Below, piece by piece: positions 1 to 64,000 of a stretch of DNA of 64,000 bases. The notes under the pieces were generated by a model. That model saw only the letters and a program-made list of their open reading frames with translations. It searched no databases and had not been told where the DNA came from. The translations under genes and the position numbers were made by a program. This DNA comes from Closterium sp. NIES-65 (taxonomy: Eukaryota; Streptophyta; Zygnematophyceae; Desmidiales; Closteriaceae). Where the stretch lies: assembly GCA_948144175.1 (NCBI GenBank), contig CANXME010002185.1, positions 310,001-374,000 of the forward strand, read 5' to 3'. The stretch's first letter is position 1; every line of letters starts with the position of its first letter.

Positions 1-294
1 AAGCGTCCCGCAAGTCTGACCCGTCCGATCACCTGTGCGAATGACGTACGGGCAGCGAACGGTACTCAAAGACCCTCTACGCTGAGCGTACCACTCTTGA
101 AGCTGCTGGGTCGTAAGTGTCTCGTGTGGATGCCGCTGCAGCTGCAGCTGGCCACTGCCAGACGCTCCCAACTGACCAGCTCCAAGACGATAGCTACGAC
201 AGCTACCGCCACAACCCCAACTAGCGTACCACTCACGAAGCTTCTGGGGCGTGAGAGACTCGCGCAGACGTTGCTGGAGCTGCATTTGACCACT

Positions 295-450
295 GCCAGT
301 AGCAGCAGTAGCAGTAGCAGTAGCAGTAGCCTAGCAGTAGTAACAGAAGTAGCAGCAGTAGCAGTGCGAGCAGGGCAGGTGCAGTAGGCAGGCAGGCAGG
401 CAGACATGCAGGCAGGAAGGCAGGCTGGCAGGTAGGCAGGCAGGCAAGCA
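295..450. repeat. AGC/AGT microsatellite and GGCA repeat in F
   Basis: About 295-365 is a run of AGCAGT triplets, and about 385-450 is a GGCAGGCA-type tetranucleotide run. Both lie in the gag/leader part of element F and explain the Ser-, Leu- or Pro-rich open frames seen there. Confidence 0.85.
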
Positions 451-519
451 GATGGCGCGGCAGCGCGCTAACAAGGCAGGTGCTCACGAGTGGCGTGAAG
501 AGCAGACGCTCGCCGGGCG

Positions 520-1130
520 AGAAGGGCCGGCGCTCGGCGGGCGGCTGCACGGGGTCCAGGGGCGGCGTCGCGGGTCCAGGGGCGGTGTCGCAGGGTCCAG
601 GGGCGGCTGCACGGAGTCCAGGGGCGGCTGCTTCAGGGGCCAGGGGCGGCTGCTCTGGGTCCAGGGGCGGCTGCACCAGGGGCGGCTGCTGCAGGGGCTA
701 GGGGCGGCTGCTCTGGCTCCAGTGGCAGCTGCTCGAAGGTCCGGGGGCAGCTGCACCAGGGGCGGATGCTTCAGGGGCCAAGGGCGGCTGCTCTGGGTCC
801 AAGGGCGGTTGCTCGAGGGTCCAAGAACGGCTGCACCAGGGGCGGCTGCTTCTGGGGCCACGGGCGGCTGCTCTGGGTCCAGGGGCGGCTGCTCGAGGGT
901 CCAGGGGCGGCTGCACCAGGGGCGGCTGCTTCAGGGGCCAGGGGCGGCTGCTCGGGGTCCACTGGCGGCTGCTCCAGGGGCGGCTGCTCTGGGTCCAGGG
1001 GCGGCTGCTCGAGGGTCCAGGGACGGCTGCATCAGGGGCGGCTGCTCGTGCAGGGCAGCGCGCGGGTCCTACAGGCGCTGCGACGGGCGACGGGGGGCAG
1101 CCCGCAGGCGAGGCGGGGCCGCCTCGGCGG
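520..1130. repeat. GC-rich tandem array in F leader
   Basis: Irregular tandem repeat built from GGGGCGGCTGC plus spacers such as TGGGTCCA, TCGAGGGTCCA and CACCA. The higher-order unit is roughly 60-75 bp. It lies in the leader of F, between its gag and its 5' end. Open frames across it on both strands are products of the repeat. Confidence 0.85.
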
Positions 1131-1137
1131 CAGGGTG

Positions 1138-1174
1138 TGTTAAGAAATGAGGAATGAATGAACTAGCACAAGGT
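1138..1174 (-). repeat. B 3' LTR, outer part
   Basis: First 37 bp of B's left LTR, beginning TGTTAAGAAATG. Element A inserted after AAGGT, and that pentamer is duplicated on A's far side, where the LTR continues. Confidence 0.9.
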
Positions 1175-1731
1175 TGTTAGAGGGCCCTACAACAGCAAGG
1201 GCCCTCGATCACCTTTGACTTGGCAGGTCGACGCCTAACGACTGAGTCTACTCGGCACCGATGAATGAGTTCAGTGAAGGTCGGGTGTGACTACGTGTGA
1301 CTATGTGCAACTGCGCAGGAGTTCGCATGAAGAAGCGAGAGTCCGTGGGAGTCGTTGGTGCTTCCTTGAGAGTCGCACCACTCCTTGCTGTGTTGGTGGA
1401 GTGGTGTGCACGGAAGCGAGAAGTCGATGCTGAGTTGGGTTGGGAAATTGGCGAGGCGCGTTCGCTCACCCACACACCACTTTCGTGGGGTTGGGTTACT
1501 CGCAGCGCCCACGCAACCTCTTGTGAAACCCTCGCCTACCTATATATGTTTGTGTTGCTTGTGTGTTTGATATAATTTTATATGTTCCTAGTGAAGTCCA
1601 AAATGCTACTTCAATTCTCACCAAGTCCTTAGAGGCAAATGCTACCGAAACTCTACCAAGTTGCTGGCGCAACATCATTCCCATAGCAGAAACTCTCTCG
1701 TTATCGCTACGCTCTCTAATAGATTCCTTCA
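1175..1731 (+). repeat. A 5' LTR
   Basis: 557 bp, matching 7338-7894 with one difference counted (A versus G in the CCTACCTATATATG segment). It contains TATATA-like sequence (CCTATATATG) about 190 bp from its end, a candidate promoter core. Confidence 0.95.
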
Positions 1732-2012
1732 TGGTGCGGTGAGCGTGGAACGAACACGCATAGATTTCCGTCGTCGTTGATATTCGCGTTCGTATACTCG
1801 CCTTGGCATGCGGCGTTAGTGAAGGGCGCTTATTAATCTAAGTTGAACCTCTCTTGATTTCCCTCCAGTTATGTTCTCGGACCCAAGGATAGGGCGTTTG
1901 GTAATTTATAACCACTCGTCTGAGGACCCTTGTGAGGTGACCCCGAGACGAGGGATTTAAGGAAGGGGCACTTTATTTTAATTTGTGGTACCTTATAGAG
2001 ACGTCGTAGAGG

Positions 2013-3430
2013 ATGAGTACTGAGGAGGCGAACGTGGAGGCCGGTAATTTGCGCACTCTAGAGGAGGATCTCGTGGCTCGTCATTCTCGTGGTGAGATTA
2101 TTGATATTGAATACGAGCTAATGTTGGAGGGATTGCGCTCGCGTCGGCGTCGTGAGCACCCTTCCCCACGTGTAGAGAATGTTGAGCAAGTTGCGGGAGG
2201 TACTAGTGCGTGGGATATGGCTGTCGATGGCGGAAATAGCGATGACGAGGAGTTTGATGGGTTGATGTCGCGTGGGGTCCTGCGAAGACCAACTCGGTTT
2301 AGTACGGCTAGCGTCGGCGGTGTACAGGAGCGTGTTCATCGTGCAGCAGCGTCACGAGAGCATGCGAATGTAGGACGGCGAAGCGTTGCTGGGGGAGGAA
2401 TTGCGGAAGAGTTCGATAGTGAGACTATGCCGGGCGTTACCCCGATTGGATCGATGTCGAGGGACGAGGGAATAGCCCCCAACTATGGCTACTTCAGATT
2501 CACTCCAGACAAGATCGTTGTCACTAGTCCGTTAGAAGGACGTCACGACCTGTCGTCGTGGACAGAATCAATCGAGCCGCAGCTTGAGATCGCTCAGCTA
2601 AAGCGATTCATAGATGGCACCACCCCTATTCCACCAGCGCGTGCGCTTGCGCATCTCTCTCAGTTCCGCGCGATGCAGTTGCTGACATTCACCACTATTT
2701 CCCGATGCTGCTCCCCAACCGTACAAATCGCCCTTAAGGCGTGTCGCATGAAGGTTGATGCCGGCTATCAGGCATGGCAGTTTATTATGCGCACGTACAT
2801 GGCGAAGGACGATCTGTACATCGGTCAGTTAGAGCAGGCGCTCACTAACCTCGAGATGGGAGAGCATGAGTCCGCTACGTCCTATTGCAACCGTGCGCAG
2901 CAGATCCTAGTGAACCTGAGGATGGCCGGCGTAGATTACTCGCAGGCGTCGTACATCACTCACGTTGTGAAGGGGTTGCCGCAGCAGTACAACCTCTTAC
3001 GCAGGATGCTGAAGTTGCCGCAGGTGCGCAAGGAGTTGGACGAGAACACCCTCGCTAGCTACATCATCGAGGAGGAATGTACGCTGGCGTCAGAGGGACG
3101 AAAGGACCAATTCCTTCCCCAGGCTAACCAGGTCTTTACCCAGAAGGGTAAGCCCCAATTCCAGAAAAATTTGTTCCCTTCCCCTCCCACTACGGCACAG
3201 CAGCAACAACCTAAGAATGGGGGTGGGCTTAGTGGGGGAGGGGAGAAGTGGAAAGGGGGTAAGGATGGCCAGCCGAAGGGGGGGAAAGGGGGCTTCAAAG
3301 GGAAGTGCTATGTGTGTGGACAAATAGGGCATGTTGCTAAGTACTGTCAGCAGCGGGCGGATAAGGAGGCAGACACCGGTGGAGAGGGTTCTGGAGGTAG
3401 CAGCGGAAAGGGGGGTGATGGCTCTAAGGG
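2013..3430 (+). other. A gag region
   Basis: Opens with ATG at 2013 (MSTEEANVEAGNL). The middle has the copia gag (UBN2-like) pattern: WQFIMRTYMAKDD, LEMGEHESATSYCNRAQ and HVVKGLPQQYNLL. It then has a Gly/Lys-rich stretch and one CCHC zinc knuckle, CYVCGQIGHVAKYC, at about 3307-3348. This is the nucleocapsid part of the element. Confidence 0.9.
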
Positions 3431-3539
3431 GAGCGGGCAATCATCATGTGCGATGGTGAAGCCCGTTGTGGAGCAGACTCCTCTCGTTGTGCTAGAGCCT
3501 GAGGGCGGGGAGGCCTTACAGGCTGTTGCAGCTGCTGTG

Positions 3540-6500
3540 AAGGCGAACCCGAGCGTCGTGCTGCTTGATAGCGGATGCTCCCACCATCTCATGGGAGATC
3601 GTTCTGCCTTTGTGGAGATGAGCAGCGGCGGCAGTATTAAACAGGTTACTGGCTTCAACGGCGCGCTTCAGGAGGTGCAGGGGCGGGGCACAGTCGCTCT
3701 TCTTGGAGAGGGGGGCAGGCGTGTCTTGGTGCCGGACGTGCTGTACGTACCAGGAGTGCAGGCGAGTCTTCTCTCTGCTGGGCAGCTGCGTGAATGTGGT
3801 GTGCAGTTGCTGGATGCCGGGGATGTAACTTTGCTGCGGGCACCAGATGGATCGCTCCTTGGTCGTGCGGAGTTCAAGGGGCGTGTTCTCTGCACGAACT
3901 TCCAGCCGTGTTCGACGCAGCAGCAGGAAGGCGAAACGGTGGCACTTCGTACCTTGGCGACGGGCGTGCGGTCTAAGGGGGACCTGTGGCATGCGCGTAT
4001 GGCACACGTTGGTATTGATGCCATCGAGCGCACAGCGGCTCACGGGTCAGTGAAGGGCTTGGATTTGGAGAAGGGGGGCAAGTCAGGCATACCTTGTGTT
4101 TCCTGTGTTGGGGGAAAGATCACTCGTCATACCTTTCCTTCTGTGGGAGAGGAGGAGGATGAGTTGCTCGGGGTGGTGCATGCTGACCTGTGTGGCCCTT
4201 TCCGTGAAGCAGCTAAGGACGGCAGCCGCTACTTCTTGGTGCTGAAGGATCGCAAGACGCGATATGTCTAGGTCTACCCTTTGGCCCAGAAGAGTGATGC
4301 GCTGGCGGCGTTCCAAAAGTGGCTCCCGATGGCAGAGCGACAGTGCAAGACCACGGTGCAGGCGCTGCGCACTGATCGGGGTGGCGAGTTCCTGGGGCAC
4401 GACTTCACGCTCTTCCTCGACGGTAAAGGCATCATCCATGACCTCACATGCCCGTATACGCCAGAGCAGAACGGGATGGCCGAGAGGGAGATGCGCAGCA
4501 TTGTGGAGGCGGTGCGGACGATGTTGCTGCACATGGGTGTGCAGCATCACTGGTGGCACCTGGCGTTGGCTCAGGCCGTCTGGGTGCGCAACCGCGTGGA
4601 GCACGCCTCACTACCCTCTGGTGTGACGCCGTACGAGCTCGCCTTCCGACGCAAACCTGATGTCATTATGGTGCGTGTTTGGGGCTGCATGCTGCAGTAC
4701 ATGGTACCACGGTCGCAGCGTGGGGGGAAGCTGGCGCCTAAGGCTCGCTGGGGGTTGCACTTGGGTGTGTCAGCTGCGAGCAAAGGCTGGACTGTGCTGG
4801 ACTTGGAGTCCAACCGCCTCATCACCACTGTGGAAGCTGTGTTCTATGAGACCATGTCCCTAGCAGGATGGAAAGCTTGGCATCAGCAGGAGCATGGGGG
4901 GCGTTCGATGCCCTATGAGCCCCTTCCCTCACTCTTCCCGATCACTCTCGAGGAGGCGGAGGAGGAGGAGGAGGTGGTCGCACCTCCTGCTATGCCCTAT
5001 GTCCCTACCTCGGTCCCCACCCCACCTCCGCCTTCAGTCTACCCTCGTGTGATTCCCCCTGTCCCGCCTTCTTCCTCCTCACCCCCCTTGCCTTCCCCTC
5101 CTCCTCCTGTTATTCCATCCCCCCTTTCACCCTCCATCCCTCCTGCACCTGCTCCGCCCTCCTCTTCGTCTTCCACGGCGCCGCCCGTTGGTGGGGGGGG
5201 GATGGAGGTGCCACCGTCTGTGGAGATCACCGACGGGCAACGCCTTGAGACTGAGCAGCTGCAGGACGAGAGCAGTATGGATGGAGTACAGCAGACAGGG
5301 GAGCAGCAGATTGGGGAGCAGCAGACAGGGGAGGAGCGGATTGAGGAGCAGCAGATGGTGGACCAGCAGCTAGGGGAGCAGCAGACAGGGGAGCCGCAGA
5401 CAGGGGAGAAGGAGATGTGGGGAATTAGAGATGGTGGTCGTGTGTTGGTTTCTGGGACGACCACTGCACCAGTGCGTCGCTCCACTCGCATCACTCGTGG
5501 TGTCCCGCCTGTTCGATACGCTTGGGCTGTAGTGGTTGAGCCAGCGGGCTTGGATGACGAGGAGGAGGACGAGGAGTGGACTGACCTGGACCCGGACGTT
5601 GCAGCTGATCGTGAGAGGCAGTGGGACATAGCGAAAATGACAGGTGAAGGAGGCGATGGATGAAGAGATGCGGAGCTTGATTGAGCAGGGGACGTGGGAG
5701 TTGGTTCCGCGTCCGCCAGGGGTGAATGTGAGAAGAACCGATGGATTTTGAACACCAAGTTCCGACCTGATGGGATAGTGGAGCGTGAGAAGGCGAGGCT
5801 GGTGGTGAAGGGGTTCACGCAGGTGGCAGGGGTGGACTATGAGGAGACGTACGCCCCTGTGGGAAGCTATGTGACGGCGCGTGTGCTTCTGGCGATTGCA
5901 GCTGCACTTGATTTGGACCTGATGCAGCTCGATGTAAAGAATGCGTTCCTCCATGGCGTGTTGGACCGAGACCTTTATATGGAGCAGCCGAGCTACTACG
6001 AGGATGGGACTCCTCGTGTCTGTAAGTTGGTGAAAAGTCTGTATGGGCTCAAGCAGAGCCCGATGCTATGGTATGAGGCCTTGGATGGGGTGCTGCTTGG
6101 GGCTGGATGGAAGAAGAGCAAGGTGGATGAGGCTCTGTACTTCAAAACTGATGCTGATGGGGAGATGTGCTGGCTGCTGGTGTATGTGGATGACCTGCTT
6201 GCTGCCAGCCGCAGTCAGAGCATGCTTGGGGAGCTGCGTGAGCTGCTGCAGAGTGCGTTTCAGCTGCGGGAGATTAGCCCTGTGGAGAAGTATCTGGGGT
6301 TGCAGCTGATTCGGGACAGGCCTACGAGGAGGCTGTGGCTGCACCAGGGGGCCTATGTGGACAAGGTTCATAGGCGCTTCTTTGACGGGGAGCAGCCGCT
6401 GCGAGTGCCTCGCACCCCTCTTTCCTCTGACCCTTTCATTGTGCAGACCTTTGAGGATGTGGGAGGGCAGTCTCGCCAGGAGGAGGAGTACAGGCAGAAG

Positions 6501-7178
6501 GTGGGATCCTTGCAGTTTGCGGCCTGTACCACCCGTCCCGACATCTCGTTCGCCTGCAGCAAGCTGGGGTCGGGCCAGACTGTGCGGAGTGATCAGCACT
6601 GGAAGGAGTTGGACCGGTGCTTGACGTACTTGGTGGGGAGCAGGGATGTGGCGCTGGAGTTTGGTGGTGGGCCGGAGTCCTTGGAGCTGGTGGGCTACGC
6701 CGATGCTGATGATGCAGGGGACAAGCAGAACAGGACCAGCACAGGTGGCTATGTCTTCGTGCTCGGGGGTGCTGCTGTCTCATGGGCAAGCCAGAGGATT
6801 CGTTGCGCCACCCTCTCCTCCACTGAGTCTGAGTATGTTGCTGCTGTGGAGGCTGGGAAGGAGGCGCGCAGGCTGCGCTTCCTGCTGGCAGAGTTTCAAC
6901 TGCTGAGGAGTGAGGAACCCACTACTCTCTTTGTGGACAACTCCTCCGCCATTTCAGTGGCAGGTGGCATGGGGCTCAAGGGGAGCCTCAAGCACATGGA
7001 GCGTCGCCACATGTGGCTGCAGCACATGGTCAAGCGCAGGAAGCTGCAGTTGCAGTACATCCCTACGAGCGAGCAGCCTGCTGACTACCTCACGAAGGCA
7101 TTGCATTTCCCCGCCTTCAGTCGTTGCTTCGAGGCTGTGGGGCAGGTGAGGCTTTCGAGTGCGGGGGGTGAGACCTAA
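3540..7178 (+). other. A pol region: PR, INT, RT, RNase H
   Basis: Copia order of domains. The aspartic protease LLDSGCSHHLMGD lies near 3560. A GAG-pre-integrase zinc segment (LWHARMAHVG...CVSCVGGK) spans about 3985-4120. The integrase core (VHADLCGPF, TDRGGEF, TPEQNGMAEREM) spans about 4170-4640. A Pro/Ser-rich then Gln/Glu-rich linker (EQQTGEQQ repeats) follows. The RT core (KARLVVKGFTQ, DVKNAFLHG, YVDDLLAA) spans about 5790-6210, and RNase H (GYADADDAGD, TESEYVAA, PADYLTKAL) spans 6690-7110. RNase H ends shortly before the purine tract. Confidence 0.92.
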
Positions 7179-7337
7179 ACACTCCATGATGTGGATGGTG
7201 CCATGGCCTATCCATGGCTGGTGCGGTGCGTGTTTGCACTTTGAGAGTGCTTCGTTTGTGTGTGTTTCCGTTTGGCGTGTACGTGTGTATGCATGCCCTG
7301 TGATTATAAAGGGCCTTGCTGTAGTATGGCAGGGGAG

Positions 7338-7894
7338 TGTTAGAGGGCCCTACAACAGCAAGGGCCCTCGATCACCTTTGACTTGGCAGGTCGACGCCTA
7401 ACGACTGAGTCTACTCGGCACCGATGAATGAGTTCAGTGAAGGTCGGGTGTGACTACGTGTGACTATGTGCAACTGCGCAGGAGTTCGCATGAAGAAGCG
7501 AGAGTCCGTGGGAGTCGTTGGTGCTTCCTTGAGAGTCGCACCACTCCTTGCTGTGTTGGTGGAGTGGTGTGCACGGAAGCGAGAAGTCGATGCTGAGTTG
7601 GGTTGGGAAATTGGCGAGGCGCGTTCGCTCACCCACACACCACTTTCGTGGGGTTGGGTTACTCGCAGCGCCCACGCAACCTCTTGTGAAACCCTCGCCT
7701 GCCTATATATGTTTGTGTTGCTTGTGTGTTTGATATAATTTTATATGTTCCTAGTGAAGTCCAAAATGCTACTTCAATTCTCACCAAGTCCTTAGAGGCA
7801 AATGCTACCGAAACTCTACCAAGTTGCTGGCGCAACATCATTCCCATAGCAGAAACTCTCTCGTTATCGCTACGCTCTCTAATAGATTCCTTCA
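7338..7894 (+). repeat. A 3' LTR
   Basis: 557-bp partner of the 5' LTR, followed by the AAGGT target duplication and then the rest of B's LTR. Confidence 0.95.
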
Positions 7895-7899
7895 AAGGT

Positions 7900-7987
7900 T
7901 GGGTACGAGTAGGAAACCCTAGGAAACTGTACCCCATAGTGTCTACCCCACTATAGCCTAGACAACCTATATGATATGAGTTTGACA
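7900..7987 (-). repeat. B 3' LTR, inner part
   Basis: Continuation of B's left LTR beyond element A (TGGGTACGAGTAGG...TTTGACA). With 1138-1174 it makes 125 bp, the same length as the right LTR. Confidence 0.92.
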
Positions 7988-8184
7988 CACCCCCATAGGA
8001 AAAGTGGGGGAGAACAAGAGGTCACAAGACCACTCAAGCAAAGCAAAGCAAGCTCAGGGTGGATCACAACGTCACCACACAATCCGAGCACAAGAGCAAG
8101 GCCACAAGGCCAGTTCACATGCAAGATCATATATAAAGGTAAACAGGCAAGTGCAGGTATAGAAAGATCACAGTACAAGCAAGG

Positions 8185-11100
8185 TCAAGAAGTGAGCAAG
8201 TGAGGCAAAGTAGGCACAAGACCAAGCATCGTACAGAAGCGCTGATGATCACCAGGCGGAAGTGCCTTGGTAAAGATATCAACAGTGTTGGCCTCAGAGG
8301 CCACGTAAGCAAGGCGCAGCTGACCACGCTGCTGCAGCTCACGAGCAAGGAAGTAGCGAAGAGCAATGTGCTTTGTTCTGTGCTCCAGACTGTGCTCCCG
8401 ACACAAGGCCAGCATGGCCTTGTTGTCTACGTACAGAACTGGAGGAGAACGAGGCAGCTCTCCTAGGTCAGTCAGCAGGTAGGTGAGCCAGCGTAGCTCC
8501 TGTGCAGCCATGGCCCCAGCGTAGATCTCAGCCTCACAGCTGGAGCCGAGAACAGAAGACGAGCGGGTAGACCGCCACGAAACAGAGCCGGAGCCAAGGC
8601 TGAAGGTGTAACCCTGTGACGACCGCTGCGTAGCCTGGTCGTCAGCCCAAGAAGCGTCTGCGTGACCAGTGAGGACCACTTGACGTCGCCCTCCAAGCAC
8701 TAGCCCCATGCCCGACGTACTGCACAAGTAGCGCAACACCCTCTTCGCTGCAGCCATGTGCTCTGGTCGGTGTCTCCCAGGAGCAACATAGCGTGCCAAG
8801 ATGCTAAGAGGGTATGCAAGGTCAGGTCGTGTGCAGGTCATCAGGTACATGAGGCAGCCAACAAGCTCTGGGTACGGGCCACTCGGCTCTACGGACTCAT
8901 CCGAAGGCAGAGCCGAGAGCGAGTGGCGAGTAGACAGAGGAGTGGCCTGAGGCGAGGAGTACGTGAAGTCGAAGCACTGAAGGACCTGCTGCACCATGTG
9001 TGACTGAGTCGAGGTAATGGTGCGCTGTGCTCTGTCCCGGGTGATCTGCAAGCCAAGGTAGCTGCGCAGTTCACCCAGGTCTGTGCACGTGTGTCTCTTC
9101 TGCAGCTCGGACTTCACGTGGGCGAGTCCAGCAGTGTCAATAGTGGCAAAGACCAAGTCGTCGACGTACACGAGGATGTAGAACGGCGGCAAAGAGGTGT
9201 CGGTGCGCAGAAACAGCGACGGGTCGGCTGTAGAAGGAGCAAACCCAAGAGCCGCAAGTGTAGTCCTCATTGTGTCGTGCCACTCATGGGGTGCCTGGCG
9301 GAGACCGTAGACTGGCCGCCAGAGGCTCCACTGGGTACCAGGGGGAAACGATCCAGTGAAGCCAGGTGGGCGGCGCAGCCAGATCTCCTCGTGCAGGCTG
9401 CCCTGCAGGAAAGCTGTGCTAAAGTCAAGAGAGTGAAGCTCGTAGTCGCGCTGAGCGGCTATGTGTAGCAGCACCCGAAGAGTGGTCATCTTCGGGGTGG
9501 GAGAGATGGTCTGAAAGTAGTCAACTACCTGCCGTTGACTGAAGCCTCGAGCCACGTAACGCGCCTTGAAGACAGGCGGAGAACCCGGCGGCTGCTTCAC
9601 CCTGAAAATCCACATGCCACTGACGATGTTCGCCCCAGGTGGGGGAACCTTGTCGACGTAGGTGCGTGTGGACTTCCAGGAAGCCATCTCTGCGTCCATG
9701 GCTGACTGCCACTGAGAGGAGTAGGGACCCTCGATCGCCTCAGCGTACGATCGAGGAGTCGGGATGTCTGGTGCATCCGGGTCTCCCTCAGGGGCAATCA
9801 CCGTGGACACGAGATGAGGCAAAGCCGCATCAAAACACTGGAACTCCTCGTGCCTGTCCTCAAAGACGTCCGTGCTAAGAGCACACTCACCCCCGACGGA
9901 CGGAGGACAGAGAGACTCAGACTCAGCAACAAGACTAGTAGCGAAGTCCAGACGACACTGAGCAGCAAAGTCGACGAGCTCAGCAACTAGGGCCGACGCA
10001 GCAGTGGACTCAAAGGAAGGGTCAGTGACAACAGTAGCCACGAGACGCGTGACAGTAGGACTGGCAGCACGAAGAGAGTCAGACTCAGAGTCAGCAAGAA
10101 CAGGAAGAGAGGACTGTGGAGGAGACGGCAACGGGACACGCAGAGGAGCAGTGGAAGGACGCAGTGCCATCTGGTGTGTGCCTGGGACCGCAGGAGGACG
10201 CGGACGCGGAGCACAACGACTAGTGCGAGCAGCACGAACAGGCAACGCAGGACGAGACGCAGGCTCACGACGCTCAGCAAGACCTCTAATAGGACCACTG
10301 TAGGGAGAAGAAGCACGTAGGGGGGAGGCGGGCTTTAACTGTGACTGCGACTGGACAGGCTGTGGACACTCTAAGGGAGGAGCAGGACCAGTAGAGGGCG
10401 GGAGACCAAGAACCTGCTCAAGGAGCGGAATGAAGTACGGCCGCGGCCGCGCAGCGCCTCGAGACCCAGCAGGGACAGCACCACTACTCCCAGCGGCAGC
10501 ACCAGCGCCAGTAGCACCTCCAGCTCCAACAGCGCCAACTCCAACACCCTCAGACGCACCAGCGCCAGCAGAGCCTCCAGCGCCAGCACCCCCAGCAGCT
10601 CCAGCTCTAGCAGCTCCAGCAGCACCAACCCCAGCAGGACCGGTAGCTCCAGTACCGCCAGCAGCTCCAGCAGTACCTCCAGCAGGACCAACTCCATCAG
10701 CCTTAGCAGCACCCCCAGTCCTAGCAGCTCCAGCACCGCTTGTACGAGTACCACCGGGACTAGCAGCAACAGTAGTACCTCCTGCTCCAGCAGCACGGCT
10801 CCAGCGCCGGGCAAACCACTTGCGCAGCTCCTGCGGAGAGAGTGGCTCCCGCCTCGACGAAGCACCGCGAGAGGCCACACGAGCAGACCCAGCACCCCCA
10901 GGCTCAGCATCCCCAGGCTCAGCACCCCCAGGCTCAGCACCCCTAGACCTAGCACCCCCAGGCTCAGCACCCCCAGACTCAGCACCCCTAGTCTCAGCAC
11001 CCCCAGGCTCCGCACCCCTGGACTCAGCACCCCCAGGCTCCGCACCCACAAGCTCAGCACCTCCAGACCCGGCACCCGCAGGCTCAGCACCTCTAGCAGC

Positions 11101-12093
11101 ACCAGAGTCAACAGCTACCTCGACAGGCCCGACTGCGTCTACCTGGGACACACCTGACGGGGCAGGACCCTGAGGGGGGAGGGGGTCTACCGGGGGAGGA
11201 CCTGGCGCAAGGAAGAGCGGCGACGGGGGGAGGGGCGCAGTGCGGTAGGGGAAGAGACGGTAGTAAGGCACCGACTCGTCGAAGGACAGAACACGGCGCG
11301 AGGTGGGGTGGTAAAACTGCCAACCATGCGCATCAGGGGGGAAGCCAAGGAAGACGCAGGGAACAGCACGGGGGGACAGCTTGTCCGCAGACAAGTCGCG
11401 GACAAACGCCCGAGATCCCCAGACCCGAAACGCAGACGCATCGCCAACCTTCCCCGTCCACCGCAAGGTGGGGGAGGTCTCTGGCAAGGAGACCCGGGGC
11501 TGAAGGTTGAGCTGATGCGCTGCGTACTGAACCGCAAACGGCCACAGAAAATGGGGGGCAGCCGCATGGATCATGGACGTACGAGCGACGTCCATGACCA
11601 TGCCAATGCGGTGCTCAGCAATCCCATTTTGCTGTGGAGAGTCCGGAAGCGTGAAGGTCTGGCGGATGCCCTGTGCACGACAGAAGGCTCCCAGATGGGC
11701 AGAGGAAAACTCCCCGCCTCTGTCAGAGTGCAGACGCGGAACAGGAAATTCCGAGCCGAAACTCTCTCTGAGCTGGAGACGAGCTGCGCGGATCCAGTCG
11801 ATCAACACCTCAGTGACGTCACCCTTGCTGCGCAAGGGAAAGACCGTGGTGTAACGCGAGTAGTCGTCAACCACCAACACAATGTAACGCTCGTGACCCT
11901 GGCCACGGACACGGGCGGGGCCCCACACGTCCATGTGAAGAGTCTGCAGCGGAGCCTCTGTCGGAGGAAACTCGGAGGAGTGAGGGGCGGCGCACTGTCG
12001 CCCCTCGACGCAGGGGACGCAGGTAGGGGCAGGCCCCGGAGGTAGGGGAGGGAGAGACCAGGGGAGACCAGAGACAAGGACACGGGAGGCCAT
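8185..12093 (-). other. B pol region: INT, linker, RT, RNase H
   Basis: One long open span of about 1300 codons. On the minus strand from the right it has the end of the GAG-pre-integrase segment (CVPCVEGRQ) and the integrase core (HMDVWGPARV, LHSDRGGEF, DSPQQNGIAEHR). A linker of GGAEP/GGAES pentapeptide repeats (about 10860-11100) and Gly/Ala-rich stretches follows. Then come RT (FKARYVARGFSQ, DFSTAFLQGS, YVDDLVFA) and RNase H (GHADASWADDQ, CEAEIYAGA, TVDIFTKAL). It looks whole over this span and is the best preserved pol of the short-LTR family here. Confidence 0.92.
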
Positions 12094-12184
12094 GCCTTAG
12101 AGACGAGGCAGGGAGGGGTGACCAAGGCGGTGGTGCCAAAGGAGAGTCTGGTGGGACAAGAGACGACATGAGCAGGGAGTAGAC

Positions 12185-12560
12185 TCAGGGAGCGGCGACG
12201 GGGCCGCTAGGGGCGGCAACGGGGCCGCGTAGGGGCGGGGACGGGGCCGCGTAGGGGCGGCGACGGGGCCGCGTAGGGAGGGGAGCGGCGACGGGGCCGC
12301 TAGGGGCGGCGACGGGGCCGCGTAGGGGCAGCGACGGGGCCGCGTAGGGGCGGCGACGGGGCCGCGTAGGGAGGGGAGCGGCAACGGGGCCGCTACGGGC
12401 GGTGACGGGGCCGTGTAGGGGTGGCGACAGGGCCGTGTAGGGAGGGAGGCGGCGACGGGGCCGATAGGGGCCGCGAGGGGCCTGGAAGGGCGGCGACGGG
12501 GCCGCTAGGGGCGGCGACGGGGCTGCTAAGGGTGGCGCGAGGGGCCGTAAGAGGGGCCTC
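12185..12560. repeat. GC-rich tandem array in B leader
   Basis: Tandem units of about 21-22 bp of the type GGGGCCGCGTAGGGGCGGCG, with variants. It lies between B's 5' LTR/PBS and its pol, the same position as the GC arrays of C, E, F and H but with a different unit. Confidence 0.85.
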
Positions 12561-12679
12561 TAAGAGAGCTCGACAGAAGGGCGGCCCACAAGGCGCGCCT
12601 CGGGCAGGAGCGATTGGCGCTCCGGTCAGAAAAAAAGTTTCAGTGGTGGGCCCAAGGAAGCGTTCCCACTAGGGAACAT

Positions 12680-12691
12680 GCTCTGATACCA
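12680..12691 (-). other. B primer-binding site
   Basis: The minus strand reads TGGTATCAGAGC immediately inside the 5' LTR. It matches the complement of the initiator-Met tRNA 3' end, the usual primer for plant copia elements. Confidence 0.88.
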
Positions 12692-12816
12692 TGTTAAGAA
12701 ATGAGGAATGAATGAACTAGCACAAGGTTGGGTACAAGTAGGAAACCCTAGGAAACTGTACCCCATAGTGTCTATCCCACTATAGCCTAGACAAGCTATA
12801 TGATATGAGTTTGACA
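12692..12816 (-). repeat. B 5' LTR
   Basis: 125 bp, TGTTAAGAAATG...GTTTGACA on the plus strand. It differs from the left LTR at three positions counted by eye and is followed by the target duplication GGGTG. Confidence 0.93.
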
Positions 12817-13074
12817 GGGTGGGGCCGCGACAGCGGCAGGGCGGGGCCGCGTCGGCGGCCGTAGAAAGCAACGCGAAGGCTGCAAAGCGGCGCGCGGGGC
12901 AGGAGAAGGCAGCGCGGGGGCTGCACGGCGGTGCGCGGGCCTGACAAGGCAGCTAGCGGGCTACGCGCGGGGCTGACGAGGCAGCAGGCGGGCTGCTAGC
13001 GGGCTGTACGAGGGCCAGTAGAGGTGAGCACGAGGGCTGCGCGACGCAGGGCAGTGTAGGCATATAACTTGACA
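12817..13074 (-). mobile_element. F leader remnant, right side
   Basis: GC-rich sequence resembling the 1-1137 leader (GGGGCCGCG and GCGGGCTG motifs). It ends CATATAACTTGACA at 13074, where sequence shared with D's right LTR starts. I read it as the 5' end of F. No matching second LTR is in the window. Confidence 0.5.
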
Positions 13075-13242
13075 CGGAGCGCGGGTTACCCGCCGAGCCA
13101 TGAGGTCGGGGTGCGACGTGCGAAGGTGGCGGGAGGATTGTCGATGTGAGGGTTTGCGAGTGGTAACGGTGCTGACTGTGGTGCTACAGTGGTGTACGCG
13201 CTGAGTGGGGACGCGAAGTAAGGAAAAGGAATTTTCCTTACA
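13075..13242 (-). repeat. D 3' LTR, inner portion
   Basis: Aligns with 32065-32227 (CGCGGGTTACCCGCCGAGCC...TTTTCCTT). The remainder of this LTR should lie beyond F, outside the window to the left. Confidence 0.85.
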
Positions 13243-13290
13243 CTACCCCCCCCCCCCTAAGGAGGTCCTCCTTACCAAAGTGCGTGTACA

Positions 13291-14570
13291 TCACAGATAC
13301 TCTGTGAGGACGGGGTGGTTTTCAACTCTGTCCAGGGAAACCCAGTTGTCTTCGGTGGGTGTACGGTCTTTCCAGCGGATCAGGAACTCGATCCTTCGGG
13401 CTCCTCGAGGGTCGCGAACTCTGTGGCTCAGAATTTTTTCAAGTGTGATGATTGGCTCGGTCGGCGGTCGTGTCATGCTGGCTGGGCGATTACGTGGCAG
13501 TTGGCTTGTGGACGGGATGTAAGGGCAAAGCAGGCTGACGTGGAATGAGGGGTTGACGTACCAGTTAGCGGGGAGGAGGAGGTGGGCGGTGACGGGCGTA
13601 ATCATGTGGCTTATGCGAAATGGCCCACAATATCGGGGGTGGAGTTTTGGGGTGATGGGCAGGCGGAGGTTCTGAGTGTCGAGTAAAACTAGGTCGTCGG
13701 GTTGGTAAGTGACAGGTTGGCGGTGGCGGTCAGCGTTACGTTTAGCGATGATGTTTGATTTTTTTATTACGTCTGCTGCCCGAGTCCGTGCTGCTTGTAA
13801 AATTTCGGCAAATTGTTGAGCTCGTGGCACCGGGTTGTTGGGATTCGGGGTCATGGGTACTGTCGGGTCTTGTCTGTAGTTCAGGTAAAACGGTGAGTGT
13901 TGGGTCGTGGTGGAGTGAGTTGTTGTATGCGAACTCAATGAATGGCAGCTGTTGTTCCCAGGTGGTTTGGTCGTCGCACGTGGCTCGGATGAGTTGCTCC
14001 ATAGTCTGGTTTGTCCGTTCTGTCTGACCGTCAGTTTCGGGGTGGTACGAAGAACTGAACTGTAGTCGCGTGCCGAACTGCTCCCACAGGTTCCACCAGA
14101 AGTTGCTGGTGAATTTCGTGTCGCGGTCGCTGATGATCGCTGATGGTATCCCGTGCAGTCGAACGACGGTGGAGATGAAGAGTCGAGCTGTTTTTTTCGG
14201 CTGTGATCGATTTTTTGCAGGGTGCGCCGTATGCCAATTTCGTCAGGCGATCGACGACGACCAGGATCGCGTCGTTCCCACTCGCCCCATCCAGTAACCC
14301 CTTAACGAAGTCCATCGTCACCTACTGCCAAGCACGCTCTGGGGGTGGTATCGGCTGCAACTGTCCTGTCGGCCACTGCCGTGATGATTTTATGAGCTGG
14401 CACGTGGGACACGATGCCACGTGTCGTTGTACGTCGGTCAACCTCTCGGGCAAGTAATAATACCGCTGCAGTTGCTGCCGTATTTTCTCTACCCCGAAAT
14501 GCCCCGAGGTAACTCCGTCGTGTGCCTCCTGTAACAGTAATTCCCGTAGCAGTGTATACCCGGGCACCCA
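13291..14570 (-). other. D integrase and chromodomain
   Basis: On the minus strand from the right: a zinc-binding HHCC segment (LLLQEAHDGVTSGHFG...CPTCQLIK, about 14350-14560) and core integrase sequence with GNDAILVVVDRLTK. An SH3-like/GPY-type end (PGFRISH-type region near 13620) follows. The chromodomain has ILSHRVRDPRGARRIEFLI, then RWKDRTPTEDNWV (about 13310-13420). A chromodomain at the integrase C-terminus defines chromoviruses, where it helps target insertion to marked chromatin. Confidence 0.88.
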
Positions 14571-14699
14571 GATGCGGTCGGTCCCGGCTTTTACGTAATA
14601 GACTCCCCTTGCTGCTGCGAACTGCTGCGAATTTCCTCCTGTGAAGAATGGATCCGTTTGGTACCCGTGGGTAAATAGGCCTGTCAGTAGGGGGCTGGT

Positions 14700-16538
14700 C
14701 TAGGCGAGTAGTATTGCATGGATCTGGGTAGTGGGGCGGGTCAGTGCGTCGGCGATGATCGAGGCTCCCTTTTTGTAGGTGACCGTGTAGTGAAAATTTG
14801 ACTCGAGGAAATTGAGCCAGCGGATCTGTCGTGGGTTGAGGTGTGGTTGTGCGCGGAGGTTCTGTAGTGATTTATGGTCTGTCCGTACTGTCACGTCTGC
14901 GCCGGTCAAGTAACAGCGCCACACTTTGAACGCGTGCATGATCGCAAGCATTTTGCGGTCGTGTATTGGGTAATTTTTCTCAGGCGGATGCAATTTTCGT
15001 GATTCGTATGCGATGGGCTGTAGGCCGTTGCCGAAGTCCTGTAGCAGTACGGCTCCGATGACGATGTCGCTTGCGTCGGTAACTACTTCGAATGGGCGGT
15101 GTGGGTTGGCGATGCGCAGGACGGGTGGTGAACAGAGAACATTTTCCGGGGCAGAGAAGGCACCATGCTCTTTCTCCCCCCACGCAAAAGTGACCCCCTT
15201 CCGTAACAAGTCCGTCAGCGGCGCTGTTAACCGTGCCATGTCGGGGACGAACCGACGCACGTAATTGACGAACCCGAGAAAGCTCTGTAGTTCCGTGATA
15301 TTCGTCGTGGGGTGCCAGGCTTTCACCGTGTATAACTTCTTGGGGTCAAGTTCGACCCCCGCCTCCGAAATAACGTGCCCCAAAAACTCTAGCCGGTCCT
15401 GAAAAAACTCGCACTTGGAACCCTTTGTCAGTAACCGATGCTCGTCTAAAGTCTTAAACACTGCTTCCGGATCTGCTAAATGCTGCTGCTTGTCGCGACT
15501 GTAGACGAGGATGTCGTCGACGTAAACTATCACGCATTTATCTAACAGTAGCCTAAACGCCTCGTTCATGGTCATCTGAAATGTCGCTGGTGCGTTGGTC
15601 AGTCCGAAAGCTGTTTTGGCGCAGTCCGATGGTTCGACCCTAATCTGATGGTAACCTTCCCGTAAATCTATTTTCGAAAAAACCCGTGCTGTTCGCAGCT
15701 GGTCGATCAGCTTGTCGGCGCGGGGAATGGGGTACCGCGACTTGACTGTTACCCTGTTGAGTGCTCGGTAGTCAATGCACATGCGAAACCCTCCGTCTTT
15801 TTTTGGCGTGAACAGTATCGGTGCGGCGAACGGTGACGAGCTCGGTCGGATGAATTTCTTCTCTAATAAGTAATCTAACTGCTTCCTCAGTTCGTCGAGC
15901 TCGGGTTGTGTCAGTCTGAACTGGCGCTGTACAGTTGGCTGTGTTCTCGGTTCTAATACTATGCTGTGGTCATGTGCTCGCTGGGGTGGCAGCCCTTCCG
16001 GTAAGTCGTCGGGGAAAATCCTGGGGTATCGTTTCAATAGTCCCTGTAGTTCGGGCGGTACCGCTGCCAGCAGTTTCTTGAAATCACTCGGCTGCTCTGC
16101 TCCCTCTACCACCGCAATGTCTACTGCGTACACGTCAGCTCCAGCAGCGACAGCCCGTTTCATGGTGACGGCATTGACGTGTACCGTTGAAGACTCGGGC
16201 GACTGCCAGCGAGGTAGCTCAACCCAGTTACCACTACTTCGCACAATGCAGCTACCCGTCGTCCAGTCAATTTGCGGGTTATACCGTCGCAGCCAATCAC
16301 GTCCCAGTAAAATGTCGTGCCCATCTAGTGTCGTTGCGAGCACTTCCTGTGTAAATCCGAAATTTCCCCCGCATCGCACTTTGACTCTCTCCACCCTTTC
16401 CCGTATGGCCAGTCGAGTGCCGTCGACTAAGCATGCGCCTATCTCAGGTAAACAACGGCTAAGTGTCGGTTGCACTTTTCGTGCAGTTGCGGTATTAACT
16501 AAACTGTGACTGGCTCCCCCGTCGACAAAAAACTTCAC
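14700..16538 (-). other. D protease, RT and RNase H
   Basis: On the minus strand from 16538: the retropepsin motif FFVDGGASHSLV, with a second segment GHDILLGRDWLRRYNP. The RT domain then has KKDGGFRMCIDYRALN, FSKIDLREGYHQI, and the catalytic YVDDILVYS near 15500-15530. RNase H/RT thumb sequence follows with TDASDIVIGAVLLQ and TDHKSLQNL, ending near 14700. The order is typical of Ty3/gypsy. In DGGASH, Asp-Gly replaces the usual Asp-Thr/Ser-Gly, which occurs in some plant gypsy clades. Confidence 0.92.
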
Positions 16539-16545
16539 TGCTGCT

Positions 16546-16677
16546 TGTCAGAACATTATAGCTTATGCTTTTGTGTAGGCTGTAGTGGGGTATCCCATAG
16601 GGGGTACAACCCAATTAGGGTTAGTACTTGTACCCACTTCATTCATAGTTCACCCATTCTCGTTTCAGGTTTTCTCA
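16546..16677 (+). repeat. C 5' LTR
   Basis: 132 bp matching 22879-23010 except for two positions. It contains the family core GGGTACAACCCAATTAGGG, shared with H. Confidence 0.93.
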
Positions 16678-16849
16678 TGGTATCGAGCAGGTTCCCTCGT
16701 GGGAACTGTTCCTAGGGCCCTACTACTGCTTCCGCTGCTACTCGATCTGTCGCACGCCCCGTGGCGTGCGACCTATTTTCATCTCGCCGCGCGCCGATTT
16801 TCCTTCTGGCGCGCGCCCCGAGGCGCGCGGCCCTTCTACCCCGTCGCGC

Positions 16850-17400
16850 CGCCCTAGCGGCCGCGTCGCGCCGTCCTCGCGGCCCCGATCTGCCGCCCTA
16901 GTGGCCTCGTCACCTACCCCTGCGGCCTCAGCGCCGCCCTTCCCGGCCCCGGCTCCGCCCTTCCCGGCCCCGGCGCCACCTCGGCTGGCCCCGTCGCCTA
17001 CCCCGGCGACCCCGACGCCGCCCTTCCTGACCCGGCCCCGCCTCTGCTGGCCCCGTCGCCTGCCCCTGCGGCCACGGCTCCGCCCTTCCCGGCCCCGGCG
17101 CCACCTCGGCTGGCCCCGTCGCCTACCCCGGCGACCCCGACGCCGCTCTTCCCGACCCAGCCCCGCCTCTACTGGCCTCGTCGCCTACCCCTGCGGCCCC
17201 GGCGCTACCCTTCCCGGCCCCGGCGCCACCTCTGCTGGCCCCGGCGCCGCCTCTGCTGGCCCGGACGCCTACCCTGCGGCCCCGGCGCCACCTCTGCTGG
17301 CCCCATCGCCGCTCCACCCGGCCCCGCCGCCGTCCCCAAGCGGCCCCGCCGTCACCACCGAGCCGCCGGCGCCGCCGAGCTAGTGCCGAGCCACCCGAGC
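16850..17400. repeat. GC-rich tandem array in C leader
   Basis: Imperfect repeats of GGCCCCGGCGCCACCTCGGC and GGCCCCGTCGCCTACCCC type, plus GCCGAGCCGCC runs to about 17600. A palindrome-rich segment (CGCGCGCCCCGAGGCGCGCG, about 16800-16825) precedes it and could form a hairpin in the leader RNA. Confidence 0.8.
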
Positions 17401-17699
17401 CACCCGAGCCGCCCGAGCCGCAGCGCCACCTCAGCCGCCCGAGCCGCCGAGTCGTCGAGCTGCCGAGCTGCAGTTGCTGCTGAGCCGCCGTACCGCTGAG
17501 TCGCCCGAGTCGCCCGAGCTGCCGAGCCGTAGTTGCTGCAGTGCCGCCGTGCCGCCGAGCCGCCCGCACCACCGAGTCGCCGAGTCGCCGAGTCGTCGAG
17601 CCTGCTCTTCCCACCACTGGTGAGCCCCTGCCTTACTAGCGCGCTGCCTGCCGCTTGCTTGGCTGCCTGCGCTACTACTGCTACTACTACTGGCGGCGG

Positions 17700-19640
17700 C
17701 CAGATGCAGCTCCAGCGACCCCCACGCGCGTCTCTCACGCCCCAGCAGCTTCGTGAGTGGTACGCTAAGATTGGAGGGTCTCTCAGTTCTGTTCGCTGCT
17801 CTTACGTGATTCGCACTGGTGCTCGGACTGGTCACCCTTGTGGGACGCCTAGTCACACACAGTCCCACTGCTTCGCCCGTCTGAGCGACGCCTGGCGTAC
17901 CGAGTTTGGCGAGGAGGCTGAGCTCCCCGACTGGGTGGAGTTGCTTAGGCAGAGGGTAGATATATTTGCTCTTGACTATGATGCTATTCTCACTGCCATG
18001 TATGCATTGCCTACTAGTGCTGACCGTGCCGGTCACCTGTGCGTACCGCCTGACCCGGGTATCGAGCCTGCTGCTCTAGCTGCTGGTGAGGCTGCTGCTC
18101 TGGGTGCTAGTGTGTCTCCTACTCCAGGTACAGGTGCGGCTGCTGCTCTAGGTGCTAGTGAGTCAGCTTCCTCAGGTGCGGGTGAGTCTGCTCTCTCAGG
18201 TACCGCGTCGGCTCCGGCCTCTCACACCTTCACCCTTGACTCGGGGGCTTCCCGCTCCTTCTTTCGAGACCGCACCACACTCACGCCGCTTGGTCGGCCA
18301 GTTGCAGTCTCTCTGGCAGACCCCTCTGGGGGCCCTGTCCTTGCTCACTTCTCCACTGTCCTCCCGTGTCAGGCGGCCCCCTCTGGCACCCTGTCTGGTC
18401 TTTACCTCCCCTTGTTCTCTACGAACTTGGTGAGTGGTGCTGACCTGCAGGATGCGGGGGTTCACCAGTTCCCTCCTGCGAGTCAGCGGGTGACCCACTG
18501 CACGGACGCTCGGACAGGCCGACACCTGGCCACGTTTACTCGTCGGCCGGGGTCGAGCCTGTACACACTTACCACTGTGTCTCCTCGAGTCCCTGCGTCT
18601 GGTCAGGTAGCTGCATCGGGTCAGGTGTTTGCTGCAGCGTCCAGGTCTGGTCCTGAATCTGCCCCCTGCTCGTGTCGCCTCCTGTCTCACGAGACTCTCC
18701 TCTGGCACCACCGCCTTGGTCACCCCTCCCTGCTTCGTCTCCGAAGCATGGTCTCCCGTGTCCTTGTCTCTGGTCTTCCCCGGTCCCTCCCTCCCCTTCC
18801 TCCGGGGCCTGGCCCTACCTGCGTCCCCTGTGTCGAGGGGCGGCAGCGGGCTGCCCCTCACTCCTCCCAGTTTCCTCCGACAGAGGCCCCGCTGCGGACG
18901 CTTCACATGGACGTGTGGGGCCCGGCCCGCGTCCGTGGACAGGGTCACGAGCGCTACTTCCTGCTGGTGGTTGACGACTACTCGCGTTACACCACAGTCT
19001 TCCCCTTGCGCAGCAAGGGTGATGTCGCTGAGGTGTTGATCGACTGGATCCGCGCAGCTCGTCTCCAGCTCAGGCGGAGCTTCAGCTCGGACTTTCCTGT
19101 TCTGCGTCTGCACTCTGACAGAGGCGGAGAGTTCTCCTCTGGCCTTCTGCGAGCCTACTGTCGTGCACGAGGCATCCGCCAGACCTTCACGCTTCCGGAC
19201 TCTCCACAGTAAAATGGGATTGCTGAGCGCCGCATTGGCATGGTCATGGACGTCGCCCGTACGTCCATGATGCATGCGGCTGCCCCCCATTTTCTGTGGC
19301 CGTTTGTGGTCCGGTACGCAGCGCATCAGATCAACCTTCAGCCCAGGGTCTCCATGCCGGAGACCTCCCCAGCCTTGATGTGGACGGGGAAGGTTGGCGA
19401 TGCGTCTGCGCCGTGTCTGGGGATCTCGGGCGTTTGTTCGCGACTTGTCTGCGGACAAGCTGTCCCCTCGTGCTGCTCCTTGCGTCTTCCTGGGTTTCCC
19501 CCCTTGACGCGCCAGGGTGGCAGTTCTACCACCCCACCTCTCGCCGTGTTCTGTCCTCCCAGGACGTCACGTTCGACGAGTCGGTCCCCTACTACCGTCT
19601 CTTCCCCTACCGCACTCCGTCCCTCCCCCCGCCACCGCTC
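17700..19640 (+). other. C gag end, protease and integrase
   Basis: SLTPQQLREWYAK starts the recognisable gag end near 17730. A Cys/His motif C-x13-C-x4-H-x4-C lies at 17797-17871 (CSYVIRTG...HCFARL), followed by SDAWRTEFGEEAELPDW. The protease DSGASRSFFRDRT is near 18238, the GAG-pre-integrase HETLLWHHRLGHPS-type segment near 18690, and the integrase core HMDVWGPARV...LHSDRGGEF near 18905-19140. Confidence 0.88.
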
Positions 19641-19739
19641 TTCCTTGTGCCACGTCCCCCCCCGGTAGACCCCCTCCCCCCTCAGGGTCCTGCCCCTTCA
19701 GGTGTGTCCCAGGTAGACGCTGTCGAGCCTGTCGGGGTC

Positions 19740-20010
19740 GCTGGTGACTCTGGTGCTGCTGAGGGTGCTGACTCTGGGGGTGCTGACTCTTGGGGTGCTG
19801 AGCGTGTGGGTACTACGACTAGGGGTGCTGAGCCTGGGGGTGCTGAGTCTGGGGGTGATGAGCCTGGGGTTGCTACGCTTGGGGGTGCTGAACCAAGGGG
19901 TACTGAGCCTTGGGGTGCTACGCCTGGAGGTGCTGAGCCTGAGGGAGCTGGGCCTGCTCGTGGGGCGTTTGGCGGTGCTGAGCCTGGCGGTTCTCCGGGT
20001 GCTTCGTCTC
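19740..20010 (+). repeat. GGAEP-type linker repeat in C
   Basis: Tandem 15-bp-based units (GGTGCTGAGCCTGGG and variants) encoding Gly-Gly-Ala-Glu-Pro/Ser pentapeptides. They lie between integrase and RT. The same repeat lies at the same place in B, E and H. A second frame is also open across it and reads Leu/Gly/Val-rich, which is a by-product of the repeat. Confidence 0.85.
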
Positions 20011-20706
20011 GCCGGGAGCCACCCTCTCCACAGGAGCTGCGTGAGTGGTTTGCCCGGCGCTGGAGGCGAGCTGCTGGAGCTGGAGGTGCTGCGGGTACTT
20101 GAGGTTCTGCTGCTGCTGTGGATGCTGGTGCCACGAGTCCCGACGGTGCTCGTACTCGGAGTACTGGAGCTGCTGGGCCTGCGGGTACTTCTGGAGCGGG
20201 AGCTACTTCGGGTGCTGGCGCGGAGGCTACTGCTGTCGGTCCTGGAGGCGGTCTTGCTGAGGGTGCTACTGGTGCTGCTGGAGGTACTAGAGCTGGAGGT
20301 GCTGCTGGTGTTGGTGTTGCCCGGCGCTGGAGGCGTTCTGCTGGAGCTGGAGCTTCTTTGGCTGCTGAAGGTGCTGGTGCCGCCGGTCCCGGAGGTGCTC
20401 GTACTGGGAGTGCTGGAGCTGCTGGGCCTGCGGGTACGACTGGAGCTGGAGCTACTGAGGGTGTTGGCGCTGAGGCTACTGCTGTCAGTCCTGGCGGCGG
20501 TCCTGCTGCGGGTGCTGCTGGTGCTGCTGGAGGTACTGCAGCTGGAGGTGCAGTTGGCGCTAGTGCTGCCGCTGGTGGTGCTGGTGCTGTCCCTGCTGTG
20601 TCTGGAGTCAGCGCGCGGCCTCGGCCGTACTTCGTTCCGCTCCTTCAGCAGGTTCTTGGTCTCCCGCCTTCTACTGGTCCTCCTCCTCCCTTAGAGTGTC
20701 CACAGC

Positions 20707-22641
20707 ATGTCCCGTCATAGTCCTGCTCTTGCCGACTCGGAGTTGGACTCTCTTCGTGCTGCCAGTCCTACTGTCACGCGACTCCTTGCTACTGTTGTCA
20801 CTGACCCTTCCTTTGAGTCCACTGCTGCGTCTGCCCTAGTTGCTGAGCTCGTCGACTCTGCTGCTCGCTGTCGTCTTGACTACGCTGCCAATCTTGCTGC
20901 TGAGTCTGAGTCTGTCTGTCCTCCGTCCGTCAGGGGTGAGTGTGCCCTTGGCACGGACGTCCTTGAGGACAGGCAGGAGGAGTTCCACTGCTTGGCCGCT
21001 GCTTCACCTCATCTCGTGTCCGTACTGCTTACCCCTGAGGGAGACCCGGATGCACTTGACATCCCGACTCCGCGCTCTTACGCGGAGGCGATAGAGGGTC
21101 CCTACTCCTCTCAGTGGCAGGCAGCTATGGACGCAGAGATGGCTTCCTGGAAGTCCACAGGCACCTACGTTGACGCCGTTCCCCCTCCTGGGGCGAACAT
21201 CGTCAGTGGCATGTGGATTTTCAGGGTGAAGCGGCCGCCGGATTCTCCACCTGTCTTTAAGGCGCGTTACGTGGCTCGTGGCTTCAGCCAGCGGCAGGGA
21301 GTTGACTACTTTCAGACCTTCTCTCCCACCCCGAAGATGACCAATCTTCGGGTGCTGCTGCACATAGCCGCTCAGCGCGACTACGAGCTTCACTCTCTTG
21401 ACTTCAGCACTGCTTTCTTGCAGGGCAGCCTGCACGAGGAGATCTGGCTGCGCCGCCCACTTGGCTTCACTGGGACTTTTCCTCCTGGCACCCAGTGGAG
21501 CCTCCGCCGGCCAGTCTACGGTCTTCGCCAGGCACCGCGTGAGTGGCACGACACACTGAGGACTACACTTGCGGCTCTTGGGTTTGCTCCCTCTACTGCC
21601 GACCCGTCGCTGTTTCTGCGCACCGACACTTCTTTGCCGCCGTTCTACATCCTCGTGTACGTCGACGACTTGGTCTTTGCCACAGCTGACACTGCTGGAC
21701 TCGCCCACGTGAAGTCCGAGCTGCAGAAGAGACACACGTGCACTGACTTGGGTGAACTGCGCAGCTACCTTGGCTTGCAGATCACTCGGGACAGTGCACG
21801 CCGCACCATTACCCTGACTCAGTCACACATGGTGCAGCAGGTCCTTCAGTGCTTCGGCTTCACGTACTCCTCGCCCCAGGCCACTCCTCTGCCTACTCGC
21901 CACTCGCTCTCAGCTCTGCCTTCGGATGAGTCCGTAGAGTCGAGTGGCCCATACCCAGAGCTTGTTGGCTGCCTCATGTACCTGATGACCTGCACACGAT
22001 CTGACCTTGCATACCCTCTTAGCATTCTCGCACGCTATGTTGCTCCTGGGAGACACCGACCAGAGCACATGGCTGCAGCGAAGAGGGTGTTGCGCTACTT
22101 GTGCAGTACGTCGGGCATGGGGCTAGTGCTTGGAGGGCGCAGTCCAGTGGTCCTCACTGGGCACGCAGACGCTTCTTGGGCTGACGACCAGGCTACGCAG
22201 TGGTCGTCACAGGGTTACACCTTCAGCCTTGGTTCCGGCTCTGTCTCGTGGCGGGCTACCCGCTCGTCTTCTGTTCTCGGCTCCAGTTGTGAGGGTGAGA
22301 TCTACGCTGGAGCCATGGCCGCACAGGAGCTTCGCTGGCTCACCTACCTGCTGACTGGCCTCGGAGAGCCGCCTCGTTCTCCTCCAGTACTGTACGTAGA
22401 CAACAAGGCCATGCTGGCCTTGTGTCGAGAGCAGCGACCGGAGCACAGAACAAAGCACATTGCTCTCCGCTACTTCCTTGCTCGTGAGCTACAGCAGCGT
22501 GGACAGTTGCGGCTTGCGTACGTGGGCTCTGAGGCCAACACTGCTGATGTTTTCACCAAGGCACTTCCGCCTTGTGATCATCAGCGCTTCTGCACTCAGT
22601 TGGGTCTTGTCCCTGTCTTGCCTCACTTGCTCACCTCTTGA
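20707..22641 (+). other. C RT and RNase H
   Basis: RT: MDAEMASWKSTGTYVDA, FKARYVARGFSQRQG, LDFSTAFLQGSLHEE, then the catalytic YVDDLVFA near 21660. RNase H: GHADASWADDQATQ, GEIYAGAMAAQELRW, VDNKAMLALC, ANTADVFTKALPP. The domain set is complete in this span and ends about 240 bp before the 3' LTR. Confidence 0.92.
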
Positions 22642-22687
22642 CCTTGCTTGTACTGTTACATATATATACCTGCTCTTGCTTGTCTAG

Positions 22688-22689
<2 letters not shown>

Positions 22690-22730
<41 letters not shown>
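22690..22730. repeat. TA microsatellite in C 3' region
   Basis: About 20 TA units. Shorter TA runs stand at the same place, between the RNase H end and the purine tract, in E (about 31770-31785), H (about 54330-54365) and I (about 63370-63396). Confidence 0.9.
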
Positions 22731-22733
<3 letters not shown>

Positions 22734-22878
22734 TCCTGCATGTGAGCTGGCCTTGTGGCCTTGTACTTGTGCGTGGAATGTGTGGTGACTTTGTGATCCA
22801 CCCTGAGCTTTGCTCTGTTTTGCTTTGCTTGACTAGTCTTGTGACCCTCTGTTCTCCCCCACTTTGCCTATGGGGGTG

Positions 22879-23010
22879 TGTCAGAACACTATAGCTTATG
22901 CTTTTGTGTAGGCTGTAGTGGGGTATCCCATAGGGGGTACAACCCAATTAGGGTTAGTACTTGTACCCACTTCATTCATAGTTCACCCATTCTCGTTTCA
23001 GTTTTTCTCA
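22879..23010 (+). repeat. C 3' LTR
   Basis: 132 bp, preceded by the purine tract CCTATGGGGGTG and followed by the CTGCT target duplication and D's gag sequence. Confidence 0.93.
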
Positions 23011-23015
23011 CTGCT

Positions 23016-24420
23016 CCCTGTATTTTCCCGTGGATTAGTACTGGGCAATCCGTCGCTGTACCCTCCTTATTCGTCCGAGTTCGATCGATGGCATGAATCG
23101 ATACTGTGACTCGGTGAGGGTCGGTGGGGTTGGGCGAGCAGGCAGTCTCGTCAGTAGTTGGCCCGATTCCTACTGACTGCTGGCGTTTCCGTGCCTTGGA
23201 GACTCCCTCCTCTGCTCTGCTCCGCGGCACCTCGGCTCCTCTGGGCATTCATTGTTGCGATGGCCCAACCTATTGCAAGCAAAGCAGCGCCCATTAAAGG
23301 GCGCGGCAGCTGCATTCGTAGCAACGGCATGTACGGTGGCGTGCTCGATCGGTCCTCGGGGATGATGTTCGTAATAGGACCCCAGTCTCGGACGGCGCAA
23401 AATGTCGATTTTCTCGGCGAGCGCGAGAATCTCGTTGAAGTTCGAGAGCTCGCGTAGCATGATCTCGTGCGAGATGTCCGGCTTCAGCCCTCCGACGTAA
23501 CGGTCCACCCGCTCCGCTTCGTGCATGTAGCCGACTTGCTCGCATAATGCGAGAAAACCACTCGTGTAGTCTTGAACCGATCCGAGCTGCCGCCAAGTAC
23601 ACAGTCTCTAACGCGCCGAAATGGAAGCCGCGATTGGCTCGAAGTGCGCCCGAAGCCCTACGCACCACGCATCCCACGTGCTGTACTGGGCGGTTTCTCA
23701 GAATGAACTCCAGGTGACAGCTGGACCCGTGGGCCCTTCCTCTTGCGACGGTGGCTCGTAGTCGCGTGACGACGTCACGATGACTCGCCACCAGTCCATG
23801 GCGGGGCCCCTCAGCAGCGAGACGGCATATCGGATCTTCGCTACGTCCGACTCGACGTAATTCGCGTCGAAGAAGACGTTCATCGTGAAGACCCAAGACT
23901 GAACCGTCGGACCTCCACGCTGGCTCGGGTCGAAGCAGGGCGGGTGTTGCGGCTTGAGTGGCATTGGTGCCATAATGGCCTGTTCGCCACTTGTCGCCGC
24001 AAATTCCTCGTGCCGATGGGCTTCACGAGGCACCCACGGGCTTGGTGCGACCCTGTTTCCCCCCATGCTAGGCATCGGTTGGGCGGCGCCATCACTGGCT
24101 GCACCTGAGCGCTGTCCCACGCTGTCGTGTTGTGTTGGTGTGCCGCACGAAATGACGATCGGCTCGTCCGATTGTGCAGATGCATTTGTTGGTGCGTGTG
24201 GTGGTGCTGGGGTATTCATCGTGGATTGCTGGCGCGCGGAGTCACGTTCCGCCGTGAGCGTCGCAATTTCGAGCGCCGATTCTTCAACTTGGCGCACCAG
24301 ACGGTCAAGTTGTTCCTGCGTCAACGTCGCGAGCGTGAATTCGGCCATGGCGGGGGTGTCGGGCAAGCTCAGCGAGAGCCTCTGTCGTGGCCGTGCGTGC
24401 TTACGAGAGAGCACTACGAG
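23016..24420 (-). other. D gag region
   Basis: On the minus strand from about 24360: MAEFTLATLTQEQLDRLV, a coiled-coil-like AERDSARQQ segment, and the capsid-type motif HPPCFDPSQRGGPTVQSWVF. Sequence near 23800-23880 includes FFDANYVESDVAKIRYAV and RGPAMDWWRV. A CCHC knuckle CFACNRLGHRNNEC lies near 23240-23310. This pattern is a Retrotrans_gag capsid with nucleocapsid. Element C separates it from the protease. Confidence 0.85.
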
Positions 24421-24527
24421 CGGCGGTGCTGTGTCGCTGAGAGACGTCTACCCCCCCAAAAATTGAGATAGTGGGGAAGCGAAGGTGTGGGTGCGGTCCG
24501 AGAAGAGATCGTAGGCTCTGATACTAA

Positions 24528-24713
24528 GCGTTACGAGTGCGATTGAGTGATCGAACGAGGATTGCACTATCGAAGCAAGGGTACAATGAACGAAGGCATG
24601 AACGAAGAATATATAGCGAAACTATAGTGGTAACGGTAATGGACTGTGGTTGTCGCGCGTCGGGCCTGGGACTGAGGTTTGGGAAAATGTCGAAGCGGAG
24701 GCCCGGAGCGCGG
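24528..24713 (-). repeat. D 5' LTR, inner part
   Basis: Lies between the PBS-like GTATCAGAGCC (minus strand) and element E. The bases next to E (CCCGGAGCGCGG) join in sequence to 32065 onward (the duplicated CGCGG, then GTTACCC), matching 13075 onward in the left LTR. The exact outer edge is uncertain by a few bases. Confidence 0.75.
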
Positions 24714-24842
24714 TGTCAGATTTATATGACATATTTGCTGTAGGCTATAGTGGGGTAGCACATATGGGGTACAGGGTTTCTAGGGTTGCATTTGTACCCA
24801 ATCTTTCCTTAGTCAATTCATTCCTGTTTTCCTTACTTCACC
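24714..24842 (+). repeat. E 5' LTR
   Basis: 129 bp, near-identical to 31936-32064. It is closer to the LTR of I than to those of C and H (shared CATATGGGGTAC...CTAGGGTTGCA core). Confidence 0.92.
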
Positions 24843-24879
24843 TGGTATAGAGCGGGTCCTGCCTTAGGACCGTTTTTTT

Positions 24880-25790
24880 AGGGCCCACCGAAGCGCGCCC
24901 CGAGGCGCGCCCCCTTTTTTTTAGCGACCCCTCGGGTCGCCTTTTCCCTTGACGCGGCCCCGCCGCCTCCCTTGACGCGGCCCTGCCGCCTCCCTTGACG
25001 CGGCCCCGCCGCCTCCCTTGACACGGCCCCGCCGCCTCCCCAGACGCGGCTCCGCCGCCTCCCCTGACGCGGCCCCGCCGCCTCCCTTGACGCGGCCCCG
25101 CCGCCTCCCCTGACGCGGCCACCCCGCCTCCCCTGACGCGGCCCCGCCTCTACTGCCGCGGCCCCGCCGCCGCCTCTGACGGCCCCGCCGCTGCACTCTA
25201 CGGCCCGCCGCTGCACCCTACGGCCCGCCGCTGATCCTGCCGGCCCGCCACCTCATCTGACGGCCCCGCCGCTGCTCCTGCCGGCCCGCCGCTGCTCCTG
25301 CCGGCCCGCCGCTGCACCCGCCGGCCCGCCGCTGCACCCAGCGGCCCGCCGCCTCTGACGGCCTCGCCGCTGCACCAACCGGCCCGCCGCTGCACCGTAC
25401 GGCCCGCCGCTGCACCCTACGGCCCGCCGCCTGCACCTGCCGGCCCGCCGCTGCACCTGCCGGCCCGCCGCTGCACCTGCCGGCCCGCCGCTGCACCTGC
25501 CGGCCCGCCACTGCACCGGTCGACCCACCGCTGCACCTGACGGCCCCGCCCCTGCATCTCCCGGCCGAGCCGCCCCAGCAGCCGAGCCGCCCGGGACCCG
25601 AGCCGCCCTGCCGCCGAGCCGCCCGGGAGCCGAGCCGCCCTGCACCCGAGCCGCCCACCCGCCGAGCCGCCCGGGAGCCGAGCCGCCCTGCGCCCTAGCC
25701 GCCCAGCCGCCGAGCCGCCCGGGAGCCGAGCCGCTGTGCACCCGAGCCGCCCGGTCGCTGAGCCGCCTTTCTGCATAGCTGCACGACCTG
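24880..25790. repeat. GC-rich tandem arrays in E leader
   Basis: Three successive arrays. The first has 24-bp units based on CCTCCCTTGACGCGGCCCCG (about 24950-25150). The second has 20-21-bp units based on CTGCACCTGCCGGCCCGCCG (about 25190-25560). The third has units based on GGGAGCCGAGCCGCC (about 25560-25770). Just before them is a hairpin-capable GCGCGCCCCGAGGCGCGC (about 24893-24912) and a second one, GCGACCCCTCGGGTCGC. Confidence 0.87.
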
Positions 25791-25866
25791 CCCTACCTGG
25801 TGAGCACAGTCCCACTGACACTGCGAGCTCTTTCCCTACTGCTTGCACTGCGTCGCTGTCGTCGCC

Positions 25867-27300
25867 ATGGCTACCCCTAGTGTCCTAGCTTTTGACGCTG
25901 AGGGTCGCGCCATTGATTTTGAGGTCTGGTTAGACGACCTGCAGCTGTTCTTACAGTGCGACAGGGCTGACGACCTTTCTCTCTTTGACCTCACCTCTGG
26001 CGCCTCTCCTGCTCCTGCTGCTGATGCTGATCCCGCTGTTCGCTCTAAGTGGGCCACCCGCGATGCTGCTGCACGTCTTGCTGTGCGTCGCCACCTCCCT
26101 ACCTCTGAGCGTGCGCACTTTAGTCAGTACAAGAGTGCTCAGACCTTGTACGACGCTGTAGTTGCGCGCTACTCCTCCCCTGCCACAGCTGCACTGAGCC
26201 GTCTCATGCTTCCCTACCTCTTTCCTGACCTCTCTGCCTTTCCCACTGTCGCTGACCTCATTACGCACCTCCGCACTAGTGACACTCGCTACCGCGCCGC
26301 CCTTCCTGCTGAGTTCTGTGCTAAGAACCCCCCCCCCATGTACATCGCTCTCTACTACGTAGTCGCGCGCCTCCCTGACTCCCTTCGCGTCGTCAGGGAC
26401 CACTTTCTCGCAGTCTGTCCCACCACCCTCACCGTCGACCTCCTCGAGAAGGCCCTCCTCGCAGCGGAGAAGAGCATAGTCGCTGTAGGTGCTTCTCGTG
26501 GTGACCCTCGCACCCCCATCTTTGAGGGGTGCTCTCCTTCCCCCTTGCTGCCCTCTGTTGCCTCTGCTGCTGCTGCCGACCTGCTTGGTCTTGAGTCGGT
26601 CGGCGCGGCGTCTGCCCCTAGTGGGAGACGTCGCTCCAGCAAGGGCAAGGGGGGCAAGGGCGCGGGTGGAGCTGGAGGGGGCGGTGGCGGTGGCGGCGGT
26701 GACGGCGGAGGGAGTGGGGGTGGCGGCGGGACTAGTGGTGGAAGTGGTGGTGGTGGTGGAAGCAGTGGCGGAGACGGTGGTGGTGGTGCCAGCGGTGGTG
26801 GTGGAGGCAGCGGCGGTGGTGGAGGCGGCGGAGGTGGAGGCGGTGGAGGCGGCAGCGGTGGAGGCGGTGGTGGTGGAGGAGGTGGAGCTAGTCGAAGTGG
26901 TACCCAGCAGCGTAGCGGCGGTGGTGGTGGCCAGCGCTCGCAGCGGCAGCAGCAGCAGCGCTCGCGGGACATCCCTCCGCCTCAGCAGCTTCGTGAGTGG
27001 TACGCTGGGCGTCAGAGGGGTGGGGGTACTGGTCCCTGCACCTACGTTCTTCGTTCCGGCGACCGCGCGGGTGAGCAGTGTGGGGGTGCCCACGCCACCC
27101 AGCGCTGCTTTGGCCGCCTGACGGACGCCTGGCGTCGGCAGTTCCCTGGGGCTAGTGAGATCCCTCGCTGGGATGAGCTTCTCAGGGCTGGTGTAGCGAT
27201 CTTTGATCTTGATTTTGATGCTATCCTTGCTGCTATGTATGTTGTGGATTATAGTGAGGAGAATGAGGGTTACCGGTGTTTCCAGCCCGACCCGGGCATT
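25867..27300 (+). other. E gag region
   Basis: Starts MATPSVLAFDAEGRAIDF at 25867. The copia gag body follows (QLFLQCDRADDLSLFDL, RAHFSQYKSAQTLYDAV, LPDSLRVVRDHFLAVCP). A long Gly/Ser-rich stretch with some Arg/Gln lies at about 26640-26970. Then come PPPQQLREWYAG and a Cys/His motif C-x13-C-x3-H-x4-C at 27037-27111 (CTYVLRSG...RCFGRL). No canonical C-x2-C-x4-H-x4-C knuckle is seen. The Gly-rich and Cys/His segments together probably serve as the nucleic-acid-binding nucleocapsid; that role is inferred. Confidence 0.88.
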
Positions 27301-27409
27301 CGTACTGCTGCGCTAGGTGCTTGTGAGGCTGCTGCTCTAGGTGCCAGTGCGTCTGTGCTCTCAGGTACTGGTGAGACTGCGCTCTCAGGTACTGCGTCGT
27401 CCTCGTCCT

Positions 27410-28880
27410 CCCTCACTTTCACACTTGACTCCGGAGCTTCTCGCTCCTTCTTTCGAGACCGCACTACCCTTACGCCGCTCGGCCGGCCGGTTGCGGTCTC
27501 CCTTGCTGACCCCTCTGGGGGTCCTGTCCTGTCTCACTTCTCCACTGTCCTCCCGTGTCCGGCTGCCCCTTCGGGCACCCTGTCGGGTCTGTACCTTCCC
27601 TCGTTCTCTACGAACTTGGTGAGTGGAGCGGACCTGCAGGATGTGGGGGTTCACCAGTTCACTCCTGCGAGTCAGCGGGTGACCCACTGCACGGAGGCAC
27701 GCACAGGCCGACACCTGGCCACGTTCTCGCGTCGACCAGGGTCGAGTCTCTACACCCTGACCGTTGAGTCTCCTCCTGTCCCTGCGTCTAGTCAGGTGGC
27801 TGCGTTGGGTCAGGTGCTTGCTGCTGCGTCCCGGTCGGGTCCTGAGTCTGCCCCCTGTTCTTGTCGCCTCCTGTCTCACGAGACTCTCCTGTGGCACCAC
27901 CGTCTTGGCCACCCCTCCTTGCCCCGTCTTCGGAGCATGGCTTCCCGTGTCCTTGTCTCTGGTCTTCCCCAGTCTCTCCCTCCTCTCCCCTCCGGGCCAG
28001 GACCTTCCTGTGTCCCCTGTGTCGAGGGTCGCCTCCGGGCTACTCCTCACTCCTCCCACTTCCCCCCGACAGAGGCTCCCCTGCAGACGCTTCACATGGA
28101 TGTGTGGGGCCCAGCCCCCGTCCGTGGGCAGGGTTACGAGCGCTACTTCCTGTTGGTGGTTGACGACTACTCGCGTTACACCACAGTCCTCCCCTTGCGC
28201 AGCAAGGGTGCGGTCACTGAGGTGCTGATCAACTGGATCCGCGAGGCTCGTCTCCAGCTCAGGAAGAGCTTCGGCTCGGACTTTCCTGTTCTGCGTCTGC
28301 ACTCTGACAGAGGCGGAGAGTTCTCTTCTCGCCTTCTGCGGGACTACTGTCGTGCACGGGGGATCCGCCAGACCTTCACGCTTCCGGACTCACCACAGCA
28401 AAATGGGATTGCTGAGCGCCGCATTGGTATGGTCATGGATGTCGCTCGTACGTCCATGATGCATGCGGCTGCCCCCCATTTTCTGTGTCCGTTTGCGGTG
28501 AGGTACGCGGCGCATCAGCTCAACCTTCACCCCCGGGTCTCTCGGCCTGCGATGTCCCCAGCCTTGCTGTGGACGGGGAAGGTTGGCGATGCGTCTGTGT
28601 TCCGTGTCTGGGGATCTCGGGCGTTTGTCCGCGACTTGTCTGCGGACAAGCTGTCCCCTCGTGCTGCTCCCTGTGTCTTCCTTGGCTTCCCCACTGACGC
28701 CCCAGGGTGGCAGTTTTACCACCCCTCCTCTCGTCGTGTTCTGTCCTCCCAGGACGTCACGTTCGACGAGTCGGTCCCCTTCTACCGTCTCTTCCCCTAC
28801 CGCACTCCTTCCCTCCCCCCTCCCCCGGACTTCCTTGTGCCGGTTCCCCCCCCGGTAGACCCCCTCCCCCCTCAGGTTCC
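27410..28880 (+). other. E protease and integrase
   Basis: Protease motif TLDSGASRSFFRDRT near 27422. The GAG-pre-integrase segment SHETLLWHHRLGHPSLPRL...CVPCVEG spans about 27870-28030. The integrase core has HMDVWGPAPV, DYSRYTTVLPL, LHSDRGGEFSSRL and SPQQNGIAERRIGMVMDVA, about 28090-28460, followed by a C-terminal part to about 28860. Confidence 0.9.
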
Positions 28881-28939
28881 TGCCCCCTCAGGTGTGTCCC
28901 AGGTAGACGCCGTTGACCCGGTCGAGGTTACTGGTGACT

Positions 28940-29190
28940 CTGGTGCTGCTGCGGGTGCTGAGCCTGGGGGTGCTGACTCTAGGGGTGCTGTGCGCGGGGG
29001 TGCTGGGCCTGAGGGTGCTACTGCGGAGGGTGCGGAGCCTGGGGGTGCTGAGCCGGGGGTTGCTGAGCCGGGGGGTGCTGTGCCTGGAGGTGCTGGGTCT
29101 GGGGGTGCTGAGCTGGGAGCTGCTGAGCCTGGGGGTGCTGCGTCTGGAGCTGCTGAGCCTGGGGTTTCTCCTGCTGCTGCGTCTCGCCGG
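28940..29190 (+). repeat. GGAEP-type linker repeat in E
   Basis: 15-bp-based tandem units coding for GGAEP/GGADS/GAAEP pentapeptides between integrase and RT. Gly/Ala-rich sequence continues to about 29480. Confidence 0.85.
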
Positions 29191-29989
29191 GAGCCCCTCT
29201 CTCCACAGGAGCTGCGCGAGTGGTTCGCTCGCCGCTGGAGGCGTGCTGCTGAGTCTGGAGGTTCTGCTGGAGCTGGAGCTGGAGCTTCTTCGACCGTCGA
29301 GGGTGCGGGTGCTGCCGGTCCCGGAGCTGCTGGACCTGCGGGTCCTCCTGGAGCTGGAGCTGCTGAGGGCGCTGGTGCTGAGCCTACTGCTGTTGGTCCT
29401 GCCGCTGGAGGTGTGGGTGGCACTGGTGCTGTCGCTGAGGGTGCTGGTGCTGTCCCTGCTGCGTCTAGAGCTGCCGCGAGGCCTCGGCCGTACTTTGTTC
29501 CGCTCCTGCAGCAGGTTCTTGGTCTTTCTCCTTCAGTAGAGGGTCCACCGCCTGTCCAGTCGCAGTCACTGCTGGAGCCTTCCTCTCCACTGCCAGCTCC
29601 CTCTCCTTACCAGGTCCTACTGGAGGTCTTGCTGAGCGTCGTGAGCCTGCGTCTCGTCCAGCGTCGCCTGTTCCCACTGCTCGCGCTAGTGGTCGCAGTT
29701 CGCGTCAGCGTCCTCCTCCTGTCCCTGGCACGCACCGGATGTCTTTGCGTCCGTCCACTGCTCCTCTGCGTGCCCCTTTGCCTTCTCCTCCTGAGTCCTC
29801 TCTTCCTGCGCTTGCCGACCCTGAGTCGGACTCTCTTCGTGCTGCCAGTCCTACTGTCACGCGTCTGCTTGCTACTGTCGTCACTGACCCCTCTTTTGAG
29901 TCCACTGCTGCGTCTGCTCTAGTCGCTGAGCTCGTCGACTTTGCTGCTCGCTGTCGTCTCGACTACGCTGCTCGTCTTGTTGCTGAGTC

Positions 29990-31670
29990 TGCGTCTGTCT
30001 GTCCTCCGTCCGTCGGGGATGAGTGTGCTCTTGGCACGGACGTCCTAGAGGACAGGCAGGAGGAGTTACAGTGTCTAGCGGCTGCTTCACCTCATCTCGC
30101 GTCTGTACTACTTGCCCCTGAGGGAGACCCGGATGCACTAGACATCCCGACTCCGCGTTCTTACGCGGAGGCCGTAGAGGGTCCCTACTCCTCTCAGTGG
30201 CAGGCAGCTATGGATGCAGAGATGGCTTCCTGGAAGTCCACAGGCACCTACGTTGACGCGGTTCCCCCTCCTGGGGCGAACATCGTCAGTGGCATGTGGA
30301 TCTTCAGGGTGAAGCGGCCGCCGGGCTCTCCACCTGTCTTCAAGGCACGGTACCTTGCTCGTGGCTTCAGTCAGCGGCAGGGAGTTGACTACTTTCAGAC
30401 CTTCTCTCCCACCCCGAAGATGACTACTCTTCGGGTGCTGCTGCACATAGCCGCTCAGCGCGACTACGAGCTTCACTCTCTTGACTTCAGCACTGCGTTC
30501 TTGCAGGGTAGCCTGCACGAGGAGATCTGGCTTCGCCGTCCACCTGGCTTCACTGGGACTTTCCCTCCTGGCACCCAGTGGAGCCTCCGTCGGCCAGTCT
30601 ACGGTCTCCGCCAGGCACCGCGTGAGTGGCACGACACACTGAGGACTACGCTTGCGGCTCTTGGGTTTGCTCCTTCTACTGCTGACCCGTCGCTGTTTCT
30701 TCGCACCGACACTTCCCTGCCGCCGTTCTACATCCTCGTGTACGTCGACGACTTGGTCTTTGCCGCAGCAGACACTCCTGGACTCGCCTACTTGAAGTCC
30801 GAGCTGCTGAAGAGACACACGTGCACAGACCTGGGTGAACTGCGCAGCTACCTTGGCTTGCAGATCACTCGGGACAGAGCACGCCGCACCATTACCTTGA
30901 CTCAGTCACACATGGTGCAGCAGGTCCTTCAGCGCTTCGGCTTCACGTACTCCTCGCCTCAGGCCACTCCTCTGCCTACTCGCCACTCACTCTCAGCTCT
31001 GCCTTCGGATGAGTCCGTAGAGTCGAGTGGTCCGTATGCAGAGCTTGTTGGCTGCCTCATGTACCTGATGACCTGCACACGACCTGACCTTGCATACCCT
31101 CTGAGCATTCTTGCTCGCTATGTTGCTCCTGGGAGACACAGACCGGAGCACATGGCTGCAGCGAAGAGGGTATTGCGCTACCTGTGCAGCACGTCGGGCA
31201 TGGGGCTAGTGCTTGGAGGGCGGAGTCCAGTGGTCCTTACCGGCCACGCGGACGCTTCTTGGGCTGACGACCAGGCTACGCAGCGGTCGTCACAGGGTTA
31301 CACCTTCAGCCTTGGTTCCGGCTCTGTCTCGTGGCGGTCTACTCGCTCGTCTTCGGTTCTCGGCTCCAGTTGTGAGGCTGAGATCTACGCCGGGGCCATG
31401 GCTGCACAGGAGCTTCGCTGGCTCACCTACCTGCTGACTGACCTTGGAGAGCCGCCTCGTTCTCCTCCAGTGCTGTACGTAGACAACAAGGCCATGCTGG
31501 CCTTGTGTCGAGAGCAGCGCTTGGAGCACAGAACGAAGCACATTGCTTTCCGCTACTTCCTTGCTCGTGAGCTGCAGCAGCGTGGTCAGTTGCGACTTGC
31601 GTACGTGGCCTCTGAGGCCAACACTGCTGATGTGTTCACCAAGGCACTCGCGCCTTGTGACCATTAGCGC
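29990..31670 (+). other. E RT and RNase H
   Basis: RT with MDAEMASWKSTGTY, FKARYLARGFSQRQG, DFSTAFLQGSLHEE and YVDDLVFA (about 30200-30780). RNase H with GHADASWADDQATQ, CEAEIYAGAMAAQEL, VDNKAMLALCRE and ANTADVFTKAL (about 31240-31650). Very similar to the same regions of B, C and H. Confidence 0.92.
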
Positions 31671-31935
31671 TTTTGCACCCAGCTGGGTCTTGTGCCTGTC
31701 TTGCCTCACTTGCTCTCCTCTTGACTTTACTTGTACTGTGACATATATATACTTGCTCTTGCTTGTCTAGTTTTATATATATATGTCTGTACTCCTGCAT
31801 GTGAACTGGCCTCTGGCCCTGCTCTTGTGCTCGGACTGTGTGGTGACGTTGTGATCCACCCTGAGCTTGCTCTGCTTTGCTTTACTTGACTGGTCTTGTG
31901 ACCCCTTGTTCTCCCCCACTTTGCCTATGGGGGTG

Positions 31936-32064
31936 TGTCAGATTTATATGACATATTTGCTGTAGGCTATAGTGGGGTAGCACATATGGGGTACAGGGTT
32001 TCTAGGGTTGCATTTGTACCCAATCTTTCCTTAGTGAATTCATTCCTGTTTTCCTTACTTCACA
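31936..32064 (+). repeat. E 3' LTR
   Basis: 129 bp, preceded by the purine tract CCTATGGGGGTG and followed by the CGCGG target duplication and the rest of D's LTR. Confidence 0.93.
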
Positions 32065-32227
32065 CGCGGGTTACCCGCCGAGCCGTGAGGTTGGGGTGCG
32101 ACGTGCGAAGGTGGCGGGAGGATTGTCGATGCAAGGGTTTGTGAGTGGTAACCGTGCTGACTATGGTGCTACAGTGGTGTACGCGCTGAGCGGGGACGCG
32201 AAGTAAGGAAAAGGGATTTTCCTTGCA
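32065..32227 (-). repeat. D 5' LTR, outer part
   Basis: Aligns with 13080-13242 at about 94% by eye. It ends CCTTGCA at 32227, the right edge of the retroelement nest. Confidence 0.85.
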
Positions 32228-33259
32228 CTTGTCCATCATTGTTTTTCCAATGATGTGCTGCACTCAAGTGCGATGAATAGCATGTTACTTCTCTGTGGTA
32301 ATGTTTTCTTCTGAGTTTTGGAGCTTGGGTTGATAGCCCTTTGTTTGCTCTTTGTTGGGGGGCAAGCGGAACTTTATTATAAAGCGTATGAAACATCTGC
32401 TAAAATCCGCGTTCAGACAAACATATGGGACACGCCATACAACACAATCAAAAACGAATTCCACAGGAAAGTGTCTGAAACAGGAGGGCAAAGTTTGACA
32501 GTGACAAGAAAAGCTGACGGCCGCGAGCTTCATGCTGACTTGTTTGCGCGGACCAATCTCGAGAAGGAATCAACTGAAGGGAATATTCCCGTGAACCAAT
32601 GAGCGTAATCTTGCGCACGTAACAAGGCGGCGCGGTGGGGCCATCCCGAACCGCAGTCATCGAGAATGGACGACATCTATCCGTCCAGGGACATCGTCGG
32701 ATAGTTTCAGGTCAGATCAGACTCCTTTCAGGCAAACAAGCCCCAGAAAACCATCCTTGCACTTCGCACGTTTCTTGGAAAGCCCTTCAAATCCATTGCA
32801 GACGATCTCTAAGCTAATGCTGTCGAGAAATCAATCGCGCATACAGTCATGCGGTCAGCTCGTCGAAACCGTCCTTCTGCCCATGTGGCTCCTCTGTTCA
32901 AGGGTCAGCAACCAATCTCGAGGAGCACCGACGAACCTATCCGCGTTGTCCCCGACATGACAAGGAGTAATGGAAAATCCCATCATCTATGGCTGCTTGG
33001 AATCGAGGCCTTGGGAACACTTGGTGGTCCCTGACGATTTCTGCTTGTGGTGGGAGCTGTCATTTCAGCCGAAGGGTTGTGTGTTTGTTCTCCCAGCTGC
33101 CTCGCGTTTCAGGCATCGTCGCAGCCGTATATAACATCACCAAGGCAACATATTCCTCGGTCGTTAGCTGCTGCTCTTTGGTCGTAGTATTTTGTGAACA
33201 TCAAAGAACAGGCTTACTAGGACCGTAGGTTTAAGCTTAGAACAGCTCACCGCGGCGCA
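32228..33259. other. Upstream region of the transporter gene
   Basis: No convincing coding segment and no repeat seen. Composition is less GC-rich than the elements to the left. One short frame starting MELGLIALCLLF has no recognisable motif. The stretch presumably holds the transporter's promoter and 5' UTR. Confidence 0.5.
33128..33134 (+). promoter_or_regulatory. Candidate TATA box, transporter gene
   Basis: TATATAA about 125 bp upstream of the transporter ATG. Position and sequence suit a plant core promoter. No other element was identified, so this is weak. Confidence 0.35.
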
Positions 33260-35657
33260 ATGGTTTCCCGCGCGTGCTCCACCGCGCCGCCGGGCCTGGC
33301 TCTCATTCGTCGCTTCCGGCCAAAGGATTTCTCTTTCGCGACGCACCAGATCTTCGTCCTTGTTCTCACCTTTATCGCATACGCGTTATATCACGCCTCG
33401 CGAAAGCCTCCCAGCATTGTCAAGGGCGTGCTCGACCCTCTCGATACAGGCAACTCCGTTACAAGCAATCCCTGGACTTTCTACCTCCAGCGGCTGGAAA
33501 GCCACCCAGAAAACTCTCTTCTGCGGGCAGAACAAAAAGCCGGATGGGCTCCTTTCAACGGTAAATCCGGGAAATCTCTTCTCGGGGAACTCGATATCGC
33601 GTTTCTGGGATGCTACGCGATCGGCATGTATATCGCTGGCCATGTTGGCGACCGAATCGACCTCCGCGTCTTCCTCTCCGTGGGGATGTTCGGCAGCGGC
33701 TTATTCGTATCCCTCTTCGGCATGGGGTATTTCTGGAATATACACTCGTTAAACTACTTCGCAGCGGTGCAAATGGCCGCAGGGTTCCTCCAGGCGACCG
33801 GCTGGCCGAGCGTCGTCGCGATTATGGCCAGCTGGTACGGAAAAAAAAGGCCGCGGGTTGATTCTTGGCGTGTGGAACGCACACACTTCCGTCGGCAACA
33901 TTCTCGGATCGCTCATCGCGTCGTCCGCGCTTGCAAGCGGATGGGGCTGGGCGTTTCTCATCCCCGGATTCAGTATCATGGCGGGAGCGCTGGTCATGTT
34001 TCTGTTTCTTGCGCCGGAACCGGAAACCATAGGGCTGGAGTCGCCGCATTCGTTGCTGCTGTCGGAGTCGTCTAGTGAGGCGGGCGGGAGCGTGCACGGG
34101 GAGGGGGACGAGGAGTCGGGGCTTGAAGCTGTCGAATGCGCTGACATGGCTGCTGACGTGGCGGCTGGTTTCGATGCTGCCCTATTAGCTCCGAAAGAGG
34201 CTGCTTATGCTTCAGTATCGGAGCAGCTTACGGTGCCGCTTTTACAGGGGAAGGATGATGCGGGGCCGGGAGCGGAGGGTCGGATTGTGATAACAGAGGA
34301 TGTGCTTAAAGCGGGAATGGAAGGGAGCGGCGGGGAGCACGAGGCGATCAGTTTCTGGGACGCATGTCAAATTCCTGGTGTTGCGGCGTACGCGTTATGC
34401 CTGTTCTTCGCTAAGCTTGTGGCGTACACGTTCCTGTACTGGCTCCCGTTCTACATCAAGCGCACAGGTGAGACGAATACCGCCTACAGACTCCCGTACG
34501 AGAAGCACTGAAATGTACTCCGTCAAAAGGAAAAATGTGGAACAAACTTGTAACTATGCACCGACGCGTGTTCGGGCGAATGGACAGTTTTTGACTTTGT
34601 GGGGGGAGGGGAAGGAGGGAGGGGGGGTGGGTGCTGGGGAGGATAGTAGCGGGGCATCTTTCCGACCACACAGATATCTTGCTCCCTTTCTCACTTCTCC
34701 CTCCCCTTCCTCGCTCTCTCCCCACCTTCCCAAGCAGAGATAGCGGGCCATCATCTGACTGACGCGTTTGCTGGAGTAACGTCGACAGTCTTCGATTTAG
34801 GGGGGGTGCTGGGGGGGATAGTGGCAGGCCATCTTTCCGACCATACGGGCGCCCACGCCACCGTGTCCGCTTCCTTCATGCTCCTAGCTGTCCCCGCTCT
34901 CCTCCTCTACTCCTTTCTGGGCGGAATTTCCCTCTCTGTGCACATAGGGCTGCTTTCACTGGTGGGATTCTTTGTGAATGGGCCCTACGCGCTTATCACT
35001 TGTGCCGTGTCCGCTGATCTGGGGCAGCACGCGTCGCTCCGAGGGAATTCCAAGGGGTTGGCTACGGTTACTGCGATCATTGATGGTACGGGCTCGCTAG
35101 GGGCTGCTCTGGGTCCGTTTCTAACGGGGATAGTGGCAGAGATTGGGGGAGGAGGCGGGGGGAAGGGAGCAGGAGACCTGGGGTGGAGGCTGGTGTTTGG
35201 AATGCTTATTTCGGCTGCACTGGCTGCAGTGTTGTGCATACTGCGGTTAGTTATTGGCGAGTTTAAAGCAGCAGCAGAAACCTCAGCAGCGTTAGACGCC
35301 TTCTTAGAGGCCGAGAGGCAGCAGCAGGAGCAGGGAAGAGAAGGAGAGCAAGGGAGGGGCAGTGGAGTGCCAGCGGGGGAGCAGCTGGGAGGAGAGAGGG
35401 GCGAACAAACGGGGGAGCAGAGGGGGACACAACGCGTTACGAAGTGCAAGAGCAGGAGGGTGTGGCACCACTGGTGGCGGAAGGGAGGAGGATACTGCTC
35501 CACGTGCTGCTGCTGCTGTGTGGTTGCCCGCTGTTGCAGCTGCCCTCCCCCTGCCAAGGTTCATAGTCACCACCATCAACACCACCCAGATCAGCCGCAG
35601 CAGCAGCAGCAAGAGCAGCAGCACCAGCAAGAGCAGCAGCAGCAGCAACACCACTAG
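33260..35657 (+). CDS. Glycerol-3-phosphate transporter-like MFS protein
   Basis: Two exons, 33260-34467 and 34738-35657, joined by a GT-AG intron in the middle of a Glu codon. The product resembles plant putative glycerol-3-phosphate transporters (SLC37/OPA branch of the major facilitator superfamily), membrane antiporters of organic phosphates. N-terminal half: [20 protein letters not shown], then the MFS loop [10 protein letters not shown] and [21 protein letters not shown]-terminal half: [60 protein letters not shown] hydrophilic insert of about 100 residues (34040-34340) and a Gln/His/Glu-rich tail of about 100 residues make it near 708 residues, longer than the roughly 500 usual in plants. 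The reading frame shifts by one at the run of eight A at 33841-33848. Seven A would give [20 protein letters not shown], the family sequence, so an assembly/sequencing error or a recent lesion is likely. Whether it transports glycerol-3-phosphate itself is unknown. Confidence 0.88.
34468..34737 (+). other. Transporter intron with partial exon copy
   Basis: 270-nt intron, donor ACAG|GTGAGA, acceptor CCCAAGCAG|AGATAG. Inside it, about 34629-34672 resembles the coding stretch 34804-34848 (GGTGCTGGGGAGGATAGTAG versus GGTGCTGGGGGGGATAGTGG, then CATCTTTCCGACCA in both). It is thus a diverged copy of part of the next exon. Confidence 0.8.
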
Positions 35658-36232
35658 CAGCAGGAAAGGGGAGAGGGGGGGGGGAGTGGGGTCAACAGGG
35701 TAATGAGCTCAGTGCAAGAGCAGGAGGGTGTGACAACCACTGGTGGCGGAAGGGCGGAGGATACTGCTCCACGTGCTGCTGCTGCTGTGTGGTTGCTCGG
35801 TGCTGCAGCTGCCCTCCACCTGCCAAGGTGCACAGTCACCACCACCAACACCACCCACAGGAGCCGCAGCAGCAGCAGCAAGAACAGCAAGAGCAGCAGC
35901 AGCAGCAGCAACACTAGCAGCAGCAGGAAGGGGGAGGGGGAGGGTAGCAGGGACAGGACAATTAGCTCAGTGCAAGGGCAGGTGGTTGTATTGATGGCAC
36001 CACTAGTGGTGGAAGGGCGGAGGTTACTGCTCCACATGCTGCTGCTGCTGTGTGGTTGCCAGGTGCTGCAACTGCCCTCCACCTGCCAAGTTACCCTGCT
36101 ACCATCACCAACATCACGCACAGCAGCCACAGCCCCAGCAGCAAGAGTAGCAGCAAGAACAGCAGCAGCAGGAGCAGCAGCATCAGCAAGAGGAGAAACA
36201 ACAGGAGCAGCAGCGGCAGAGCTAAGATGTAA
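35444..36232. repeat. Triplicated 260-bp segment at transporter 3' end
   Basis: Three tandem copies beginning at about 35444, 35712 and 35970 (GTGCAAGAGCAGGAGGG, then GGAGGATACTGCTCCACGTG, a CTGCTG run, CTGCCCTCC and a CAGCAG run). The spacing is 268 and 258 bp. The first copy encodes the C-terminal tail and stop of the transporter. The other two are downstream and leave open frames that I do not regard as genes. Confidence 0.87.
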
Positions 36233-36234
36233 CA

Positions 36235-36850
36235 TCAACCTTCATCGTTATACTTGGTTTGCAAAATTCGTACCCTTCTCGTTTGGTTTGTAAATGTCAC
36301 CGTAATCAGACTTCCAGGTTAGAGTAGGGACACCAAGGTTGCTACTCAACCAACATGCGTCTGCACTGCATATTATCTTGATTTGTAAATAGATTTGCTA
36401 CAAGTTTTGAGTTTGTGCCATGTAGAGTCTGCTGAGCTCATAAAGGCTCATACGAACAAAAGGACGGGAATCAATTACAACCTAGGACGTGAAATGAATG
36501 TTCTTGTAAGGATAAGGACTGCTGGAACCTTGCAAGCAATTTGAGATGGCGACTAAATACCTTGCTGAAGGTACCAACCTAGCAAGGTTTATTAGATATG
36601 CCTTCACTTACGTATGGCAAAATAGATTACTTTAATACTACAACCTGCACTACCATAGGAATGGACCACAGCCAGAAGAACCCACGCATTTCTTTCGCAA
36701 GTTTCATCTTACTACACCCTGAATTTGGCCCGCTTAAGCTGGGTGCATTGCCCTGATTGCCCTGTTTGTTTAGGGTGGAAGAGAAGACCACCCTCAGACA
36801 AAAAAAAGTGTCCAAGTGACAAGCTCACCATGCTGAAGCTTCATCACTGC
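36235..36850. other. Spacer between convergent host genes
   Basis: AT-richer sequence with no recognisable gene or repeat. It should contain the 3' ends of the transporter (from the left) and the PSI-like gene (from the right). Confidence 0.5.
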
Positions 36851-36879
36851 TTATATCAGCAACAAGCTACTATACCAGC

Positions 36880-37040
36880 AGCGGCACCTGACTCACCAGC
36901 ACCAGCACCTGATCTACCAGCAGCAGCACCTGACCCACCAGCACCAGCACCTGACCCACCAGCACCAGCACCAGATCTACCAGCAGCAGCACCTGACCCA
37001 CCAGCACTAGCACCTGATCTACCAGCAGCAGCACAGCAGG
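36880..37040. repeat. Minisatellite CCAGCAGCAGCACCTGA
   Basis: Tandem units of 12-30 bp mixing CCAGCACCAGCACCTGA and TCTACCAGCAGCAGCACCTGA. It lies downstream of the PSI-like gene. Confidence 0.85.
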
Positions 37041-37089
37041 CATAGACTAGAGCACTCGACAGCCAGCATTGCCTCAGCAGAAACAGAAC

Positions 37090-37715
37090 CAGCTGCAGCA
37101 CTACACCTCTCTTCCTCCCACTGTAAGCGCGGCCACTGTCGAGTTTCAAACCCGGCTTCACGTCAAGGATCCGGTCTACATCCACAGTCGCAGGTAGTCA
37201 CCTACCCCCCCATTTTCAGCCCGTACCAGCAGCAGCAGCAGCAGGGGCAGCATCGGCAGTTGTGAAGTGCACTACACCAGCCTCCCTCCCAGTCTAGGCG
37301 CAGCCACACTGGTGAGGTCCAGATCAGGCTTCACGTCGTGAATCCTGTCTACATCCACCGTTGCAGGGGTCATTGGTAGGAACCTCTGAGGCGCTACAAA
37401 AATCGACCCTCCTCCGCTGCTACACCAGTCTGCCTCCCAGTCTAGGCGCAGCCACACTGGTGAGGTCCAGATCAGGCTTCACGTCGTGAATCCTGTCTAC
37501 ATCCACCGTTGCAGGGGTCATTGGTAGGAACCTCTGAGGCGCTACAAAAATCGACCCTCCTCCGCTGCTACACCAGTCTGCCTCCCAGTCTAGGCGCAGC
37601 CACACTGGTGAGGTCCAGATCAGGCTTCACGTCGTGGATTCGATCCACATCCACCGTTGCAGGAGTCATCGGTAAGAACCTCTGAGGCGCCACAAATATC
37701 GACCCTCCTCCCCCA
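37090..37715 (-). repeat. 148-bp tandem copies of the PSI-like C-terminus
   Basis: Three units of 148 bp, starting at about 37271, 37419 and 37567. Each carries, on the minus strand, RFLPMTPATVDVDRIHDVKP, DLDLTSVA and a TAG. The rightmost unit ends the gene model. The two to its left are almost identical to each other. A shorter diverged copy (TVDVDRILDVKPGLKLDS) lies at about 37125-37195. Confidence 0.9.
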
Positions 37716-39906
37716 GTGCTGCTGCTGCCCGCAGCACCACCACCCACTGCTTCCTCCGCCTCCATTCGCCTCAGCAGGCTGTATCTGCTTAGGGACTTTG
37801 TGAAGAACCGAGGGTTAGGCTCGGGCCGAGCCGCCATGGCAAACGTGTGGCTCCTGCTTCGGCCGTACGTGGCTTCTCGCATTGCCTCCATCATCTCTTC
37901 CGAAGCTGCGCCTCGGGCCGCCGGACCAAAGCCCTGGCTCATGGTCATTGCTGCTAGCAGCGCTTCGCCCGCCAACGGCGGCCCCGAGCCTGCTGCCGAG
38001 CCTGGCAGCTTGCCTCGGTCGAGCGGGCTTCCAAAATCTCCGGCGGCGTCCACAGGGCGTTTCCCAGCATTACCCCCCATGCGAAGGGCGTTTTCTAAAC
38101 TCTTCCGGCTGGTGCCCATGCCACTAGCTAGCGCCCTACGAGCAGCGGCAGCAGGAGATTCGGCATTCTCTGCTGTGGAAGCAGAAGTACCAGCAGCGCC
38201 AGCAGCAGCAGCGGTGGCAGCAGCGACAGCTGGGATAAGCTTTCCACTGCTGCTAGAAGGACGACTCCCACCACCTCCTCCAGCCTTAGACGCCAGAGGA
38301 GCCAACAAATCGTCCTTCTCTTTCTTATGCAGCTCCTCCTCTTCCTCCTCTCCTTCCTCTCGCTCTCCCTTCTCCCCCTCTCCCTCCTCTTCTCCCTCGC
38401 CCTCTCCCTCCTCCCCTTCCATCACCTCCACCTCAGGTACCGGCTCCAGGGATACTTCAGTAAGAGACGCCTGCCGGACCTGCCGCCACACCGGAGGCTC
38501 GGCCGAGCCTGCCGCATCCACCGCACCAGCTTCAAGCCCAGCCGATCGAGGCCGACCGGTTTCCCCACCGCCCAACCCCTCTGCTGCGGCAGAATCCGAG
38601 GCCCCTTCTTCTGCGCGTGCCTTCTCCTCCTCCTCCATTGCTGCAATGCGCCGGGGGAGGGTTTCCCAATCGCCCACCGTTGGGACGCTCTCTGAGAGGC
38701 TGCGACGGGCGCGGGAGAGAGATATGGGCGGCACAACTGCCAACTCTGCTTCCTTGCCTCCCCCTCCTCCTGCTGCTCCTCCTGCTGCTTCTCCTGCTGC
38801 TGCAGAAGCTCCTTCAGCTGCCCCCTGTGACTCCACAGAAGTGGACTTAGGCAACGGGAACCGGAAATCCTCTGGAATAGACGCAACTGCCTCATCAGAC
38901 CCAGCCGAAAGAGCAGCAGCAGGAGCACCGTCTGACTCTGCAAGAGCAGTACCAACGGCAACAGCACCCGCGCTGGCAGAGGCTGTTACTACAGCAGTTA
39001 TTTTCTCTTCCATCTCTCCAGTCTTCTCCCCATTAGCACGTACCACCATTCCCTCTAATTCACCCGCAGCAGCAGCCGTTTCAGCAGGAATATCATCACC
39101 AGCAGCACCAGCAGAACCAGCAGCGGCAGCAGCAGAAGAGCCGCCACGATCAGGAGACATGACCCTAGGGGAATACACCGGTGCAAGCACGGCCCCGCGG
39201 GGAACAGGGCTCCAGTCATTGTCCGCGCTGCGGCTGGCGAGGTGCTGAAGCCCCACGAGCAGCAGCAGCACGAGGCGTTCCATCTTGAGATGATCCACAT
39301 GCTGCAGCGTCTGTAGGAGCGTTAGGTCCGTGTGCCCCTGCACCCTGCTGTCTAGCCCGAACCTGGGTGGGGGGAAAGAGTGAAGAGGGAGAATGAGAGC
39401 AAGGGAGATGGCAGGAGGAGAACTGGGAAAGAACGTGATGGGGAGCTGAAGCAGCGTCTGCAGGAGCGTCAGGTCCGTGTGCCCCTGCACTGCACCCTGC
39501 TGTCTAGCCCGAACCTGGGTGAGGAATGAGGAAGGTGGAAGGGAGAGATAAGAGAATGAGAGAAGGAGTTGGCAGGGGGAGGATACAGAACAAGGTGACG
39601 GGGAGCTGAAGCAGCGTCTGCAGGAGCGTCAGGTCCGTGTGCCCCTGCACTGCACCCTGCTGTCTAGCCCGAACCTGGGAATGGGGATAGGCGGAACGAG
39701 GGAGGAAAAGGACAAAAACGGGAGGTGGTGGTTGGGAGGGTATGTGGGTGGCTGGGTGGGTGGGTTGACGGGGGTTGGAAGCAGAAGGGGTGCTACAGCC
39801 GAAGCAGCAGCGCTTCTTGTGCATGGGAAGCAGGGGAAACAGGGGCAGCAGGGGCAGGAGAGGTAGCGGAGGGGAGGGAGCGGCGGGTAGATGGTGCAAG
39901 CGCACG

Positions 39907-39937
<31 letters not shown>

Positions 39938-42900
39938 GCAGCAGAAATCTCAAGACGCAATGATCAAATTATCCATTCACGGAATGAGAACTCCAGAATA
40001 AGCATACCAAATGGTGTTGTCTCCTCCAAGACAAGTTCACCAGGCAGCCTCCAGTCCAGCACCGCCTCCATCTGCTGCTGCAAGCTGAGCAGCCTGTCTC
40101 TCTTTACAAGGCATGGCATGAACTGCAGGCTTTTGAGACGTCTCAAGAGCTGAGCAGCCTGTCTCTCTTTACAAGGCATGGCATGAACTGCAGGCTCGCT
40201 GTGGTCGAAACTCTTCCATTTCTTGTACGAGGCGTGAACCCAGTCATTCAAAGTGAACGCAGAGAGAAAAGTTGAGCAACGGTGTACAGAATGGTGCTTA
40301 GCTGAACGAACCGAATTGTGTTCTCTGCCATGGTAACCAGCCAGTCCAGCACCGCCTCCATCTTCTGCTGCAAGCCGCCTTGCTTTCTTTGTTATTCTGA
40401 AGTGACTTTAGTTTTGAGTCGACTCAAAAGTCACCTCTGTGTCGAGCACCTACGTACCGAATTGTGTTCTCTGCCATGGTAACCAGCCAGTCCAGCACCG
40501 CCTCCATCTTCTGCCGAATGCTCTCCGTGCTCTCCTGCAGAAAGGGGGTTGGCATGGCATGTGTGCGTGAGTATGTGTTACATGTGTGCACAGTGCGGGT
40601 ATGTGTGTGGGCGCGTACAACCAGCCAATCCAGAACCGCCTCCATCTTCTGCCGAATGCTCTCCGTGCTCTCCTGCATGGAGAGAGCGGGAATGTGTGTG
40701 GGGGGGTGGAGAGGGGGGGATGGGATGTGTGTACAAGTCAGTCCCTACACGACCAGCCAGCCAGTCCAGCACCGCTTCCATCTTTTGCCGGATGCTCTCC
40801 GTGCTCTCCTGTGGGGAAAGGGGGTTGGAATGAGTGAGTACGTGCCGAATGAGTATGCGTGTGTGTGTGGGCGCGTACAAGTGTGTATTAGTCTAATACA
40901 AGTGTGCAAGATTATTTCTGAAGCGACCAGCCCTTCAGTCCAGCACCGCTTCCATCTTCTGCAGGATGCTCTCCGCGCTCTCCTGGAGAGGCGAGTGGGA
41001 GGGAGGAAAGGTTGAGGGGCGGAGTAGTTTCTCTAAGCTTGTGAATGCATGTGTAAGTATGGACGGTTCATCTTATCGACCAGACCAGTCCTGCACCGCT
41101 TCCAGCTTCTGCCGGATGCTCTCCGCGCTCTCCTGCAGAGGAGGTAAGAAGGAAGGTGGGGCAGCATGTGCGCGTGTGAGAGTTTGTGATGGGGTGTGTA
41201 TGGGTAACCTTGTTATCGAAAAGTCCAGCACCGCCCCCAGCTTCTGCCGGATGCTCTCCGCGCTCTCCTGGAGAGGGAGAGGAGGGAAGGGGGTGTGCAG
41301 CTGAATGGATGTGTGTAATGTGTGTGGTGGTCAAGTCATTGCAGATACGACCAGCACAGTCCAGCACCGCCGTCAATACACCACACCACACCACACCACG
41401 CCGAACCGCACCACATCTCACCACACCACACCCCACCCCACCGTACTGCACCCACCTGCTCTATGTCTTGTGACTGAGGCAGCGTGCGTTTCAACCGACC
41501 ACACTGACAGAAGCAGGCAGAGCAGTGAAGGCATGGCGACCCCTCGATACCACACTACACCACATCACATCACACCGCACCGAACCGCACCACAACACAC
41601 TGCACCACACCAAACCGCATCATACATAGCACACCCCACCCACCTGCTCTATGTCTTGGCGACTGCAGCAGCATGCGCTTTAACCAGCCATAGACAGAAG
41701 CAGGCAGAGCAGAGAAAGCATGGTGACCCATGGTTACCACACCACACCGCATGGCACCGCACTGCACCCCACCCCACCCACCTGCTCTATGTCTTGCGAC
41801 TGGAGCAGCGTGCGTTTCAACCGCCCACAGACAGAAGCAGGAAGAGCAGAGAAAAGCGCCTCCCTCTGAGTCTCCACGCATGCTGGGCGCATCACCTGAA
41901 GGGAAAAAGAAAGGGAGCACGCAAGAGGAGAGGGAAACCATGACATAGGGAACACTTTTGAGGCGCCTCAAAAGACATAGGGAACATTGGCTGGGCTGGG
42001 GAGGATGAGCACACAGACAGTAGCAGGTAGAGCAGAGAAAAGCGCCTCCCTCTGAGTCTCCACACATGCTGGGCGCATCACCTGGTAGCAGGGAGAGAGA
42101 AAGAAAAAGAAAGAGCAGGCGAGGATGAAGACACAGAGGAGGATGAGCCTCCGTCTGAGTCTCCACACACGCTGGGCGCATCACCTGATGATAGGGAGGG
42201 GGCGGGGATAGGAAGTAGAGGGGAGGGATGAGATCAAGGCCCATGGGCTTACACACACCAGCCACACAATCGGCCAGAAGGGTCACCTTGGAAAAAAATA
42301 AGTGAAATGGAAAGGTACGGGAGAGAAAAGGGTAGGGTAGGCATACCATTGTGTTGATCATGTTCACAATGTTGGTGTATTGCAGCGCCATGCCGTTCAC
42401 TCCGAGCTCATTACTCATTGCTACCACCCGCAAGAAGGGAAATGAGAGCAGCACATAACGCGGCGCCGCAGATCAGGAAGGGAAAGCGAATGGGAGATGT
42501 ACCATGGTGTCAATCATGCTGACAATGTTGACGTACTGCAGCGCCATGCCGTTCACCCCACCCACCCACACACACGGTGTACTAGCAGGCTCACCAGGTC
42601 CCACCAGCACCAAGGAGAAGGGAGAGAGAGCAACACATATCATACCATGGTGTCAATCATGTTGACTGTGTTGGCGTACTGCAGCGCCATGCTAGCAAGC
42701 AATGCCAGCGTACCATCATGGCATGGGGAAGGAAGAGAGAGAGCATCGCATACCATCGTGCCGATCATGTTGACAATGTTGGCGTACTGCAGCGCCATGC
42801 CGTTCACTCCGAGCAGATTGCGGAGTGTTACTACCAGCATGAAGGGAAAGAGGGAGCAACACATACCATGGCGCCATTGATCATGAAGGGGAAGGGAGCG

Positions 42901-45900
42901 AGAGTAACACATAACTCACCATGGTGTCGATCATATTGACAATGTTGGCGTACTGCAGCGCCATGCCGTTCACTCCGAGCTGATTGCTACCACCAGCCAA
43001 GGGAAAAGGAGAGCCGCACATACCAAAGAGAGCAGCACATAACTCACCATGGTGTCAATCATGTTGACAATGTTGGCGTACTGCAGCGCCATGCCGTTCA
43101 CTCCGAACAGATTGCGGAGTGTTACTACCAGCATGAAGGGAAAGAGGGAGCAGCATATACCATGGCGCCATTGATCATGAAGGGGAAGGGAGCGAGAGTA
43201 ACACATAACTCACCATGGTGTCGATCATGTTGACAATGTTGGCGTACTGCAGCGCCATGCCGTTCACTCCGAGCTTCCTCAGATCAGCAGCCGAGGGCGG
43301 CGTGCCGGACATGAGGCGCCCCACCTTCACCACTGCAGGGGGCAAGGGGAAGGAGGAGACATAGTGGGGTTGGATAGATAAGAAGGAAGAGGGGTGCATG
43401 GGCAGCATGGATGGGGCAGGCAGATCCGGGGAGGCGTGCCCGGCATGAGGCGCCCCACCTTCACCACTGCAGTGGCTGGGGGAAGGGGGAAGCTTCGAGT
43501 CGACTCAAAAGGGGAAGGGGGAAAAGGTGGGGTTGGATTAGGGTTGAGCAAAAAAACGAACACCTGCACGTTCGAGGCGAACTGAACAGGTATTTTTTTT
43601 TGGCTTAAAATGTTCGCCGAACAGTGTTCGATGTTCGCCCGAACACGTTCGTGTTCGGGCCGCTGCTGCAATTTGCCCGCGACGAACACGAACAGTGTTC
43701 GAGGTTCGCCCGAACACGCCTTCACAGGCGAACGGCGAACACCATTTTTTGCTCAAAGTGTTCGCCGAACCGAACAGTGTTCGGTTCGGCAAACGAAGGT
43801 GTTCGTGTAGGGGCGAACACGAACACGTTCGTGTTCGCCACTTAGGATAGATACGCCGGGAAAACGGTGCATGAGCGGCATGGATGGGAGGCGGATCAGC
43901 AGCTGTGGGAGGCGTGCCGGACATGAGGTGACCCACCTTCAACACTGTAGGGGGAAAGGGGAAGGAGGAAGGGTGTATGAGCGGCATGGATGGGAGGCAT
44001 GCCGGACATGAGGCGCCCTTCACCACAGAAATCGGTGGGTGAGATTACGATGCAGGTAAGGGTAGAAATGGAGGGGAGGGGGTACAAAGAAAGGAGATGG
44101 GATGGGTAGAGAGGAGGGGGAAATGAGCAGAAGATGGGCTTGCTTCCTCAAATCAACAGCTCATCGGGTGAATGTATGGAAGCAGCAATGACCTTTCTGC
44201 ACTCACCATCGACCCCAAACACGTCTACGATCTGGTCGTGCAGGAATACGACCACTAGAATCACTCAGTTGTGGCAGGCACGTGGCAGCACAAGGCATGT
44301 ACACGGAAACACTCACCATCGGCCCCAAACACGTCCACAATCTGGTCGTGCAGGAATATGACCACCTGAACTAGCTTCTCCACCACCTGCCGTTCAGCGC
44401 AGACAGGTAAGCAGGCAGGCAGGCAGGCAGGCAGTGCAGACAGGTAAGCAAGTAGGCAGTGCAGACAGGTAAGCAAGCAGGCAGTGCAGACAGGTAAGCA
44501 GGTAGGCAGGCAGTGCAGACAGGTAAGCAAGCAGGCAGTGCAGACAGGTAAGCAAGCAGGCAGTGCAAACAAAGGGGTTTTGGAGGAGAGGACCAAGGTA
44601 CCAAAGTGGTGACCACCTGTAGCGCAGTGCAGTGCAGAAAGGTAGGCAGGCACTCACACCAGCTCACCTCACTTGCACTCCCTCACACCACACCAACGCA
44701 CCTCGTCCATGGTTTTGGACCAGAGCCCTTTCTTCTTCATCGTTTTCACTACCTTCATAGCAACAAGTATCACCCATACAGGATGCACGAGCTCACACCA
44801 GCTCACACCAGCTCACACCAGCTCACACCAGCTCACACCAGCTCACACCAGCTCACACCAGCTCACACCAGCTCACACGCACGCACACCAGCTCACACCA
44901 GCTCACACCAGCTCACACGCACGCACACCAGCTCACACCAGCTCACACGCACGCACACGAACTCACACGCACGCACACCAGCTCACACCAGCTCACACCA
45001 GCTCACACGCACGCACACCAGCTCACACCAGCTCACACCAGCTCACACGCACACGAACTCACACGCACGCACACCAGCTCACACCAGCTCACACCAGCTC
45101 ACACGCACGCACACGAACTCACTCCACCTCACACCAGCTCACACCAGCTCACACCAGCAGACCAGCCCACCTCATCCATGGTCTTCGACCAAAGCCCTTT
45201 CTTCTTCATCGTCTTCACTATCTTCTCCTGTGCCTTCATCTCTGCCCGCATCTGCGCTATCAGCTCTGCAAGAAAGGGGTGGGTTGGGTTCGGTTGGGAA
45301 GAGTTGGGATTGATTGGGTTGGGTTGGAATGGGTTTGGTGGGTTGCAATGCGATGGGATGGGAATGGAGGGTGAGAAGGGGCCACCTTCACTATCTTCTC
45401 CTGTACCTTCATCTCGGCCCGCATCTGCGCTATCAGCTCTGCAGGGACGGGGTGGGTTGAGTTCGGTTGGGACAGGTTGGGACAGGTTGGGTAAGTTGCA
45501 GTGCGATGGGAATGGAAGGTGAGAGTGTGCCACCTTCACTATTTCCACCTGCGCTTTCATCTCTGCTCTGCTTGCATCTGCTACCAGCCCTTCACCTCTG
45601 TGGGGAACCAATTGACTTTTGAGTCAACTCAAAAGACACCTCTGCTCGCATCTGCTGCCAGCCCTTCACCTCTGTGGGGAACCAATTGACTTTTGAGTCA
45701 ACTCAAAAGACACCTCTGCTCGCATCTCCTGCCAGCCCATCACCTCTGTGGGGAACCAATTGACTTTTGAGTCAACTCAAAAGACACCTCTGCTCGCATC
45801 TCCTGCCAGCCCATCACCTCTGTGTGGAACCAATTTGGAATGGAAAACAAGGGAAGCAGCAGCATACCTCTGTTGACTGCAGAGTCCGAGTCCTGCTTCA

Positions 45901-48900
45901 CCCGTCTGTCCAGTGACTGCTGCAGCACTCCCTCTTCATGTTAAACAATGCCACCATTCCACCCACCCACCCACCACACACTCACCTCTGTTGACTGCAG
46001 AGACCGAGTCCTGCTTCACCCGTCTGTCCAGTAATTGCTGTAACTACTGCTCCAAACCTGCCAACTCCTTGTGTTCAGAAGTCAAGACCAAGGCAGTAAC
46101 TCCCTTCTGTGCGTGAAAACATGGGAAGCAGCAGCATACCTCTGTTGACAGCGGAATCCGAGTCCTGCTTCATCCGTCTGTCCAACGACTGCTGCAGCAC
46201 TCCCTCCTTGGTTCGTGTTCGTGCTAAGCAACGCCAACGTCCCACCACCGGCCCACCCGTCCCACCACACACTCACCTCTGTTTACAGCGGAGTCGGAGT
46301 CCTGCTTCACCCGTCTGTCCAACGACTGCTGCAGCTGCTCCAGATTCGCCAACTCGTGGTACAGCTCCTGGTGGGGTGGAAGGGGGAAAAGACAAGAGTA
46401 TTGGGGTGGGGGAGAACAGGGGGGAAGAGGGGAATGTGAATAACCGCAACACCTGCTGCAGCTGCTCCAGATTGGCCAACTCGTGGTACAGCTCCTGGTG
46501 GGGGAAAAGGGGGGGGGGAGGAGGAGGGGAAGGAGGAGGACAGGGGGGAGAAAGAGATACGTGAATCACCACAGAGACTGCTGCAGCTGCTCCGGATTGG
46601 CCAACTCGTGGTACAGCTCCTGGTGGGGGAAAAGGGGGGGGAGGAGGAGGAGGGGAAGGAGGAGGACAGGGGGGAGAAAGAGATACGTGAATCACCACAG
46701 AGACTGCTGCAGCTGCTCCGGATTGGTCAACTCGGGGTACAGCTCGTGATGGGGGGAATGGGGGGGGGAGGAGGATGGGGGGGAGAGGATGGGGGGTTGG
46801 CCAACTCATGGCACAATACGCTGCTATGGAGGTTGCAACCCATGGCCCCCGAAAGTCAACACAGTATCCACCCACCCACTCACCGTTGTGATCTGCGCCT
46901 GCCCCTCCAGCGCCCGCAGCTCCCCCTCCCCCTCTGCTGCGATGCAAGTTGCATTGCAACCCATGGCCCCCAAGAGTCAACACAGAACCCACCCACTCAC
47001 CGCTGTGATCTGCGCCTGCCCCTCCAGCGCCCGCAGCTCCCCCTCCACCTCCCCCCCCTCCACTTCTCCCTCAGCCTCAACCTTTGATGCTATGCAAGCC
47101 GCTGGAGACTCCACACCACTCACCGCTGTGATCTGCGCCTGCCCTTCCAAAGCTCGCAGCTCCCCCTCCACCTCCACTGATGTCATTCGGCCCTTGGGTC
47201 CATCCATGGTGCCGAGACTGGTGGGGGGAGCAAGGAAGAGAAGAGAGGAAGAGAGGAGTTGGGAAAAAAGGGGGGGGGGGGGGGGGGGGAGACAGGGACA
47301 CAGGAGAGGGGGATTGAAGGAGAAAGGGAGAAAGTAGCCGAGTGGCAGGGTCAAGGCTTATGCTGATGTCATTCGGCCCTTGGGGCCATCTATGGTGCCA
47401 AGGCTGGTGAGGGGGAGAGCGAGAAGAGAGGGGGCAAGGGGGTAAGCAGCGCAGGTAAGGCGGGCTCGTGCGCTCCGACTTTTGATTCGACTCAAAAGTT
47501 GGCGAGGCTGGTGAGGGGGAGAGCGAGAAGAGAGGGGGCAAGGGGGTAAGCAGCGCAGGTAAGGCGGGCTCGTGCGCTCCGACTTTTGAGTCGACTCAAA
47601 AGTTGGCGAGGCTGGTGAGGGGGAGAGCGAGAAGAGAGGGGGCAAGGGGGTAAGCAGCGCAGGTAAGGCGGGCTCGTGCGCTCCGACTTTTGAGTCGACT
47701 CAAAAGTCACTTTTGAGTCGACTCAAAAGTTGGCGAGGCTGGTGAGGGGGAGAGCGAGAAGAGAGAGGGGGCAAGGGGGTAAGCAAGCAGCGCAGGTAAG
47801 GTGGGCTCGTGCGCTCTGCTGATGCCATTCGGCCCTTGGGGCCGTCCATGGTGCCGCCGAGACAGGTGGAGGGGAGAAATTGAAGGAGAGAAAGAAAAGA
47901 ATTGGAGAGAGGGGGTAGGAAGGAAATGGATCATGTAGGCATGGGGCGGATTCATGGCTTCCGCTGATGTCATTCGGCCTTTGGGACCGTCCGTGGTGCC
48001 GAGGCTGGTGGGGGCAAAGGGGGGGGTGTGGTTGGAGTTGACAGAGAAAGCGAGTGAGGGGTCAAGGAGCAGGGTCGTGGATTTGCTGGTATCATTCGGC
48101 CCTTACGTCCATCCATGGTGCCGAGGCTGGTGGGGAGGAGGAGTCATGACTTCTGCTGGCGACGATCCCAACGTTAAGGCCCAACGGAAGGAAGTCACAC
48201 TTTTCGGTGCCGAAATTCACACCTGGACTGGAACGCAGGTGCGTGTGGACCTCCAAGCACCATCTCTGCTCTGCATCCATGGCTGTTGTCTTGTCAATTG
48301 AGAGACCAAGGGACCCGTGATTGCCTGAGCGTAGGTCAAACAGCCACTGTATGAAGAAGTGTTTTGAGACGTCTCAAAACACTTCTTCATACACGAGATT
48401 GCCTGAGCATAGGTCAAACGGCCACCGCCCCACTCACGCACACATCAAACCCCATCCTTCACTAGTCGAGCCCCCATCGCTCAAGTGACAGATGTGCATA
48501 ACACCCCACTCACGCACACATCAAACCCCATCCTTCACTAGTCAAGCCCCCATCGCTCAAGTGACAGATGCGCATAACAGCCCACTCACGCGTCGAAGGC
48601 CTGTGTGAGCGAATGCAATGCCGGGTCCAGACATTGCTTGCCCAGCCGTGCCACATCCCTCGCCACTGCTCTCAACTCGCCCCTGTGTGCAGTGCAGTGC
48701 ATGAGATGACGGAGGGAGAAGTGTGAGGAACAGAGGAAAGATGGTGGAGGGAGGAAGAAAGACGGGTCAAGTCAAGACATTGCTTGCCCAGCCGTGCCAC
48801 ATCCCTCGCCACTGCTCTCAACTCGCCCCTGTGTGCGTGAGAAAAGACGGTGGGGAGGGGAGGGGGAAGGGAGAAGAGTGAGGAACAGGAAACAGGGCAG

Positions 48901-51900
48901 AAAAGGTGAAGAGGAGGAAAAGCAAGGACGCCAGCCAGTTCCGAATCCCTGAAGCTCGTCAAAGCAGATCAAGGCTTTTCAAAACCTTCATGTACAGTAC
49001 AGCAATCAGTCTTCATGTGTTGTGCTGTGCTGTGTGAAGTCAGCAGCACCACCGGTCCCTGATGATCTCATGATCTCTAATAATGCCATCCACCTGCCCA
49101 CAAACCTGGTCTTTCTCTCCCACGCACGCACCGCTTGTCCTCGGCAGCAATGCACCAGCATCCTTATGCCCTCCCACGCCACCACCTCCGCCCTCAGACC
49201 CTCTATGTCCCTCTCCCACACTCACCGGCCCTACCACCCGTCCCAGCCCCACCCATCCTAGCCCTACCACCCGTCCCAGACCCACCACCTGTGTCCCACG
49301 CACCGCTTGTCCTCGGCAGCAATGCACCAGGCGTGGTACAAGTCGTCTGACACCAGCATCCTTATGCCCTCCGATGCCAGCACCTCCGCCCGCAGGTCCT
49401 CTATATCCCGCTCCCGCACTCACCGGCCCTACCACCCATCCCAGCCAAACCACCCGTGTGCCACGCACCGACCGGCCCTACCATCCGGCCCGGCCCTACC
49501 ACCCGTCCCACCCTCTCCCACGCACCGCTTGTCCTCGGCAGCGATGCACCACACGTGGTAGAAGTCGTCTGACACCAGCATCCTTATGCCCTCCGATGCC
49601 AGCAACTCCGCCCGCAAGTCCTCTATAGCCCGCTCCCATACTCACCACACCAGCCCTATCATCACCTGTCCCAGCCTGTCCTCACCGCTTGTCCTCGGCA
49701 GCAATGCACCACACGTGGTAGAAATCATCCGAGACCAGCATCCTTATGCCCTCCGATGCCAGCACCTCCGCCCGAAGGTCCTCTATATCCCGCTCTAGCA
49801 GCGACTGGCGCAGGTTGATTGCCCTGACGATCACGTTTGCCACTTCAAACCCCATGATCTCAATTCTGAGACCAAGGAGGGGAAACGGGGAAGGGAAGCC
49901 GAGGGGGGAAGGGGAAGGGGGGGAGAGAGGGGAGGAGGGGGAGGAGAATGCGATTGAACACTTGGTACTCATTTTCCTTCGCGTGAATGAATGTCTTAGA
50001 ACGAGGGTGGGGTTGGGGGGGGGGACAACGGGGTGAGGTGCTTCAGAAGCATGCTACTTATGGAACCTGCACGGACCTGCACGGACCTGCACGGACCTGC
50101 ATGTACCTGCACGGACCTGCACGGACCTGCATGTACCTGCACGGACCTGCACGGACCTGCACGGACTGAACCTCTGCCACTCACTTTCCCTTGGAGCGGA
50201 TGAGCTTTGGGCCAACAGGGGTGGTCGCCTCCTCTGCTGCAGGCGCTTCCCTGCTAGTCAAAAGCAGGGACATGCCAAAAGAACAGAATGGGGAAAAGAG
50301 AGGGGCAGAGGAGACAAGACAGCAGAGAGCGTTTTGGCATCTTTGGGCCCAGTTCCGGGGCTAGGGCTTAATCAAAGGGCAAGCTGGATCCAAACCTGAA
50401 CACCGAAGTCTATTTTTGAGGCGCCTCATAAATAGACCCTGTTCCGAGGCTAAGACTTAATCAAAGGGCAAACTGGATCCAGCATGCGTGCATTTTTGAG
50501 GCGCCTCAAAAGGCATCCGACTTTTGAGACGCCTCAAGAAACGAATTTTGTTTAAGGCGCCTCAAAAGGCATCTGTAGCGTTGAGCTTTCGGCCCCGTCT
50601 CTGGGCTTAGGTTTATTCAAAGGGCAAACTGGCTCCGACTCAAAACACCAAAGTGCATGCATGCATGCATTTTAGAGACTAAGATCATGGTCTGGTCGAA
50701 TGAAGGATAAATGCAGGTTTGGCGACTCAGGATCATGCGGTGCAGTGCGGTTCAAACAGCTTTTGCGGCTCTTCACAAGAGGCCGGTTGTGCCTGGTCGC
50801 ATGAATGAAGATACGCGCAGTGTGTAAGTTTAGCGACTCACCCTCGCGTGGGTGACGCAGTTGGTGCGGCAGCAGCGCCTGCTGGTGAGGCTGAGGATTG
50901 TGAGGACTGTTTGGGGGGGGAAAGGGCAACGGAGGAGAGGAGAGGAGAGGAGAGGAGAGGACTGCTGGTGAGGGCAGAGAAGCAGTGGGTGGAACGATGA
51001 AAGAAAATATAGAATGGCGGAGTCACAAAACTAGTCCCTGCTGCTGGTGTGGCTGAGAATTGCGAAGACTGCTTTGAGGATGGAGGGGGCATCAGAGAAT
51101 AAATAACGGCGTTTGGAGACGTCAGAAAACTAGCGCCTGCTGGTGAAGCCGAGGATTGAGTTGAGAGGACTGTTTGAAAGGGGACAGCGGACAGAAGGGC
51201 AACATACAGACAGACACAGAGGGAACGGAGTCACTGACGCATTGAATTAGGCAAACAGGGGCCACAGTGAAACTAGAAGTGACATTGGTGGAAAGGCGAC
51301 AGCCGTGTGTCGGTGTGACAACAGCTTAAATGTCTGACCCCGCAGCAGCAGAACCGGAGAGAAAAACGAATACAGGAGGCGGGGTGGGGGTTGGGGGGCT
51401 GGGAAGAGGGGAAGAGGGGGGGGAGGGCAGGGGGAGGATGGGGAGAAAACGGGGGAAAGGACAAGGGGGGAGAGGGAGGGACTGGGGAGGCGGGGTGGGC
51501 GGGAGGGGTCCTCAATGTCTTGATGTCAGTACAAAATCGCTGTGAGATTGCGAGTAGCAACAGCTGAAGTGCCAAAAAAGAAGAAAAAAAAGGGTAGTTA
51601 CTCCTACGCTAATAGTACAACTCTAACTCCATAATTTCTCGTACGACCTACGCTACTAGTACTACTCTACTCCATAATATCTCGACAATAGTACCTTGAA
51701 TCCGCGGACGCCCCCCGTTGGCAAACAGTGGATGCCCGTCGCTTCCCGCGGCGACGACTCCACGCCTTTGTCGTCGCCGTTGTCCGTGCTGTCGCCCTGG
51801 TCATCCCTGCGACGGCTTTTACTGAAAAGCGACGGCAGGCGACCCGAAGCCGATTTCCCAGCTGTCGCATCGTCAACGCTGCGACCCGACGCTACCTTGG

Positions 51901-52006
51901 CTTGCGATTGCAATGTTTCGTCAATTTTCGTCAATCCACTTTCATCTTCGCTGACTCGGTCTGGTAACAGGTCCTTGACAGCCGGTTTGGACTGTATACA
52001 CCCCAT
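37568..52006 (-). CDS. PSK-SIMULATOR-like protein, DUF3475 and DUF668
   Basis: Thirteen exons on the minus strand, all with GT/AG borders and matching phase: 51695-52006, 50842-50906, 50185-50250, 49686-49865, 48590-48682, 47124-47217, 46277-46367, 45171-45265, 44317-44386, 43214-43332, 41782-41895, 40458-40534, 37568-39362. This gives 3171 nt, about 1056 residues. N-terminus MGCIQSKP suits N-myristoylation at Gly2 and acylation at Cys3 (inferred). DUF3475 lies at about residues 149-240 (GFEVANVIVRAINL, LASEGIRMLVSDD, IAAEDKR, RDVARLGKQCLDP). A helical part follows (ELYHELANLEQLQQ, KTMKKKGLWSKTMDE, VVEKLVQVVIFLHDQI). DUF668 is about 375-490 (LGVNGMALQYANIVNMIDTM, MEAVLDWLVTMAENTIR, MERLVLLLLVGLQHLAS). 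The last exon adds a long acidic/Ala-rich tail ending in KSLSRYSLLRRME and VDVDRIHDVKP, resembling the PSI2/PSI3 C-terminus. In Arabidopsis this family supports vegetative growth. Relatives are about 500-660 residues, so the tail is unusually long. No transcript supports the model. Confidence 0.87.
39300..39685 (-). repeat. Echo copies of the exon 13 start
   Basis: The exon 13 start (acceptor CAG, then the GLDSRVQGHTDLTLLQTL coding stretch, 39300-39362) recurs at about 39440-39517 and 39602-39682, each with CCCGAACCTGG at the acceptor end. Only the leftmost copy continues into HVDHLKMERLVLL. Confidence 0.88.
39900..39952. repeat. CAG/AGC microsatellite in intron 12
   Basis: About 14 AGC units within AGCAGAAGCAGC-type sequence, reading as a poly-Leu or poly-Ser open frame. 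Confidence 0.85.
40083..40195. repeat. 48-bp direct repeat split by a palindrome
   Basis: Two copies of AGCTGAGCAGCCTGTCTCTC...CTGCAGGC (40083-40130 and 40148-40195) with TTTTGAGACGTCTCAAGA at 40131-40148 between them. Confidence 0.9.
40412..40429. repeat. Palindrome TTTTGAGTCGACTCAAAA
   Basis: Perfect 18-bp palindrome, extended imperfectly by TGACTT/AAGTCA-type flanks. It lies between two exon-12-like copies. Confidence 0.9.
41376..41455. repeat. CCACACCACA minisatellite
   Basis: Short CA/CC-rich tandem repeat (CACCACACCA units) within intron 11. Similar CACACCGCACC sequence recurs near 41555-41640. Confidence 0.75.
41455..42190 (-). repeat. Echo copies of exon 11
   Basis: Exon 11 (41782-41895, VMRPACVETQREALFSALPA...LLQSQDIEQ) has partial copies on both sides. 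Donor-side pieces lie near 41455-41520 and 41635-41705 (CACCTGCTCTATGTCTTG on plus). Acceptor-side pieces lie near 42015-42085 and 42150-42187 (GTCTCCACACATGCTGGGCG on plus). Confidence 0.87.
41942..41987. repeat. Palindrome flanked by 13-bp direct repeats
   Basis: TTTTGAGGCGCCTCAAAA at 41956-41973, with GACATAGGGAACA on its left and again on its right. Confidence 0.9.
42340..43290 (-). repeat. Seven copies of the exon 10 3' half
   Basis: The DUF668 core coding LGVNGMALQYANIVNMIDTM occurs near 42345-42410, 42503-42560, 42643-42700, 42752-42820, 42917-42985, 43047-43115 and in the model exon (43214-43282). All retain the ATG-GT donor edge with variants. Spacing is 110-170 bp. Only the rightmost has the upstream half with an acceptor. 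Confidence 0.9.
43493..43510. repeat. Palindrome CTTCGAGTCGACTCAAAA
   Basis: Slightly decayed member of the palindrome family, at the end of an exon-10-like copy. Confidence 0.8.
43544..43841. mobile_element. GTTCG-rich MITE-like insertion
   Basis: About 300 bp densely packed with CGAACAC/GTGTTCG in both orientations, such as CGAACACGTTCGTGTTCG. The edges are CGAACACC on the left and GTGTTCGCC on the right. TTAGGG precedes it and TTAGGA follows, a possible target duplication. Short inverted subterminal repeats of this kind are common in non-autonomous plant hAT-like elements. No coding capacity; family uncertain. Confidence 0.55.
44200..44390 (-). repeat. Two copies of exon 9
   Basis: Exon 9 (44317-44386, VVEKLVQVVIFLHDQIVDVFGAD) has a partial copy at about 44200-44258 that keeps VVFLHDQIVDVFGVDG and the GATG|GTGAGT donor. 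Confidence 0.88.
44396..44572. repeat. GCAGACAGGTAAGCA minisatellite
   Basis: Tandem units of about 25-36 bp, each GCAGACAGGTAAGCAAGCAGGCAGT with variants. It sits in intron 8 near the exon 9 acceptor. Confidence 0.87.
44699..45600 (-). repeat. Echo copies of exon 8
   Basis: Exon 8 (45171-45265, ELIAQMRAEMKAQEKIVK, TMKKKGLWSKTMDE) has a 3' copy with donor at about 44699-44770. 5'-half copies lie near 45385-45450 and 45530-45590 (AEMKAQVEIVK). Confidence 0.87.
44788..45165. repeat. CAGCTCACAC 10-bp minisatellite
   Basis: About 37 consecutive 10-mers, mostly CAGCTCACAC, with interspersed GCACGCACAC and GAACTCACAC. It lies in intron 8 close to the donor of exon 8. It produces long Thr/His/Ser open frames with no gene character. 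Confidence 0.92.
45590..45830. repeat. Four-copy repeat with palindromes at junctions
   Basis: Unit of about 75 bp (CACCTCTGTGGGGAACCAAT and neighbours). Palindromes TTTTGAGTCAACTCAAAA at 45617-45634, 45691-45708 and 45765-45782 separate successive units, one per junction. Confidence 0.9.
45855..46755 (-). repeat. Seven copies of exon 7 parts
   Basis: Exon 7 (46277-46367, ELYHELANLEQLQQSLDRRV, KQDSDSAVNR). Its donor half recurs near 45862-45928, 45985-46040 and 46137-46203. Its acceptor half (ELYHELANLEQLQQ) recurs near 46447-46497, 46573-46622 and 46700-46748. Donor-half copies lie to the left of the exon and acceptor-half copies to the right. Confidence 0.9.
46870..48135 (-). repeat. Echo copies of exon 6
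   Basis: Exon 6 (47124-47217). Its donor half (GELRALEGQAQIT) recurs near 46880-46930 and 46998-47055. Its acceptor half (LGTMDGPKGRMTS) recurs near 47360-47405, 47818-47865, 47962-48012 and 48088-48130. As for exon 7, donor halves are on the left and acceptor halves on the right. Confidence 0.9.
47400..47820. repeat. Four-copy 100-bp repeat with palindromes
   Basis: Unit GCGAGGCTGGTGAGGGGGAG...CTCGTGCGCTCCGAC. Palindromes of the TTTTGAGTCGACTCAAAA family sit at 47480-47497 (one arm changed), 47584-47601, 47688-47705 and 47711-47728, at the unit junctions. Confidence 0.92.
48319..48425. repeat. 46-bp perfect palindrome between direct repeats
   Basis: Arms of 23 bp meet at 48370/48371, spanning 48348-48393, with TTTTGAGACGTCTCAAAA as the core (48362-48379). 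Flanked by direct repeats GATTGCCTGAGCGTAGGTCA (48319 on) and GATTGCCTGAGCATAGGTCA (48397 on). Confidence 0.95.
48426..48590. repeat. 80-bp tandem duplication in intron 5
   Basis: CCCACTCACGCACACATCAA...AGTGACAGATG.GCATAAC occurs twice, at about 48428-48503 and 48507-48580. A third start (CCCACTCACGCG) forms the exon 5 donor. Confidence 0.85.
48590..48840 (-). repeat. Two copies of the exon 5 acceptor half
   Basis: Exon 5 (48590-48682) has a partial copy at about 48772-48834 coding GELRAVARDVARLGKQCL with the same ACACAG acceptor. The copy then diverges. Confidence 0.9.
49120..49865 (-). repeat. Four copies of the exon 4 3' part
   Basis: Exon 4 (49686-49865). Copies of RAEVLASEGIRMLVSDDFYH, VWCIAAEDKR lie near 49125-49205 (shortened), 49303-49412 and 49525-49635. 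All retain the AAGCG|GTG donor edge (GTGCGT in the copies, GTGAGG in the model exon) and lack GFEVANVIVRAI. Confidence 0.9.
50068..50168. repeat. CTGCACGGAC 10-bp minisatellite
   Basis: About ten units, CTGCACGGAC with CTGCATGTAC variants, in intron 3. Confidence 0.9.
50340..50655. repeat. Three-copy repeat with four palindromes
   Basis: Three diverged copies of TTCCGGGGCTAGGGCTTAAT, CAAAGGGCAAGCTGGATCC (about 50352, 50440 and 50600). Palindromes lie between them: 50414-50431, 50494-50511, 50522-50539 and 50550-50567 (GAGGCGCCTC or GAGACGCCTC cores). Confidence 0.87.
50842..51170 (-). repeat. Three copies of the exon 2 acceptor half
   Basis: Exon 2 (50842-50906, SSQSSASPAGAAAAPTASPT). Copies at about 51045-51082 (KQSSQFSATPAA) and 51125-51170 keep the AAACAG/AAGCAG-like acceptor edge. 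Confidence 0.83.
50936..50960. repeat. GAGGA microsatellite
   Basis: Five GAGGA/GGAGA units in intron 1. Confidence 0.8.
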
Positions 52007-52186
52007 AAGTCGCTGGCTAGGGTTAGGAGGCTAATACCGCGAAGCTCAATAACGCGGCATTGTCGATTGTCGCACTCGGTCAAACGTAGAGAAGGGCATT
52101 GGTGGATATCTACCAACTGGAATAGCGCAGCAAACCTCGAGGTCTAGGAGAAAGAATATCGGAGAAATAAACAAAACAAAATACCT

Positions 52187-52269
52187 ACGAAATAAATACG
52201 ATCGGGTATGATATTGGAGGCGCTAAAAACAGAAACAGAACTACCACGAAATATATACGATCGCGTATG
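52187..52269. promoter_or_regulatory. Repeated 24-bp motif upstream of PSI-like gene
   Basis: ACGAAATAAATACGATCGGG (52187 on) and ACGAAATATATACGATCGCG (52246 on), each followed by TATG, about 59 bp apart and 180-265 bp upstream of the ATG. The second holds TATATA and could be a core promoter. The paired ATACGATCG could be a binding site. Function is a guess. Confidence 0.35.
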
Positions 52270-54047
52270 TCGCGTCAAGCCACTAGCCAATGTAGCGTCT
52301 TTAGGACAAACTCCTACTTCGGGTCACTACTAGGCGGCAAACAAGAGCACCAAGGTAACATGCCAACACCAACGAACGTGCCGACACTAACGAACGAGCC
52401 AACAATAACGAACTCAACACTAACGGGTGTGCAGGAAGGCGGGAGCGACGCGAAGGTCGATCTTTGGGACGGGAAGTCCGGCAACCTAGGCTGTCATGGC
52501 TATTGATGGCAGCACTTCCTAACCCCACAGCCTGCTGGTTGCTGACTGTGGGTCTGAGGTCACTCTTATTTCACTGACAGGACGCACGCTCTTCATGTCA
52601 CGACTCACTACTACAAGCGGTAGAGTGGTTTGAGAGGTGATAAATCAGCTGGCTGGAGCTGTGGCTCGTGGAGATGACGAGGGGATGTCAAACAACAGTT
52701 CTCGGTAATACGGTAATATGCGTTTATAGGCGGCTAATTTACATATCAAAACGATCAGGTATGGTAGGCTTTGAGAAGGAAGCTAGTGTAACCGTCCCAG
52801 TGTTCCGTACGAACGACACAAGCAGCAGTTTCCCGAGAGGTGTCACATGGAACTCTTCACCAGCCTGGACAGTCCTTGACCACATTTGGAACCACCACTC
52901 ACCACCATCAAGCCAGCTCCACCCCGCACGCACCCGAACTGAAACAAGGATTTTGCACGAACTGTAGCATATTGTACAGGTCCGGGCCCATTCCATCTAC
53001 AGTATACTGGCGTGGTCATTTTAAATAACAAGCAATGTTGTATGGTTTGGCAAAAAAAAGAACAAGAGGCGACGATATCGTCTTAGGGTTGCGAAGCTTT
53101 TTACGTAACTGTAAGTACACATTTTTCTACAATTTATTGATCTGTACATAATACTGTAGTATGACACTGACATGGTGTTTTTTTCCTACGTTCCAAGATT
53201 CCGAAAAAACATACTCAGGATTTGTACCCCGCACCTCTTGATTATAGGCTGTCCTTCAACAACTGCGGTACCACTACTCTAACTTTCGTAAGTCGTAAAA
53301 GTGTCTTCACGTTTAGTTTGCGACGAATCTGACCCTTCCTTAGGGTTTCCCTTTTCTCCCTCCTTCCTCTCGCTGGTTGAGCTCCCCGCTAGTCACGCTC
53401 GACCTAGTAGTTCCTACTAAGGTGAGAACCCTAACCTATCAAGCAGAATTAAGTTAGATGATTGCTAGCTATACTAACATATTTTATACTCTAGTGCTGA
53501 CCGCGTTTAGAAGATGTCAGTTGATTAAGCTTAGGTTTTAGACTTTAGGTCAGGTCTTTAATAAGCCTGCACAGTTCTTTTGTAGATCGTTCCCTTTTCT
53601 CTGTTGAATTCTTATTGCCTCGTATTTGCAAATTTTCTCTGACTTTCTCACTTCCTTACTTCTATTCTACTAGGTAGTTAAACTAGTCTGCCGTTTTCAT
53701 ATGTCTAGGTGCATCTTAGCTTGCTGAACTTCGATTTACGTATGTTTTCATGTCGTTTTCTTACTTGTCGTTTTCCATTTTCCTGTTTTTCCGTTTTCCT
53801 TACTCCTCCCATTCTTTCTCTTATCTTCATTCCAGCCACTGAATCCGAGCTGAGATCGAAGCCATTGTGCTACCGACGCCGTAAGTTATTGCGTCGTGCT
53901 TTAATTGATCGTTTTGCAAATTCAAAATGTACCTTAGGGTTTCCTGATTATTTGTCGCTGCTTTCTCTTCCAACGCTACCCAAAGCACTAGCGCCACTCA
54001 CGCCTAGTGTAGCTACTCGCCACTACGTCACCATAGCTCCTTAAGGT
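52270..54047. other. Gene-poor spacer
   Basis: No gene recognised. From about 53330 it becomes T-rich with short frames of no known motif. It might include 5' sequence of a gene interrupted by element H, but nothing supports that firmly. AAGGT at 54043-54047 is H's target duplication. Confidence 0.5.
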
Positions 54048-54178
54048 TGAGAAAATGAGAACGAGAATGGATGAACTATGAATGAAGTGAGTACAAGTAC
54101 TAACCCTAATTGGGTTGTACCCCTTGTAGGCTACCCCACTATAGCCTACACAATATGCAAAAGCTATATGTTCTGACA
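54048..54178 (-). repeat. H 3' LTR
   Basis: 131 bp, TGAGAAAATGAGAACG...TATGTTCTGACA on plus. It is followed by the CACCCCCATAGG purine-tract complement shared by all the short-LTR elements here. Confidence 0.93.
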
Positions 54179-54325
54179 CACCCCCATAGGCAAAGTGGGG
54201 GAGAACAAGGGGTCACAAGACCAGTCAAGCAAAGCAAAGCAAAGCAAGCTCAGGGTGGATCACAAAGTCACCACACAGTCCGAGCACAAGGTCAAGGCCA
54301 CAAGGCCAGTTCACATGCAGGGGTA

Positions 54326-54368
<43 letters not shown>

Positions 54369-54419
54369 CTAAACAAGCAAGAGCAGGTATATATACATAT
54401 GCAAGAGTACAAGCAAGGT

Positions 54420-55935
54420 CAAGAGGTGAGCAAGTGAGGCAAGACCGGGACAAGTCCCAGCTGAGTGCAGAAGCGCTGATGATCACAAGGCGCAAGTGCC
54501 TTGGTGAAAACATCAGCACTGTTGGCCTCAGAGGCTACGTATGCAAGTCGCAACTGACCACACTGCTGCAGCTCATGAGCAAGAAAGTAGCAGAGAGCAA
54601 TGTGCTTTGTTCTGTGCTCCAGGCGCTGCTTTCGACACAAGGCCAGCATGGCCTTGTTGTCTACGTACAACACTCGAGGAGAACGAGGCGACTCTCCAAG
54701 GTCGCTCAGCAGGTAGGTGAGCCAGCGAAGCTCCTGTGCAGCCATGGCCCCTGCGTAGATCTCAGCCTCACAACTGGAGCCGAGAACAGAGGACGAGCGA
54801 GTAGCCCGCCACGAAACAGAGCCGGAACCAAGACTGAAGGTGTAACCCTCGGACGACCGCTGAGTAGCCTGGTCGTCAGCCCAAGAAGCGTCCGCGTGCC
54901 CAGTGGGGACCACTGGACTCCGCCCTCCAAGCACTAGCCCCATGCCCGAAGTACTGCACAAGTAGCGCAACACCCTCTTCGCTGCAGCCATGTTCTCTGG
55001 TCTGTGTCTCCCAGGAGCAACATAGCGTGCAAGAATACTAAGAGGGTATGCAAGGTCAGGTCGTGTGCAGGTCATCAGGTACATGAGGCAGCCAACAAGC
55101 TCTGGGTACGGGCCACTCGACTCTACGGACTCATCCGAAGGCAGAGCTGAGAGCGAGTGGCGAGTAGACAGAGGAGTGGCCTAAGGCGAGGAGTACGTGA
55201 AGCCGAAGCGCTGAAGGACCTGCTGCACCATGTGTGACTAAGTCAAGGTAATGGTGCGGTGTGCTCTGTCCCGGGTGATCTGCAAGCCAAGGTAGCTGCG
55301 CAGTTCACCCAGGTCTGTGCACGTGAGTCTCTTCTGCAGCTCCGACTTCACGTAGGCGAGTCCAGCAGTGTCAGCTGTGGCAAAGACCAAGTCGTCGAAG
55401 TACACGAGGATGTAGAACGGCGGCAGAGAGGTGTCGGTGCGCAGGAACAACGACGGGTCAGCAGTAGAGGGAGCAAACCCAAGAGCCACAAGCGTAGTCC
55501 TCAGTGTGTCGTGCCACTCACGTGGTGCCTGGCGAAGACCGTAGACTGGCCGTCGGAGGCTCCACTGGGTGCCAGGAGGGAAAGTCCCAGTGAAGCCAGG
55601 TGGACGGCGCAGCCAGATCTCCTCGTGCAGGCTACCCTGCAAGAAAGCAGTGCTGAAGTCAAGAGAGTGAAGCTCGTAGTCGCGCTGAGCGGCTATGTGC
55701 AGTAGCACCCGAAGAGTGGTCATCTTCGAGGTGGGAGAGAAGGTCTGAAAGTAGTCAACTCCCTGCCGCTGACTGAAACCACGAGCGACGTACCGCGCCT
55801 TGAAGACAAGTGGAGAGCCCGGCGGCCGCTTCACCCTGAAGATCCACATGCCACTGACGATGTTCGCCCCAGGAGGGGGAACCGCGTCAACGTAGGTGCC
55901 TGTGGACTTCCAGAAAGCCATCTCTGCATCCATAG
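54420..55935 (-). other. H RT and RNase H
   Basis: RNase H motifs GHADASWADDQATQ, CEAEIYAGAMAAQEL and VDNKAMLALC lie at about 54480-54900. RT motifs FKARYVARGFSQRQG and DFSTAFLQGSLHEE lie at about 55600-55830, and the YxDD box reads YFDDLVFA near 55390. Close to C, E and B in sequence. Confidence 0.9.
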
Positions 55936-56989
55936 CTGCCTGCCACTGAGAGGAGTAGGGACCCTCTACGGCCTCCGCGTAAGAGCGCGGAGTCGGGATG
56001 TCTAGTGCATCCGGGTCTCCCTCAGGGGTAAGCAGTACGGACGCGAGATGAGGTGAAGCAGCAGCCAGACACTGGAACTCCTCGTGCCTGTCCTCAAGGA
56101 CGTCCGTGCCAAGAGCACACTCACCCCCGACGGACGGAGGACAGACAGACGCAGACCCAGCAACAAGGCAAGCAGCGTAGTCTAGACGACAGCGAGCAGC
56201 AAAGTCGACGAGCTAGGCAACAAGAGCAGACGCAGCAGTGGAATCAAAAGAGGGGTCAGTGACGAGAGTAGCAAGGAGACGCATGAGAGTAGGACTGGCA
56301 GCATGAAGAGTGTCCGACTCCAGGTCGGCCAGCGCAGGGAGAGAGGACTCAGGAGGAGAAGGCAAAGGGGCATGCAGAGGAGCAGTGGACGGACGCAGAG
56401 ACATCCGGTGCGTGCCAGGGACAGGAGGAGGACGGTGACGGGAACCGCGACCACTAGCACGAGCAGCACGAACAGGCGACGCGGGACGAGACGCAGGCTC
56501 ACGACGCTCAGCAAGACCTCCAGTAGGACCAGTGTAAGGAGAGGGAGCAGGCAGAGGGGAGGCGGGCTCTAACTGTGACTGAGACAGGACAGGCGGTGGA
56601 CACTCTACAGGAGGAGAAAGACCAAGAACCTGCTGTAGGAGCGGAACGAAGTACGGCCGAGGCCGCGCGGTAACTCTAGACACAGCAGGGACAGCACCAG
56701 CACCCTCAGCGGCAGCACCAGCGCCAACAGCACCTCCACTCCAGCAGCACCCGCAGCAGGACCACCGCCAAGACGGACAGCAGTAGTCTCAGCACCAACA
56801 CCCTCAGCAGCTCTAGCTCCAGTCGGACCCGCAGGCTCAGCAGCTCCGGGACTGGCGGCACCAGCACCCTCAGCGGCCGAAGAAGCTCCAGCTCCAGCAG
56901 TACGGCTCTAGCGGCGAGTAAACCACTCGCGCAGCTCCTCTGGAGAGAGGGGCTCCCGCCGAGACAAAGCACCCGGAGAACCTCCAGAC

Positions 56990-57270
56990 TCAGCACCGCC
57001 AGACGCCACAAGGGGAGGTCTAGCGATCGCAGGCTCCGCACCTCTAGGCTCACCAGCTCCAGACGCAGCACCCCCTGGCTCAGCACTCCCAGGCTCAGCA
57101 CCCCCAGGCTCAGCACCCCCAGGCTCAGCACCCCCAGTCGCAGTACCCCCAGGCTGAGCACCCCCAGTCGCAGCACCCCCAGACTCAGCACCCCCAGGCT
57201 CAGCTCCCACGCGCGCAGCACCCCCAAAGTCAGCACCCCCAGGCTCAGCACCCGCAGCAGTACCTGAGTC
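56990..57270 (-). repeat. GGAEP-type linker repeat in H
   Basis: 15-bp-based units (CCCAGGCTCAGCACC on plus) coding GGAEPGGAEPGGAEP with variants, between integrase and RT. Confidence 0.87.
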
Positions 57271-57299
57271 ACCAGCAACCTCGACCGGCTCGACTGCGT

Positions 57300-59280
57300 C
57301 TACCTGGGACACACCTGAAGGGGCAGGACCCTGAGGGGGAAGGGGGTCTACCGGGGGGGGACCTGGCACGAGGAAGTGCGGTGGCGGGGGGAGGGAAGCA
57401 GTGCGGTAGGGGAAGAGGCGGTAGAAGGGGACTGACTCGTCGAAAGTGACGTCCTGGGAGGACAGAACACGACGAGAGGTGGGGTGGTAGAACTGCCACC
57501 CTGGTGCGTCAGGGGGGAAGCCAAGGAAGACACAGGGAGCAGCACGGGGGGACAGCTTGTCCGCAGACAAGTCGCGGACAAACGCCCGAGATCCCCAGAC
57601 ACGGAACGCAGACGCATCGCCGACCTTCCCAGTCCACAGCACAGCCGAGGAGGTACGGACCTTCCCCGGCCGGGAAACCCTGGGGTGAAGGTTGATCTGA
57701 TGCGCCGCGTACCGAACCGCAAACGGCCACAGAAAATGGGGGGAAGCCGCATGCATCATGGACGTACGAGCGACGTCCATGACCATGCCAATGCGGCGCT
57801 CAGCAAACCCATTTTGCTGCGGAGAATCCAGAAGCGTAAAGGTCTGGCGGATGCCCCGTGCAAGACAGTACGCTCGCAGAAGGCTAGAGGAGAACTCTCC
57901 GCCTCGGTCAGAGTGCAGATGCAGAACAGGAAAGTCCGAGCCGAAGCTCCTCCTGAGCTGGAGACGAGCTGCGCGGATCCAGTCGATCAACACCTCAGTG
58001 ACATCACCCTTGCTGCGCAAGGGGAAGACTGTGGTGTAATGCGAGTAGTCGTCAACCACCAGCAGGAAGTAGCGCTCGTGACCCTGTCCACGGACGCGGG
58101 CCGGGCCCCACACGTCCATGTGAAGCGTCTGCAGGGGAGCCTCTGTCGGAGGAAACTAAGAGAAGTGGGGGGCAGCCCGGAGGTGCCCCTCGACACAAGG
58201 GACACAGGAAGGTCCTGGCCCCGAAGGAAGGGGAGGGAGAGACCGGGGAAGACCAGAGACAAGGACACGTGAAGCCAAGGAAGACACAGGGAGCAGCACG
58301 AGGGGACAGCTTGTCCGCAGACAAGTCGCGGACAAACGCCCGAGATCCCCAGACACGGAACGCAGACGCATCGCCGACCTTTCCCATCCACAGTAGAGCT
58401 GGGGAGGTCTCCGGCCGGGAGACCGTGGGGTGAAGGTTGATCTGATGCGCCGCGTACCGAACCGCAAACGGCCACAGAAAATGGGGGGCAGCCGCATGCA
58501 TCATGGACGTACGAGCGACGTCCATGACCATGCCAATGCGGCGCTCAGCAATCCCATTTTGCTGTGGAGAGTCCGGAAGCGTGAAGGTCTGGCGGATACC
58601 TCGCGCACGACAGTAGGCTCGCAGAAGGCCAGAGGAGAACTCTCCGCCTCGGTCAGAGTGCAGATGCAGAACAGGAAAGTCTGAGCCGAAGCTCCTCCTG
58701 AGCTGGAGACGAGCTGCGCGGATCCAGTCGATCAACACTGCAGTGACATCACCCTTGCTGCGCAAGGGGAAGACTGTGGTGTAACGCGAGTAGTCGTCAA
58801 CCACCAGCAGGAAGTAGCGCTCGTGACCCTGTCCACGGACGCGGGCCGGGCCCCACACGTCCAAGTGAAGCGTCTGCAGCGGGGCCTCTATCGGGGGAAA
58901 CTGAGAGGAGTGAGGGGCAGCCCGGAGCCGCCCCTCGACACAGGGAACACAGGAAGGACCAGGCCCTGGAGGAAGGGGAGGGAGGGTCCGGGGGAGACCA
59001 GAGACAAGGACACGGGAGGCCATGCCCCGAAGACGAGGCAGGGAGGGGTGACCAAGACGGTGGTGCCATAGGAGAGTGTCGTGAGACAGGAGGCGGCACG
59101 AGCAGGGGGCAGACTCAGGACCAAACCTGGACGCAGCAGCAAACACCTGACGCGACGCAGCTACCTGGATAGACGTAGAGACAGGAAGAGACGCAGTGGT
59201 CAGGGTGTAGAGACTCGACCCCGGCCTGCGTGAAAACGTGGCCAGGTGTCGGCCTGTGCGGGCATCCGAGCAGTGGGTCA
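57300..59280 (-). other. H integrase region, duplicated
   Basis: Two tandem integrase-like segments, each with DVWGPARVRGQGHERYF, DYS.YTTVFPL, LHSDRGGEFSS and ERRIGMVMDVA. They are about 0.75 kb apart and very similar. The right-hand one is preceded by the GAG-pre-integrase segment (HHRLGHPSLPRL, CVPCVEG). Similarity suggests a duplication after insertion or during reverse transcription. Confidence 0.85.
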
Positions 59281-59299
59281 CCGGCTGACTCGCAGGAGT

Positions 59300-61069
59300 G
59301 AACTAGTGAACCCCCGCATCCAGCAGGTCAGCACCACTCACAAGGTTCGTCGAGAACGAGGGGAGGTACAGACCAGACAAGGTGCCCGAGGGGGCAGCCG
59401 GACACGGGAGGACTGTGGAGAAGTGAGAGAGGACAGGACCACCAGAGGGATCAGCCAGGGAGACTGCAACCGGCCGACCAAGCGGCGTGAGTGTGGTGTG
59501 GTCTCGAAAGAAGGAGCGAGAAGCCCCCGAGTCAAGCGTGAAGGTAAGGGAGGCCGAAGCCAACGCGGTACCTGAGAGCGCAGCCTCACCAGTACCTGAG
59601 GGCGCAGACGCGCTGGCACCCAGAGCAGCAGCCTCACAAGCACCTAGCGTAGCAGTACCTATGCCCGGGTCGGGCGGGAAACACCAGTAACAGTCACCCT
59701 CATCACTAATAGTCAGAGCATACATGGCAGCAAGGATAGCATCAAAGTCAAGATCAAAGATCGCTACGCCTGCCCTAGACAGCTCTCCCTAGCGGGGGAT
59801 CTCACTAGCCTTGGGGAACTGCTGACGCCAAGCGTCCGTCAGGCAGCCAAAGCAGCGCTGGGTGGGGTGGGCACCCCCACAGTGCTCTCCCGCGCGGTCG
59901 CCGGAGCGAAGGACGTAGGTGCACAGACCAAAACCCCCACCACGCTAACGCTGCGTGTACCAGTCACGGAGCTGCTGAGGGGGGGGGATGTCCCGAGAAC
60001 GCTGCTGCTGCTGCTGCTGCTGCTAGTGGCGCTAACCACCATCAGAGCCGCTCCGCTGCGAGGCACCACCCCGACCAGCCCCACCTCCTCCGCCACCGTC
60101 GCCTCCACCGCCGCCACCACCGCCACCTCCGCTCCCACCGCTACCGCCGCCGCCGCCTCCGCCTCCACTGCCGCCACCACCACCACCTCCACCCCCGCCA
60201 CCACTCCCACTGCCACCCCCACTCCCTCCGCCGCCTCCACCGCCACCTCCACCACCCCCGCTAGCTCCACCCGCGCCCTTGACCCCCTTGCCCTTGCCAG
60301 AGCGGCGTCTCCCGCTAGGGGCAGACGCCGCACCGACCGACTCAAGACCAAGTAGGTCGGCCGCAGCAGCAGAGGCGACAGAGGGCAACAGGGGGGAAGG
60401 GGAACACCCCTCAAAGATGGGGGTGCGAGGGTCACCAGGAAAGGCTCCTACAGCGACTATGATCTTCTCCGCTGCTAGGAGGGCCTTATCTAGGAGGTCA
60501 ACAGTGAGAGTGGCGGGACAGACTGAGAGAAAGTGGTCCTTGACCACGCGAAGGGAGTCAGGGAGGCGGGTGACTATGTAATAGAGAGTGATGTACATGG
60601 GGGGGGGGTTCTTGGCGCAGAATTCAGCAGGCAGCGCGGCGCGGTAGCGAGTGTCACTAGTGCGGAGGTACGTAATGAGGTCAGCAACTGTGGGAAATGC
60701 AGCAAGGTCAGGGAAGAGGTACGGTAGCATGAGGCGGCTCAGTGCAGCAGTGGCAGGGGAAGAGTAGCGCGCAACTTCAGCGTCGTACAAGGTCTGAGCA
60801 CTCTTGTACTGACTAAAGTGCGCGCGCTCAGTGGTAGGCAGGTGGCGACGCACAGCAAGACGTGCAGCAGCATCGCGGGTGGCCCACTAAGAGCGAACAC
60901 TGGGGTCAGCATCAGCAGCAGGGGTAGGAGAGGCGCCAGAGGTGAGGTCAAAGAGAGAAAGACCGTCCGCCCTATCGCACTGTAAGAACAGCTGCAGGTC
61001 GTCGACCCAGACCTCAAAGTCAATGGCTCGACCCTCAGCGTCAAAAGCGAGGACACTAGAGGTAGCCAT
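59300..61069 (-). other. H gag and protease
   Basis: Gag starts MATSSVLAFDAEGRAIDF at 61069 and shows QLFLQCDRADGLSLFDL, RAHFSQYKSAQTLYDA and a Gly-rich stretch (about 60060-60300). A Cys/His motif follows (CTYVLRSGDRAGEHC...H...RCF, about 59850-59925). Protease TLDSGASRSFFRDHT is near 59520. It parallels E. Confidence 0.88.
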
Positions 61070-61139
61070 GACGACGGTAGACTAGCAGTGCAAGCAGTAG
61101 GGGAAGGGCACGCAGTGACAGAGAGGCTGTGCTCACCGG

Positions 61140-62060
61140 ACAGGGCTGCTCGGGCGGCTCAAGTGTAGGGTGGCTCGGCGGCTGGGCAGCTCGGCTGCTG
61201 GGCGGCTCGGCGGCTCGGCTGCAGGGCGGCTCGGCTGCTGGGCGGCTCGGCGGCTGGGCGGCTCGGCGGCTCGGCGGCTGGGCGGCTCGGCTGCACGGCG
61301 GCTCGGCTGGTGGGCGGCCGGGCGGCTCGGCGGCAGGGCGACTCGGCTCCTCTGGTACAGGGCGGCGCGGAGGTCGGCGGCTCGGGCGCGTTGTTGCAGG
61401 AGGGGAGAGCGGCGGGGCCGCAGTAGACGGGCGGCGGGGCCCGTTGACGTAGGGCAGCGGGGCCGGTGAAGTAGGGCGGCGGGGCCCTTGAAGTAGGGCG
61501 GCGGGGCCCTTAAAGTAGGGTGGCGGGGCCGCAGGTGTAGGGCGGCGGGGCCGCAGCAGACGGGCGGCGGGGCCGCAGACGTAGGGCGGCGGGGCCGCTG
61601 AAGTAGGGCGGCGGGGCCCGTTGAAGTAGGGCGGCGGGGCCGCGAGGTGGGGCGGCGGGGCCGCGAAGTGGGGCGGCGGGGCCGCAGCAGACGGGCGGCG
61701 GGGCCGCTGAAGAAGGGCGGCGGGGCCGCAAAGTGGGGCGGCGGGGCCGCAGCAGACGGGCGGCGGGGCCGCTGAAGCAGGGCGGCGGGGCCGCGAAGTG
61801 GGGCGGCGGGGCCGCGAAGTGGGGCGGCGGGGCCGCTGAACAGGGCGGCGGGGCCGCGACGTAGGGCGGTGGGGCCGCGAAGTAGGGCGGAGGGGCCGCA
61901 GGAGTAGGGCGGTGAGGCCGCAGTTAGGGCGGCGGGGTCGCGACGTAGGGCGGCGGGGCCGCGAATGCGGGTGGCGGGGCCACGCTAGTAGGTGGCGGGG
62001 TCGCACGAACAGGCGACGGGGCCGCTAAGGTAGGGAGGGCCGCTAGGGCATAGGGGCCAC
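61140..62060. repeat. GC-rich tandem arrays in H leader
   Basis: Two array types: GGCTCGGCGGCTGGGCGGCT-like units (about 61150-61350) and 18-22-bp GTAGGGCGGCGGGGCCGC units (about 61400-62040). Same position as the arrays of B, C, E and F. Confidence 0.88.
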
Positions 62061-62179
62061 TAGGGCGGCTCGACGAGGTGAGAGCGCGACTCGGGCAGAG
62101 CGCGCTTCGGGCAGGAAAAAAATTTCGAAATTTTGTGGGCCCTAGGCACAGTTCCCACAGAGGAACCTGCTCGATACCA

Positions 62180-62310
62180 TGAGAGAATGAGAACGAGAAT
62201 GGATGAACTATGAATGAAGTGAGTACAAGTACTAACCCTAATTGGGTTGTACCCCTTGTGGGCTACCCCACTATAGCCTACACAATATGCAAAAGCTATA
62301 TGTTCTAACA
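62180..62310 (-). repeat. H 5' LTR
   Basis: 131-bp partner of 54048-54178, flanked inside by the PBS (62166-62179) and outside by the AAGGT target duplication. Confidence 0.93.
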
Positions 62311-62315
62311 AAGGT

Positions 62316-63103
62316 CTTGTTCTTCCCTTTCGTCTCTCTTCCGTCCACTCGCCCGTGCAACTTATCTCTTCTTGGTTCCTATGCACACACATGCGCACAC
62401 TCACAGGTAGGTCGTTTTACAGCCTAGATGCACTTTAGCCACCTACGTCCTCATTTAAGTAGATGTAAGTATGTCGTTTTCTGTATGGATTCCTTCCCTT
62501 TCTTTATCACGTTCTGCCACTTCTCCCCTGATCGTATTTCCCCCTCCCCTCTCGTTACCTTCTTATTTCCAGCCTACTAGTAGTATGTTTTTGTTCTACA
62601 TTTTCTCCTTTGTTCCTACTTTCCGTGTTCTTTACGCGTCCTTAATCTCTGTGGCTTCTTCTATTTCTTACGTTCGTTCATTTGTTCTCTGCTTCTTTGC
62701 ATTTTTGCTTCGTTTTTCTCCTTTGCTCTACAAACGACTTGAGTTTTATGCCAATATTATTTGTTCGCCGTTTGAAGTACCTAATCTGAAATAACTAGAA
62801 TTCTTCTCCGTATTTCTGATTGTGACAGCAGCCGCATCACCGGCGCTTGTGCTTGTGTCGTTTGGAACGATCAGACACGCGGAATCGCTCTCCTGGTGAG
62901 AGGTATGTGATCGTCAGTACATGCAAGCATGAGCTTGCATACGATCCGGGACTGCGTGAATAACAAAGCATGAGATTTCGCGATCTCTTAGTTGAAGAAG
63001 TCAAAATTCGTTCATTAATTCAGTCACGTCATAATGGTGTTACTTCTATTTTAAGAAGTAAATGAACTAACACATAGCTGCAGTGAATCAGTTTGTATGT
63101 GTG
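62316..63103. other. T-rich spacer between H and I
   Basis: Continuation of the pre-insertion sequence interrupted by H. It has pyrimidine-rich stretches and several short frames but no recognisable protein, RNA or repeat. Confidence 0.5.
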
Positions 63104-64000
63104 TGAGGAAATTAGAACGAGAATGAGGAATGACTATGGAATAAAAGTGATACAAATATGCAACCCTAGAAATGTGTACCCCATATGGGATACCCCACTA
63201 AAGCCTAGACAACATTATAATTTGACACACCCCCATAGGCAAAGTGGGGGAGAACAAGGGGTCACAAGACCAGTCAAGCAAAGCAAAGCAAAGCTCAGGG
63301 TGGATCACAAAGTCACCACGCATTCGGAGCACAAGTTCAAGGCCAGAAGGCCAGTTCACATGCAGGAGCACATATATATATATATATATATATACATAAG
63401 AGGCTAAGCCAACAAGAGCAGGTGTATATATATGTGACAGTACAAGCAAGGTCAAGAAGTGGGCAAGTGAGGCAAGACAGGCACAAGACCAAGCTGAGTA
63501 CAGAAGCGCTGATGATCACAAGGCGCAAGTGCCTTGGTGAAAACATCAGCAGTGTTGGCCTCAGAGGCGACGTACGCAAGCCGCAACTGACCACGCTGCT
63601 GTAGCTCACGAGCAAGGAAGTAGCGAAGAGCAATGTGCTTTGTTCTGTGCTCCAATCTCTGCTCTCAACACAAGGCCAGCATGGCCTTGTTGTCTACGTA
63701 CAGGACTGGAGGAGAACGAGGCGGCTCTCCAAGGTCGCTCAGCAGGTAGGTGAGCCAGCGAAGCTCCTGTGCAGCCATGGCCCCGGCGTAGATCTCGGCC
63801 TCACAACTGGAGCCGAGAACAGAAGACGAGCGAGTAGCCCGCCACGAAACAGAGCCGGAACCAAGGCTAAAGGTGTAACCCTGTGACGACCGCTGCGTAG
63901 CCTGGTCGTCAGCCCAAGAAGCGTCCGCGTGCCCAGTGAGGACCACTGGACTCTGCCCTCCAAGCACTAGCCCCATGCCCGACGTACTGCACAAGTAGCG
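63104..64000 (-). mobile_element. Ty1/copia element I, 3' end, runs off window
   Basis: 3' LTR 63104-63227 (TGAGGAAATTAG...ATTTGACA on plus, about 124 bp), then the purine-tract complement CACCCCCATAGG and a TA run (63370-63396). RNase H follows on the minus strand from about 63452 (GHADASWADDQATQ, CEAEIYAGAMAAQEL, ANTADVFTKALAP). The LTR is closest to those of E and B. The rest lies beyond the window, so its state cannot be judged. Confidence 0.88.

Follow-up and report, generated by a model that had tools for sequence, protein, structure and literature searches.

Why would a gene carry, in its introns, partial copies of nearly all of its own exons? The gene in question lies at 37568 to 52006 on the minus strand of the window, by which we mean the whole stretch of 64,000 nucleotides that was analysed. 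We rebuilt it as 13 exons; all 12 introns are GT-AG, the frame is open over 1058 codons including the stop (1057 amino acids), and the coding model is open without any added intron.

Positions 52006-51695, 50906-50842, 50253-50185, 49865-49686, 48682-48590, 47217-47124 and 46367-46277, minus strand: exons 1 to 7 of the PSI-like gene (GT-AG, open frame).
Positions 45265-45171, 44386-44317, 43332-43214, 41895-41782, 40534-40458 and 39362-37568, minus strand: exons 8 to 13 of the same gene (GT-AG, open frame).

A Pfam search of the first 536 amino acids found DUF3475 (E-value of 2.4e-16) followed by DUF668 (4.5e-18), which places the protein in the PSK simulator (PSI) family; we take this architecture to be PSI1-type. 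Rfam and tRNA scans of the window returned no matches.

Every exon, extended by 40 bp on either side (exon 13 being represented by its first 250 nt), was compared by BLAST with the region from 36.5 to 52.5 kb. Rows covering intron or minisatellite alone were left out of the count, including one inverted row from an intron-flank palindrome, and two rows of one exon-4 copy were merged. The search recovered 44 partial exon copies, here called echoes, in the introns of the PSI-like gene, with a mean identity of 88% to their own exon. They derive from exons 2 and 4 to 13, as the preliminary description had claimed; it had also seen no clear copy of exons 1 and 3, for which BLAST gave no echo covering exon sequence in the same region. 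Its range of one to seven copies per exon has to be widened to one to nine: two for exon 2, three for exon 4, one for exon 5, six each for exons 6 and 7, three for exon 8, one for exon 9, nine for exon 10, four for exon 11, seven for exon 12, and two for exon 13.

51041 to 51198, minus strand: exon 2, two acceptor-side echoes in intron 1 (BLAST, edge placement).
49129 to 49635, minus strand: exon 4, three donor-side echoes in intron 4, head to tail (BLAST, self-alignment).
48771 to 48836, minus strand: exon 5, acceptor-side echo, 98% over 66 bp (BLAST).
47363 to 48140, minus strand: exon 6, four acceptor-side echoes in intron 5 (BLAST).
47401 to 47707: 104-bp array with palindromes, among the exon-6 acceptor-side echoes.
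46872 to 47052, minus strand: exon 6, two donor-side echoes in intron 6 (BLAST).
46447 to 46763, minus strand: exon 7, three acceptor-side echoes, a 126-bp head-to-tail array (BLAST, alignment).
45866 to 46198, minus strand: exon 7, three donor-side echoes, whose exon halves and flanks differ in closest relative.
45386 to 45594, minus strand: exon 8, two acceptor-side echoes adjoining a 74-bp palindrome array (45566-45835).
44656 to 44756, minus strand: exon 8, donor-side echo (BLAST).
44200 to 44260, minus strand: exon 9, donor-side echo (BLAST).
43429 to 44026, minus strand: exon 10, three acceptor-side echoes in intron 9 (BLAST).
42345 to 43106, minus strand: exon 10, six donor-side echoes in intron 10 (BLAST).
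42009 to 42188, minus strand: exon 11, two acceptor-side echoes (BLAST).
41411 to 41717, minus strand: exon 11, two donor-side echoes (BLAST).
40619 to 41297, minus strand: exon 12, five acceptor-side echoes, changing stepwise towards the real exon (BLAST).
40051 to 40387, minus strand: exon 12, two copies 3' of the exon (BLAST).
39451 to 39715, minus strand: exon 13, two acceptor-side echoes with a common 5-nt frameshifting insertion (BLAST).

Matches with at least 20 nt of exon were all direct (45, that is, the 44 echoes and the unmerged row, versus 0 inverted). The other 48 kb of the window held no exon match and hence no dispersed copy, and five shuffled copies of the region gave none either. 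Successive copies are spaced at 100 to 222 bp in 39 of 44 cases (median, 146; outliers of 81, 289, 459, 469, and 478), and head-to-tail alignments are present in 7 of the 12 introns. Direct orientation, confinement to the locus within the window and head-to-tail arrays support local duplication, in agreement with the earlier view that ordinary transposition is no explanation.

An edge could be placed in 42 echoes; those at 49215-49129 and 40086-40051 were excluded from the edge counts. All 24 acceptor-side echoes lie 5' of their exon and all 18 donor-side echoes lie 3' of theirs, so that the order of halves reported earlier for exons 6 and 7 holds for every placed echo. The copies had also been said to keep an exon-intron edge, and indeed AG is retained in 21/24 and GT in 18/18. 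Nearly all echoes touch one coding edge, and 17 of the 24 splice edges of the gene have echoes. A whole-exon copy keeping both splice edges was not found among the 44; one 3' copy of exon 12 spans the exon, with AG lost and a 1-nt deletion.

What could produce such an order? We hypothesize that the introns were swollen by repeated small tandem duplications, roughly random in the gene, whose survivors were filtered by purifying selection and left mostly neutral echoes, and we regard this as the likely explanation. Small duplications, mostly with a spacing of 100 to 222 bp, would recur more or less randomly along the gene and lengthen its introns. Purifying selection would remove those within an exon or including a whole exon, and those inside an intron or across one edge (acceptor, donor, or stop) would survive. 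If a survivor crosses an acceptor, its redundant half would have to come to lie 5' of the exon in use, and if it crosses a donor, 3'; the observed order thus follows from the geometry of tandem duplication across one coding edge, the need for one intact exon, and the loss of frame-breaking copies. A half exon with one splice site would probably be ignored by exon-defined splicing. Arrays could subsequently expand and become partly uniform through exchange between exon halves, a step with mixed support, while the flanking intron drifts, and the echoes would become stratified, mostly neutral copies of the past versions of each exon edge. The location of the copies is probably explained by selection against broken proteins, and we read the echoes as accumulated debris and not as working parts.

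Duplication across an edge also occurs at stop codons, both in the PSI-like gene and in a neighbouring transporter gene.

37272 to 37711, minus strand: 3' end of the PSI-like coding sequence with its stop, three copies of 148 bp, two of them past the stop.
35443 to 36194, plus strand: transporter gene, 3' end of the open frame (frame to 35657) repeated past the stop with a period of about 263.
34560 to 34675, plus strand: echo of transporter exon 2 sequence in the 270-bp intron (34468-34737).

The intron with the echo is the one intron identified in the transporter gene. The match is 87% over 47 bp and scores 83, against a null maximum of 45 in 300 shuffles; the echo's own AG is not recognisable. 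The earlier description dealt with a single gene and did not mention the copied stop-codon ends, but the transporter has both an intron echo and copies past its stop. The frame of the transporter gene is broken by an A8 run.

Are exon edges preferred sites? A dedicated process, such as breaks at R-loops or splice-linked chromatin, could nucleate duplication there. It would account for the share of splice edges with echoes and for the reach of the copies, of which the acceptor-side ones end 28 to 73 nt into the exon and most donor-side ones start 47 to 77 nt before its end. Stop codons show the same copying, however, and intron-only duplications also exist. We simulated random duplications, with all 44 observed spacings, on introns collapsed to about 200 bp or half as long again (about 300 bp). 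The collapsed lengths come from our own subtraction, with one intron raised to an 80-bp floor, and bring the introns from 11.3 kb now to about 3.0 kb; intron-only events (5, 7, or 9) were counted by eye. On the introns of about 200 bp, 0.62 to 0.63 of the tolerated duplications crossed an edge, and the observed share (17/22, 17/24, or 17/26, depending on the intron-only count) lies within random placement (P values of 0.11, 0.26 to 0.27, and 0.46 to 0.47, respectively). Nucleation is then unneeded, because most tolerated random duplications cross an edge anyway. On the longer introns, the random share drops to 0.45 to 0.46 and the observed 17 becomes unlikely (P of 0.002 to 0.035), which leaves room for an edge preference. 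Whole-exon copies were expected to make up 0.20 to 0.24 of the edge-touching random events on collapsed introns, versus 0 in 17 runs (P of 0.009 to 0.020). Of the earlier proposal of local duplications nucleated at exon edges, the local duplication stands, as direct and head-to-tail copies; the nucleation depends on whether the ancestral introns were nearer 200 bp, where it is superfluous, or 300 bp, where random placement fits poorly, and we consider it rather improbable.

Could the echoes act in splicing? A half exon whose acceptor or donor is still live might capture splicing factors and so adjust how often an intron is retained or which exon is chosen, with selection on splice signals and exonic enhancers and not on protein. 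Such decoys deserve consideration in view of the AG or GT retained by nearly every echo, although we judge them unlikely. Donor copies keep the G at +5 in 17/18 cases, whereas agreement at most of the remaining intron positions, counted from +3, is about one half, and the pyrimidine content upstream of echo acceptors is 0.84 versus an intron background of 0.52. The conservation of exon halves over flanks and the absence of stops among polarised echo changes, both described below, point the same way. Yet the losses of AG and GT (3/24 and 0/18) fit decay at the echoes' own rate of 0.058 changes per site, an old copy of a working splice site would show these signals in any case, given the constraint on that site, and copying extends to stop-codon edges, where there is no splice site.

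The changes accumulated in the echoes bear on whether they are translated. Echo-derived changes are distributed 26/25/26 by codon position (77 changes, when two or more other echoes had to match the exon), or 31/37/42 under a looser filter (110 changes, when one or more had to). At sites where the echoes share one base and the exon has another, which we assign to change on the exon lineage, there are 15 synonymous changes to 1 with at least one other echo and 4 to 1 with at least two. Since echo changes ignore codon position and exon-lineage changes are mostly synonymous, the echoes look untranslated; protein-level constraint on them finds no support in the codon position of changes. Ten of the 44 echoes are frameshifted, and only one has an in-frame stop. 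None of the polarised echo changes creates a stop codon (P of 0.0075 to 0.076 by filter), and synonymous changes are modestly in excess among them (P of 0.0005 to 0.045). The synonymous excess among unpolarised private changes (63 versus 38 expected) we attribute to substitutions in the lineage of the exon itself.

A simulation led us to reject neutral decay at a single, uniform rate. For exon halves at 0.86 to 0.96 identity it predicted mean flank identities of 0.78 to 0.86, whereas the observed means are 0.60 to 0.63. The exon halves are thus too conserved relative to their flanks for simple decay, and an exchange step is needed. The closest relative by exon half is also the closest by flank in only 8 of 30 copies, a mismatch clearest in the exon-7 donor copies. 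Of six Mantel tests relating the similarity of exon halves to that of flanks, three gave positive correlations (r of 0.84 for exon 6 acceptor, 0.61 for exon 10 donor, and 0.61 for exon 7 acceptor [P of 0.12]; 0.02, -0.23, and -0.35 for the others). Given these mixed results, the evidence for sequence exchange between exon halves is suggestive, not proven.

Misassembled repeats would be another source of copies, and both the few arrays that are 97 to 100% identical and the A8 run in the transporter gene could be taken as signs of them. Misassembly would, however, give near-identical copies, whereas the echoes show the average divergence given above and ladders of shared changes, as in the acceptor-side echoes of exon 12, where shared changes follow copy position. 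We therefore regard an artefact as very improbable.

How do repeated, selectively filtered duplications compare with known systems? Tandem exon duplication, including mutually exclusive exons, also places extra exon-like sequence beside an exon, but here no echo keeps both splice edges and changes ignore codon position. Introner elements are dispersed mobile copies in introns that carry splice signals; the echoes share the repeated intronic sequence with splice signals but are local within the window, each belonging to its own exon. Among the literature matches listed, judged by titles and abstracts, the only clear precedent for edge-crossing copies is a potato gene. That report describes a tandem duplication across an intron-exon boundary that took in the acceptor together with the 5' portion of the exon, as well as another duplication, of 83 bp, lying wholly within an intron of that gene; one event made a new spliced intron, as shown by RNA. 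The duplications here likewise cross the boundary (24 acceptor-side and 18 donor-side with a placed edge). Unlike those in potato, the copies at the 17 edges, as read from the DNA, only lengthen existing introns, and the coding model needs no new one. PMC8355091, in which the rice work of Vaughn and Bennetzen is cited, attributes small tandem duplications in human and plant genomes to repair of breaks with protruding ends. Such an origin would involve end joining or polymerase alpha-primase. The echoes resemble these in being short, direct, head to tail, and local; they differ in that PMC8355091 speaks of insertions of <100 bp, whereas 43 of the 44 spacings here exceed 100 bp and the copies were amplified repeatedly. 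One palindrome array does have units of 74 bp. If the pattern extends across this genome, a main route of intron growth would be small tandem duplication with splicing as the filter. Earlier versions of each exon would moreover be laid out in order beside it, and they could serve for direct measurement of how fast, and by what mechanism, duplication and gene conversion proceed.

Several arrays carry a family of palindromes; its 12 matches all fall in introns of the PSI-like gene, and the window has no others.

40131 to 40148, no strand assigned: member of the palindrome family TTTTGAG-NCGN-CTCAAAA, flanked on both sides by a perfect 49-bp direct repeat.
40411, 41955, 45616, 45690, 45764, 47582, 47686, 47709, 48348, 50494 and 50522: further members.
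43490 and 50408: imperfect relatives.

A scan of viral contigs gave no match to the palindrome, and its core was not found among the literature matches listed. A small palindromic insertion (CTTTTGAG-NCGN-CTCAAAAG) might drive the process if its insertion, or a break, left a direct repeat that seeded an array. Its confinement within the window to these introns, the direct repeats abutting it (49/49, 13/13 twice, and 29/32), and its presence in each unit of two arrays (74-bp and 104-bp units) favour this idea, but the palindrome is missing from most echo runs, and those at 40411, 47709, and 50494 have no clear direct repeat. Random positions in 39.5 to 51.5 kb also score for direct repeats because of the arrays (90th percentile, 16.4; 95th, 59.7; maximum, 98), and the two 13-bp repeats score under that 90th percentile. 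We think it doubtful that the palindrome is the driver. We likewise give little credence to a reading in which selection at the RNA level, and not on protein coding, preserves the splice signals and exonic sequence of half exons around nearly every splice edge as decoys that set splicing efficiency, with new ones arising by palindrome-seeded duplication.

The window is eukaryotic, plant-type DNA, and its PSI-like gene has the following model.

52006 to 37568, minus strand: PSI-like gene, 13 exons, GT-AG at all introns

The open frame has 1058 codons with the stop and encodes 1057 aa. Except for the first and last, the exons measure 65-180 bp, and the introns measure 319-1372 bp. Pfam finds DUF3475 (E 2.4e-16) and DUF668 (E 4.5e-18) in the first 536 residues of the protein, the arrangement of PSI1-type proteins. 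The DUF668 family is termed plant-specific in the abstract of PMC6969926. Retrotransposon open frames, several copia-like and one gypsy-like as read from translations, occupy much of the remaining window (2010-31667 and 54110-60886).

Our comparison of each exon and its 40-bp flanks (for exon 13, the first 250 nt) with the region from 36.5 to 52.5 kb yielded 44 echoes, that is, partial exon copies in a neighboring intron. This count excludes rows spanning intron or minisatellite only and takes two rows of one exon-4 copy as one. The source exons are 2 and 4-13, as the preliminary description had claimed. Among matches that include 20 nt or more of exon, 45 are direct and none is inverted; no such match occurs in the remaining 48 kb of the window, and shuffling the 36.5-52.5 kb region five times gave no matches. 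The edge could be placed in 42 echoes. All 24 acceptor-side echoes (the exon's 5' half with the acceptor edge) lie 5' of their own exon and all 18 donor-side echoes (the 3' half with the donor edge) lie 3' of it, so that the arrangement previously described for exons 6 and 7 holds for every placed copy. Nine of the 12 acceptors and eight of the 12 donors have echoes. The spacing of successive copies is 100-222 bp in 39/44. Head-to-tail alignments between some copies extend past one unit in 7 of 12 introns, the longest being just 61-66% identical, with base composition partly responsible. From these sequence comparisons, we take the echoes as tandem duplications of intron and half exon. Between 39 and 50 kb, local duplicates cover 29-99% of every kilobase; they are absent from many retrotransposon kilobases, yet some other stretches outside the gene, such as kilobases 25, 57, 58, and 61, are at 74-100%. 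A single boundary-crossing duplication created a new intron in a potato gene (PMC4974935), and small duplications can arise from break repair (PMC8355091). Both precedents are single events. The PSI-like gene has echoes at most edges; no report of such a gene was found among the matches listed from the open-licence literature.

Why do the halves lie where they do? We attribute their placement to the geometry of tandem duplication across one edge. If the duplicated segment ran from intron into exon, the downstream copy alone would be joined to the remainder of the exon, and a spare half would be left 5'; a segment across the donor would leave its spare half 3'. Duplications within an exon or containing a whole exon would alter the mRNA and should be lost. 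None of the 44 echoes retains both edges of an exon. If events fell at random, 0.20-0.24 of those touching an edge would take in a whole exon, and the chance of seeing none in 17 runs, a run being the echoes of one splice edge, is P 0.009-0.020. In a simulation, random units with the observed spacings were put on the gene with collapsed introns (arrays subtracted; the median length is then 208.5, about 200 bp, with a floor of 80 applied to one intron), and the tolerated cases were scored. Exactly one edge was crossed in 62-63% of these; the gene itself shows 17 edge runs and, by eye count, 5 to 9 intron-only events (P 0.11 to 0.47). The one-edge share is 45-46% when introns are half as long again (P 0.002-0.035) and 20% at present-day lengths. 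For random placement to suffice, the introns must have been short before growth, an assumption derived from the arrays themselves and not independent of them.

Echoes and real sites are 0.87-0.92 identical in the exon halves versus 0.60-0.63 in the immediate intron flanks. Simple uniform neutral decay was rejected, as simulation expects flanks of 0.78-0.86, above the observed values. We favor exchange between exon halves, their sequence being pinned by the working exon; selection on splice function is the rival reading and may instead keep the halves better than the flanks. Splice signals are mostly intact in the echoes, with AG in 21/24, GT in 18/18, and a +5 G in 17/18 cases and a pyrimidine content upstream of acceptors of 0.84 versus an intron background of 0.52; at the 0.058 changes per site that echoes accumulate, decay predicts about these losses of AG and GT. 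In favor of exchange, across the six runs that hold three or more echoes, exon half and flank point to the same closest relative in only 8 of 30 copies, the flanks compared being short, simple sequence. The Mantel tests are less favorable, since three of these runs have positive correlations (0.84, 0.61, and 0.61), and the rest are close to zero or below it. Among the exon-7 donor copies, those at 45986 and 45868 have exon-half changes in common; by flank, 45986 groups with the real exon and 45868 with 46140. The five acceptor echoes of exon 12 form a ladder of shared changes towards the real exon, which is what the birth of new copies next to that exon would produce.

Are the echoes used? Echo and exon differ at 87/920 first, 92/923 second, and 165/922 third codon positions. 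Of the echo-born changes, polarized by comparison with other echoes, the stricter filter keeps 77, distributed 26/25/26 over the three positions, and the looser one keeps 110, distributed 31/37/42. Sites with all echoes against the exon, which are exon-lineage changes or changes predating the first copy, are synonymous by 15 to 1 (looser filter) or 4 to 1 (stricter), and 10 of the 44 echoes are frameshifted. Given the even codon-position spread, the synonymous exon-lineage changes, and the frameshifts, the echoes look untranslated. Against this reading stand the lack of stop codons among the polarized changes (P 0.0075, 0.035, and 0.076 under three filters), the synonymous excess in these changes (P 0.0005, 0.01, and 0.045), and an in-frame stop in just 1 of 44 echoes.

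The duplication process is limited neither to splice sites nor to one gene.

37272-37711: coding 3' end and stop codon of the PSI-like gene, two repeats past the stop, 148-bp period
34560-34675: echo of the second exon of the neighboring plus-strand transporter gene, in its one identified intron, score 83 versus a null maximum of 45
35443-36194: 3' end of the transporter open frame copied past the stop, period about 263

The pattern had been described for a single gene; the echoes at most PSI-like exons stand, but the transporter echo and that gene's past-stop copies speak against its restriction to the PSI-like gene. Two open frames of the transporter gene match Pfam MFS_1. Within 33834-33852, eight A in a row break its frame, either by a homopolymer base-call error or as a real frameshift.

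A palindrome family, TTTTGAG-NCGN-CTCAAAA (CTTTTGAG-NCGN-CTCAAAAG), has 12 exact matches, all in introns of the PSI-like gene and none elsewhere in the window.

40131, 40411, 41955, 43490 (imperfect relative), 45616-45783, 47582-47730, 48348, 50494, 50522: palindrome sites

The central bases differ among sites and are mostly still palindromic. Direct repeats abut palindromes with matches of 49/49, 13/13 (twice, one at the imperfect relative), and 29/32 bases, and the palindrome is present in each unit of two arrays (74-bp and 104-bp units). These palindromes look like duplication-junction filler or very small insertions. Their link to duplication is only a lead, since comparable scores are frequent at random positions of the arrays, with a 90th percentile of 16.4 against 11.0 and 12.5 for the two 13-bp repeats. 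Intron 9 holds a GTTCG-rich stretch with three long palindromes (43637-43839), probably a separate small mobile element, and a 10-bp minisatellite of about 38 copies (44786-45158) begins near the exon 8 donor.
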